From: Membranipora membranacea
Lineage: Eukaryota > Bryozoa > Gymnolaemata > Cheilostomatida > Membraniporidae
Assembly (NCBI GenBank): GCA_914767715.1
Contig: OU612075.1
Span: 1,178,001 to 1,242,000 of the forward strand
Direction: 5' to 3'
Length of the DNA stretch: 64,000 nt
Positions 1 through 64,000 of this stretch are shown piece after piece. Position 1 is the first letter of the stretch. Every line of letters starts with the position of its first letter. A program made the position numbers and the translations under genes. The notes under the pieces are model-generated. The model worked only from the letters and a program-made list of their open reading frames with translations. It was not told the DNA's origin and made no database searches.

Positions 1-3000
1 TCTGTCTGCAGATTTCACTAAATTATCTAAAATATCACTTGTTAGGTTCCTCCCCCTTTTATTACAGACAGTTCTATTCTCTCACACGGAACCGCATTTC
101 CCACAGTTTGATTGGATAAAACAGTGAACACCTCACATCTCTTATCTATAATAACCAGTCTGTTATCATCCCATGGTAGTTATAGTCAGACTCAATATTC
201 TAACAGCGACCCCCAAAGTACTGATAAGCAGATTGTCCATATCATGGTATTGAGCACCATCTAAGGGTACATATATCGTAATACACATATATCATCATGG
301 TGGAGACAAATGGTGGTTTAGCTACAGAACCAAACATGTTCATTTAGGAGTCGGTCAGAGCTAAAATCTGAAAACCTGACAACTATCATAATCATGCTTC
401 ACTGTTATCATGCTAGCTGAGTGATATCAGCGTAACAAGATGATACAAAACCCCAGTAGGGATCTGAAAAAATGGCTTTGTGGCAGAAATCATTTATTTA
501 TCTCGAATCAAAGTGAATTGGCTCTCTGTAGTTAAGTTTGTATAAGGAGTACAGCTTCAGCTTGATGAAACTTTTCTGCCAGTTAGGAAGTATTATAAGA
601 TTTTATTGCAGCGCACACTTCCTTCAATTTCGAAATAGGCATCTAGTTACAACTCTTGCATCTGCCATTTGCCTCAAAGGCATCTGGTTCTTTAAAATAC
701 ATCAGGAAATAAACCTTTTAGATGCAGGATATTACTGTCCCAAACCATTCTGAATATTACTGTACTGAACCCATCTCATCGTACATTGCGAGCCACTGAG
801 TAAAATCATATTATGCAAGATGGGGTAAAATGACACATTTATAATACTCTCTACTTGTGGAAAAGTTTCACCAAGCTAGAACTCTGCACTCTCTACTTAC
901 CTCAATTTTCAACATCAAATTGTAGCAGCAGTATTGATACACTGATAGGGATGTACGTCTCAATCACTCTTATAGGACAGGTCTGCAGAGTTTATCTGAT
1001 GTCACCATTTGTAGTGATTTATCAGCTCACAATCTTCAGTAAGTAATATATAATAATAATTATCTGATCTCTGTAAGTAATATATACATACAACAGTTAT
1101 CTGATGTCTGTAAATATAGTCTGATACAGGTTGAAAGGTTTACAGGCATTTGGTAATTAATGGTGAAAAATAATGGTTTAGGTTGAATATAGTCTGCCCT
1201 AATGCCCGCTGTCGCCTGTTCCTCATCAAACTGCCACAATCTGACTATGACACTGACTATGGTAACTTGAAACCCTCAAAAACACCCAACTCAGTCCAAC
1301 GCTGCAAATGTTTGGGCCACTTGACCTATAAATTGGATATTTTTGAGAGCTTACCAATAGCTTGGAGCCAATACATCTCCTAATATTATCATACTGGCTG
1401 AGATACTAAATAAATTTCACCTTATCATGCCCTACAGTTGCCTGTATTTGGAGTTGCTACCCTCAACCCAGCAATAAGTTGCCAGCAGGAAGACAGAGCA
1501 AGTCGGAATACAGATATATTTTTTTTAACCTGTTCTAACCCATCTCTACCCTATCATACGCTACCCTGACATACTTGGTATAAAATCACCAACAGATGTA
1601 AGAGTTTGAAATGATTGAAATATTGTATATTTCTGCACACTGATTCAATGTTAAATCTTTTAGCACACACTACTCACCCTGCTCCTTGCCATCTGATCAG
1701 TCAGAGAGGAGAGAAGAGAGCACTGATACAATCTTACAGGTAAGTTCTGTAGAGTGGACTCGATATGCAGATGTTGATCAATAAGATCTATCACCTACTG
1801 TAAGTAATAAATGTGAATAATTAAGATATGACTTGAGAGGCAATACTCTAAAATATTCTGTTACACAGCAGCAGTTTGGCGATCGCTGGTGGTGTCAGTT
1901 TTGGTATGGGTTGGATAAAGCCGATGTGCAAGGTTTCTGTTAATGCTCATTCTCATCAACTGACCTACCTTGTCAGGATAAGATGGTATAACTTATCATA
2001 TTATATTCACTCACCGGTCAGTTACTGTTGGAGAGAGAGAAGTTTCTACACCAGTAAATATTAGATTATACCAAGTTCTACAGGAAGGATGGAGCTCACA
2101 GGCACAATGCTACTGGCTCGTTGATGACAGCCAGCTTGATATGAAATCTAAATAAGGAAGTTTCTCTCTATATCATGTGATATTATACTCGAATATTAAA
2201 CACAAGTTGAACTTGGTACCACTTATCAAAAAAAGCCTGTGACCACAAGTTGAGCATTTATAACATTATTGCATTGATTCAGCAAAAGGTTGAGTGTTTA
2301 ACCACAGTCTAATATTGATAGTGGTTTTAGGCTGATAATATAATGCCTCTAACACGCATGAAATAAGGGGCGCCTGTACAGCTAATATAAAAACAATGAA
2401 GCCAAGTCATAGATAACGGGTAATAAAATAATATTCAAGCTTTGTAACTGTTTTCCAGGAATGGGGTCACTACTACACCCACTGTGTCCCTCATAAAAAA
2501 TATTAACTCGAATAATAAAGTAGTGAAATAAACTGCCTCTACTCCAGTTTCACATCATGACTGACTAGTTTTTAAGCCAATATAACTGGCAAGTTTAAAA
2601 AATCATGTTTAGCCTAGAAGTTATAGAGAAATGGATGGATAAATGTTGATCTGGATTTCATATAACAGCTTATTTTCAAATCCGCAAACAGTGTTATTAT
2701 TTTGTAAACAGCCAGATATTATGTTTAGTTATCGGCTCTGCGTATTAAGGTTTTGCATTGTCGACTTTACAATCACAAAATACAACATCCGACCACATTG
2801 TAGCCAACAACACTGCTATGAAAAATGACATCAACAATCTACTTGTAGAGTGAACAATAACTGACTCACCAACTTCTCCTTTATCACTAAAACAAGATCA
2901 CATCACAAGCAATATAATGATGGGGATGTTGTTTCAGTTGACTATTGATGTGCAGCCATCTGCTGCCTAATGAATGAATGGCTGGGACCTCACACAAAGT

Positions 3001-3148
3001 AAAGCTAACTTTGCAGCAGTATCATCAACTGACAATCATAGTATTTAGTATCAGTACAGATAGAGTTATTATAGAGGAAGGGGATCCGGGTATATCTCTA
3101 ATATCACATGAGTTTAAATGTCGAGTAAATCAGACGGAGTTAGTGTAA
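1..3148. other. No confident gene; weak exon-like pieces
   Basis: Open frames here are short. Two weak signals were noted on the minus strand: a segment at about 893-986 bounded by CTGCAG and GAG/GTAAGT whose open frame contains RVIETYIPISVSILLLQFDV but stops in frame just before the donor, and ATGGCAAGGAGCAGG/GTGAGT near 1690. Part of 860-1190 resembles 32880-33180 (shared TGTAGTGATTTATCA and CTGTAAGTAAT), so it is an old duplicate. Neither can be assigned a function. Confidence 0.35.
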
Positions 3149-4206
3149 TTTTTTTTTTTTTTGGTTTCTGCAACAATTTATTGTAATTAAAATCAAGGGA
3201 CTAAAATATTGAAATAAAATAAGGCAGCGGCATGGTCATATTAGTCCAGGACTAGTATGGCGACCATCCGATTATCGGGAAAACGAAGGCTACTGTCCCC
3301 AGGGCAAGCCCAGACACGCAGCATACTCGACAAGAAGCAAACCACACCCCACAGCGAGGACGCCAACCTCCCACGCAAAGCAGAAAGAGCCGCCCCCTCC
3401 TCCCCCAGTAGGTGTGAATTCCACAGGTAAACACCTGTGGTTAGTTTTGAAGTTTGAAGTTTGTTTATTGCCTAAATTCTAATATCCATCCTGTGATAGG
3501 TTGATAGCATCGAATGTACAGCACATTGACCTCTCCCCTCTACAGTTGTTGGCTCTCTTTGGGGCAAATTTTTCCTTCGACCTAGTGGCTGTAATGGCAG
3601 GGGTTTGAATTTCTAACTCCCCATTAAGGCGAGTATTATTAAAATGTAACAAATAGCGGTATTTAAAAAGCAAACTTCTCAATTAATGAGTCAGTTCTTA
3701 TCATTTCATTTTAGCCTACTGCTACATTGTTCTAACTTTTCTTTTCCTAGCTATTGTGTATCAACTTGTGTAATGTTTTACTGCTAATTAATGCCTGCGT
3801 GTACGTTGTAATTTTACCTGTCATTGTTCTTGATTTTTAGTTACATGTCTTTTTAATTCTACACCATATTTTTATCAATTTTTCTGTTTTCTGGGTACAA
3901 GTCCTAAGGACTTATTCTTCTCCAGAATAAACATGGAATATATATATATATTTCGATGGGCATAATTTGATACTCAGAGAAGAAAGAGGTCACATGACCA
4001 CGTGGGCGGATTTTGAGTATGACACGAAGAGCTGATTTTTGAAGTAAATAGATTTGATTAAGATGACAATTTGCGGCATGACCATAAAATTCAATACCAT
4101 AAATTAAATGTGGATAAAAGAATGTGTAATACAAATTGATCATCGTAGGAATATCGAAATATGGTCGTACACTACGCATTAAAAATAGGATGTCGTTCAA
4201 TTTCAT
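3149..4206 (-). mobile_element. Truncated non-LTR retrotransposon (LINE) remnant
   Basis: On the minus strand, 4206-3904 encodes a reverse-transcriptase C-terminal/thumb segment (INLYYTFFYPHLIYGIEFYG, then LQKSALRVILKI), the pattern of Jockey/CR1-like LINEs. A T14 run at 3149-3162 would be the poly(A) end. The 5' part is missing. A GC-rich block (3260-3420) between them is of unknown origin and may be a separate insert. Not functional. Confidence 0.65.
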
Positions 4207-4260
4207 TTAGTATCAGTAATAGTAGTGTTATATCATGGAGGCAGCGAACCGAGTCTATCA

Positions 4261-4446
4261 CTATGTTAACATTTCTTGTACTTCAGCAGATAGAAAATTA
4301 GAGACCAACTCTGTTAATATGATGATATTCATACCACAGCTGTCAATAACTCTGACAGTGTCAGCAGAGCCGCAGATAGCAAACTTAGGACCCTGATAGA
4401 AGACAGCCTCAAAGTCAGTCAGTATTAATAAGTGAAGTATGTCTCA
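4261..4446 (-). CDS. Candidate terminal exon, unknown protein
   Basis: Minus-strand frame starting in or near DILHLLILTDFEAVFYQGPK, continuing FAICGSADTVRVIDSCGMNI and ending LSAEVQEMLT at a TAG (4263-4261). GSADTVRVID resembles a WD40 blade, but only weakly. The 5' boundary is not resolved: the clean acceptor at about 4470 leads into stops in all frames. The upper part is also present in duplicons B and C; the lower coding part is unique to A. It may be a remnant. Confidence 0.28.
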
Positions 4447-4504
4447 GACGTCACAGTGCAGATAGACCTGGGAAAAGAAACACAGATAATTATAACTATT
4501 CTAA

Positions 4505-5045
4505 TTGGTTGCTAACTTGAAAATTCTCATCTACAAGACTGCTTTACGGCCAACTCTGACGTATGGGAATGAGACCTGGTCCGTAACAGGAACCCTTATA
4601 GACAGGGTTAGCTCTTGTGAGATGCGAATGCTAAGGTACTGCATGGGGATATCGAAGGAATGAAGAGATAAGAGCCGAAGCAAATATAATGCCAATCAGG
4701 GATGTCATGAGGAAAAAGAGGCTAGAATGGTATGCTCATGTTTGTCGACGTGAAAGTGATGAAGATATCAGGAGAGTGTACGAGATGAGGGTAGAAGGAA
4801 GCAGAGGGCGTGGACGGCCAAAACAGCGCTGGAGTGACACAATCAATGCCGACCTTCGCTTGCTAGATCTAGAACGAGGTGATACAAGTGACCGAACAAG
4901 GTGGAGAAGTTTGGTGGAACTAGGAGTCAGGTAAAAACCCGCTACTCGATCAGGACATGGCGGTGAAAGGCGAACAATTGATTCAATGTAAATCTTACCG
5001 TTATTAAAGCAGCCTATTTTTGGACCACAGTTACAAGGGTAGATA
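4505..5045 (+). pseudogene. LINE reverse transcriptase C-terminal fragment (in duplicon A)
   Basis: Encodes, with frameshifts, the C-terminal part of a non-LTR retrotransposon protein: MPIRDVMRKKRLEWYAHVCR, GSRGRGRPKQRWSD and RTRWRSLVELG, the typical LxWxGHV...RGRPK.RW...D...RWR block. Several indels break it. It was carried with the duplicon. Confidence 0.8.
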
Positions 5046-6058
5046 AATATTTGTATGTTTTTCATGAATTCTAAACTAAACTTCAGGCAGTTATATATTC
5101 ACTCAGTCTACTTTGAGTCTCAAGGCATATATTATTTCATGCTGCAACATCGAGGACGGTTGTTTTAAGGGTAAGTAATCACCTCATTTTACCATTTCTT
5201 TTACTGTCAGACCAGACCGTGGGCTTGGTAATCAGGTGGGATATCTCAGCCAGATGTGACAGATTGAAATAAGGAGCTCTATGTTATGATGTCATGTTTA
5301 AAGCATTTGCACGCAGTGAGTGACCACAAAAATTGAGGTTTTATGGTCTGCAATTTGGCCGTTTTTTATACAATTCTCAAACTAAAATAATTATCAAGTC
5401 ATATAGGACCTCTTGCAGAGATGCAGGAAAAACACCTAATTTTTCACCCAAATGCTCAACTCGAGTTAAATTGAATACGACAGACCGGTGACTGCGTTAT
5501 GTAAAGACGTTATGACAGGACTACATACCTGGAGGTGTAGTGATATTTGTTCTGGTGACTTCTCTGTATTGTACTGTAAACATACTGAGAGGATTAAGCG
5601 GACACTGGAGCAGCTCTCCTGATTCCTAACAAACTTCTCCAGTCAGCTTATATGTCACTATCTACAGAATAAAGACCAGATAAATTATAATAACTTTTAC
5701 TAGCGCAAAGCTAAATAGGAGTTTTGGTAGTTGTCTCCCCTGTGAATTGGCCAGTATGCGTTGCGCTAAAGCCTGATATAACATGGAGCTACAGTGAGTA
5801 TTAAAATATACTACTTTACAGCCTAGATCTAATTATTCATCTTCCATCAGCTGTACCCAGTATTTTCCCACACTCATGCTCATAGAACAAAGACAGACTA
5901 CAGAGATGCTGAGTCGAGGTAACTCTGAGAGGTCAAGAAGTCATCCTACCGGGTTTTGTGAGGATCTTTCTTATGAAGACAACTATTAACGTTCGAGAGG
6001 CACAGAGTCAAGAGTGACTAAGTAGAATGATCTAAGAGGGATTATACCTGACACTTAC

Positions 6059-6165
6059 TGGTGAATAACTCTGATATCAGGTGATCCAGTAGAGGCTAAT
6101 ATACATTCTCTCTGTGATATCCTTTCATCAGAATACCTTCTCTGTGTGTTGAGTCGACACAAATC
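6059..6165 (-). CDS. Exon-like segment in duplicon A (also in B and C)
   Basis: Acceptor CTCAG, donor CACCA/GTAAGT, 107 nt. It encodes DLCRLNTQRRYSDERISQRE and CILASTGSPDIRVIH. The same frame is kept open in B (10.73-10.83 kb) and C (61.51-61.61 kb). Not recognised; the phase does not match the preceding segment. Confidence 0.28.
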
Positions 6166-6602
6166 CTGAGTATGACTTGGCTCTCAATGTAGAATTATCA
6201 CAATTTTATAGAATTCTCTGGTGGACTCCATCTGCAAATGCCACATTCAGCATAAAATGGAATGTGTCCTACTAGGGAATCCAAAGTTAAATTTTATTTG
6301 CATTGTGGGATTGATGTTAACATGCCATATTGATCAATGATCAACGTGGAAAAAACAACCATTCAACTGAATCCCAAAGACTTGCTTTCAGCTTTTGTTC
6401 TGTCCCATCATCAGAAAATATCCACATTAACAATATTTATTGCGATTTTACATAAGGCAATTGTTTAAATAATTTATGTTTCACAGTCACATAGCTTATA
6501 TTATATTGGCAAGCCTTGTTTGTGGTAGAGGGAAGGGGTCTCATCTCCCACAAGGCTTGTCAGTATATGTTGATAGCTGATATGTGACAAGTGCTAACAA
6601 AC

Positions 6603-6726
6603 CTTTCTGTTGGCCTTAGTGAAGACCACAGCAGTCCTGGTACCATATTAATGATTTCTGTGTGATGTCCATATATGACAGCTACATCACTCAAGGTCAT
6701 TTATCTACAGTGTACTACACAGGCAT
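6603..6726 (-). pseudogene. Exon-like segment in duplicon A, broken by a stop
   Basis: 124 nt with acceptor TTTCAG and donor AAAG/GTTTGT. It encodes a version of DACIVHCRYMTLSDEAVIYG but with TAA replacing the Tyr codon. Weak WD-like look (VIYGHHTEI); family not recognised. Confidence 0.35.
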
Positions 6727-7756
6727 CTGAAATTAAGGAAATAATGTGGTAATTAATGATAATAGTTGTGTAATTCTCAATATTACTGTACTGTACTATA
6801 TATTGACTAGACATTAAGGATGTGGTCTTCATGTAGGTATGAACAGGCTTGGAGGGACATCAGTATATAAATAAGTAACGATGTATGGGATCTACACAAA
6901 GAGTTCCTAGAGCAGTTGGCATATCTTAACATGTAACTGATTTATTGAGCTCGGTCAGGTTGCCAGACAACTCATGAAGTTTACAACTTGTGTAAGTCAG
7001 CCTTCAATAAGTAGAAGTTCAGAGAGTAAATAACTCCCATTTGTAGTAATATTGTGTAATAAGATTTAATATTCTACTAACAACCAAATTTCATCACATG
7101 CATACTACAAAGTATAACCAATTATGATAGATTACGTTTTGACTCTCTGCTGATATTCTTATAAGCTCTGACACAGCCAGCTGTGTCTGGTGATTTGGAT
7201 TTCATGAACTCCACACAAACTTTATCATCATTATACTATTAGCTGTGATATAAAGTGAAACATATAAGCTCTGACGTCAGAATTAATGACCGGGTTTTCA
7301 TAATTTTTATGTTTATTGGTATTTCATATTGTTTATGAGAACAACTTGCTATGTATTGTAGTCGCCAGATTTAATGATGTATGAGACGAGCCAAATCAAG
7401 TCATCCCATACACCAGTAAATCAGTCAATAAACAATTAAAAATATAAGTAAAAGCACATGCTGACAGAAGAAAATCACACAACGGTGAATGCCAGAGAAC
7501 TGCGGATAAACATACAGCAAAAAAACTGACAACTTATGCTGTCAAGCATGACATCATCACTTAGAAGGTGAGGAAGTGCTCACTATCCACATAAAATAGA
7601 TACTATAAGGATATTGTGCAAATCCAATAATCCAAAGCTACTGTATATACACTCCTAGGGTTGGGTCAGTGAGGTGGCTAGCCTCAATACTGTGGGATTA
7701 TCATCACATAGGATATATCTAAGACCAAATTATATCTAGTCGTCCTGTATTCAGCA

Positions 7757-7819
7757 TTGCTCTCCTCCACTGATAAGCGTCAGGACTCCTGATTGCGGCT
7801 TATCAGTGGAGGGGAGCAA
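7757..7819. repeat. Fold-back in duplicon A
   Basis: Arms TTGCTCTCCTCCACTGATAA and TTATCAGTGGAGGGGAGCAA around a 21-bp loop. Orthologous copies: 12445-12507 (B), 63210-63272 (C) and a decayed one at about 55063-55127 (D). It therefore predates the duplications. Confidence 0.75.
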
Positions 7820-9863
7820 CACCAAATACGGGCCAGCTGTTATCTTGGCTAACTTGAGCTTTACCTACTGCTGCCACTCAGGGAAATATGTGCTTATCGT
7901 ATTCTGTATAGCTCAAGACAAAATGAGCAGTTTCACCCACTGGGCAAATAATTTCCACAAACTGACTGTCAAAATCAGGATATACAATTAATGATCTAGC
8001 AGAAATAGTGAAATAATTACCGCCTTGCTAGTTGGGTTTGATGACAGCAACACCTAGTGCATTGATTTCATACTCTGATTTTGATATCAGTTTGGGCAAA
8101 TCATCAATTAGTTGTCTTTGACCTACACAGAGTCCACATAGCACACATTTCCCTGGGTGGCTGCAGTATTTCAAGTATACTTGATCTAGGTATTACTTAC
8201 TTGGTTCTTACATGTCATGACAATGACAGCGTTTCATTGTATGATTCAGAATATCTCTTTTTCATACAAACTACAGACAACTCCTGATCTGAGCGTCTCA
8301 ATCCATCTCTGGTCTGTGTGCTGACCACATCATTCATCAGCTAGAAGTTACAGAAAATGAGCAACAAATTAGAGTATAGCTCATGATAATTGGTCTTGTG
8401 TCATCTTTAGTCGAATCATCATGATAACATATCTCAAGTTTGCAAAAAAGGTGAATAATATTTGTAACCTCTTGGAGAATAGGACTGGAGGCTTACCTGT
8501 CCAGTATAGACAATATGTACAGGTGAGCGGAGTGATAAAACATAACTGACTGACTTAATACAGTATTCATGTTGTTACTCTTTTTTGCACGCGATTTCAG
8601 GCCTTGTTTACATTGATAAGCTTTTGGTCGCCTTAAGATATCACCGAATGGTGGCTAAGTGTCCTCATCATCGCAACTGTCTGAGTATTGAGTCTGTAAT
8701 GTAGCTGAGATAAGGAAGGACTAGTAATATAAGTCACACACCTGTATAGAGATGGTGACTTGTAGGTAAAGTCTCTAGTATCAGAGTGTCTCTCTCAACT
8801 CTCTCGTGTGTGAGGTAACTTCCTGTTAGTGTAGCCTGAGGTCTATAATATGGTTGCATAGCCTGACATCACATCTCCTTTCTTCAATATTTGAGCTCTG
8901 CTGCTGTCTTCTTAGCTCAAAGAAACTTCCAATATCAACCTACAATCAGTGTGTCAAAACACTGGTGACCAACATGAGTAACATACAGTATGACTTGGCA
9001 TCAAGCTTCCATACGCTTAACTTGGTAATAGAAATATGTCACCTTGATGTGCTGATCAGGTACTTATTTCTATATTATCTACTCTCAATCTATTAATCGG
9101 ACAAAAGTATCGTGCAAATACAAATATGTCCATACATGTAGTACATGCTCTGGTGTGCTGACCAGATAGTCCCTTCTAAATTAGTGATGTAGCTGAATTT
9201 GAGATTAGCTAAATATATCTATCACCATAATTTCCTCAGGTGTTTGGTGAGTTTGAGCTCTATGCAAACCAGCCTACCTTTACCTTCAATAAGTGCCAAT
9301 AAAGCCCTCTTATGAAATAAAGCGACTCCATTGACATTGGAAAAATTAAAGCTAGCACCAGCTATGTCAGCCAGCTTTTATAAAGTAAAACAGTTGAGTA
9401 AATATTCAGCTAGTTATAAATTTCACTATTTCAATCATGTATGAAAAGGAAATTGTCTCCTCTTTTGAATACTTCAATCCTCCAGGGTATCACAACATGA
9501 TAAGACAGTATAGGTACAGCAGACCACTTATATCTATATACTATGTAATTATGATCAAATAATTACCTTGTGATCCTGTGCTGATATTCTGATAATCTCA
9601 GACACATCTGTATCTGTTGATCTGAATCTCCTTGACTTCTAAGAAACAGGCCTCATCACACTGCGATTATATATGATATACAACTAAAACAGATATCCTC
9701 ACATATAAAACTCAGATATAAGATCAAATATTGAATCTTATAAAAGATATAAAGCCCAAACCCCCTCCCTACCTCAAAGTCAGTCAGTATTAATAAGTGA
9801 AGTATATCTCAAACGTCACTGTGCAGATAGACCTGGGAAAAGAAACACAGATAGTTATAACTA

Positions 9864-10290
9864 TTGGTTGCTAACTTGAAAATCCTCATCTACAAGACTG
9901 CTATACGGCCAGCTCTGGCGTATGGGAATGAGACCTGGCCCGTAACAGGAACCCTTATAGACAGGGTTAGCTCTTGTGAAATGCGAATGCTAAGGTACTG
10001 CATAGGGATAAGCTTAGAGGAACATCGAAGGAATGAAGAGATAACAGCCGAAGCAAATATAATGCCAATCAGGGATGTCATGAGGAAAAAGAGGCTAGAA
10101 TGGTATTGTCATGTTTGTCGACGTGAGAGTGATGAAGATATCAGGAGAGTGTACGAGATGAGGGTAGAGTGAAGCAGAGGGCGTGGACGGCCAAAACAGC
10201 TATGGAGTGACACAATCAATGCCGACCTTCGCTGGCTAGATCTAGAACAAGGTGATACAAGTGACCGAATAAGGTGGAGAAGTATGAGAT
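9864..10290 (+). pseudogene. LINE reverse transcriptase C-terminal fragment (in duplicon B)
   Basis: Same element as in A. MVANLKILIYKTAIRPALAY is intact up to a stop at 10170-10172 (in ...MRVE), then it is truncated at about 10290, where duplicon sequence resumes after a deletion. Confidence 0.8.
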
Positions 10291-11268
10291 TCCTAACAGA
10301 CTTCTCCAGTAAGCTTATATGTCACTATCTACAGAATAAAGACCAGATAAATTATCATAACTTTTACTAGCGCAAAGCTCAATAAGAGTTATGGCAGTTG
10401 TCTGCCCTGTGAATTGGCCAGTATGCGTTGTGCTACAGCCTGATATAACACGGAGCTACAGTGAGTATTAAAATATACTACTTTACAGCCTAGATCTAAT
10501 TATTCACCTTCCATCAGCTGTATCAGTAGTTTATCATACGATACTCATGGAACAAAGACAGACTTTGACGGTGCTGAGTCTGGGTAACTCTGAGAGGTCA
10601 AGAGGTGATCCTACCAGGCTCTTTGATGTCCTTTCTTATGTGGACCACTATACATGTTTGAGAAAAATGAGATCAGAAGTGACTCAGTGGAATAATCTAT
10701 GAGGGATTATATATCACACTTACTGGCGAATAGCTCTGATATCAGGTGATCCAGTAGAGGCTAATATACATTCTCTCAGTGGTATCCTTTGATTGGAATA
10801 TCTTCTCTGTGTGTTGTGTCGACACAAATCCTGAGTAACACTTAACTCTCAATGTAGAATTATCACAATTTTTTAGAATTCCCTGATGGACCCCATCTGA
10901 AATTAAATGCCACATTCAGCATACAATGGAATATGTGCTACTAGGGAATTCAAGGTTAAATTTTATTTGCATTGTGGGATTGATGTTAACATGCCATATT
11001 GTTCAATGATCAACGTGGAAAAAAAACAGCCATTCAACTGTATCCTTAAGACTTGCTTTCAGCTTTTGTTCTGTCCAATCATCAGAAAATATCCACATTA
11101 ACAATATTTGTTGCGATTTTACATTAGGCAATTGTTTAAATAATTTATGTTTCAAAGTCACATAGCTTATATTAACAAGCCTTGTTTGTGGTAGAGGGAA
11201 GGGGTCTCATCTCCCACAAGGCTTGTCAGTATATGTTGATAGCTGATATGTGACAAGTGCTTACAAAC

Positions 11269-11392
11269 CTTTCTGTTGGCCTTAGTGAAGACCACAGCAG
11301 TCCTGGTACCATATTAACGATTTCTGTGTGATGTCCATATATGACAGCTTCATCACTCAAGGTCATATATCTACAGTGTACTATACAGGCAT
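11269..11392 (-). pseudogene. Exon-like segment in duplicon B, acceptor mutated
   Basis: Same 124-nt segment as in A. The frame is open (DACIVHCRYMTLSDEAVIYG, GLLWSSLRPTER) but the acceptor reads TTTCGG instead of TTTCAG, so normal splicing is not expected. Confidence 0.35.
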
Positions 11393-14141
11393 CCGAAATT
11401 AAAGACATAATGTGGTAATTAATGATAATAGTTGTTTAATTCTCAATATTACTATACTGTACTATATATTGACTAGACATTAAGGATGTGGTCTTCATGT
11501 AGGTATGAACAGGCTTAGAGGGACATCAGTATATAAATAAGTAACGATGTATGGGATCTACACAAGGAGTTCCTAGAGCAGTTGGCATATCTTAACATGT
11601 AACTGATTTATTGAGCTTTGTCAGGTTGCCAGACAACTCATGACGTTTATAACTTGTGTAAATCAGCCTTCAATAATATGGAGTTGTTATCTCTCTGAAC
11701 TTCTACTTCAGAGAGTAAATAACTCCCATTTGTAGTAATATTGTGTAATAAGATTTAATATTCTATTAACAACCAAATTGCACCACATGTATACTACAAA
11801 GTATAACCAGTTATGATAGAATACTTTTGACTCTCTGCTGATATTCTTATGAGCTCTGACACAGCCAGCTGTGTCTGGTGATTTGGATTTCATGAACTCC
11901 ACACAAACTTCATCATCATTATACAATTAGCTGTAATATAAAGTGAAACATATAAGCTCTGACATCAGAATTAATGATCGGGTTTTCATAATTTTTATGT
12001 TTATTTGTATTTCATATTGTTTATGAGAACAAATTGCTGTGTGTTGTAGTTGACAGATTTAGTGATGTATGAGACGAGCCAAATCAAGTCATCCCATACA
12101 ACAGTAAATCAGTCAATAAACAATTAAAAATATAAGTAAAAGCACATGCTGACAAAAGAAAATCACACAACAGCGAATGTCAGAGAACTCCAGATAAGCG
12201 TACAGCAAAAAAACTGACAACTTATCCTGTCAGGTATGACAACATTACTTAGAAGGTGAGGAAGTGCTCACTATCCACATAAAATAGATACTATAAGGAT
12301 ATTGTGCAAATCCAGTGATCCAAAGCTACTGTATATACACTCCTAGGGTTCGGTCAGTGAGGTGGCTAGCCTCAATACTGTGGGATTATCATCACATAGG
12401 ATATATCTAAGACCAAGTTATATCTAGTTGTCCTGTATTCAGCATTGCTCTCCTCCACTGATAAGCTTCAGAACTCCGGATTGCGGCTTATCAGTGGAGG
12501 GGAGCAACCCCAAATACGGGCCATCTGTTATCTTGGCTAACTTGAGCTTTAACTACTGCTGCCACTCAGGGAAATACGTGCTTATCGCATTCTGTATAGC
12601 TCAAAACTAACAAAATGAGCAGTTTCACCCACTGGGCAAATAATTTGCACAAACTGACTGACAAAATCAGGATATACAATCAATGATCTAGCAGAAATAG
12701 TGGGTTTGATGACAGCAACACCTAGTGCATTGATTTCATACTCTGATTTTGACATCAGTTTGTGCAAATCATCAATTAGTTGTCTTTGACCTACACAGAG
12801 TCCACATAGCACACATTTCCCTGGATGGCAGCAGTATTTTAAGTATACTTGATCTAGGTATCGCTTACTTGGTTCTTACATGTCATGACAATGACAGCGT
12901 TTCATCGTATGATTCAGAATATCTCTTTTTCATACAAACTACAGACAACTCCTGATCTGAGCATCTCAATCCATCTCTGGTCTGTGTGCTGACCACATCA
13001 TTCATCAGCTAGAAGTTACAGAAAATGAGTAACAAATTAGAGTATAGCTCATGATAATTGGTCTTGTGTCATCTTTAGTCAAATCATCATGATAACATAT
13101 CTTAAGTTTGCAAAAAAGGTGAATTATATTTGTAACCTCTTGGAGAATAGGTCTGGAGGCTTACCTGTTCAGTATACACAATATGTACAGGTGAGCGGAG
13201 TGATAAAACATAACTGATTGACATAATACAGTATTTATGTTGTTACTCTTTTTATCACGCGATTTCAGGTCTGTTTACATTGATAAGCTTTATGTAATGT
13301 TAAGATATCAACAAATGGTGGCTAAGTGTCCTCATCATCTCACCAGTCTGAGTGTTGAGTCTGTAATGTAGCTGAGATATATAATATAAGTCACACACCT
13401 GTATAGAGATGGTGACTTGTCAGTAAAGTCTCTAGTATCAGAGTGTCTCTCTCAACTCTCTGGTGTGTGAGGTAACTTCCTGTTAGTGTAGCCTGAGATC
13501 TACAATATGGTTGCATAGCCTGACATCGCATCTCCTTTCTTCAATATTTGAGCTCTGCTGCTGTCTTCTTAGCTCAAGGAAACTTTCAATATCAACATAA
13601 AATCAGTGTGTCAAAACACTGGTGACCAACATGAGTAACATACAGTAAGACTTAGCATCAAGCTTCCATACACTTAGCTTGGTAATAGAAATATGTCACC
13701 TTGATGCGCTGATCAGGTACTTATTTCTATATTATCTACTCTCAATCTGTTAATCGGACAAAAGTATCGTGCAAATACAAATATGTCCAGACATGTAGTA
13801 CATGCTCTGGTGTGCTGACCAGATAGTCCCTTCTAAATTAGTGATGTAGCTGAATTTGAGATTAGCTAAATATATCTATCACCATAATTTCCTCAGGTGT
13901 TTGGTGAGTTTGTGCACTTTGTAAACCTACCTAACTTTACCTTCGGTAAGTGCCAATAAAGCCGTCTTATGAAATAAAGCGACTCAAACGACATTGCAAA
14001 AATTAAAGCTAACACCTATGTCAGCCAGCTTTTATAAAGTAAAACAGTTGAGTAAATATTCAGCTAGTTGGAAATTTCACTACTTCAATCATGTATGAAA
14101 AGGAAATTGTCTCCTCTTTTGAATACTTCAACCCTCTAGGG

Positions 14142-14657
14142 CAGGGGTGCCCAACCTATGGCTCATGAGCCACCTCGGCTCATTTTGGCTTTTTGGGTGG
14201 CTCATTTTAATATTTGCAAATTTCACGGGCTTTTTGGCGCGAATTTCATGCATTCAATTCATGCATGTACAATGTACATTAAATGTATGTATAGTGTATA
14301 CAAGTACATTGTACTGGGTGCCTGCATTGTAATATGTGTGTAGAGTTGTTTTCTTGCAGACTTGCCAACCTAAATTTTCCAAAATGTTTACAAAAATTTG
14401 CAAAATGCTTAAAATGCTTACAAAACTCCAGGGCGCCTTATATGACCAGAAATTGCCTCAAAAAATTTTTCACGCTACGCGCATAATCTCTCACAATGAA
14501 TTTGCTTTGGAATTTTTGCCAACACTTATACATTAATGAATACGATACATATATATCACTGACTGTTTCCATGTTGTCTACACGCGACGTGGTCAGCTCA
14601 TTTGGTTTAATTGATTTTTGAAATGGCTCATGTGAGAGAAAAGGTTGGGCACCCCTG
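14142..14657. mobile_element. Non-autonomous hAT-like DNA transposon, 516 bp, 8-bp target duplication
   Basis: Termini CAGGGGTGCCCAACCT / AGGTTGGGCACCCCTG form a 16-bp inverted repeat, flanked by CTCTAGGG on both sides (14134-14141 and 14658-14665). Copies A (~9483) and C (~60371) show the uninterrupted site. hAT elements typically begin CAGGG and make 8-bp duplications. No transposase; internal part 14359-14490 matches one end of the element at 42819-43500. Confidence 0.92.
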
Positions 14658-14987
14658 CTCTAGGGTATCACAACATGATAAGACAGTACAGGTACAACAG
14701 ACCACTTATATCTATATACTACGTAATCATGATTAATTAATTACCTTGTGATCCTCTGCTGATATTCTGATAATCTCAGACACAGCTGTTCCTGTTGATC
14801 TGAATCTCCTTGACTTCTAAGAAACAGGCTTCATCACAGCGGGTATATATGATATACAACTAAAAAGATATCCTCACGTAAAAACTCAGATATAAGATCA
14901 AATATTGAAGGTCATTAAAGATATAAAGCCCAACCCACCTCCCTACCACCCGTCATACCAGAACCTCACCTTTCACAGTCAGAGTCG

Positions 14988-15074
14988 CTCCAAAACCTGG
15001 GACTTTGGCAATGTATGACTGCCCCTCTTGGGGGAGGGGGGGCTCAAACATTGCCAAAGCCCCAGGTTTTGGAG
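14988..15074. repeat. Fold-back hairpin
   Basis: Arms CTCCAAAACCTGGGACTTTG and CCCCAGGTTTTGGAG (with GCAATGT / ACATTGC extending inward) around a G-rich loop. Probably a small fold-back transposon; the target duplication was not resolved. Confidence 0.65.
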
Positions 15075-15164
15075 TACACCTGTGGTTATTATGCAAACTC
15101 ACTGAACTGATTAACCAGTTTCCCTGTTGCATACCTTACCTATATAGGATAATATATCATGTAT

Positions 15165-15712
15165 TATTACCTAGACAATGGAAGAGGAAATCTGCCCGTA
15201 ATAACAAGACAAAGTGGTAGCATTTAATTAATAGATAGTCCTGGTACTTAGTAGAGTAGTATTACTAGAAGCAAAGGAGTCCTTGCTATAGTTAGTAGTT
15301 TATCATGACCTACTAACTGCTAAGCTAGACTGGTTCAAGGGACATAGTATATCTAATACCAAGGCGGAATACTCCTTGCTAATACTCGTGACAGGTTTCT
15401 CAAGGGTATAATAACCCTTGGGTTTCTTCTTTGATTTGTCCATATAGGATATAACTACCTAGACAATGAAAGGAAATCTGCCCATAATAAATAAGACAAA
15501 GTCACACAGTGACAAAGTCTTTCTCAAAGTGGTCAATTAATAGATAGTCTTGGTACTAAGTAGAGTAGTATTACTAGAAGCAAAGGAGTCCTTGCTATAA
15601 TTAGTAGTTTATCATGAGCTACTAACTTCTTAGCTAGACCAGTTCAAAGGTCAAAGCATATCTAATACCAAGGAGGAATACTCCTTGCTAATATCCTTGA
15701 CAGGTTTTTTTT
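15165..15712. repeat. Direct repeat, two ~290-bp copies
   Basis: ACCTAGACAATG(G)AA...GAGGAATACTCCTTGCTAAT occurs at about 15169-15385 and again at 15451-15695 with small indels. Non-coding in appearance. Confidence 0.75.
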
Positions 15713-16316
15713 ATCATGGTCAGTTTTTGAAAATGGTCTAAGTTGACTAGCTGTCTACAGGAAACAATGTATAATTAGTCAAAATATTGAATTTACAACG
15801 ATGATTGGCTCATATTGAAAAGCATGACCAGCCTGTGTCCATGATGATACGACTGAGAGTATGTGCACACAACTCCCACTTCATATTTGACAAGACTTGA
15901 CACAAAAACATACAATACAAGCAAGTAACTCCTTGATGTAAGAGATTTGTAGTATCTATTGAGGCCAGACAGTGTAAAGTGTAGAGAATTTGACCAAAAA
16001 CACTCATATGAAGCAGTAGTGATGTCTAAATGTATTTCCGCTGGGTTTTTAAATACCATCACCAAATTGCACTCAGTGAAAAACCATTTTCCACTTTTTC
16101 TTGCAGAGGCAGAAAATAAAGCAAAACTACTAGAAGACTTGAGACTAGTGTATTTTATTCAACTACTTTGCTTGGATGAAGTTAACATTCGCCTGTCAAC
16201 TCATGAAGTCACGCATCTCAAAAACTGGAGTAAAAAAAGGTTAAACCACTCCGTTCAATGATAATCAAAGGTCTAGATGCTAACTTTCATAATCATTTGC
16301 AATGAACAATGTTTGA

Positions 16317-16322
16317 TTTATT
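16317..16322 (-). terminator. Possible polyadenylation signal of the Roco-caspase gene
   Basis: AATAAA on the minus strand (TTTATT on plus), about 545 nt past the stop codon. No nearer AATAAA was found by eye, so the 3' UTR would be about 0.55 kb. Confidence 0.35.
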
Positions 16323-16866
16323 GTTTCAATACATGTAATAATATTGAAAAAGCGGATGAGAATGACTTGAAAAGAATATCATAGGAAATGGGAAATAGAT
16401 AACAAAATACAGCATACAACACAGGGGGCAAATGCAGCATATGATTAATTATGTTACACACTATACAGATCAAAACCGCCATGTGTTGAACAATATGTTG
16501 AGCTGTAGACCTATGAAAACTACAGTAAATCACACAGCAGTAGGATAACATCATAGTATAACTGCTGCCTAAAGTATAACTCAGCTGCCAGCTGCCTCCA
16601 CATATATAATAATATCATAGTAAAGAATGTATCATAGATAATTATAACAATATACAAATACAAACTGAAAGGTTGGCTACATCATGACTGAGGGTGATGG
16701 AGGTTAACAGAAATGCAGCATAGAGAGGATTAATGGAATATACACACTATACAAAACTCCCATAGTTAGAAGCCGTAATATATATTATGATGAGAGGCTG
16801 GGATTACTCGGGACTCTCACATCAGAGAGCTTATAGATTAATATAAATGTATCAGGTATACCCTGT

Positions 16867-17054
16867 TCATGGGCTCGGAGCCGGGCCTGTTCTCGGACTA
16901 GGAATAGGCCGTGTTCTCGGACTAGGAGTTGGCCTTGTTCTCGGTCTAGGAATAGGTCTAGGTCTCACTATGGGTGCTGCTGTCCTGATTCTCCATCGTA
17001 TGTAATTCCGTACTGGAGGCCGAGTGTTTCCGACCGCCTCGCTGGTTTCCAAAT
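16867..17054 (-). CDS. Exon 15 of Roco-caspase: Arg/Pro-rich C-terminal tail and stop
   Basis: 188 nt, phase 1 in, acceptor CATTGTAG, stop TGA at 16869-16867. It encodes LETSEAVGNTRPPVRNYIRW and then a low-complexity tail of repeated RPRPIP / RTRPTPSP / RTGPAPSP units. The DNA shows a matching imperfect repeat of about 30 bp. Such a tail could bind SH3/WW domains or nucleic acid, or localise the protein, but none is shown. The base composition is GC-richer than the neighbouring exons. Confidence 0.78.
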
Positions 17055-20000
17055 CTACAATGAAACCAAAAAGATTACATTGGAAAAAGATTTCAACAGT
17101 ACATTGACCTTTCAAAGTGTAAACAACCAGCTTCTGTAAAAATAATGGAGCGGCGTATTCTTCCCACCTTCAAAATTTTATTTAAGCCAAAGATATAATT
17201 TGGACTTTGGAGAGTGAGGTAAAAGTCCAGATCACATTGTGTTAAGCTATTTGTAGTTTGCTATTAGTTTTTACCTGGTAACCATTCTATAGTTGTGGTA
17301 GTATTACCATCAGGATATCTGGGATCTGTCAGAGATTGTGGATGTTCTCCAGCTCTTCTCATATTAACTCCAGGTCTGAGGTATAACTTTCTCAGGTCTG
17401 TGAGAGTAGATATCATCGTAGGCATCTGAGCTATGTAAGCTGCATTCAGACCAGGATTAGCTGCACGTAAAGCCTGTGTTTGCTCTACTCCATATCTACT
17501 GACAGCTTCTCTTACCTTTGTGTAGAAAATGAAAATTATACAAAAGACATCAATATGTAGACGGGACCATACGCTATACAATTCAAATATAAGCATAATC
17601 AAGTCGAGATCAAATGTTGATTTGGAATGTAAGGTCAATACATCTCACATCTGGTGTGGATGGCGTTCTCGTAGCTGAGGGTTTTTGTTGACCCTGACAG
17701 AATCAAGTTTTATATGGCAAGGTTTAACTCTCATTCAAGTTCACACACCTAGTACATATTAAATTAATGCGTTATAATACTCACTAGCTCCCACAAAGTT
17801 ACGATATCAAACTGTTCTGCAAACTTGTAGAGCGTTACGACCAGTGCTCTGATGAATGCCGATCCTGTTTCAGATGATCTGGGAGACACAAATGCTACAA
17901 AACAAGTATTCATTATGATGTTAACCTGATTACAATTGGCATTAAACCTGATTTTATGACATCACATAGATTGGGAGAGGGAAGTTGTGGAACAGATGAT
18001 TATAAATAGTTGATCAAGTAAATTGTGTAGAAAAGGCTCGAATTTGGACTCATATACTCTTGAATACCTTACTCCTTTTGTCATTTTTGTTAACAGCCAT
18101 TGTATGAGAGGAACTACCAAATATAAAATTTACTGTCAAAACTTGACTGCATAATTATCAGATCAGCCACTGATATTGTCTCATTGATACTGTCTACTTC
18201 AGGTAACAGCTGTATGACATCACTTCCTGTCCGATACAGATCTCCTTCTCTAGGTGCTGATGATGTCACTTCTAGATCAGATGTAGGGGGGAGAGGTTCA
18301 GGTGCAGCTGCACTCAGCTCCGAGATTGAAGGAACTGAGTCTGCGTTATCTAACAACATCTCTCTGCTACCTGTAAGGACGATCACAAGAAACTGATACC
18401 AGAACACAGTACTAAACATAGATCATATAGATAGACACATACACACAGTAATCTGGTGTTTTTAGTGTAAGTTGTATTGACCTACTAAATATGTATCAAA
18501 TCAGATCTCATTGATTTGTATGGAGCTGCTTACACTTGACTTCACAGTTGTCAGACCTGGGAGAGCAACTCCAAATTAGAACTATGAGTTCAGACTTGAT
18601 CGATATAGCAACATGGCAGAGCAGCATTGAGTAAATTTTACATATTTAATAGATCAAGTTTGATCCATTTGCCTGCGTTTGGAGTTGCCCCTCCTCTACG
18701 GCGGCGTGACCAGTATAGAGGGGCAACTCCAAACACAGGCAAATGGATCAAGCTTGATCTACATTATTACCATCAACAATCACACTTACAACATGTTTAA
18801 TATATATATCCAATACTCTCAAAGGCCCCATGTGTTGATGTTTGACAGCTTTCAAGATTGTGAAATATTTCAGATGCTGCTCATCACTTAACACGGGATA
18901 AACTTTACCTGGAGACCGTGGCTGGCTGCTCAAACTAAAGATAATATTTCACTTACTTCCAGCACAAGCTTGTATTACGATGAGTTTTGGTTTGCCCCGC
19001 ATGGCTGGGAAATTTCTTGCGGAGACCATCTTGCATATGTCTGTGAGCTTGACCAGTTTACTGTCCACACCTGCCACACAGCCTTCAGTGCCATGACTTG
19101 TGATCATCAGTACAAACACTCCGAGGTTCTTATAGACAGATTCTCCTGTTTCATCTACCAGTTGTGTCTCTCTGTGAATTGCCTCCACCATTTCCTGACA
19201 TATAAATCAAGTTGTGACATCAATAAGCTACACCTGCAAGGTTAACAACATTATCACAAAAAAATGTGTGTACGTGACAGGAAAGAGTATTTTTAGTTAC
19301 GGATAATGATTGCGTCTATAAGAAAGGTAAAGAAATAGATAAGTGAATGCAACTATATTTTACACTCATGTTAGATTTACACGATCAATACCTTTGCTGT
19401 GTAGTTCTGATGATCACCTACAACAACAAACCCAAGCTTCACCAAAAGATCTCTCATATTTCTGTAGTCATGTTCTGAGCCTTTCCTGTATAAGCCGTTG
19501 GGCAGTTTGTACTCATTAGATATTAGGAGTGCTCTCCCTCGTGTCTCAGTCATTGTATACTGAAAATAAAAGGCAAATATATAAGTATCAACACAATCTG
19601 TGTTTTGTTCATACTCGACTTAATAAATGATTGAGGCTGTGATAAATCAGCTGAAATCACAAAGTTTATCTTTCTTGTAAAATGATAAAAAGAATTTCTG
19701 AATATTGTGTAATTGATAGGGAGGGAGAATGTCCGTATGTAATTTTAAACATATGAGATACACAGCATCTTGCAAAAGATATAGTTATCACATTAAATAA
19801 CACAACAAAAAGACATAAAGATATACAGCTGGAGTCAGTGTAACCTGATTGGCTGAGAGTCCGACAGTATTTATCTGAGGGTCCTGAATTATAAGAGCTG
19901 GCTTCTCTCTCATTTCCTTCATTATCTCCTCAATCATTGCTCTGTCTACGGCTGCAGCGTCTAGAAGTGAGAAATCAAGATTACGATGAGTCTTGTGGTT

Positions 20001-23000
20001 TTTAGTAAGTGGATATGTTGTGTCACAATCTCAGCTATAACAAAACATAACACTGTAAACATATTGAGACAAAGATTTGTACATACGGTTAGAGGCTGAT
20101 GGTGCTGTATGATTCTGACCAGTATTTATCATTGCTGTTTGTGAAGGTCGAGAACTTTGACGATGTGGGATCGATCTCAGATAGTCCTTGATTTGTGTCT
20201 TCTCATCATCCGTCAACTCGAAACCTGTAAAATTGAAAATAAAGTTTATACTTATGTGCGCAAGTATTAAGAAAAGCCTTCTAGCATAAATTTTAAGTTT
20301 CCAAGAAATTCTCTGGATCTGATATTCCAGTGATAGAAAAGACTAACTTTGTAGTAAATACTGTTATAGATATAATTTAAGATAAAGGTATTCAATTAAA
20401 GTTATCTTCACTTGATATGCCCGAAAAAGCAAAAATACTTACTAGGATATCTGAGGGGAGAAGGGACTACAAGAGATCCTCCATTAGATCTGGCATTAAG
20501 GCATTCAACAGGCTCTACACCTGGGAAGGTCCTCAATCTATTTCTGAGTGGAGGGTCTGTGGCAGGGTCTGATGGTGGTGTGTACCAATCTGGATCTGTG
20601 TCACAGTCTGGTTCCTCTTCTCCTGTGTAGATACAGTGGGCACAAAAGAACTTACAGACGGGATGAGCAGCTACCCATACAGACTTCAGGTTCTTCATTA
20701 CCGCTTCTAAGACATCGATAGCTTGTTTCCAGCAGGATTCTAGCTGATCTACTGGGGTGTCAGAGTAGAGGAGAACTTCTCGCTTGTCGTGATTGTGAAG
20801 CAGTATTGTGATCTTCTGACCATGATGAACAAGTGCTCCATTCTTTGCAGCACGTATCTTGTACCTAGGGTCTGTGAACTGATTCAAGAATGCAACGACA
20901 AGCAAGTGGTAGACATAAGAGGGAGGGGTTAAACCAATAAACCGGATAGCCAGTTTAACTCTCAGAAGACCAGCTGTGGTGGGAAGGAGCTCAATGACAT
21001 CCGATGATAGGTACGGAATGATGAACTTATCTCTTAATGATGTTTTTATTGGTCCACAGATAAGGTAGAAAGTCTGCAGGAGACAGAGCGCCACATCTCT
21101 TGGGAATATCTGATTGTCATAGAGACTCATAAGAAGACACTCATCAAGGACTCCACTTCTTTTGAAGCATTCGACCATTGAGATGTACTTCTCAGCACTA
21201 ACTATCTTATTGCCAAACACAAAAGGCTCAAACTCATCAATACGTTGATCCCACATCTCCTCCCCTTTATGATCAAACAGGGTAGCTATCACTTCGGTGA
21301 TTGCAGATGTTTTGTGAAACACGATCCCCTTCAACATGTCCTCTTTTTCAAACCACATTAATCTGCCCTCATTGTGCATGTATCTAATGACGATCTCAAC
21401 ATGTTGTTCAGCTGGAAATTTGGCGAGAATGTCAGAAACATATATAAAGGGCATTTTGGCCTGATTCTCAATAAAACCGGCTATTTTCTCCCATATGAAA
21501 GGAATCTTCACGCTATGATCCAGGCACTTCTCAGACAATGCTTTGAGTAGAGCATAAATGCTATTGAGGTCATTTAAGTCATTGCTCACCACATATGTAT
21601 GCATAGCGCTGAATATTGTATTCCTCTTATTAGAAAAACACTCAATCTCCGAGATCAAGTTCTTTCTTCCTTGTGCTAGTGTCCTCTCCTCTTCAAGCAT
21701 CCTTGAACGTAGCTTTTCCACAGACTCCAGGAGCTCAGATTTCCGTAGATTAAAGCTTTCTATTGTTAGTTTGTCTCTGTGTGTGAGAACAAGGAACGGG
21801 GGTCCTAACCTCGGGCAGGAGATGTACAGGTGGGAGAGAAAATCTGTGCAAAGCTGTTGAGTGGCCTCTTCAATGTTCTTGGACCTGACTAGCTGGTCAA
21901 ACTGTTCCATATTCACTACAACAATAGGGATATAACTGGGCCTTATGGTGAGGTGATATGAGAGGTGATAAACTTTATCACCTCCCAAGTCAAACATTCT
22001 CAGCATATTCTCATCCATGGACACCTCATTGACTTCAAACACTCTTGTAGTCTCATCGTCCTCAGCAGGCTCATCTCTATGTGTGAGCTCTCGTGTCCGA
22101 CTCTTCAGACTTCTTATCAGACTAGTTTTTCCTGCCATTCTGTTCCCTATGACTGCTGCAGAAATGATCGGTCGCTTGACACCAGATTTCTCAGCTAGAT
22201 CTGTGTAGTATTTCCTGATTGCAGGTAATCCTTGTTCACAGACTGCATATGGAGGTGATTTGAGATTAAAACATCCATCACAGTCCAGCTCTATCAGGTT
22301 TGGTAAGTCTATCACTGCTGGATGAAGCGCCCTTAGAGAATCTATCACAATCAAATTCAGATGTGTGAGAGACTTCAGTCTGGTCACAACAGCAGGCAGT
22401 GATTTGAATTCGTTGAATCTGAGATATAACTTCTCTAGTCTTATAAGACTATCCAGGCTATAAAAGACAGAATAAGAATAGATGAAATTGAGAGGAAGTC
22501 AATAAAGCAATTAGAGACAAAACAATAATCTGTATACAATAATGTAGGTGACACTAAAATGGGGAGTGACAGACTGACACATTTGATGTTAAAACTCGGT
22601 GTTAAAATTGCAGACACAACTGCCATAGCTGCACCTGTACTTCATCTTGAGTAAATGGTAGAATTGACCCGATTTGAATATTGACATAAATCTCAGTGGA
22701 TTGCGGTTGTCTGATCTTAGGAGTTTTCACCCATTATAGTTTTCCCTCATTATTGAACGGATGATGATGCACTTTATTATGAGAGTGATCATTAGAGCAG
22801 GTCACTTACATTTGGAAAATGTATATTCTCCTTTTATATTTTGATCACTTGTTATTTGGAAAACGTATATTTGAATCTAAGTCCACAGTTAGTGTTGTGA
22901 TTGATCTGAAATCTTATCACCATGTAATTTTAAGGAATTTAATTATATTTATATTTATATACATCTTATGCTCAAACTACTTAATTGAACCAGAATTTAC

Positions 23001-26000
23001 ACGTTTAATTTGATACTATCTATATAATATATTATGGTAAATAATATTAAGATAAACACATATAAAAACGATCCAGCTTAAAATTTAGTACACAAACTAC
23101 AAAGGTCAGTCTAAATGACTTCTTCAAGAAATTTTTTTCAACTTATATTAATGCAATATTTTTAGTAATTCAAAACAATCCTCCATTTAAAGCAATAAAA
23201 TAATACACCTGGAATTATTCTGTTGGCAAAATTGTCTGCTTATTCCCTGACTCCTTCCTACACTGTATTTTATTGTATTCGATGAGGTATATATTTAACC
23301 ATATATTTCGATATATTTGAATTGTCATAGATCTACATAACTTCAAACACCTATTTCTTACAGAATATAGGGCAAATCTTTGGTGAATCGAAAATATGAG
23401 AACAATGCTGTAAGCTAAAATAAAGGAATGTTTATATTCTGCTCCCAATATGGTCCACATGAGTTTTTGCAGGACTTAGGTCTCATCTGATTATCAAGGG
23501 ACGTCGACAAACACGACAAACTGAACCACAGGAAATTTCACTATTGGAAATAGGAGTCAGGAGTGGTCTAAATGTTAATGGTGTGGACTTGTGATCTGTG
23601 GCGTCCGAATTCAATGCAGAATACCTCACACCTCACATGCAGTGAAAAGATCCCCTTCTGGTTTTTCTATACACTTTTACATTCCTCATATTCTTTTTAT
23701 ATTACTCTTTGTTATCCCTCGCCCATGCAACAGTATAAACACCCAATTTTCTCAGCATGACAAAAGAAACCAACAAATCAAAGAATTACCAGATCTTCCA
23801 CGGGCAAGGGTATGGAGCCCGGCTCAAGTACCATGGGTCCAAGCACCTGTATCCTAGAAGGAATAGCTCTCTCCACATTGAACACTTAGACTTAGACCAT
23901 GAAAACTAAATTTAAAATTTCTCTATATTGATTTAACTAAACTGGTCAAATTTAAGATCAAATAAAATCAGGAAGCAGGCATGACAATGCCATTAAACTT
24001 ATCCTTTTATAACCAAAAAATATTTCAAGCTAGCAAAACGAAGTCTACGAAGCCTTAATTTTAACAATGGGGGGATAAAAACATAACTAATAAACATTAT
24101 GGTTCATTTGATTTAATTAGCATGAAGAAAGGAAATATAACGAAAATCCTCAATCTCCCCACCATCCCATCCCCGCACCTCCCCCCCCCCCCCGCCATTT
24201 TTCAGCCTGTCAATACAACATACCAAACTTTATTGTTGACTTCGCTGTATATTTTGCATGTTGATGACTGGTAAATTGGTAAAAGAAATGCATCTATTAA
24301 ATTTGCTGGCTCAGCCAAGGATAGCCTGTCAATATTATTATGTATTGTTAAGATGTAAAATGTTCAAGTTTCCTGACACATCTCATAGTATATTTTTAAA
24401 CACAAAATTAAATTAAAATATTAGAAAATTTAATTTTACTCAATAAAATCATAATGGATGCCGTAGTTCAGTGTTTTATCGATTGTTGTATCTATCACAG
24501 GACCAGGTTGAGACTTCACCAGTCATCTTTTTTAGGACCGTCAAAATTTCCTATTCTAATTTAAATGCCCCTGCAAACCGCTGACAGTGTGGTGAACAAA
24601 TTGTATCCCTTTCTGTCTGATATAAACATCATTACTAACAGAACTGATCCTATAAGAGCCTCATGAGTCAAAAATTGAAACTGATAGAGTGTAAAGTTTT
24701 AAAATTGTGGATAATATATTCTTCTGGATCCCTCCTATCTTTTTATACAGCCTCACAAATGAAAAATTGAACTTCAGAAAATAAGCAATGAGGGAAAAAC
24801 ATTCAAACTTATCTGAAGCTCTTATCTATTGAGATACACACACCAGACTCACCTGTCATCTAGAGATGATAGATTACAGCGAGTCAGATAGAGCACTCTG
24901 AGGGACGTAAGACTGTATATAACAGGAGGCAGACCACCCACTGAGAAGTTACTACCTTCTATCCACAGCTCCTCCAGCTGACTAAGCTTAGACAGTCTGT
25001 AAAATATGTACAAAATAATATTATATATAATCAATCAGTACATGATACAAGATACAAGATTTCCAATATTTCTCATAATGTATCATCAAATATCACATTA
25101 TATTACACAGTTACTCCATCTATCTTAGTCTATCAAATATAATTAGCCAGTAATTGATTTTTCTATGTCCCATTGCTATCATAATATAGTAATCAAATAA
25201 TCTGGACATATTATGTCTAAATTATCTATATTTGATTATAAGAATATCATATATCATGTTATCTCTTTTACAGTTAGGTAATTTGAAAATGAGACTTTGT
25301 TAAAATGATAAACCAGGAAGGCGTGTTATGGTGGATACCAGGCTGGGTTGAGGTGAGATCATTTGACAATTTGTTCCCAGTCGGGACAATTTTAAAATTG
25401 TAAATGCACAATTGGTGCGGCAGTTTAGGTAAAGTTCAAGTATTTTCAAAAACACAAATTGGGTATGGAGCGCGGTTCAAGTACCATGGGAACAGCTCTC
25501 TCCACATTGAACACTTAGACTTAGACCATGAAAACTAAATTTAAAACTTCTCTATATTGATTTAACTAAACTGGTCAGATTTAAGATCAAATAAAATCGG
25601 GAAGCAGGCATGACAATGCCATTAAACTTACCCTTTTATAACCAAAAAATATAAAAAAAATTCATTAGCTAGCAAAACAAAGTCTACAAAGCCTTAATTT
25701 TAATTAGGGGGGATAAAAACATAACTAATAAACATTATGGTTCATTCATTTGAATTAATTAGCATGGAGAAAGGAAATATAATGAAAATCCTCAATCTTC
25801 CCCATCCCATCCCCCCGCCATTTTTCAGCCTGTCAATACAACATACCAAACTTTATTGTTGACTTTGCTGTATATTTTGCGTGTTGATGACTGGTAAATT
25901 GGTAAAAGAAATGCATCTATTAAATTTGCTGGCTCAGCCAAAGATAGCCTGTCAATATTATTATGTATTGTTAAGATGTAAAATTTCAAGTTTCCTGACA

Positions 26001-29000
26001 CATCTTATAGTATATTTTCAAACACCAAATTACATTAAAAAATTAGAAACTTTAATTTTACTCCATAAAATCATAATGGATGCCGTAGTTCAATGTTTTA
26101 TTGATTGTTGTATCTATCACAGGACCAGGTTGAGACTTCACCAGTCATCTTTTTAGGACCGTCAAATTTTCCTATTCTAATTTAAATGCCCCTGCAAACC
26201 GCTGACAGTGTGGTGAACAAATTGTATCCCTTTCTGTCTGATATAAACATCATTACTAACAGAACTGATCCTATAAGAGCCTCATGAGTCAAAAATTGAA
26301 ACTGATAGAGTGTAAAGTTTTAAAATTGTGGATAATATATTCTTCTGGAACCCTCCTATCTTTTTATACAGCCTCACAAATGAAAAATTGAACTTCAGAA
26401 AATAAGCAATGAGGGAAAAACCATTCAAACTTATCTGAAGCTCTTATCTATTGAGATACACACACCAGACTCACCTGTCATCTAGAGATGATAGCTTACA
26501 GACAGACAGATCGAGCACTCTGAGGGAGGTAAGACTGGATATAACAGGAGGCAGACCACCAACTGAGAAGTTATTATAGTTTATATGCAGCTCCTCCAGC
26601 TGACTAAGCTTAGACAGTCTGTAAAATATGTACAAAATATTATTATATATAATCAATCAGTACATGATACAAGATTTCCAATATTTCTCATAATGTATCA
26701 TCAAATATCACATTATATTACACAGTTACTCCATCTATCTTAGTCTATCAAATATAATTAGCCAGTAATTGATTTTTCCATGTCCCATTGCTATCATAAT
26801 ATAGTAATCAAATAATCTGGACATATTATGTCTAAATTATCTATATTTGATTATAAGAATATCATATATCATGTTATCTCTTTTACAGTTAGGTAATTTG
26901 AAAATGAGACTTTGTTGAAATGATAAACCAGGAAGGCGTGTTATGGTGGATACCAGGCTGGGTTGAGGTGAGATCATTTGACAATTTGTTCCCAGTCGGG
27001 ACAATTTTTAAATTGTAAATGCACAATTGGTGCGGCAGTTTAGGTAAAGTTCAAGTATTTTCAAAAACACAAATTGGGTATGGAGCGCGGTTCAAGTACC
27101 ATGGGAACAGCTCTCTCCACATTGAACGCTTAGACTTAGACCATGAAAACTAAATTTAAAACTTCTCTATATTGATTTAACTAAACTGGTCAGATTTAAG
27201 ATCAAATAAAATTGGGAAGCAGGCATGACAATGCCATTAAACTTACCCTTTTATAACCAAAAAATATAAAAAAAATTCATTAGCTAGCAAAACAAAGTCT
27301 ACAAAGCCTTAATTTTAATTAGGGGGGATAAAAACATAACTAATAAACATTATGGTTCATTCATTTGAATTAATTAGCATGGAGAAAGGAAATATAATGA
27401 AAATCCTCAATCTTCCCCATCCCATCCCCCCGCCATTTTTCAGCCTGTCAATACAACATACCAAACTTTATTGTTGACTTTGCTGTATATTTTGCGTGTT
27501 GATGACTGGTAAATTGGTAAAAGAAATGCATCTATCAAATTTGCTGGCTCAGCCCAAGATAGCCTGTCAATATTATTATGTATTGTTAAGATGTAAAATG
27601 TTTAAGTTTCCTGACACATCTTATAGTATATTTTCAAACACCAAATTACATTAAAAAATTAGAAACTTTAATTTTACTCCATAAAATCATAATGGATGCC
27701 GTAGTTCAATGTTTTATTGATTGTTGTATCTATCACAGGACCAGGTTGAGACTTCACCAGTCATCTTTTTAGGACCGTCAAATTTTCCTATTCTAATTTA
27801 AATGCCCCTGCAAACCGCTGACAGTGTGGTGAACAAATTGTATCCCTTTCTGTCTGATATAAACATCATTACTAACAGAACTGATCCTATAAGAGCCTCA
27901 TGAGTCAAAAATTGAAACTGATAGAGTGTAAAGTTTTAAAATTGTGGATAATATATTCTTCTGGAACCCTCCTACCTTTTTATACAGCCTCACAAATGAA
28001 AAATTGAACTTCAGAAAATAACCAATGAGGGACAAACCATTCAAACTTATCTGAAGCTCTTATCTATTGAGATACACACACCAGACTCACCTGTCATCTA
28101 ATGATGATAGCTGACATTCAGACAGACTCAGCACTCTGAGGGAGGTAAGACTGGATATAACAGGAGGCAGACCACCCACTGAGAAGTTATTACAGTCTAT
28201 ACGCAGCCCCTCCAGCTGACTAAGCTTAGACAGTCTGTAAAATATGTACAAAATAATATTATATATAATCAATCAGTACATGATACAAGATACAAGATTT
28301 CCAATATTTCTCATAATGTATCATCAAATATCACATTATATTACACAGTTACTCCATCTATCTTAGTCTATCAAATATAATTAGCCAGTAATTGATTTTT
28401 CTATGTCCCATTGCTATCATAATATAGTAATCAAATAATCTGGACATATTATGTCTAAATTATCTATATTTGATTATAAGAATATCATATATCATGTTAT
28501 CTCTTTTTCAGTTAGGTAATTTGAAAATGAGACTTTGTTGAAATGATAAACCAGGAAGGCGTGTTATGGTGGATACCAGACTGGGTTGAGGTGAGATCAT
28601 TTGACAATTTGTTCCCAGTCGGGACAATTTTAAAATTGTAAATGCACAATTGGTGCGGCAGTTTAGGTAAAGTTCAAGTATTTTCAAAAACACAAATTGG
28701 GTATGGAGCGCGGTTCAAGTACCATGGGAACAGCTCTCTCCACATTGAACACTTAGACTTAGACCATGAAAACTAAATTTAAAACTTCTCTATATTGATT
28801 TAACTAAACTGGTCAGATTTAAGATCAAATAAAATCGGGAAGCAGGCATGACAATGCCATTAAACTTACCCTTTTATAACCAAAAAATATAAAAAAAATT
28901 CATTAGCTAGCAAAACAAAGTCTACAAAGCCTTAATTTTAATTAGGGGGGATAAAAACATAACTAATAAACATTATGGTTCATTCATTTGAATTAATTAG

Positions 29001-32000
29001 CATGGAGAAAGGAAATATAATGAAAATCCTCAATCTTCCCCATCCCATCCCCCCCGCCATTTTTCAGCCTGTCAATACGACATACCAAACTTTATTGTTG
29101 ACTTTGCTGTATATTTTGCGTGTTGATGACTGGTAAATTGGTAAAAGAAATGCATCTATCAAATTTGCTGGCTCAGCCCAAGATAGCCTGTCAATATTAT
29201 TATGTTTTGTTAAGATGTAAAATGTTTAAGTTTCCTGACACATCTTATAGTATATTTTCAAACACCAAATTACATTAAAAAATTAGAAATTTTAATTTTT
29301 CTCCATAAAATCATAATGGATGCCGTAGTTCAATGTTTTATTGATTGTTGTATCTATCACAGGACCAGGTTGAGACTTCACCAGTTATCTTTTTAGGACC
29401 GTCAAATTTTCCTATTCTAATTTAAATGCCCCTGCAAACCGCTGACAGTGTGGTGAACAAATTGTATCCCTTTCTGTCTGATATAAACATCATTACTAAC
29501 AGAACTGATCCTATAAGAGCCTCATGAGTCAAAAATTGAAACTGACAGAGTGTAAAGTTTTAAAATTGTGGATAATATATTCTTCTGGAACCCTCCTATC
29601 TTTTTATACAGCCTCACAAATGAAAAATTGAATTTCAGAAAATAAGCAATGAGGGAAAAACCATTCAAACATATCTGAAGCTCTTATCTATTGAGATACA
29701 CACACACCAGACTCACCTGTCATCTAGTGATGATAGCTTACAGTGAGACAGACTCAGCACTCTGAGGGAGGTAAGACTGGATATAACAGGAGGCAGACCA
29801 CCCACTGAGAAGTTATTACCTGTTATCCACAGCTCCTCCAGCTGACTAAGCTTAGACAGTCTGTGAAATATGTACAAAATAATATTATATATAATCAATC
29901 AGTACATGATACAAGATACAAGATTTCCAATATTTCTCATAATGTATCATCAAATATCACATAATATTACACAGTTACTCCATCTATCTTAGTCTATCAA
30001 ATATAATTAGCCAGTAATTGATTTTTCTATGTCCCATTGCTATCATAATGTACTAATCAAATAATTTGGACATATTATGTCTAAATTAGCTATATTTGAT
30101 TATAACAATATCATATATCATGTTATCTCTTTTACAGTTAGGTAATTTGAAAATAAGACTTTGTTTAAATGATAAATCAGGAAGGCGTGTTATGGTGGAT
30201 ACCAGGCTGGGTTGAAGTGAGATCATTTGACAATTTGTCCCCAGTCGGGACAATTTTAATATTGTGAATACACAATTGGTGCGGCAGTTTAGGTAAAGTT
30301 TAGTAAGGTAAAGTATTTTCAAAAACACAAATTGCTGCATTCACAGCTGATCAATTAATTAAAAATAAAGAGCTGATCAATTAATTAAAAATAAAGATAC
30401 CAATATAACAATGCACTACTAGTTCTACTCACCCTGTAAGTGATCCACCGGTATACCTCAGATAGAGATATGTAAGATGAGGAGCTATAGACCTCAGACT
30501 ATCAGGTACATCAGTGTCCTCTATAAACATGTGAGTAATAGAGTGAGATCCTACTCTACTCTTTATCTCACTGATAGTCTGAAGCTCGGTAGTAACTATG
30601 ATCTCATCAGCCTCACCTCTACGTCTGATACGCAGATTACCATACCTTGCTAATCCTGCTGATACACTCTCTAACTCTGCCTCTCCGCTGTGTCTGTACC
30701 AGACTCTATATTCTATAATATAATAATATTAATCATATATAATCAGTGATGTCATCCTAATAAGGTCTTGTTAATGTGTAATCTGGTATTAATCAGATTA
30801 TACTGATAATCATCTTGTCCCTTGTGATATGATATGATTATGGGCTCTTAGCATCTTATGATGTATGAGATCAAAACTCCTAACATTATATTAAGGTTTT
30901 TCTGTACAGCCTGACACTTCCTGGTATAAGCAATTGCTGTGGTGATGGTCTTACCAGGACGTTGGTAGGTTATATAATAATTTATTGGCTTCTGTATAGA
31001 AATAACCAACATACAATTTGACTGTCTGTTTTCCATACTGAAAATATAATTGCGTGCAAATGACTAAATAATCTTGCGAGATGGGAGCATACCCTATTGA
31101 TTTTACAAGCTCAAGATTCAGAATCATCATATCTTGTTGAGTTCAAAATGGAAATTCAATTTCCATCTGTCTACTTAGCTCCAAAATGAGATCTGCCTTT
31201 TATTGCCCCAAACCTAGTGAGATTCCCCTGAGTAAAGTACAGGGGGTCGTAATAGTGAAGAGATTATTTTTGTCGTTATGATGCTTGTATATCAACAGAT
31301 GCTCATATTCTGCTGAGATCGAAGCTAGTATGAGCGGGGGGCGGGGGGTGATACTAAGCTGGTATAAGCGGGGGGATACTAAGCTAGTGTGAGCGGGGAG
31401 ATACTAAGCTGGTATGAGCGGGGGGATACTAAGCTGGCATGAGTGGGGGGGGGATACTAAGCTGGTATGAGCGGAGGGGGATACTAAGCTGGTATGAGCG
31501 GGGGGATACTATGCTGGTATGAGCGGGGGGGATACTAAGCTGGTATGAGCGGGCGGGGGATACTAAGCTGGTATGAGCAGGGGGATACTAAGCTGGTAAA
31601 AGCGGGCGGGGGATACTAAGCTGGTATGAGCGGGCGGGGGATACTAAGCTGGTATGAGTGGGGGGGGGGGGGGTACTAAGCTGATATGAGCGGGTGGGGG
31701 ATACTAAGCTGGTATGAGCGGAGGGGGGATACTAAGCTGGTATGAGCGGAGGGGGGATACTAAGCTGGTATGAGCGGAGGGGGGATACTAAGCTGGTATG
31801 AGTGGGGGGGAGATACTAAGCTGGTATGAGCGGGCGGGGGATACTAAGCTGGTATGAGCGGAGGGGGGATACTAAGCTGGTATGAGCGGAGGGGGGATAC
31901 TAAGCTGGTATGAGCGGAGGGGGGATACTAAGCTGGTATGAGCGGGGGGGATACTAAGCTGGTATGAGCGGAGGGGGGATACTAAGCTGGTATGAGCGGA

Positions 32001-32171
32001 GGGGGGATACTAAGCTGGTATGAGCGGAGGGGGGATACTAAGCTGGTATGAGCGGAGGGGGGATACTAAGCTGGTATGAGCGGGGGGGATACTAAGCTGG
32101 TATTAGCAAAAAGTTTGTGGTTACTTACTTTTACTCTTCCTCTTGAAAAACTGTTTCACTGCACCGAGCAT
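16867..32171 (-). CDS. LRR-Roc-COR-caspase fusion protein (whole gene, 15 coding exons)
   Basis: Coding exons (minus strand, in order): 32171-32129, 30712-30433, 29860-29717, 28234-28091, 26618-26475, 24996-24853, 22457-20443, 20224-20087, 19960-19845, 19559-19392, 19194-18957, 18370-18134, 17894-17785, 17515-17275, 17054-16867. Every junction is GT-AG except for uncertainty at the exon 9 donor, and every phase matches. The joined reading frame is 4,350 nt, 1,449 aa plus stop. Domain order: short basic N-terminus; LRRs (about residues 80-400); Roc GTPase (about 400-600); COR (about 620-880); linker; caspase p20 (from about 1057) and p10; Arg/Pro-rich tail. Family knowledge: Roco proteins use the Roc-COR pair as a GTP-dependent dimerising switch; caspases are Cys proteases of cell death and inflammation. 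A Roco module placed N-terminal to a caspase is not an architecture I know. Alternative: two neighbouring genes, with a caspase starting at the Met in exon 10; continuous phases and the lack of a terminator or promoter-like break argue against this. An acceptor (TGCTTTCAG) lies 5 nt before the ATG, so a 5' non-coding exon probably exists upstream. Confidence 0.8.
17275..17515 (-). CDS. Exon 14 of Roco-caspase: end of caspase p10 and start of tail
   Basis: 241 nt, phase 0 in, 1 out. It begins VREAVSRYGVEQTQALRAAN and contains AQMPTMISTLTDLRKLYLRP, which matches the C-terminal caspase signature (QMP...STL...LYF/L). After the caspase fold it continues into a hydrophilic tail ending NTTTTIEWLPG. 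The acceptor is ACAAAG with a mixed pyrimidine tract; the phase fit and QMP motif fix the frame. Confidence 0.88.
17785..17894 (-). CDS. Exon 13 of Roco-caspase: caspase p10 substrate loop
   Basis: 110 nt, phase 1 in, 0 out (donor CTA/GTGAGT). It encodes FVSPRSSETGSAFIRALVVT and LYKFAEQFDIVTLWEL. The Ser-x-Arg of the p10 substrate loop (usually SWR) is kept as SPR, but the Trp is Pro, and the family's GSWFI is GSAFI. The missing aromatic residues should alter the S2/S4 pocket. Confidence 0.9.
18134..18370 (-). CDS. Exon 12 of Roco-caspase: p20-p10 linker and first p10 strand
   Basis: 237 nt, phase 1-1, acceptor CTTACAG, donor GACA/GTAAAT. It continues QACAG-SSREMLLDNADSVPS and then a long (about 65 aa) Ser/Pro/Asp-rich intersubunit linker holding several Asp residues (DNAD, SDLE, EVDS) where self-cleavage could occur. 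It ends in VADLIIMQSSFD, the strand that begins the p10 subunit. The linker is longer than in many effector caspases. Confidence 0.85.
18651..18760. mobile_element. Fold-back element in the intron between caspase exons 11 and 12
   Basis: Inverted arms AGATCAAGTTTGATCC... and ...GGATCAAGCTTGATCT, about 45 bp each, carrying TTTGGAGTTGCCCCTC, around a short GC-rich loop. No clear target duplication was seen. A fragment of a similar arm (GGAGCAACTCCAAA) occurs at 32307. Confidence 0.7.
18957..19194 (-). CDS. Exon 11 of Roco-caspase: caspase p20 with catalytic His and Cys
   Basis: 238 nt, phase 0 in, 1 out (donor GGAA/GTAAGT). It encodes VFVLMITSHGTEG with the catalytic His (~residue 1146) and KPKLIVIQACAG with the catalytic Cys (~1189) in the canonical QACxG box. 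The His-Cys spacing of 43 residues fits the family. Both catalytic residues are present, so an active protease is expected. Metacaspases and paracaspases lack this QACxG setting together with the SHG and substrate-Arg pattern, so this is a true metazoan-type caspase. Confidence 0.95.
19392..19559 (-). CDS. Exon 10 of Roco-caspase: caspase p20, N-terminal part
   Basis: 168 nt, phase 0-0, acceptor TTTTCAG, donor AAAG/GTATTG, exactly 56 codons. It encodes YTMTETRGRALLISNEYKLP, matching the caspase opening (YxMxxxxRGxALxIxN), then LYRKGSEHD, where the conserved substrate-binding Arg of caspases (R-x-G-x-x-x-D) is kept, and LLVKLGFVVVGDHQNYTAK, the usual LGF-V beta strand and the N-T/Y-TA motif. 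The in-frame Met in YTM could in principle start a separate shorter caspase. Confidence 0.92.
19845..19960 (-). CDS. Exon 9 of Roco-caspase: pre-caspase helix
   Basis: Acceptor CTTCTAG, phase 1 in. It encodes a charged helical stretch (DRAMIEEIMKEMREKPALII) followed by QDPQINTVGLSANQ. The donor is uncertain: CAG/GTTACA ends the exon at 19845, GCT/GTATAT ends it at 19827; both are phase 0, and the second adds six residues (VTLTPA). The segment sits just before the caspase fold, where a prodomain-to-p20 linker would be. Confidence 0.6.
20087..20224 (-). CDS. Exon 8 of Roco-caspase: linker
   Basis: 138 nt, phase 1 in and 1 out, acceptor TTTTACAG, donor AACC/GTATGT. It encodes a linker starting FELTDDEKTQIKDYLRSIPH, then a Ser/Gln/Asn-rich segment. 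The first 20 residues could be a helix; no CARD, DED or death domain can be recognised. It joins the COR side to the caspase side in frame. Confidence 0.65.
20443..22457 (-). CDS. Exon 7 of Roco-caspase: last LRRs, Roc GTPase and COR domain
   Basis: One 2,015-nt exon, phase 2 in, phase 1 out (donor CCTA/GTAAGT). It opens with LRRs (RLEKLYLRFNEFKSLP, LKSLTHLNLI). The Roc GTPase follows: P-loop GNRMAGKTS (residues ~404-412 of the joined protein), G3 motif DLGGD (~456) and G4 motif THRDK (~525), the THxD form usual in Roc domains. The COR domain runs about 620-880 (VKIPFIWEKI through LCLLQTFYLICGP). After it comes a Cys/His cluster (CKFFCAHC) and an acidic, Pro-rich stretch. A kinase domain, as in LRRK proteins, is absent. 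All GTP-binding motifs look intact, so it should bind nucleotide. This exon alone supports the Roco assignment. Confidence 0.93.
22458..23807. other. Intron 6, unique AT-rich part
   Basis: The 1.35 kb between the Roc-COR exon and the first LRR unit. It is AT-rich with scattered short open frames on both strands; no domain, splice-bounded exon or repeat was recognised. Confidence 0.6.
24853..24996 (-). CDS. Exon 6 of Roco-caspase: LRR exon (unit 1, last before Roc-COR exon)
   Basis: 144 nt, phase 2-2. It encodes LSKLSQLEELWIEGSNF and LRVLYLTRCNLSSLDD. It also has PVIYSLTS where the sisters have PVISSLTS. It splices to exon 7 across an intron of about 2.4 kb, creating a natural LRR join (LSSLDD-SLDSLIRLEKLYL). 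Its genomic unit (23808-25460) is the most diverged of the four outside the exon, so it is probably the oldest copy. Confidence 0.85.
26475..26618 (-). CDS. Exon 5 of Roco-caspase: LRR exon (unit 2)
   Basis: 144 nt, phase 2-2, donor GTGAGT, acceptor TTTTACAG. It encodes LSKLSQLEELHINYNNF and LRVLDLSVCKLSSLDD. The shared core SVGGLPPVISSLTSLRVL is kept, while exposed positions (HINY, DLSVCK) differ from every other copy. Confidence 0.85.
28091..28234 (-). CDS. Exon 4 of Roco-caspase: LRR exon (unit 3)
   Basis: Same 144-nt phase 2-2 exon as its sisters. It encodes LSKLSQLEGLRIDCNNF and LRVLSLSECQLSSLDD. It differs from exon 5 at about 13 of 144 nt, seven of them changing amino acids, whereas adjacent intron sequence over several hundred bases differs by about 1 percent (hand count). 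The Glu-to-Gly change in LEGL is unique to this copy. Confidence 0.85.
29717..29860 (-). CDS. Exon 3 of Roco-caspase: LRR exon (unit 4 of the tandem array)
   Basis: 144 nt, phase 2-2, acceptor TTTCACAG, donor ACAG/GTGAGT. It encodes 48 aa, about two leucine-rich repeats: LSKLSQLEELWITGNNF then SLTSLRVLSLSHCKLSSLDD. The exon length is a multiple of three and both junctions share phase, so it can be gained, lost or skipped without a frameshift. Compared with its sister exons, changes fall around LEELxIxxNN and LRVLxLSxCxL, which are the exposed LRR beta-strand positions. Confidence 0.85.
30433..30712 (-). CDS. Exon 2 of Roco-caspase: N-terminal domain leading into first LRR
   Basis: 280 nt, phase 1 in and phase 2 out, between acceptor TTATAG and donor GG/GTGAGT. 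The frame is open throughout and starts KYRVWYRHSGEAELE. The first ~55 residues are rich in charge and predicted alpha/beta, of no recognised family. The last ~30 residues (from DSLRSIAPHLTYLYLRYTGG) have LRR spacing (L..L.L) and flow directly into the LRR exons. It lies outside the 1.62-kb repeated units and is single copy in this window. Confidence 0.72.
31323..32106. repeat. G-rich minisatellite in intron 1 of Roco-caspase
   Basis: About 30 imperfect copies of a 24-31 bp unit of the form GATACTAAGCTGGTATGAGC followed by a G-rich spacer of 5-15 bases (GGGGGG, GGAGGGGGG, GGGCGGGGG). Variation is mainly in the G run. The plus strand is G-rich, hence the pre-mRNA is C-rich. It has G-quadruplex potential and is likely length-variable between individuals. 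Confidence 0.95.
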
Positions 32172-32176
32172 CTTAG
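32129..32176 (-). CDS. Exon 1 of Roco-caspase: start codon and basic N-terminus
   Basis: The exon begins at an acceptor (TTTCAG, AG at 32178-32177), has 5 nt of 5' UTR, then ATG at 32171. It encodes MLGAVKQFFKRKSK and ends one base into the next codon at a GTAAGT donor (32128). The short amphipathic, Lys/Arg-rich N-terminus resembles a membrane- or acidic-surface-binding segment, but this is only inference. The start was chosen because it is the only ATG in frame with exon 2 before the acceptor. The 5' UTR exon was not located. Confidence 0.6.
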
Positions 32177-32179
32177 CTG

Positions 32180-33275
32180 AAAGCAGATAGTATATGTAAT
32201 ACAGTCCCCAGTCAGAGATAAAACGGGACATGGATTTCACGAGTCAGAGACAATGACTGATTAGCTCGAGTTCTATTCATCAGTCTGTATTTTTTTGCTG
32301 GAGGGGGAGCAACTCCAAAGGCTGGCAGATGGACGCCAATTTACCTACCTCCCAATATATGCCAATTTATGGAGAACGTCAGTCTGAACAAAGTTTTAAA
32401 CTCACATATAGATTTTGTTCCATCATTGAAATTAGAGAATTAGGTGCAATTTTTCAATAACAAAACACAAGCCATATTTACTAATGGTAAGACAATATAA
32501 TATGCAATCAATGCACAAATATTTCAAACACATGTATCAACAATTTGAAAAGTTCTTTGAAACATCTTTCTAATGCATTAAAATTTACTAGATCCTACAC
32601 AAGTTTTCACTTACTAGCTAGAAAGACTAGACTTAGAAACAAGAGATACTAGTGGATAATGTTATACAGTCTATCTGTCTACTGTCCAGATTCAGACAAT
32701 GATCTACAATGTACAGATAAATGGAAGAGTCTGTGCCACAATGTTTAGGATGAGAACACAAAAAGAAGGGCTAGATTTATTCAAAAAAGCTCAATGCTGC
32801 AGAACCATTATCTTTAGCCATTTAACATTTTAATACAAATAGGTGCCGGGCCTGAATCTCAAGCACTCTTCACTAACCTCTATCGTAGAGTAGAGATGAG
32901 AATACTGATAGAGATGTTCACCACTAGGACTGCTCTGTGCTGAGTATATCTGAAGTCACTATGTGTAGTGATTTATCAATGGCGAGATCAGATCATAATG
33001 TCCTGTAAGTAATGTGGGTATAAAATTATCAGATGTCTGAGGGGGAATATAGACGGAGACTGATACTGGGTAAGATATTTAATCACCGTTTGAAATATTA
33101 ATGCAAATTATTAATTAACTATTGATGCAACAGCATAGAGTTGGATTCAGTAATGAATATAATCTGCCCCAAAGTCCAAGGTTCATCTTCTGTGAGATGT
33201 ATCCATAAATGCTACATGGAGCATGTTAAATCTGAACATTGGTTCTAGAACTAAGACACATTTCGTTTGACTGGT
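32180..33275. other. Upstream region of Roco-caspase; possible 5' exon not located
   Basis: It should hold the promoter or first non-coding exon. A minus-strand segment at about 32880-32960 (CTTCAG ... GAGG/TTAGTG) resembles the 893-986 segment but cannot be linked with confidence. Rest: AT-rich, no gene seen. Confidence 0.3.
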
Positions 33276-34436
33276 ACATCAAGGTGGATCAGGTCTTGTA
33301 TTTTGTTTTTAACAATGGTTATCAATCTTCTAACACTCACTGGTATGTTAGGGAGGCTTCGTGCTGAGCTTTTCTGAAGGTATCAGTGACCAGTTGGGGT
33401 TGATGATATCACAGCTTTGATGATCTCCAAAGTCGATCTTCTCACTATGAGATTTGGTTTAGTAGTAAGATCTGCTCACATAAACTGTAATTTAATAATT
33501 GAGTATCTGATTATGGGCAGAACTGGATGTATATGACAGTGGTCAGGTTAATGCTAACAAATCACAACCTCATAACCTGATCACTAGATGGACTTTGTAC
33601 AAGAAAGTTCTATCATTGACGCAATGCAAAAACACCCGACTTGGCTCATTAGGTCATGAGATTAAAATCTAGTTTTTTGATTCATCAATCAATCCTGTTT
33701 GTGGGGTTTACATTTAACATTTGTTTATTGGATCAAGTATCACCAAAGCACACCAATGACCAATGACGAAGTCGTTACATCCAGTTTTGCTATAAAACAG
33801 CTTTCTTGGGAATACATTTGGTTTCACAATAAATCTGTCCTTATAGCAAAGCAAAAACATCAGACTCGGATCATTTGGTCAAAAGATAAAAATCTAGATT
33901 GTGCTTTAGCTAAAATCTTGCTTTGTATGCATGTGAAGATCTCATTTCACACATATACTTAGCTGGTTGAATGAAGTCAATCGAATTTGACAACTTCAAA
34001 AGAAACTTGGCAGGCTATCAAAGATAAGAGAATCATAAGACTAAAACTTGACAACTAGGTCATATACAGCTAGCTAGCTAGTCATGAAGAAAGTATATCA
34101 GTGGTATAAATATTAGTCTAGGAACCCACACCCTGCTGCACGCAGTGATTTTATGGCACTTTATCCGATACACCCTAAAGTCTGGGAGGACTGATGAGGC
34201 TACAAGCGTGACTGTGATTTGTATACATAAATGCTAAATGCCACAGACTAATTCTTAGCAATGGTTCTAAAATTAAGAGGAAAAATCTTTCGGCTGGTAC
34301 TTCCTGTTTATCTTAGCAAAGTCCACAATGGAGGGGTTTAATCATGAAATGAGCCTGTGCTGCGATTTTAGCCGGTTCCATATAAAGGCTGCATAACCGT
34401 TTCATATATGAAGAAGGGGAAGACAGCTCATAGCAT

Positions 34437-34948
34437 AGACAGTTTTCTGAGCTCTGATTTAGGCCTCAATTTGGAATTGTCCTCTCTCCAGTTTGGTACT
34501 TTCAACCCACGCCGCATAGGAAAAACATGCTGAAAAGAGGGTTATCTTGAAAACCGCTTATAATAGGATAAAAATTGTTTTTGATTCAGAATCTGCAACA
34601 TTGAAAACTCATAACGAACAATGTTTGGTAAATAATTTTAGTATTTGGATAGTCAATTATAGCATTTTCTGCCAGTTTTGCGGACAATTTGGCAGAATCT
34701 TTCATGAGTTTCGTGACTAAAATTAAGACTTATCAACAGTCAAGCCTCCAATGATTTGGAAACCCTGTCTCCCAGGGTTTTCAATGGTGCAGACTCTGAA
34801 TCAAAAATCGTTTTTATCCTAGCATCAGCGGTTTTCAATAAAACCCTCTTTCAGCAGGTTTTTCCTATGCGGCGTGGGTTAAAAGTACCAAACTGGAGAG
34901 AGGACAACTCCGAATTGGGGGCATAATTAAGAGCTCAGAAAACTGTCT
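34437..34948. mobile_element. 512-bp inverted-repeat element in duplicon I
   Basis: Ends AGACAGTTTTCTGAGCTCT and AGAGCTCAGAAAACTGTCT, with more inverted matches inside (AAACCTGCTGAAA.../TTTCAGCAGG..., GGCGTGGGTT). Flanked by AT on both sides; copies II (~40098) and III (~44178) have the plain site CATAGCATTCACACC. No coding capacity. Confidence 0.85.
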
Positions 34949-35025
34949 ATTCACACCAGTTTTCAGAGATAATTTAGTTGTGTGGTTGATGGTGCTGTGG
35001 GACTGGTGTTGAGTGTATCAGGTCT

Positions 35026-36534
35026 CCCAGCCGGCAAGGTTTAGCCAGCAACCTTCTGTAGAGGTTGCCAATGGGCAGCTTTATTGTTAGCCGATATCCT
35101 CTGACATCACCTGTCTTTGATAGGTATGCCAGAGGGAGCCAGATATCCCATTTCCAAGCAAAAGATATAATTGGTTGTAGATGCTTCTGCTTTTATACTC
35201 CATTTTCTTGCCATTGGCGGTTGCAGAAATAACTTTTCTGGACTGACAACACATAGCCAACACTCAAATATTAATGTATTTATCATCTATTAGTATGGCT
35301 CCAGCATGAGAACAGTTTACTCCCCATTGTTTTCGACAGGGCTCTCAACCACTCAGGTTTAGTCCGAGTTACTCAGATTTTTGGGTTCAACTCAGGCTAC
35401 TCAGGGGATTTTAGAATGTAAGCTAAAATCTCAGATTTTGCTCGTTGACAGAGATGAATAATATATAAACAATGCTAAATGTTGCCTTACAATAATTTAT
35501 GCCATATTATTGATGAATGATCAGGTATTAGATTCTAGGTTGTGATAAGCTATGTAAATAATACTGCACTGCCTATACTAATAATGCCTCTCACTGCACT
35601 CACTGTAATAATACTCTCACTGCACTGCCTATTCAAGTCATTTCTAAATTCCAATTTGCATTTGAGAATGCTTTTAAAAAATCTAGTCTCTAATTTGAAT
35701 ACAATAATGAGAATAATAAAGTTCATTTATGAAACGCTTTTTAAAATTGTTTGAAAACAATGATTTCTAAGCGTTATAGAATTTCAACACTTTACACCCC
35801 ATACTGAGATGAATAATAAAGATAACATCAAACTTTTGCATAAGAATAATGTGTGGTATTTGTTGTGGGTATTTGATTTCATTTGTGATAAGCTATGCTC
35901 TTATTGAACTGCCAATCCCAGAGATTTGCGAAATAGATTATTATGGCTAAATAGAAATTGGGATCTTAGACATGTTAAAAAAGTGATTTTGCAGGTGAAC
36001 CGGATAAATCCAGGCAGTGATTTCAATAGCATCACATTACATTAATAATGCCTTTCTACCCTGGCGCCTCGATTCGTCAGCCTTTAAATCAATATCTTTA
36101 CAAACATCATATTTTAACACCATGGGGATTCATTTTCACCTGTGGTGACGGCTTTGGTTAGTCCATATGTATTGGTTCATCTGGATCAAATCTAAAATTA
36201 TTTACGATTTTATGTTTATGTTTATGCTCTAGGTTTTTATTGATTTACTTGCTATCACAAACATGAAATGTTGCGAGAAAAGGATGCATATACTTTGTCA
36301 ATAAATGAGCTTGCTCTTAATATCAAAATTGGATAGAGACAGTTAATATTATCCCTGATATATCCTTCCCTGAGAAGGATATAAAACCTCTATTTAACTT
36401 CTTGAAGAGGTTGCTAAAAATCCCTTTTTGGCAACCTCTTTCACCGGTCCATACGGCATACAATTGGCTACAGCGTTCAGCCTCTTCCGGTAACCTCTTT
36501 CCAACTCAGTTTAGACAACTATTTGCCCTCTGGG
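35026..36534. mobile_element. 1.5-kb presence/absence element with inverted ends (duplicon I)
   Basis: Begins CCCAGCCGGCAA and ends TTGCCCTCTGGG, imperfect inverted repeats; flanked by CT. Present in I and III (44258-46067), absent in II. It contains AATAAA-rich AT sequence and no transposase-like frame. Likely a non-autonomous DNA transposon; the superfamily is unclear. Confidence 0.6.
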
Positions 36535-37432
36535 CTGAGCCCTAGGTGGGACATGTTGTGTATGCTTGGCTGCCCTTAAGTCAAATCTACATGAGCTCTT
36601 AATTTTCTGATACTTACTGAGATGTTAGATAGGTTCTTTGCTGAGTTTTCACGAGAAGAAATTATCAATCAATCCAATTTGGAGTTTTCTGATGCTAAGC
36701 TCGGACTACCCAGTAAATGCAGCCAATGTAAGCTGTAAAATAAACAGACAAGATAAGAAAAACACTAAGACTCTAGAGATGGTAGGACTCCCCAATCAAA
36801 GCACAGAACCCTAAGAGCATGACTCCACCGCTCAGATACGTCAGGAAATATCTTTAGCTATGATTCCCAATATAAGTCCATTTGTAAGTTTCACTTCATA
36901 GAATCTACATCTCAGGGTTTAAAATTTTAAAGTTTTTAATGACAGCTGAATGATTGATGACATTCCTATAAGGAAATTCCCTTTATAACACAAGTTACTT
37001 CAAATACCATGATATCATTGTGTCAAAAAATTGAAGTAATTAGGATATTGTTAGAATATTGTTACTATTTTCTGTGGTTGAAGATAATGACAGCTAGGAA
37101 TGTTAATATCATTATCTATTGAATCAACATCCCACTCTTCTGCGGTACTCACCAAATATAACAGATTGGATAATTACTGATGGATTGGGTTTACTGTGGT
37201 GACAGTGGATGATTTTCTCGGTATGTTACGTGAACAGCCTTCTAAATGTTAGCAATTCAAGTGTGGTCTACAATAAATTACAAAACAACAATAAATCATT
37301 GTGATTTGTACAACCTAGTGAATATGAAGTAATGTAAAAAACCTTTTAAGACCATATGATATCAATATGTTTATCAAATTCATAAACATTCAAATGTAAG
37401 ATCTGCTCACATTCACTGTGAGTGATGAGTAT

Positions 37433-37537
37433 TAGTTAAAGAGCTCTAACTCCGGCGGTTCAGTGGCATTACATTATCATCACCCGGAGATGAAAATGTA
37501 ATGCCACTGAACCACCAGAGTTAGAGCTCTTTAACTA
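37433..37537. mobile_element. 105-bp fold-back element with 9-bp target duplication
   Basis: Ends TAGTTAAAGAGCTC / GAGCTCTTTAACTA, arms of about 40 bp. Flanks GATGAGTAT (37424-37432) and GATAAGTAT (37538-37546), one mismatch in nine. Copies II and III show the site without the insert. A 9-bp duplication suggests a Mutator-like transposase in trans. Confidence 0.82.
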
Positions 37538-37759
37538 GATAAGTATGGGTGAAGGTAAGGGAAGGTTTAAGTTTCTAAACTTTGAAACCAAATCTGAAAA
37601 TGTCAGCTATCTAAAATTTAGCCTCATTCATCGATTGGTGCATAGAAATAGGATAATAATTACCGGCTTCACCACAACTAAACATCACAGATCATTTCCG
37701 AAATATTATAACCAAGAAATTATTGTCTGTGAATGGCTTTAACACATTATATCTCTTAC

Positions 37760-37907
37760 CTCGATCAGTGACCAGTGACCAGTGACTTGTTAACAGTACC
37801 TAGTGACCAGTGTCCAGTGACCAGTACCCAGCAATCAGTGATCAGTGTCTCTGGTGATGTTCTTCTCAGTATAAGATTTAGTTCAGCAGTGGAACCTGCT
37901 CGACTCA
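37760..37907 (-). CDS. Candidate exon with coding minisatellite (duplicon I)
   Basis: Acceptor ATTACAG, donor CGAG/GTAAGAG, 148 nt. The open frame begins SRAGSTAELNLILRRTSPET and continues into a repeat-derived stretch (WVLVTGHWSLGTVNKSLVTG), ending in a TGA 5 nt before the donor. The sister exons at 41292-41439 and 47475-47685 keep the frame; the third is longer by 63 nt, a multiple of three. Function unknown; it could also be a non-coding exon. Confidence 0.35.
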
Positions 37908-38459
37908 CTGTAATATATCACAGATTATCAGAAGATTGAATTTGGCTGTGGTAAGTTTCAATCACAGCAGACACGGCACTGATTAAAAATCACAACTATC
38001 ACAGCCTGATAGATAGATGAGCTTTATATTTTTACATTTTTTTACATTTACAAGTTCTGTCAGTGTCGCAATAAAAACAAAGTGAGTGTCGTAACTGTTC
38101 GATAGGTCAAAAGGTTTGAGCATGCTAACATATGCATGCAAAGCTCTCGTTTCACACAAAACGCATCTGATTGAACAAAGGTGCAGAATTTTATTAGGTC
38201 CATATTATTTCATTCCAAGCTTTTAAAATACTCTTTGAAATGCCGAAGACGTTTAGAGCGAGTTTTCAGACATTGAAAACTAAACCATGTGACCAGTAAA
38301 CGACACATACACACTACATTACATTACATTACACCGATGCCGTATTTCTTTCGAAGAAAGCGTGTCAGCAATATATGAGAACTAGTCTTAGCCCCAAGAC
38401 CTTGGTGCGCAAGATGATTGTTGTTTTAAACGGCCAGTACCAACTTTGGTTCTACTCAC

Positions 38460-38525
38460 CAATCAGAACAGCTCCATCGATTTCTGGGTATTTATGAGAC
38501 AGCTTCTGATAGCGTGGCTTTTATA
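38460..38525 (-). promoter_or_regulatory. Possible TATA promoter and first-exon donor, conserved in three duplicons
   Basis: Minus strand: TATAAAAG at 38525-38518, then about 58 nt ending in ATTG/GTGAGT at 38460. The same arrangement is at 41902-41895 and 48152-48145. It sits upstream of the candidate exons of each duplicon. The spacing is compatible with a short first exon. No transcript evidence. Confidence 0.3.
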
Positions 38526-38972
38526 GGTTGACGATTGATGTACAGACTGCAAAAGATATTAACCAAAAAACGAATAATCATAATTTGTAGAGTGGATAAG
38601 TAATCATGCTCAAAGGCCGCCCAAAGTTGTTCTCTAGTATTGATGGTTTATTGGATTACGCGGCCTTTCGTTTGACGAAAGAGAGAATACCATATCATAA
38701 GATAGAATCACTGATTATCCTTGCACAGAGAAAAGAGTTAGGTAACTTGACTTTATTTTGTTGGGTATAACAAAGTGGTGGTTAGATGGCCACTTATCGA
38801 TTATTTTGATCATAGATCCTTTATACTAGTTTTACTGTATCATATCTCCGGAAGATGTGGAGGCTGTTCTGCCGAGTGACTCGGCTGAAGCGCTCACAAA
38901 TATTATAATCAGCATAAGTATTAATTAAAATATGAGATGAAATATTATTCCACTAACCATCAATATTGGCCT

Positions 38973-41900
38973 CAAAGTGGATCAGGTTTGTGTTCTGTAA
39001 TCTACAATGGTTATCAATCTTCTTACACTCACTGGTATGTTAGGGGGGCTCTGTGCTGAGTTTTCTGAAGGAATCAGTGACCAGTTACGGTCGATGACAT
39101 CACAGCTTCGATAATCTCCAAAGTCGATCTTCTCACTAAGAGGTTTGGTTCAGTAGTAAGATCTCCTCACATTAACTGTAATTTAATAATTGTGTACCTG
39201 ATTATGGGCGGAACTGGATGTATATGACAGTGGTCTGGTTAATGCTAACAAATCACAACCTCATAACCTGATCACTAGATGAACTTTATACAAGGAAGTT
39301 CTGTCATTGACGCAATGCAAAAACACCCGACTCGGCTCATTAGGTCATGAGATTGAAATCTAGTTTTTTGTGGGGTTTACATTTAACATTTGTTTATTGG
39401 ATCAAGTATCACCAAAGCACACCAATGACTTTGATTCAAAGTCTTTACATCCAGTTTTGCTATAAAATAGCTTTCTTGAGAATACATTTGGTTTCACAAT
39501 AAATCTGTCCTTATCGCAAAGCAAAAACACCTGACTCGGATCATTAGGTCAAAAGGTTAAAATCTAGTTTGTGCTTTAGCTCAAATCTTGCTTTGTATGC
39601 ATATGAAGATCTCATTTCACACAAATACTTAGCTGGTTGAATGAAGTCAATCGAATTTGACAACATCAAAAGAAACTTGGCAGGCTATCAAAGATAAGAG
39701 AATCATAAGACTAAAACTTGACAACTAGGTCATATACAGCTAGCTAGCTAGTCATGAAGAAAGTATATCAGTGATATAAATATTAGTCTAGGAACCCAGA
39801 CCCTGCTGCACACGGTGATTACGGCACTTTATCTGATCCACCCTAAAGTCTGGGATGACTGATGAGGCTACAAGTGTGACTGTGATTTGTATACATAAAT
39901 GCTAAATGCCACAGACTAAATTTTAGCGATGGTTCTAAAACTAAGAGGAAAAATCTTTTGGTTGGTACTTCCTGTTTATCTTAGCAAAGACCACGATGGA
40001 GGGTTTTAATCATGAAATGAGCCTGTGCTGCGATTTTAGCCACTTCCATGTAAAGGCTGCATAACGGTTTCATATATGAAACAGGGGAAGACAACTCATA
40101 GCATTCACACCAGTTTTCAGAGATAATATAGTTCTGTGGTTGATGGCGCCGCACCATTTGGCGTTGAGTGTATCAGGTCTGAGCCTTAGGTGGTATATGT
40201 TGTGTATGCTTGGCTGCCCTTATAAGACAAATCTACATGAGCTCTTAATTTTCTGATACTTACTGATATGTTAGATAGGTTCTGTGCTGAGATTTCATGC
40301 AAAGAAATTAACAATCAATCCAATTTGATGTTTTCTGTTGCTGAGCTCGGTCTACACAGTGAATGGAGCCAATGTAAGCTGTAAAAGAAACAGACAAGAT
40401 TAGAAAATCACTGGGCCCTATGGTTGGTGGGACTCCCTGGTCAAATCCTGCAAGAGCATGACTCAGATGCGTCAGAAAATATCTTTAGCTATGATTCCCA
40501 ATATAAGTCCATTTGTAAATTTCACTTCAAAGAATCTACATCTCACGGCCAAATGCCTAACACTGGGCGTTAGGGTTTAAAATATATTTAATGACAGCTG
40601 AATGATTGATGACATTCCTATAAGGAAATTACCCCTTATATCACAAATTACTTCAAGTACCATGATATCATTGTGTCAAAAAATTGAAGTAATATTAGAT
40701 CATCTTTACTGTTTTCTGTGGTTGAAGATAATGACAGCCAGAAATGTTAATATCATTACCTATTGAATCAACATCCCACTCTTCTGTGGTACTCACCAAA
40801 TATAACAGATTGGATAATTACTGAACAGTCTGTGGAGACAGTGGTTGATATTCTCGGAATGTTATGTTACGTGAACAGCCTTCTAAATGTTATTGAGCCA
40901 AGTGTGGTGTACAATAAATAATCAAAACAAGAATAAATCATTGTGATTTGTACAACCGAGTGACTATGAAGTAATGTAAAAAACCTTTTAAGACCATACC
41001 GTAGTGGTATATTTATCAAATTCATAAACATACCACTGTAAGATCTGCTCACATTCATTGCTAAGTGATAAGTATGGGTGAAGGTAAGGGAAGGTTTAAT
41101 GTTTCTATAAACTCGGAAACAAAATCTGAAAATGTCAGCTATCTACAAGTTAGCTTCATTCATCGAATGGTGCATAGAAAAAGGATAATAATTATCGGCT
41201 TCACCACAACTAAACATCACAGATCATTTCCAAAATATTATAACCAAGAATTTATTGTCTATAAATGGCTATAACACATTATATCCCTTACCTCGATCAG
41301 TGACCAGTGACTGATGACTTGTTACCAGTACCTAGTGACCAGGGTCCAGTGACCAGTACCCAGCAATCAGTGATCAGTTTTTCTGTCGATGGTCTTTTCA
41401 GTATAGGATTTGGTTCATTAGTAGGACCTGCTCTACTCACTGTAATATATCGTATCAGAAAACTGAATTGGGCTGCGGTAAATTTCAATCACAGCAGACA
41501 TGGCACTGATTAAAAAATCACAACTATCACAGCCTGATAGATGGATGAGCTTTATACAAGGAAGTTCTGTCAGTGTCACAATAAAAACAAAGTGAATGTC
41601 ATAATTGTTCAATAGGTCAAAAGGTTAACATTTAGTGTGAGCATGTTAACAGATGCATGAAAAGCTCTCGTTTCACACAAAATCCCATCTGATTGTACAA
41701 AGGTGCAGAATTTTATAAGGTCAATATTATTTTCTTTTATGATACATCTTGAAATGCCGAGGACATTAAAGAGAGTTTCCAGACATTGAAAACTAAGTTG
41801 TTTTAAACGACCAGTACCAACTTCTGTTTTACTCACCAATCAGAACTGTTACATCGATTTCTGTGAATTTATTAGACAGCTTCTGATAGCGTGGCTTTTA

Positions 41901-42337
41901 TAGGTTGACGATAGATGTACAGACTGCAAAAGATATTAACCAAAAAAACGCATAATCATAATTTTTAGAGTGGATAAGTAATCATGCTCAAAGGCCGTCC
42001 AAAGTTGTTAACTAGTATTGATGGCATATTTTGTGTGACAACAGAGAGAATACCATATCATAAGATAGAATCACTGATTATCCTTGCACAGAGAAAAGAG
42101 TTAGGTAACTTGACTTTATTTTGTTGGGTATAACAAAGTGGTGGTTAGATGGCCACTTATCGATTCTTTTGATCATAGATTCTTTATACAAGTTTTACTG
42201 TACCATATCTCCGGAAGATGTGGAGGCTGTTCTGCCGAGTGATTGGGCTGAAGCGCTCACAAATATTAAAATCAGCATAAGTATTAATTAAAATATAAAT
42301 TGAAATATTATTCCACTAACCATCAATATTGGCCTCA
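38973..42337. repeat. Tandem duplicon, copy II (shortest)
   Basis: About 3.36 kb. It lacks the 1.5-kb element found in I and III (junction near 40180: TATCAGGTCTGAGCC) and all private inserts, so it gives the empty-site reference for the others. Confidence 0.9.
41292..41439 (-). CDS. Candidate exon with coding minisatellite (duplicon II)
   Basis: 148 nt, same splice signals. The frame begins SRAGPTNEPNPILKRPSTEK and continues LITDCWVLVTGPWSLGTGNK. Differences from copies I and III include frame-preserving substitutions. Confidence 0.35.
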
Positions 42338-42818
42338 AGGCCGATCAGGTTTGTGTTCTGTAATCTACAATGGTTATCAATCTTCTTACACTCACTGGTA
42401 TGTTAGACAGGCTTCGTGCTGAGTTTTCTGAAGGTATCAGTGACCAGTTACGGTCGATGACATCACAGCTTCGATAATCTCCAAAGTCAATCTTCTCACT
42501 ATGAGGTTTGGTTCAGTAGTAAGATCTCCTCACATTAACTGTAAATTAATAATTGAGTATCTGATTATGGGAGGTACTGGATTTATATGACAGTGGTCCG
42601 GTAAATGCTTACAAATCACAACCTCATAACCTGATCACTAGATGAACTTTTTACAAGGAAGTTCTGTCATTGACGTGAAGCAAAAACACCCGACTCGGCT
42701 CATTAGGTCATGTGATTAAAATCTAGTTTTTTGATTCGTCAATCAATCCTGTTTGTGGGGTTTACATTTAACATTTATTTATTGGATCAAGTATCACCAA
42801 AGCACACCAATGACTTTG

Positions 42819-43500
42819 CATACTTGCCAACCTGTAGCATAAAGCGTTTATAAACGCTTATTTGACACTAATTGAATTTTGAACGCAAAATGCTAGCTGT
42901 ACGCATTTATGGTTTTTCAAACACTTGTTCATCTAATTAGGTAATCAAAAACGCATATTTAGTGTTTGCTTCAGTTAACTTGCATAATCTTGTCATTGTT
43001 GAACTTGATTGATAGTCAAAACAATGAGTAACTCCTTGGTATAAAACTCTGGTCTTGCCTTCAGAAAACCATTGTGTTGATGTGATGTGGACTTTTTACC
43101 TGTTCAAGTCTTAAATGAGTCAACTTTTATTTAATGAGAGTAACAAAGTTGCCCACCTCCTTGTTGGGGTGGGATAACTCAGATCTCCTGCCCCAGTGTT
43201 TCAAGGGCAACCAGGGTTTCAAAAAGCCTGTCTTGTCAACGCAGGCTAGGTTTCATACAACTTTTCATTGATTATTAGCAGATTGCCCCTTACACATAGG
43301 TACAAAGACAAGTGTTGAGCAAACCACATTCCCACGCTACTAAAGTCTGCGTACTGTGATAGAAGCACCTTTTGCGCGTAGCTCGAAAAAAATTTTGGGG
43401 CAATTTCAGGTCATTTAAGGCACCCTGGAGTTTTGTAAGCATTTTTAAGCATTTTGCAAATTTTTGTAAGCATTTTGGAAAAATTAGGTTGGCAAGTCTG
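42819..43500. mobile_element. 682-bp DNA transposon, inverted ends, CTTTG target duplication
   Basis: Ends CATACTTGCCAACCT / AGGTTGGCAAGTCTG (one mismatch), flanked by CTTTG (42814-42818 and 43501-43505). Copy II has the empty site CAATGACTTTGATTC at about 39425. Internal TTTTGTAAGCATTTT repeats. No transposase frame. A 5-bp duplication does not match common MITE families. Confidence 0.82.
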
Positions 43501-44257
43501 CTTTGATTCTAAGTCATTACATCCAGTTTTGCTATTAAATAGCTTTCTTGAGAATACATTTGGTTTCACAATAAATCTGTCCTTATCGCAAAGCAAAAAC
43601 ATCAGACTCGGATCATTAGGTCAAAAGATTAAAATCTTGATTGTGCTTTAGCTAAAATCTTGCTTTGTATGCATGTGAAGATCTCATTTCACACATATAC
43701 TTAGCTGGTTGAATGAAGTCAATCGAATTTGATAACTTCAAAAGAAACTTGGCAGCTTATCAAAGATAAGAGAGTCATGAGACTAAAACTTGACAACTAG
43801 GTCATATACAGCTAGCTAGCTAGTCATGAAGAAAGTATATCAGTGATATAAATATTAGTCTAGGAGCCCACACCCTGCTGCACGCAGTGATTTTATGGCA
43901 CTTTATCTGATACACCCTAAAGTCTGGGAAGACTGATGAGGCTACAAGTGTGACTGTGATTTGTATACATAAATACTAAATGCCATAGACTAATTCTTAG
44001 CAAAGGTTCTAAAATTAAGAGGAAAAATCTTTTGGCTGGTACTTCCTGTTTATCTTAGCAAAGACCACAATTTATGGAGGGGTTTAATCATGAAATGAGC
44101 CTGAGCTGCGATTTTAGCCGTTTCCATATAAAGGCTGCATAACCGTTTCATATATGAAGAAGGGGAAGACAGCTCATAGCATTCACACCAGTTTTCAGAG
44201 ATAATATAGTTGTGTGGTTGACGGTGCTGTGGGACTGGTGTTGGGTGTATCAGGTCA

Positions 44258-46067
44258 CCCAGCCGGCAAGGTTTAGCCAGCAACCTTCTTTAGAGGTTGC
44301 CAATGGGCAGCTTTATTGTTAGCCAAGATCCTCTGACATCACCTGTCTTTGATAGGTATGCCAGAGGGAACCAGATATCCCATTTCCAAGCAACAGATAT
44401 AATTGGTTGTAGATGCTTCTGCTTTTATACTCTATTTTCTTGCCATTGGCGGTAGCAGAAATAACTTTTCTGGACTGACAACTCATAGTTAACACTCAAA
44501 TATTAATATATTCACCATCTATTAGTGTGGCTCCAGCATGAGAACAGTTTACTCCCCATTGTTTTCGACAGGGCTCTCAACCACTCAGGTTTAGCCCGAG
44601 TTACACAGATTTTTGGGTTCAACTCAGGCTAGTCAGGGGATTTTAGAATGTAAGCTAAAATCTCAGATTTTGCTCGTTGGCAGATATGAATAATATATAA
44701 ACAATGCTAAATGTTGCCTTACAATAATTTATGCCATATTATTAATGAATGATCAGGTATTAGATTCTAGTTGTGATAAGCTATGTAAATAATACTGCAC
44801 TGCCTATACTTATAATGCCTCTCACTGCACTCACTGTAATAATACTCTCACTGCACTGCCTATTCAAGTCATTTCTAAATTCCAATTTGCATTTGAGAAT
44901 GCTTTTAAAAAATCTAGTCTCTAATTTGAATACAATAATAAGTATAATAAAGTTCATTTATGAAACGCTATTTGAAATTGTTTGAAAACAATGATTTCTA
45001 AGCGTTATAGAATATCAACACTTTACACCCCATACAGAGATGAATAATAAAGATAACATCAAACTTCTGCATGAGAATAATGTGTGGTATTTGTTGTGAG
45101 TATTTGATTTCATTTGTGATAAGCTATGCTCTTATTGAACTGCCAATCCCAGAGATTTGCGAAATAGATTACTATGGCTAAATAGAAATTGGAATTTTAG
45201 ACATGTTAAAAAAGTGATTGTGCAGGTGAACCGGATAAATCCAGGCAATGATTTCAATAGCATCCATTGAATTCCATATCTGGAATAGCATCATTAGCTT
45301 TCTTTTGCAAAACAAAGGGCTTGCAAAAATAGCCAGTCCCTAGTAGCAATCTAGAAATGCCCTAATCATCGACACTGTAGGGGTATAATAACTGTTTGCA
45401 ATTTTGTAAACAAGACAATTTCTCAGGCTAATTATTCATGCTACTAGGGACAGCCAATCAGATAACAGTCAGATGGGTCCCTGTGTTTAGTGTCCTAACC
45501 GTATAACGCTATGATACTATTTCCATTCTAAGAGAAGAATCTAATTCAGTGATAGCATCACATTACATTAATTATGCCTTTCTACCCTAAAGCCTCGATT
45601 TGTCAGCCTTTAAATCAATATGTTTACAAACATCATATTTTAACACCATGGGGATTCATTTTCACCTGTGGTGACGGCCTTGGTTAGTCCATATGTATTG
45701 GTTCATCTGGATCAAATCTAAAATTATTTACAATTTTATGTTTACAAGAAATGCTCTAGGTTTTTATTGATTTACTTGCTATCACAAACATGAAATGTTG
45801 CGCGAAAAGGATGCATATACTTTGTCAATAAAGGAGCTTGCTCTTAATATCAAAATTGGATAGAGACAGTTAATAATATCCCTGATATATCCTTCCCTGA
45901 GAAGGATATAAAACCTCTATTTAACTTCTTGAAGAGGTTGCTAAAAATTCTTTTTTGGCAACCTCTTCCACCGGTCCATATGGCATACAATTGGCTACAG
46001 CGTTCAGCCTCTTCCTCTTCCGGTAACCTCTTTCCAACTCAGTTTAGACAACTATTTGCCCTCTGGG
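44258..46067. mobile_element. 1.5-kb presence/absence element (duplicon III copy, with a nested MITE)
   Basis: Same element as 35026-36534, interrupted at 45264/45265 by a 287-bp MITE. The inverted ends are conserved. Confidence 0.6.
45265..45551 (+). mobile_element. 287-bp MITE, forward copy, 8-bp target duplication
   Basis: Ends CATTGAATT / AATTCAGTG, flanked by ATAGCATC (45257-45264 and 45552-45559). The empty site is present in duplicon I at about 36029. The 8-bp duplication is hAT-like. Confidence 0.92.
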
Positions 46068-46510
46068 CTGAGCCCTAGGTGGGACATGTTGTGTATGCTT
46101 GGCTGCCCTTAAGTCAAATCTACATGAGCTCTTAATTTTCTGATACTTACTGAGATGTTAGATAGGTTCTTTGCTGAGTTTTCACAAGAAGAAATTATCA
46201 ATCAATCCAATTTGGAGTTTTCTGATGCAAAGCTCGGACTACCCAGTAAATGCAGCCAATGCAAGCTGTAAAATAAACAGACAAGATAAGAAAAACACTA
46301 AGACTCTAGAGATGGTAGGATTCCCCAATCAAAGCACAGAACCCTTAGAGCATGACTCCACCGCTCAGATACGTCAGGAAATATCTTTAGCTATTATTCC
46401 CAATATAAGTCCATTTGTAAGTTTCACTTCATAGAATCTACATCTCAGGGTCAAATGCCTAACACTGAATGTTAGGGTTTAAAATTTTAAAGTTTTTAAT
46501 GACAGCTGAA

Positions 46511-46797
46511 CACTGAATTAGATTCTTCTCTTAGAATGGAAATAGTATCATAGCGTTATACGGTTAGGACACTAAACACAGGGACCCATCTGACTGTTAT
46601 CTGATTGGCTGTCCCTAGTAGCATGAATAATTAGCCTGAGAAATTGTCTTGTTTACAAAATTGCAAACAGTTATTATACCCCTACAGTGTCGATGATTAG
46701 GGCATTTCTAGATTGCTACTAGGGACTGGCTATTTTTGCAAGCCCTTTGTTTTGCAAAAGAAAGCTAATGATGCTATTCCAGATATGGAATTCAATG
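46511..46797 (-). mobile_element. 287-bp MITE, inverted copy, 8-bp target duplication
   Basis: Near-identical reverse complement of 45265-45551. Flanked by CAGCTGAA (46503-46510 and 46798-46805); duplicon I shows the empty site GACAGCTGAATGATTG at about 36942. Confidence 0.92.
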
Positions 46798-47474
46798 CAG
46801 CTGAATGATTGATGACATTCCTATAAGGAAATTCCCCTTATATCACAAGTTAATTCAAATACCATGATATCATTGTGTCAAAAAATTGAAGTAATATTAG
46901 AATATTGTTACTATTTTCTGTGGTTGAAGATAATGACAGCTAGGAATGTTAATATCATTATCTATCGAATCAATATCCTACTCTTCTGCGGTACTCACCA
47001 AATATAACAGATTGGATAATTACTGATGGATAGGAATTACTGTGATGACAGTGGATGATTTTCTCGGTATGTTACGTTACGTGAACAACCTTCTAAATGT
47101 TAGCACTTCAAGTGTGGTCTACAATAAATTACAAAACAACAATAAATCATTGTAATGTAAAAAAACCTTTTAAGATTAAGACCATACAGTAGTGGTATGT
47201 TTATCAAATTCATAAACATTCAAATCTAAGATCTGCTCACATTCATTGTGAGTGATAAATATGAGTACAGGTACAGGAAGGTTTAAGTCTCTAAACTGGG
47301 AAACAAAATCTGAAAATGTCAGCTATCTAAAAGTTAGCCTCATTCATCGAATGGTGCATAGATTAGGATAATCATTATCGGCTTTACCACAACTAAACAT
47401 CACAGATCATTTCAAAAATATTATAACCAAGAAATTATTGTCTATGAATGGCTATAACACATTATATCGCTTAC

Positions 47475-47685
47475 CTTGATCACTGACCAGTGACCGATGA
47501 CTTGTTACCAGTGCCTAGTGACCAGAGATAAGTTACCATTGACCATTGATCAGTGACCAGTGACTTGTTACCAGTACCTAGTGACGAGTGTCCAGTGACC
47601 AGTACCCAGAAATCAGTGATCAGTTTCTCTGTAGATGGTCTTCTCAGTTTAGGATTTGGTTCATTAGTAGGACCTGCTCGACTCA
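47475..47685 (-). CDS. Candidate exon with expanded coding minisatellite (duplicon III)
   Basis: 211 nt, with acceptor and GTAAGC donor. The frame begins SRAGPTNEPNPKLRRPSTEK. It has a 63-nt in-frame expansion of the ACTGGTCACT-type repeat relative to copies I and II and the same terminal TGA. Confidence 0.35.
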
Positions 47686-48220
47686 CTGTAATATATCACA
47701 GGTTATCAGAAGATTGAATTTGGCTGTGGTGAATTTCAATCACAGCAGACATGGCACTGATTAAAAATCGCAACCATCACAGGCTGATAGATAGATGAGC
47801 TTTATACAAGGAAGTTCTGTCAGTGTCGCAATAAAAACAAAGTGAATATCATAATTGTTCAATAGGTCAAAAGGTTAACATTTAGTTTGGGCATGTTAAC
47901 ATATGCATGCAAAGCTCTCGTTTCACACAAAAACCCATCTGATTGAACAAAGGTGCAGAATTTTATAAGGTCAATATTATTTTATTTTATGATACATTTT
48001 GAAATGCCGAGGACATTAAAGAGAGTTTCCAGACATTGAAAACTGAGTGGTTTTAAACGACCAGTACCAACTTCTGTTTTACTCACCAATCAGAACAGTT
48101 ACATTGAATTCTGTGAATTTATTAGACAGCTTCTGATAGCGTGGCTTTTATAGGTTGACGATAGATGTACAGACTGCAAAAGATAATAACCAAGAAACGA
48201 ATAATCATGATTTTAAAGCT

Positions 48221-48760
48221 GCGTTTACACGTCCGACAAATCGGCTAATAATAACAACTTCGACACAGATTATGAATCTGCTCTATAATCGTTGTCTGTC
48301 AACATGTCAACGATAAGCTATTTACGCACTGTTCATGCCTAACCGATTTCGACACAAACTTCCAACCCAAATTGTTTCCAACCCAACTTGTCTCTGTTTG
48401 GCTAGTGAGACAACTAGTTGGTTTAGTCAGTAGTAGTATTAGCTAGTTAGTAATTCATAGCTGGAGAGTGGAGATTGGAGACTCCTTCACTAGTCTCCCT
48501 AGTTGAAAGGCTACTGTTGTGCCCCTGCAGACTGAGACTGAGACTGACAGAGAATCATGTATAATGATTCATCATCTGATGAAGATGTTATAATAGCAGC
48601 AGCAGCAATAACTGTTATAACAGCGGTACACGTTGCTGCTAAGGACAAGTAACCAAGTAACCCAGCACTGAATCACTGCTGCGCTGTTATTGGCTGAACC
48701 ATTCATAATCGTTGTACAGATCATGCTAGACAACTAACTAATATAAAGATTGTATTCTAA
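48221..48760 (+). mobile_element. Possible Harbinger-type transposon remnant
   Basis: Begins GCTGCGTTTACACGTCCGAC, a terminus style common in these elements, followed at 48559 by an ATG-started acidic then Ala-rich frame (MYNDSSSDEDVIIAAAAI) like the start of Harbinger nuclease genes, stopping after 31 codons. No matching right end was found; truncated by the tandem array. Confidence 0.35.
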
Positions 48761-48767
48761 TATAGTA

Positions 48768-51700
48768 GCTAGAATTTTGTTTTACGGGCCCAAAAAAGCA
48801 CGTCAATGGAAAGTTGATATCATTCGACCAGTGGCCATTGAACCAGTGGCTTTTGGGGCAGTGGCTTTTCGACCAGTGGCCTTATGACCAGTGGCCTTAT
48901 GGCCAGTGGCATTATGGCGAGTGGCTTTATGGCCAGTGGCTTTATGGCCAGTGACTTTTGGGCCAGTGGTTTTATGGTCAGTGGCTTTTTGGCCAGTGGT
49001 TTATGGCCAGTGGCTTTTTGGCAGTGGCCTTTTGACCCGAAATCACACCTAGCAACAGTGTCCAATGTCCTATCCTATTGAATGATAAAAATTTCTAAGC
49101 AATTCTGCATCTCAAGTTTGCAGAATTAGGCTCCATTTTACTTCTTATAGTTGTACAGATCATGCTAGACAACTAACTAATATAAAGATTGTATTCTAAT
49201 ATAGTATTTAAAAATGATATAATTTCTAAAGCAACAATATTATCATAACTTTGAACCTTGAAAAAAGGACAGTCTGGTGACCGTATTCTCACCTATAGAA
49301 TATTGACTTATGCCATAACATCAACACTTCTATCTTGTTAGGAAAAGAATCGTCAGAGTTGGAGTCTGCTGCCAGGAATTGAGCTCTGCAGAACTTGTAC
49401 AATCACACACATCCCTGGACTCAAGATTATTACTAATAAGCTTGAAGCGCGTTATGCGACAGCATATACAAGGGCCGGTGATCATAGCTTGCAAACAGGT
49501 ATTGATTTTCTTTTGTTTGGTTTTTTTAGCTTTGTAATCTTAATATCTTTGAGTTTGTTGTTTGACTATACAGTGCAGATAATAGAACATTAGCAGTCAA
49601 AATACTTGTTAGTTACCAAGCTGTATACTTCCATAAAATATTGATTTTCTGAACAACACTGGAAAGTTGCCAACTCACTGAATGTCAACAGTTCAACAAA
49701 AAATTGATCTGTTTTTTTCCCCAACAACTGATCTCAGCAGTATTATATTTATTGCAAGATATGTAAAGATGGCCTAAAATTCTCCAGTTTCATACAGATT
49801 CTCAGCTTTATTTTTTTTCTATTACAAATATTATAGAAAAATTAACGCAACATTCATTCCAGCTGCACCTCAGTTGTATATAAAGTGAGATGAGATAATT
49901 GATAGATCTACACCGTAGAGATCATTATGAAGCTAGTTGTGATATTTCACCTTGACCTTCAGTAATAATGAGTATGCTAGCACTAGCTTCTGCTGATAAA
50001 TTGTAAGATTCTGATGCTTGAATCTGTAAATCGATCACAGAGTGCATCGGGTAAAAATTATACTAAAAATCTTTCGCTGTGAATATAAATTATTGTCACG
50101 TTACAAAGAAAAATATTTAAAAAGCTGCACTGCTGTCTCCGCTCAATGCGGCATTGCTTCGATCTAAAAGTGCTGACTATTTGATTGTGATGACTTTAAT
50201 TTGTCCATCAAGATGCGTTTTAATGTATTAATTGGGGGTTACAATACAGAAAAAATGTGTGAGAAGATGACCGGGTTGAGTCATTTAAAACAATTATTTG
50301 CAAAGGGTGGGTGGGATCTTTTCTAACTTTACTAAAATGGGAATCCGCGAGTAGAAATAAAAAATCACTGAAACATGGTATATCAAAAGCTAGAATTTTG
50401 TTTTACGGGCCAAAAAATCACGTCAATGGAAAGTTGATATCAGACTTCTATGATGTAACCATTGAACCAGTGGCTTTTGGGGCAGTGGCTTTTTGACCAG
50501 TGGCCTTATGACCAGTGGCCTTATGGCCAGTGGCATTATGGCCAGTGGCTTTATGGCCAGTGGCTTTATGGCCAGTGACTTTTGGGCCAGTGGTTTTATG
50601 TCCAGTGGCTTTTTGGCCAGTGGTTTATGGCCAGTGGCATTTTGGCAGTGGCCTTTTGACCCATAATCTCGCCTAGCAACAGCGATGATTTAATGTCCTA
50701 TCCTATTGAATGATAAAAATTTCTAAGCAATTCTGCATCTCAAGTTTGCAGAATTAGGCTCCATTTTACTTCTTATAGTTGTACAGATCATGCTAGACAA
50801 CTAACTAATATAAAGATTGTGTTCTAATATAGTATTTAAAAATGATATTATTTTTAAAGCAACAATATTATCATAACTTTGAACCTTGAAAAAAGGACAG
50901 TCTGGTGACCGTATTCTCACCTATAGAATATAGACTTATGCCATAACATCAACACTTCTATCTTGTTAGGAAAAGAATCGTCAGAGTTGGAGTCTGCTGC
51001 CAGGAATTGAGCTTTTGCAGAACTTGTACAATCACACACATCCCTGGACTCAATATTATGACTGATAAGCTTGAAGCGGTTATGTGACAGCATATGCAAG
51101 GGCCGGTGATCACAGCTTACAAGCAGGTATTGATTTTCTTTTGTTTGTTTTGTTAGCTTTGTAATCTTAATATCTATAGTCTCTGGTTTGACTATACAGT
51201 GCAGATAATAGAACATTAGCGGTTACAATACTTGTTAGTTACCAAGCTGTATACTTCCATAAAATATTGATTTTCTGAACAACACTGGAAAGTTGCCAAC
51301 TCACTGAATGTCAACAGTTCAACAAAAAATTGATCTGTTTTTTTCCCCAACAACTGATCTCAGCAGTATTATATTTATTGCAAGATATGTAAAGATGGCC
51401 TAAAATTCTCCAGTTGCATTCAGATTCTCAGCTTTATTTTTTTTCTATTACAAACATTATAGAAAAATTAACGCAACATTCATTCCAGCTGCACCTCAGT
51501 TGTATATAAAGTGAGATGAGATAATTGATAGATCTACACCGTAGAGATCATTATGAAGCTAGTTGTGATATTTCACCTTGACCTTCAGTAATAGTGAGTA
51601 TGCTAGCACTAGCTTCTGCTGATAAATTGTAAGATTCTGATGCTTGAATCTGTAAATCGATCACAGAGTGCATCGGGTAAAAATTATACTAAAAATCTTT

Positions 51701-52833
51701 CGCTGTGAATATAAATTATTGTCACGTTACAAAAAAAAAATTTAAAGAGCTGCACTGCTGTCTCTGCTCAATGCGGCATTGCTTTGATCTAAAAGTGCTG
51801 ACTATTTGATTGTGATGACTTTAATTTGTCCATCAAGATACATTTTAATGTATTAATTGGGGGTTACAATACAGAAAAAATGTGTGAGAAGATGACCGGG
51901 TTGAGTCATTTAAAACAATTATTTGCAAAGGGTGGGTGGGATCTTTTCTAACTTTACTAAAATGGGAATCCGTGAGTAGAAATAAAAAATCACTGAAACA
52001 TGGTATATCAATAGCTAGAATTTTGTTTTACGGGCCCAAAAAAGCACGTCAATGGAAAGTTGATATCAGACTTCTATGATGTAACCATTGAACCAGTGGC
52101 TTTTGGGGCAGTGGCTTTTTGACCAGTGGCCTTATGACCAGTGGCCTTATGACCAGTGGCATTATGGCCAGTGGCGTTATGGCCAGTGGCTTTATGGCCA
52201 GTGACTTTTGGGCCAGTGGTTTTATGGCCAGTGGTTTATGGCCAGTGGCATTTTGGCAGTGGCCTTTTGACCCGAAATCACGCCTAGCAACAGCGATGAT
52301 TTAATGTCCTATCCTATTGAATGATAAAAATTTCTAAGCAATTCTGCATCTCAAGTTTGCAGAATTAGGCACCTTTTAACTTCTTATAGTTGTACAGATC
52401 ATGCTAGACAACTAACTAATATAAAGATTGTGTTCTAATATAGTATTTAAAAATGATAAAATTTCTAAAGCAACAATATTATCATAACTTTGAACCTTGA
52501 AAAAAGGACAGTCTGGTGACCTTATTCTCACCTATAGAATATAGACTTATGCCATAACATCAACACTTCTATCTTGTTAGGAAAAGAATCGTCAGAGTTG
52601 GAGTCTGCTGCCAGGAATTGAGCTCTGCAGAATTTGTACAATCACACACATCCCTGGACTCAATATTATGACTGATAAGCTTGAAGCCGTTATGTGACAG
52701 CATATACAAGGGCCGGTGATCATAGCTTGCAAACAGGTATTGATTTTCTTTTGTTTGTTTTTTTAGCTTTGTAATCTTAATATCTTTGAGTTTGTTGTTT
52801 GACTATAATACAGTGCAGATAATAGAACATTAC
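48768..52833. repeat. 2.5 tandem ~1.62-kb units
   Basis: Units start at 48768, 50389 and 52014 (GCTAGAATTTTGTTTTACGG); the third stops at about 52833. Identity is very high. Unit 1 has an extra copy of the block TTGTACAGATCATGCTAGAC (48712 and 49151). No confident gene inside. Confidence 0.92.
48826..49033. repeat. 15-bp minisatellite (unit 1)
   Basis: About 14 copies of GGCCAGTGGCTTTAT-type repeats; equivalents lie at 50455-50662 and 52083-52266 with different copy numbers. Because 15 is a multiple of three, both strands stay open by chance (MASGF or PLAIK repeats). Not treated as a gene. Confidence 0.9.
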
Positions 52834-53049
52834 CCTAGAAACGCTCAAATCCTTGGCGCTGAAGGTATTTTATTACTGTTTGCATAATAATTATTGTAAA
52901 TTTGATTATTTACTAATGGCTAGGTTATGTATGACATTTTAACCTAGTGTTGATCTGCCATCTAACCTTATATGTTGATCACATTTCAGTTCGATTCTGG
53001 TGACCTACTAAAACTTAAAATTTTCAGTTGAAAAGAGCTCAACACTCAC

Positions 53050-53205
53050 CACCAGAAAGGTAAGCATAACGGAGATTGGCGGCTAAGAACATGGCTTCTC
53101 CTGGCTTCAGCTTCAGATTGAGGAAGAATGCTGCAAACACTCTGACATCACCTGGGAACTGAGTATACAGTCGAAGTACCAGCTCCTTTAACACATTGTC
53201 TATAC
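53050..53205 (-). pseudogene. Mannose-6-phosphate isomerase exon, zinc ligand lost
   Basis: Acceptor TTCTCAG, donor GGTG/GTGAGT, 156 nt. It encodes DNVLKELVLRLYTQFPGDVR, FAAFFLNLKLKPGEAMFLAA and NLRYAYLSG. PGD-(x)-FLN-LKPGEAMFL-AN-AYLSG is diagnostic of type I phosphomannose isomerase (fructose-6-phosphate/mannose-6-phosphate interconversion, cytosol). The family's PHAYL, whose His binds the catalytic zinc, is RYAYL here. Downstream exons are missing, replaced by the tandem array. Probably a pseudogene fragment. Confidence 0.85.
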
Positions 53206-53529
53206 CTGAGAATAAGTGACAGAGATGATTGTATGATCTGATACAACAAAATTAAGTTTTCGCAGTGAGGCAGTGAAGAAAGTTTATTGAAGGGCCTTTG
53301 ATGCTCTAAAATGTTGTGCTCATGTTTAAATCCAAGTGACAAACCAAAGTTAGAAGACTAAAATGAGTCTATCATGGCCATAGAGTTGTTACATAACTCT
53401 ATGATCAGGGCACAGAAAACTTTATCTGTCTAGCCAATACTGAATAACCATAAAAACTTTTGTTACATATATTATATGTTTTCAGATATTAATAGAATGC
53501 CCAACTAAATAAAAAGATGTTTAGCTAAT

Positions 53530-53546
53530 CACACACACACACACTC
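53530..53546. repeat. (AC)n microsatellite
   Basis: Short run of AC dinucleotides just beside the isomerase exon donor. Confidence 0.8.
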
Positions 53547-53548
53547 AC

Positions 53549-53690
53549 CTTATACAAAGTCTCTGATTTCTTGGAAGGGTCTGAAGCTGCACATTCCCTC
53601 AAAGTGTGTGAGAGCCAGGGCCATCTCGGGTTTGTGGTTAGCATCTCTGTACACATCTGGGAACTTCTTATTCAGCTCCTCTGCGTGTTT
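53549..53690 (-). pseudogene. Mannose-6-phosphate isomerase exon with premature stop
   Basis: Begins after ATATAG with KHAEELNKKFPDVYRDANHK, then PEMALALTHFEGMCSFRPFQ and EIRDF. The NHKPEMA motif holds the zinc-ligand Glu. If the strong GTGAGT donor is used the frame reads a TAA just before it; a weak GTATAA donor (end 53556) would avoid the stop. About 60-70 aa expected between this exon and 53050-53205 are absent, and no N-terminal exon was found. Confidence 0.82.
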
Positions 53691-54059
53691 CTATATCAGA
53701 AATAGGATTGACTGTGAAAGGGGCATAACTCCAAAAAAACACAACGAGAGGCACCAACGTATTGTAACTACATTGATCTTTTTTCTGGCAAGAATAAGAC
53801 ACCATGATCTTAGGCAACGGAAAAGTTAGATTACACTCTATCAGAAATAATGTATCCCATCTTGAAGGGATTCTTTAAACATACATTGTAGTAACCAACT
53901 CCGCAAGCTGATATAATGAAATACTCCACTAATGGCTTGATGAGCTTCCATTACAGAATTCATTTTGAGCTAAAAACAGAATGGAGCATTTGAATACAAC
54001 AGAACAATGACTGCGTCGTGTTATTATATAATGATCACATGACAGGACTACATACATCT

Positions 54060-55700
54060 CTAACAAGGCTTGTCATTAGCTGATCTGTGACATGTATTTA
54101 CAAACCATTTTTTCGGACTATGTGAAGTTCACGGCAGACCAGTACCCTATTAGTGATTTCTGTGTGATGTCCATATATGACAGCTTCATCACTCAAGGTC
54201 ATATATCTACAGTGTACTATACAGGCATCTGAAATTACAATAATATGATAAATGATGTTAATGTGTAATTTCCATTGTGACACATAAATTTCTACAAGTC
54301 TATTCATTGACTTTTCATAGGGGATGTGATATGGATGATATTATTAAATTATAGTGAGCATTGAGCACTAGTACAGGCTTAGACGGACATCAGTATATAA
54401 ATAAATAACATCATGTGTATCGGTGTGACTTTTGTTGGGTTATTGAGTTCATTCAAAAGGTCACTTTCAACACATATCAAAACTGATTGATTGAGTCGAG
54501 TCAGGGTTCCAAACATCTTCTGAAGTTGATCTCCCGTGTAGTTCAGGATTCAACACATTGGAGTTGTTATCTCTCATTGACCTTTCACTTCAGAGAGTAA
54601 ATAACTCCTATTTGTAGTGATAAGACAAAATTCATGAATTACCACTTTGCACCACAAGTATAACCAGTTATGATAGATTACCTTGGGACTCTCTGCTAAT
54701 AGTCTAATAACATCAGGCGCAGCTGCATCTGGTGATCTGGATATGAAAAAAAATATAATTAAAAGTACATGATTCCGCGGGAAAATTGATTAGCATGGAA
54801 TATCAGATAACTCAAAATCAGCATACAGCCAAAAACGCTGACAACTATTCCAGCCAAGTATCACAACATTATCAAGAAGGCAAGGAAACCCTAACTATCC
54901 CATGAAATATCATAAGTAATAAACGTTCATGTCTGCACAATTATCAATCCAGGGCCCCCATATAATTTCCTGGAAGTTATATCGGTGAAGAAGCTTGCTT
55001 CAATACTGTAAGATTCCATTACTTAGGATGTATCTGAGCTCAAGTTTGATCTGTTCAGCATTTCTCTGCTCCACTGATAAACTTCAGGCCATTTGTCTGC
55101 AGCTTATCAGCCAGGGGAGCAACTCAGTACACAGGTAGACTGTGCTCTTAGATAAATTGATCTTATATGTATCTATGCATTGCTTACTTGATTCTTTGGT
55201 ATCATGAGGAAGACATTTTTTCAGCTTGACGTTCTATCTCTCTTTTTTTCCCTACAGACACTCCTGACTCCTAATCTGATGCTATTAATCTTTCTCTGGT
55301 CTGCGTTCTGTTCACATCAATCATCATCATCTACAAATTATAGAAGGAGAGCAACTAGTTAAAATAGAGGTCATGAAATCTGCCTGTGTGGCAGCAGTAG
55401 TTGAACACAGTATTCATGTTGTTATCACTGTACTTTGCTTCAGCCCATGTTGGTTAAATAAGTGTTAACTTTTCCCACAGATATCAACAAATGATGGCTA
55501 AGTGTCCTCATCGTCTCACCAGTCTGAGTGTTGAGTCTGTAATGTAGCTGAGATATAGAAAGGACAAATAATATAGGTCACACACCTGTATAGAGATGGC
55601 GACTTGTTAGTATCAGAGTGTCTCTCTCAACTCTATGGTGTGTGTGAGGTAACTTTCTGTTAGTGTAGACTTCCATACATCTGGCTTGATTATAGAAGTA
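54060..55700. repeat. Segmental duplicon, partial diverged copy D
   Basis: Matches A/B/C from the DACIVHCRYMTLSDEAVIYG segment through the 55060 fold-back to the GTAACTT(C/T)CTGTTAGTGTAG block, with more substitutions and indels than among A-C. It lies beside the isomerase remnant. Confidence 0.75.
54680..54738 (-). CDS. Candidate small exon in duplicon D
   Basis: Acceptor TATCCAG, donor CAAG/GTAATC; encodes SPDAAAPDVIRLLAESPK. Related versions in other duplicons read SPDTAVSEIIRISAEDHK (60.45 kb, minus) and are frameshifted near 7.15, 11.85 and 62.6 kb. Family unknown. Confidence 0.3.
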
Positions 55701-55857
55701 AGTCGCTTTAGGTGTCTCAGAGGTAAATATGCAGTTAATACCACATTCTCGCATGTCATCTCTTATGCATGAAACATGAAGCTGTGTTATTTGGTGTTGT
55801 CTGTCTATTTTAAGTGGGAGGCAACTTACAAAACAAAGGTTGTGTTTATTTATATAC

Positions 55858-55953
55858 CTGCCACCCTCTCTGCTGACACTAATGTGAGGAGTACCATCAT
55901 AATTGATTTAGACGTCTGGTAGCCATTGGAAAACTCATAGACATCATACTCAT
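55858..55953 (-). CDS. Candidate exon, unknown protein
   Basis: Acceptor TTGTCTAG, donor GCAG/GTATAT, 96 nt. It encodes EYDVYEFSNGYQTSKSIMMV and LLTLVSAERVAG. A clean open exon but no neighbour with matching phase and no recognised family. Confidence 0.3.
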
Positions 55954-56082
55954 CTAGACAACACATATAAGCTGCTGGTTACATCACTTCTAAAAGAATA
56001 GATAAAAACTGACACAGTTATATAAGGATAGAAGTATTAAAAATTGCGAATTGTACACCTTTGCTTTGCTTGTGTATTAAAT

Positions 56083-56204
56083 TAGAACAAGTATGTTCCC
56101 TCTGTGGTGGTGGAGGTTTATTGCAAATGTGTGGTATCGAGGCGCCTCGATACCACACATTTGCAATAAACCTCCACCACCACAGAGGGAACATACTTGT
56201 TCTA
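56083..56204. mobile_element. 122-bp fold-back, perfect palindrome, 9-bp target duplication
   Basis: 56084-56203 is a perfect palindrome with no spacer, centred on GAGGCGCCTC; ends TAGAACAAG / CTTGTTCTA. Flanked by GTATTAAAT (56074-56082 and 56205-56213). Confidence 0.9.
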
Positions 56205-56213
56205 GTATTAAAT

Positions 56214-57413
56214 GAAGCAGGATGATGATTCAAACCTGCCTTATGGAACACAAGCAGATTGTACAATGATTGTTGACTCCCATATACTTGATGCACATTT
56301 TTAGAGGTATCACAGCTATACATATATTAGAGTATGTTGTTCGACTCACAAATATATACTAGAAAAATAGGTAGAGGAATTTTGTGTTGAAATTTTCATA
56401 AACATAGAAATCAGAATCAAACCCTCAGACAATAGTAACTAAGCCTATACAAGCTATAGCTCATGAGACATTATTCAGTCAATAACAAAAGATTCACTAA
56501 CTCTATATTATTATTTATTGTGTTGTAAAACCCTGCTATGTTTTTGTCTATGGCAGCATTAAAGAGATGTTAGGCTACTGCAAACATTCAAATGTTATCT
56601 CAGGAAACATGGGAAAATTTGAGAATTATGTCCACCTTTTTGTTTGTGCTCAAAGATTTTGTGAAAACTTTGGAAGGAATTAAATCTCTTTAAATTTAGT
56701 GCAGCGATCAATAATGAGGACATTTTGTGTAGCAGCGAGCTCAGGTATTTAATCCAGTAAAATGTTTAAAAGTTCGGACACAGCTCACATTCTTATTCTG
56801 ACACATGGCAGGAATCATTTTAGCTGCCACTAAATACGGATATCATAGAGGGCAAAACACTTGAGAATTTAACAATGAACTAAAATAACTCACAACATAA
56901 ACAACCCAAGTTATATATTGAACTAATATAATATATACTATAACTACAATATATTAGACTACCTTAGTGTAGTGAAATATTCGCAGAGGGAAAACTTTGC
57001 CATTTGGCATAGGCTTGAAATATCTCTACTGGAGGTTGGCTAAAATTTTCTCACTCCCTTTACTTTACAAAGACTCCCATCTCGCCTAGCCAAATTACAG
57101 CGCCAGCTAACATAATGTCACCCAAAGCTATCTAAACTAAACTCTAGCTGATATTAACTACTTGGGATATAATATAATATAAATTACGATGACCCCGCTC
57201 ATTCATTGATATTGAGCGCTGAGATGTCAGAGCACTAGCTACTACTTGTCCCAACCATATTTCTGGTTCTAATTTACCGCTATTCACAAAGAACTATGCA
57301 CCAACAAGTCAAAAGATTATTGAGAAGTCTAATGGTTGACGCCAAGACTGGTCATGTGATATAAACTGGTCATGTGAAATGAGACTGTTCATGAAGAGAT
57401 ACTATTCTGAATT
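56214..57413. other. No gene recognised
   Basis: AT-rich unique sequence between two fold-back elements; no splice-bounded open frame of note on either strand. Confidence 0.5.
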
Positions 57414-57580
57414 TAGTTTAAGCGCTTAAACGATGTGGGGATAGCTGGTAGTAGCATTTCATTATCAACCACTTTCCCAACCACCGACGTTCCCAACTAC
57501 CAACCACCGTTGGTTTGGAAAAGTGGTTGATAATGAAATGCCTCTACCAGCATCCCGCCACCATTTGTGCGCTTAAACTA
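57414..57580. mobile_element. 167-bp fold-back element with TAG...CTA ends
   Basis: Ends TAGTTTAAGCGC / GCGCTTAAACTA; long arms containing GTGGTTGATAATGAAATGC. Flanks TTCTGAATT and CTCTGAACT match at 7 of 9 positions, a worn 9-bp duplication. Confidence 0.75.
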
Positions 57581-58361
57581 CTCTGAACTGTATGTTTGAT
57601 GTGAAGTTGATATCTGATGCTACATAGCTTTTTATAAGTGAAGACGACCGGAAATCTCCACATCGTCTTCTCTAATATATCAAGCATCATATTGGAAAAT
57701 CGAGAACTCGATACACTTCATATTGAGAACTGCTCCATACTACTTAACTAAATTCTTGTAATTTCAACAAGCCCTCAAAGTGTCGCTGTAAGAGATCAAG
57801 TTTCAAAGTAAAAGTATGGCCGTCATGTAAAACTAATCCAACAGCGATCCAGGTCTTCTATTTACTCTGCTACCGACACATCGGCAGCGAGACTAAGAGC
57901 AGTCAGAAGGCAGCAGTTTGATTGTCAGGCAGTGCTCAACTTAAGCAAACCCATCTCCACTACTGGACACCTGCAGGGTCAGATAGGGATTTTTTCCAAA
58001 GTTTATTATTGGCCATTTTTTGAAGCCGAAGCAGGCTAAAATTTCCAGCTTATTGGTATAGATTTTCACTTGCAGTACGTATCAGATTATTTCTGGTTGT
58101 GTTAAATTATTTGACCCTGGTTGATGCTTTGAAATCTGGAATTTCGAAACTTTCATGCTATTAATCTGATGTAATCATCAAATTAATCAACGACAACAAA
58201 CTTCAATTGAATTATATTGAAGATCATTTAGTATCATTCATTCCATAATTTAGGAATAAGACAACTCCTCAGCTCAACTGAAAATAATAACAGTCTCGCG
58301 TTGACATAATTTAGCATTTGGTCCTGAACGGTACGGTTGTGGCAAGATATACAGTACTTAC

Positions 58362-58474
58362 TCTGCAAAGCAGATATATCACATCAGCAAGATAGTACTG
58401 TAAATACCCTTGAGATAGCTCCATTACCGATCTGCCTGTCATTGTTTCATTACTCGTGGGTACTATGAATATAT
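58362..58474 (-). CDS. Candidate exon, unknown protein
   Basis: Acceptor TTTTTTTTACAG, donor CAGA/GTAAGT, 113 nt, phase 1 in, 0 out. It encodes IFIVPTSNETMTGRSVMELS then QGYLQYYLADVIYLLCR. MTGR...L...YL is faintly like the helical part of guanylate-binding proteins; not enough to name it. Confidence 0.4.
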
Positions 58475-58610
58475 CTGTAAAAAAAACCTGAAGTTGCGAC
58501 AAGTATGAATGAACCGGTGTGACTGAATTCTAAAAACAAGTTTTAATTAGAATAGGGAAGCGGTATGTAAGTAGCTTTAGATGAATGCGGCAGTAATTTA
58601 GAAACAATAG

Positions 58611-58684
58611 TATTTCACTTTACTTTCCCTACCTGCTTTCCTTACACATGAAGGGAACACTGGTAGGGAAAGCGAAGTGAAATA
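58611..58684. mobile_element. 74-bp hairpin MITE, TA ends
   Basis: Arms TATTTCACTTTACTTTCCCT(ACC) and (GGT)AGGGAAAGCGAAGTGAAATA. TA at both ends fits a Tc1/mariner-type target. Confidence 0.65.
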
Positions 58685-59205
58685 TTATCATCATACTAAT
58701 AATAGTCGAAATATATGAGGTTTTGAGGTCACATGGGGGGAGAGGGTTGGGTTGAAAGCTGCTCAACACCAATATAAAAATTAAACAATGGGGAATAACT
58801 GATGATTATAGTTCATACATGATTCATCATATTCATGGTATTGTCGGCTTCTTCTAAAGGCAGCTGAAGTTATAATTAAGCTCGCTGTGTTAACTGAAAC
58901 ATACGTCTATTACTTGATTAAATTACCAATTATATCATGTCACACATTTTCAGTGTAAACTTAATTTTGTCCAATACGCACATTTTCACAACGACATCAA
59001 TATGCAGCAAACAGTAGCGGAACAAAAAGACATTCTTTTCTTGGCTAAATATGAATTTAATTTTTTGATAATTCAAAAATGTCAAAGCCTCTTTTACCAG
59101 CCACCCTAGGTTATTATATGTGAATTCAGGGATTAAGAATCCAGTTGATAAACGAAATGCAATGTACATTTTCCATCTGTAGAACCCACGAGATAAAAAA
59201 CTAAC

Positions 59206-59349
59206 CTGAACATCATCTAGGAAGGAGAGCAGCTCATTTTTTAGCGTGACATCTGTACTCTGGGGGCCGTGGTAGTTCTGACTAATTCTTACATCATGTA
59301 CTGAATAACATCTTTCTGTAATAACATTGCGCACTTGTAAGTGCAACAT
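59206..59349 (-). CDS. Candidate exon, unknown protein
   Basis: Open frame VRNVITERCYSVHDVRISQN, DVTLKNELLSFLDDVQ ending at CAG/GTTAGT (59206). The upstream boundary is uncertain. Its end phase (0) does not match 58362-58474 (needs 1), so the two cannot simply be joined. Confidence 0.3.
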
Positions 59350-59609
59350 ACAAGGTGGTGTACCTGCCTAACTGATCACCCCGGACTTTATATCCCTCGC
59401 CGGGGGGGGGGGGGCGTCGAGCGAGGGGCAAAAGTCTGGGGGTCCCAGACTATATCCCACTTAGTGTGAGAACTAGAGTTTGGATTGCTACTTGATATGA
59501 CACACAAGAGGGGATAATCCGCGAGTGAAGTGTGACTCGAGAGCTTCTCATAAGTGGACAGTGTTTTCATAGTCATATCAATGTCTGTTATGTCTATGTG
59601 AATGAAAGC

Positions 59610-59735
59610 ATGGGCCCCTGGAACTTGCATGTCTTTACTTTGCCAGTGTCCACTATTTGGTGGTTGATAGTGGACATTGGGCCTGGCAAAGTAAAGACAT
59701 GTAAGTCCCAGGGGCCAATGGTCCCAGGGGCCCAT
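59610..59735. mobile_element. 126-bp fold-back element with 10-bp target duplication
   Basis: Ends ATGGGCCCCTGG / CCAGGGGCCCAT, inner arms TGTCTTTACTTTGCCAG / CTGGCAAAGTAAAGACA. Flanked by GAATGAAAGC on both sides (59600-59609 and 59736-59745). Confidence 0.88.
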
Positions 59736-60759
59736 GAATGAAAGCTAGTCTAGTCATAAAAGACAATGAAGCAAGAACATCTCTTATATATGTGTGGATG
59801 AAAAATTTCCTTCATAGTGATGCCATTTTGTAGGCTGGTTTACTTAGCCTTCTCACGCGGCCAACAAACCAAAAAACATAAGAACCAAAGCTCGCCGTGA
59901 CAAGGCTATGGTTTACCCTTGTAAAATGTTATATTTGATTTGGTCCGATTGGATGAGTTTGGAGCCTGGGTTTTGTATACAAACTGGTTAATACTATATG
60001 GTTTTTGTTATTGTACTCATTTCAATCAGTTGAATAATTTGATTTTTACTCCTGATTGTGGCACGGGATATATCAAAAGGGTGGAACACCTGGCCGTTAC
60101 CTGGCTAGGGTTTGGTTTTCAGGCTAACTGTAACTACCGAAACAAACTCACCATGAATGAGCCGAGAGAGGATAACTCCTGGGTAGAGAACTCCTGGATA
60201 GATAACTTCAGTCTAGAGAGGGTCTTGCTGGTGGCCAAGCCAACCTAGCAGAGCTGTTTGCTGAGGGTCGTACTGGTAAAACAGTTGAGTAAATATTCAG
60301 CTAGTTATAAATTTCACTACTTCAATCATGTGTTGAAAGGAAATTGTCTCCTCTTTTGAATACTTCAATCCTCTAGGGTATCACATGATAAGACAGTATA
60401 GGTACAACAGACCATTTATATCTATATACTACGTAATTATGATCAATTAATTACCTTGTGATCCTCTGCTGATATTCTGATAATCTCAGACACAGCTGTA
60501 TCTGGTGATCTGAATCTCCTTGACTTTTAAGAAACAAGCCTCAATCACACAGCGGGTATATATGATATACAACTAAAACAGATATCCTCACATATGAAAA
60601 CCAAGATAAAACATCAAATATTGAATATTATTAAAGATATAAAGCCCAAACCCCCTCCCTACCTCAAAGTCAGTCAGTATTAATAAGTGAAGTATGTCTC
60701 AGACGTCACCGTGCAGATAAACCTGGGAAAAGAAACACAGATAGTTATAACTATTCTAA

Positions 60760-61311
60760 TTGGTTGCTAACTTGAAAATCCTCATCTACAAGACTGCTAT
60801 ACGGCCAGCTCTGACGTATGGGAATGAGACCTGGCCCGTAACAGGAACCCTTATAGACAGGGTTAGCTCTTGTGAAACGCGAATGCTAAGGTACTGCATA
60901 GGGATAAGCTTAGAGGAACATCGAAGGAATGAAGAGATAACAGTCGAAGCAAATATAATGCCAATCAGGGATGTCATGAGGAAAAAGAGGCTAGAATGGT
61001 ATGGTCATGTTTGTCGACGTGAGAGTGATGAAGATATCAGGAGAGTGTACGAGATGAGGGTAGAGGGAAGCAGAGGGCGTGGACGGCCAAAACAGCAATG
61101 GAGTGGCACAATCAATGCCGACCATCGCTGGCTAGATCTAGAACGAGGGGATGCAAGTGACCGAATAAGGTGGAGAAATTTGGTGGAACTAGGAGTCAAA
61201 AACCCGCCACCCGATCAGGACATGGCGGTGAAAGGTGAACAATTGGTTCCATGTAGATCTTACCGTTATCTCAGCAGCCTATTTTTGGACCACAGTTACA
61301 AGGGTAGATAA
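60760..61311 (+). pseudogene. LINE reverse transcriptase C-terminal fragment (in duplicon C)
   Basis: Longest open copy, 183 aa, ending naturally at TAG (...FLDHSYKGR). It shows the RT thumb region (AIRPALTYGNETWPV), RRNEEI, KRLEWYGHVCRR and RGRGRPKQQW. The catalytic RT core and endonuclease are absent, so it is a fragment, not an active element. Confidence 0.82.
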
Positions 61312-62042
61312 ATATTTGTATACCCATGAAACAAAGACAGACTTTGTCGGTGCTGAGTCGAAGTAACTCTGAGAGGTCAAGGGGTCATCCTACCAGGTTA
61401 TGTGAGGATCTTCATTATGAGAAGCGCTTTTTATGTTTGGGAGTAACAAAGTCAAGAGTGACTCAGTAGAATAACCTAAGAGGGATTATACCTCACACTT
61501 ACTGGTGAATAGCTCTGATATCAGGTAATCCAGTAGAGGCTAATATACATTCTCTCTGTGATATCCTTTCATCAGAATGTCTTCTCTGTGTGTTGAGTCG
61601 ACACAAATCCTGAGTATACCTTCGCTCTCAATGTAGAATTATCACAATTTTATAGAATTCTCTGGTGGACTCCATCTGCAAATGCCACATTCAGCATAAA
61701 ATGGAATGTGTGCTACTAGGGAATTCAAGGTTAAATTTTATATGCATTGTGGGATTGATGTTAACATACCATATTGATCAATGTTCAACTTGGAAAAAAC
61801 AACCATTCAACTGTATCCCAAAGACTTGCTTTCAGCTTTTGTTCTGTCCCATCATCAGAAAATATCCACATTAATAATATTTATTGCGATTTTACATTAG
61901 GCAATTGTTTAATTAATTTATGTTTCACAGTCACATAGCTTATATCGACAAGCCTTGTTTGTGGTAGAGGGAAGGGGTCTCATCTCCCACAAGGCTTGTC
62001 AGTATAATGTTGATAGCTGATAATTGAGAAGTGCTTACAAAC

Positions 62043-62166
62043 TTTTCTGTTGGCCTCAATGAAGACCACAGCAGTCCTAGTACCATATTAATGATTTCTG
62101 TGTGATGTCCATATATGACAGCTTCATCACTCAAGGTCATATATCTACAGTGTACTAAACAGGCAT
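62043..62166 (-). CDS. Exon-like segment in duplicon C, intact
   Basis: Same segment with an intact acceptor (TTTTAG), donor (AAAA/GTTTGT) and open frame (DACLVHCRYMTLSDEAVIYG). Its phase does not fit the next exon-like segment (see 6059-6165), so a functional gene is doubtful. Confidence 0.28.
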
Positions 62167-64000
62167 CTAAAATTAAAGAAATAATGTGGTAATTAAGGAT
62201 AATAGTCAAGTGTAATTCTCAATATTACTATGACGTACTATATATTAAGGATGTGGTCTTCATGTAGGTATGAACAGGCTTAGAGGGACATCAGTTTATA
62301 AATAAGTAACGATGTATGGGATCTACACAGCGAGTTCCTAGAGCAGTTGGCGTATCTTAACATGTAACTGATTTATTGAGCTCGGTCAGGTTGCCAGACA
62401 ACTCATGACGTTTATAACTTGTGTAAATCAGCCTTCAATAATATGGAGTTGTTATCTCTCTGAACTTCTACTGCAGAGAGTAAATAACTCCCATTTGTAG
62501 TAATATTGTGTAATAAGATTAATATTCTATTAACAACCAAATTGCACCACATGTATACTACAAAGTATAACCAGTTATGATAGATTACCTTGTGACTCTC
62601 TGCTGATATTCTTATAAGCTCTGACACAGCCAGCTGTGTCTGGTGATTTGGATTTCATGAACTCCACACAAACTTCATCATCATTATACTATTAGCTGTA
62701 ATATAAAGTGAAACATATAAGCTCTGACATCAGAATTAATGACCGGGTTTTCATAATTTTTATGTGTATTTGCATTTCATATTGTTTATGAGAACAACTT
62801 GCTGTGTGTTGTAGTTGACAGATTTAATGGTGTATGAGACGAGCCAAATCAAGTCATCCCATTCACCAGTAAATCAGTCAATAAACAATTAAAAATATAA
62901 GTAAAAGCACATGCTGACAGAAGAAAATCACACAACGGCGAATGCCAGAGAACTCCAGATAAACATACAGCAAAAAAACTGACAACTTATCCTGTCAAGT
63001 ATGACATCATTACTTAGAAGGTGAGGAAGTGCACACTATCCACATAAAATATATACTATAAGGATATTGTGCAAATCCAGTGATCCAAAGCTACTGTATA
63101 TACACTCCTAGGGTTCGGTCAGTGAGGTGGCTAGCCTCAATACTGTGGGATTATCATCACATAGGATATATCTAAGACCAAGTTATATCTAGTCGTCCTG
63201 TATTCAGCATTGCTCTCCTCCACTGATAAGCTTCAGAACTCCTGATTGCGGCTTATCAGTGGAGGGGAGCAACCCCAAATACGGGCCATCTGTTATCTTG
63301 GCTAACTTGAGCTTTAACTACTGCTGCCACTCAGGGAAATACGTGCTTATCGCATTCTGCATAGCTCAAAACTAACAAAATGAGCAGTTTCACCCACTGG
63401 GCAAATAATTTGCACAAACTGACTGTCAAAATCAGGATATACAATTAATGATCTAGCAGAAATAGTGAAATAATTACCGCCTTGCTAGTTGGGTTTGATG
63501 ACAGCAACACCTAGTGCATTGATTTCATACTCTGATTTTGACATCAGTTTGTGCAAATCATCAATTAGTTGTCTTGGACCTACACAGAGTCCACATAGCA
63601 CACATTTCCCTGGATGGCAGCAGCATTTTAAGTATACTTGATCTAGGTATCACTTACTTGGTTCTTAAATGTCATGACAATGACAGCGTTTCATTGTATG
63701 ATTCAGAATATCTCTTTTTCATACAAACTACAGACAACTCCTGATCTGAGCATCTCAATCCATCTCTGGTCTGTGTGCTGACCACATCATTCATCAGCTA
63801 GAAGTTACAGAAAATGAGCAACAAATTAGAGTATAGCTCATGATAATTGGTCTTGTGTCATCTTTAGTCGAATCATCATGATAACATATCTCAAGTTTGC
63901 AAAAAAGGTGAATAATATTTGTAACCTCTTGGAGAATAGGACTGGAGGCTTACCTGTCCAGCATAGACAATATGTACAGGTGAGCAGAGTGATAAAACAT

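Follow-up and report, generated by a model that had tools for sequence, protein, structure and literature searches.

Diversifying selection on the leucine-rich repeats (LRRs) of the LRR-ROCO GTPases of Ectocarpus siliculosus was reportedly described by Zambounis et al. in 2012. In the sections of the literature cited here, these brown-algal genes are mostly clustered and carry their LRRs on repeated exons of 72 nt (24 aa), and exon shuffling and an immune role are suggested (PMC4104024); the same sections present MFHAS1 as the simplest arrangement, with LRRs ahead of ROC-COR, and as restricted to deuterostomes (PMC4104024). For the zebrafish NLR-B30.2 genes, the cited sections place most members on one chromosome arm and describe a signalling domain homogenised within groups, a recognition domain exchanged across groups and positively selected, and short tracts said to combine variants (PMC4852459). 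By analogy, these brown-algal and zebrafish genes are the closest precedents for the genes analysed here, and the bryozoan family can be viewed as a variation on a known theme.

The window, a 64-kb stretch of Membranipora membranacea DNA, sits on chromosome 11, a chromosome-scale scaffold. Its gene encodes LRR cassettes followed by LRR-Roc-COR and, last, a caspase that retains His and Cys, in the following parts:

30433..30712, minus strand: upstream exon, N-terminal cap preceding the LRRs (splice sites by eye)
29717..29860, minus strand: LRR cassette exon 1 (unit 4, highest coordinate), two LRRs, 48 aa; AG/GTGAGT borders, open frame
28091..28234, minus strand: LRR cassette exon 2 (unit 3); AG/GTGAGT borders, open frame
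26475..26618, minus strand: LRR cassette exon 3 (unit 2); AG/GTGAGT borders, open frame
24853..24996, minus strand: LRR cassette exon 4 (unit 1, lowest coordinate); AG/GTGAGT borders, Pfam LRR_4 4.1e-6
23860..30300, minus strand: tandem array of ~1.62-kb units, cassette plus homogenised introns (unit alignment)
20443..22457, minus strand: large exon with three further LRRs, Roc GTPase (P-loop GNRMAGKT) and COR (borders by eye)
20087..20224, minus strand: probable linker exon (position and likeness to Watersipora P0022, by eye)
19392..19559, minus strand: caspase p20 exon a (domain match)
18957..19194, minus strand: caspase p20 exon b, catalytic His (SHG) and Cys (QACAG) (domain match)
18134..18370, minus strand: caspase interdomain linker and p10 start (joined exons)
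17785..17894, minus strand: caspase p10 exon b (domain match)
17264..17515, minus strand: caspase p10 exon c, C-terminus and stop (joined exons)

Each of the four cassette exons measures 144 nt, is bordered by AG and GTGAGT, and is phase symmetric (1 nt + 47 codons + 2 nt), so that each can be added in frame. Upstream of 30433..30712 no additional first exon was located; judged by eye, the N-termini of Watersipora P0044 and P0048 resemble that exon. Rfam returned 0 matches over the 64-kb window.

The Roc GTPase has the P-loop GNRMAGKTS and, as its DxGG switch II, DLGGD; G118, G123, K124, T125, S126, D170, G172 and G173 were invariant in 26 aligned sequences. Pfam matched Roc at E 5.3e-5, yet with 23.9 bits, below its 27-bit cutoff, and COR-A alone was weak (18.4 bits versus a cutoff of 35.3). 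The AF2 model of the LRR-Roc-COR exon reached a pLDDT of 87, and its best Foldseek match was the LRR-Roc-COR structure of C. tepidum Roco (6hlu, E 4.8e-21, TM 0.49 by query), with 3dpu RocCOR at TM 0.68 by target. Motifs and modelled fold place the window's gene among the ROCO genes, with Roc bearing P-loop and DxGG followed by a predicted COR. The caspase exons, joined by eye, matched PF00656 at E 7e-29 (101.6 bits versus a cutoff of 21.4), and the best PDB match was CED-3 (2.6e-12). SHG and QAC[AG]G were present in 11/11 paralogs, and the C-terminal domain reads as a p20/p10 caspase (peptidase C14) with the His-Cys dyad. The zebrafish NLR-B30.2 family is not known to carry a fused caspase. 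An amphioxus protein prediction (Branchiostoma floridae, P0053) combines Pfam LRR, Roc, COR and Peptidase_C14, so bryozoans are not alone in having the fusion. Neither NACHT nor NB-ARC was matched at E <= 0.1, whether in the 696-aa ORF or in the joined parts covering LRRs and caspase; on present evidence the protein is not an NLR, though it may act like one, and it is probably intracellular.

The LRR-Roc-COR-caspase plan was common to 11 clustered ROCO paralogs, the window's gene among them, with 36 cassettes, their LRRs lying on in-phase repeated exons. The truncated cassette I3 was dropped before every cassette count, leaving 35, and the family count is a lower bound, as gaps in C11 (e.g., 636336-639557 and 722264-730141) may hide further cassettes. 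All 35 had open frames, intact splice sites, symmetric phase and distinct peptides, and 34 were 144 nt long (A2, 141 nt). The LRRs of the Roc exon varied at the same x positions across the 11 genes. The closest relatives bearing a name were bryozoan: predicted Watersipora proteins hold cassettes of about equal length in a row (four in P0019, six in P0045, three each in P0046 and P0048), and several Watersipora relatives are named MFHAS1 homologs by NCBI. MFHAS1 has the LRR-Roc-COR order found here; unlike it, the bryozoan family is large and has hypervariable LRRs and a caspase.

Like the Ectocarpus LRR-ROCO genes, as portrayed in the sections cited above, the bryozoan LRR-Roc-COR genes are clustered and carry LRRs on in-phase repeated exons. 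In contrast to the 72-nt, single-LRR exon of the alga, the bryozoan cassette spans 144 nt, 48 aa and two LRRs, and the family is animal, ends in a caspase, surrounds diversified exons with homogenised introns, and has LRR ends common to two bodies. With the zebrafish genes, as far as the cited sections describe them, it shares clustering, a homogenised signalling part and an exchanged and selected recognition part, but NACHT there stands in place of Roc-COR and the diversified face is B30.2, not LRR. Among the matches listed from open-licence PMC papers (titles and abstract openings), none dealt with bryozoan genes for ROCO-caspases or hypervariable LRRs.

A preliminary description of the locus had proposed hypervariable LRR exons beside near-identical introns differing by about 1%. 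This contrast was borne out in units 2 and 3, where 13/144 exon positions differed (9.0%), seven of the differences changing amino acids as the translations confirmed, against 13/1522 (0.85%) in the flanking intron (Fisher p = 3.5e-8). Pairwise, the four cassettes differed at 11-19 of 144 positions, and the 200 bp on either side of the exon at 0-6. The figure of 1% was not uniform, since unit 1 differed from the others at 43/1004 to 53/1005 positions of the downstream intron and unit 4 at 20-23 of 464-471 upstream. When windows were slid along units 2 and 3, as had been suggested, the densest 144-column window overlapped the exon and its 13 differences were equalled in 0/5000 shuffles. Such a single window is insufficient because two noncoding units, within 48767-52004, of another tandem array at 48767-52832 also reached 13 differences in one 144-column window (higher background, 52/1608); the case therefore rests on how codons vary and on data from the whole family. 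That array, with its minisatellite and clusters of change, was rejected as an unclean neutral control. MHC genes show the same contrast in exon and intron divergence. Introns alike and exons divergent among paralogs are also described, in the cited sections, for viperid three-finger toxin genes, which unlike the bryozoan family encode secreted venom proteins and whose segment switching is given as of unknown origin (PMC2474615).

Within genes, the exon was more divergent than its flanks in 29 of 46 cassette pairs, and in 20/20 of those with flanks under 4%. Cassette pN (0.107-0.138) and pS (0.084-0.126) stayed steady across flank bins whose means ran from 0.8% to 32%. The leading 24 nt of the exon were conserved to intron level in genes A, C and E, where diversity was confined to two blocks, LxxLxIxxNxF and LxLxxCxL; in the other genes, these 24 nt were variable (0.10). 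A related LRR array in the same genome (C8), taken as the control in place of the rejected one, behaved differently from the window's array: equal divergence of intron and exon, named beforehand as evidence against diversification, was absent from the window and present in three C8 units (exon 0-1/135 versus flank 2-4/500, zero amino-acid changes), which are undiversified. Two further C8 exons, outside the flank comparison, had peptides unlike the three and one residue apart from each other.

Selection was resolved by codon position, using 12 positions expected to be exposed, taken from the general LRR consensus but fixed after the alignments had been seen. Over the 35 cassettes, whose pairs are not independent and whose recombination biases tree-based tests, pN/pS was 2.91 at these positions (gene-bootstrap 95%, 2.21-4.38; pN 0.338, pS 0.116) versus 0.38 at the remaining codons (0.32-0.45; pN 0.044, pS 0.116). 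The exposed pN was reached by 0/20000 random 12-codon sets. In the window's four cassettes the ratios were 3.80 and 0.14, and in gene C alone the exposed ratio was 1.65. Codon 13 carried nine amino acids with zero synonymous differences, exposed codons varied by 0.40, 0.31 and 0.18 at codon positions 1, 2 and 3, and the cassette codon lists showed changes among all bases. The whole-exon pN/pS of 1.09 (gene bootstrap, 0.97-1.27) is near 1 because the almost invariant framework dilutes the signal, and was discarded as an uninformative selection test; a value near 1 had been named as refuting selection, and it did occur for the whole exon, but it vanished once codons were split by position. In the Roc exon, among the 25/55 gene pairs whose overall pS was below 0.25, dN/dS exceeded 1 in the LRR part in 19 and did not in 6, and ranged over 0.12-0.93 in COR (<=0.65 in 23). 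C9 paralogs, sampled as 17 loci among the matches listed (39 close pairs), gave a pN/pS of 1.39 for LRR and 0.34 for Roc-COR. These data showed diversifying selection on exposed LRR positions, and the earlier proposals that changes gather there and are selected both held.

Recombination left several marks. PHI on the cassettes was equalled in 0/5000 permutations, and remained at p <= 0.05 in 20/20 picks of one site per codon, but within the 13 cassettes of A, C and E it passed 0.05 in only 60% of site picks. The two hypervariable blocks, left and right, were uncorrelated (rho 0.01), and right-block DNA was identical in 8 pairs versus 1.06 expected (p 0.0002). Two subfamilies share 50-80% nucleotide identity past about residue 160, yet their LRR ends are 87-93% alike. 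These patterns support the view that the cassettes are mosaics, probably made by gene conversion or recombination; of the exon-focused conversion suggested earlier, exchange stood, the strictly exon-only form being conjectural. A simple conversion model predicts an excess of synonymous over intron segregating sites. Only the window's gene showed it clearly (5/~30 versus 19/590, p 0.004); gene A (p 0.09) and the set A+C+E (p 0.053) gave a weak signal, and gene C none (p 1.0). As proof of conversion the excess was only partly supported.

We reasoned that these genes form a receptor family in which diversifying selection acts on the concave LRR face and gene conversion reshuffles it, with caspase-linked recognition of variable non-self, a reading to which we assign a probability of roughly three in four. 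Each 144-nt cassette contributes two LRRs, with the framework held fixed and change favoured at solvent-exposed concave positions, as pN/pS shows. Ectopic recombination or gene conversion would homogenise introns and signalling bodies and reassort short LRR segments among genes; we propose reassortment because of the mosaicism, the decoupling of exon from intron distance, and the LRR ends common to two divergent bodies. Exon diversity would persist through an advantage to copies whose surface is distinct. The concave face may bind variable non-self ligands, pathogen or allogeneic, Roc-COR may switch or dimerise, and the fused caspase may be activated by proximity and so bring about cell death or inflammatory cleavage. 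Of these steps, the ligand, the immune role and the activation of the caspase are inferred. The surface may be comparable, by analogy, to that of immune LRR receptors, as originally supposed. More tentatively, and with the balance slightly against it, the family may be a one-protein inflammasome repertoire built on Roc-COR rather than NACHT, with interchangeable two-repeat cassettes, short-tract conversion between at least two bodies each with a caspase, and a role in pathogen defence or allorecognition, as an independent animal counterpart of the exon-shuffled LRR-ROCO genes of brown algae.

The strongest competitor, still unlikely, is allorecognition in place of pathogen recognition, the LRR face separating self from non-self at colony contact and the caspase driving rejection. 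Membranipora membranacea is colonial, its genes lie in a cluster and no two of the 35 cassettes are alike, but an LRR-Roc-COR-caspase protein appears cytosolic, and the animal allorecognition receptors known so far are membrane proteins. Bryozoans are named, in the text cited, among colonial animals with allo-incompatibility (PMC8195603). Selection-free conversion from a donor pool, with exons swapped, introns not, and divergence old and neutral, would fit the near independence of exon pS from intron divergence and the mosaic cassettes; we consider it improbable, as the pool itself shows the split between exposed and other codons, and codon 13 its nine amino acids. Slightly less credible are cassettes serving as mutually exclusive, Dscam-like alternatives diversified for isoform choice: their phase symmetry would allow it, but the Watersipora predictions hold 3-6 in succession.

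Targeted exon hypermutation, AID-like or by a diversity-generating retroelement, could explain why, where flanks are under 2%, their divergence is exceeded 6.5- to 16-fold by exon pN and pS, but codon positions and the pattern of targets led to its rejection as very improbable: in A, C and E the exon opens with 24 intron-like nt, framework codons are constrained, exposed variation is lower at codon position 3 than at either of the others, and changes fall among all bases. Plain neutral duplication with conserved functional introns seems hardly tenable. Between genes, the cassettes of A, C and E have flanks only 0.8-4.5% apart, but window flanks differ by 15-36% from those of F and K, so flanks are not generally constrained; the three C8 units and the codon split also contradict it. 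An assembly artefact or contamination by the kelp host can be virtually dismissed; although the specimen's substrate was the brown alga Undaria and exon-modular LRR-ROCO genes occur in brown algae, the scaffold is chromosome-scale, the closest named relatives are bryozoan, the 35 open cassettes have intact splice sites, and a caspase domain is present.

For the receptor reading, the family offers named residues where predicted binding should lie and a single chain that leads straight from sensor to protease. It is also a natural experiment in which selection and gene conversion act jointly, and the same genome supplies an undiversified LRR array to set against it. Through this family the immunity and allorecognition of a colonial animal become testable at defined loci.

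The M. membranacea genome (339.3 Mb, 18 contigs) was searched with the window placed at C11:1178001-1242000 on chromosome 11 (tzMemMemb1.1). The window's gene, on the minus strand, carries four exons of 144 nt each, spaced by ~1.62 kb, and these cassettes, each encoding two LRRs, have AG and GTGAGT borders, an open reading frame and symmetric phase. Pairs of the four exons differ at 11-19 of 144 positions. For units 2 and 3, the preliminary description had counted about 13 exon differences, seven of them changing amino acids, against ~1% in the intron, and this was reproduced, with 13/144 differences and seven amino acid changes in the exon versus 13/1522 in the intron (Fisher p 3.5e-8); the outer introns diverge more in parts, by 4-5%. 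Exon and intron divergence are thus unequal in this array, and they are equal in the three compared units of a related LRR-exon array on C8 (L069-L071, 18.31-18.33 Mb; 2.29-kb spacing), which are near-identical including their exons (exons 0-1/135, flanks 2-4/500 differences) and show no amino acid change. Since the C8 units are undiversified, tandem arrangement, genome or assembly alone is insufficient to give the pattern; two additional C8 exons encode somewhat different peptides. Nor are the window-array introns specially constrained: between the window's gene and genes F and K, two paralogs on chromosome 11, the sequence flanking the cassettes diverges by 15-36%.

An N-cap exon precedes the cassettes on the upstream side, the first exon of the window's gene was not found, and a 2-kb exon downstream encodes three LRRs, Roc and COR; splice positions beyond the cassettes were placed by eye. 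An AlphaFold2 model for this 2-kb exon (pLDDT 87) is matched best by 6hlu, the LRR-Roc-COR structure of Chlorobium Roco, and further exons encode a caspase (PF00656, E 7e-29; best match CED-3) with both His and Cys in place. At least 64 Roc-COR ORF matches occur in the genome (64 candidates scored of 261), 11 of them inside 0.9 Mb on chromosome 11, and all 11 of these genes have the caspase motifs SHG and QAC[AG]G. In the DNA examined they hold 36 cassettes, 35 of which have an open frame and AG and GTGAGT at their borders and encode 35 distinct peptides; the remaining one (I3, G000:C11:1443283-1443426) is truncated, its second half being non-LRR and intron-like in appearance.

Other features of the window
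31343-32107: G-rich minisatellite with 28 copies of a 28-bp unit, lying upstream of the N-cap exon at a distance of ~0.6 kb
45265-45551 and 46511-46797: perfect inverted repeat, 287 bp
48767-52832: second tandem array, three ~1.62-kb units (third partial) with a 15-bp minisatellite; two units differ at 52/1608 positions, locally clustered; an LRR exon was sought here and none was found
5621-9487, 10288-14141 and 61330-64000: dispersed repeat copies, 92-93% alike
4635-4934, 9861-10172 and 60760-61311: ORFs, one adjoining each repeat copy, which we take to resemble part of a retroelement reverse transcriptase

Exposed LRR positions are the x of LxxLxLxxNxL. Twelve exposed codons were chosen from the general LRR consensus after the alignments had been seen; the set was not fitted, since three of the 12 proved nearly or fully invariant. 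Over 35 cassettes, these codons gave pN 0.338 and pS 0.116 (ratio 2.91, with bootstrap ranges of 2.21-4.38 by gene and 2.12-4.87 by codon), versus pN 0.044 and pS 0.116 (ratio 0.38) in the remaining 35 codons, and none of 20000 random 12-codon sets matched or exceeded the exposed pN. The gathering of changes at exposed positions, as claimed from the window alone, is thereby borne out. The proposed whole-exon dN/dS check yielded 1.09 (0.97-1.27), close to the value of 1 that had been named as refuting; with the codons split by position, the expected excess held for the exposed codons and failed for the others. Taken separately, the four cassettes of the window had a ratio of 3.80 at exposed and 0.14 at remaining codons, those of gene A 4.22 and 0.54, and those of gene C 1.65 and 0.55; codon 13 takes nine amino acids with zero synonymous differences. 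In the three LRRs of the Roc exon, differences among the 11 genes fall at the same x positions. Of the 55 gene pairs, 25 were listed (overall pS under 0.25); among these, dN/dS exceeded 1 for this LRR part in 19 and was at most 0.65 for COR in 23 (range 0.12-0.93). On C9, 17 Roc-COR paralogs (L021-L037; at least 17 among the C9 matches) are likewise variable at exposed LRR positions, with a ratio of 1.39 for the LRR part and 0.34 for Roc-COR over 39 close pairs. Judged from these sequences, the LRR face is under diversifying selection, the GTPase body is conserved and the caspase retains its dyad.

Gene conversion had been offered as an alternative source of the pattern, and exchange is evident among the cassettes. 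Their divergence is almost independent of that of their flanks (pN 0.107-0.138 and pS 0.084-0.126 over flank bin means of 0.8% to 32%). The PHI statistic was lower than in 5000/5000 permutations (43 sites); with one site per codon, p was <= 0.05 in 20/20 random picks for 35 cassettes and in 60% of picks for the 13 cassettes of genes A, C and E. The left hypervariable block shows no correlation with the right one (rho 0.01), and identical blocks are in excess on the right (8 pairs vs 1.06 expected, p 0.0002) and on the left (2 vs 0.30, p 0.03), several such pairs differing in the other half and having flanks up to 32% apart. Gene C, on the opposite strand ~0.42 Mb away, has an array ~95% identical to that of the window's gene, yet only 64% amino acid identity to it in Roc-COR. 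The 11 genes form two subfamilies; their LRRs and the Roc start are 87-93% identical in nucleotides between the subfamilies and 86-98% within them, and past ~residue 160 identity is 50-80% between and 96-100% within; a single LRR repertoire is therefore common to two bodies. Simple conversion predicts a synonymous excess in the cassettes, which was significant in the window's gene only (p 0.004) and borderline or absent in the remaining genes. Since this excess is only partial, we regard exchange among cassettes as well supported, its tract structure excepted: diversifying selection and recombination are both supported, and conversion strictly confined to exons is a possibility only.

Among proteins that have a name, the closest belong to two bryozoans, Watersipora subatra and Bugula neritina. 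Four predicted Watersipora proteins (P0019, P0045, P0046 and P0048) have tandem ~47-aa LRR cassettes ahead of Roc-COR, and a caspase domain is also present in P0044 and P0046. LRR, Roc, COR and caspase domains all occur in amphioxus P0053, so the fusion alone is not new. Among the literature matches listed, none describes an animal family of ROCO-caspase genes whose two-LRR cassettes are hypervariable. MHC genes have similar introns and divergent exons, and Zambounis et al. 2012 is reportedly the source study on brown-algal LRR-ROCO genes. The latter have 72-nt single-LRR exons at mostly clustered loci, with exon shuffling suggested and an immune role proposed (PMC4104024). Similar introns with divergent exons are also described in snake toxin genes (PMC2474615), and a homogenised signalling domain with an exchanged and selected recognition domain in zebrafish NLR-B30.2 genes (PMC4852459).

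The concave LRR face may bind ligand and Roc-COR would dimerise, ROCO proteins being described as probable functional dimers (PMC4104024). The fused caspase would be activated by proximity and could trigger cell death or inflammatory signalling. The family more likely serves to recognise pathogens, and a role in allorecognition is possible in this colonial animal.
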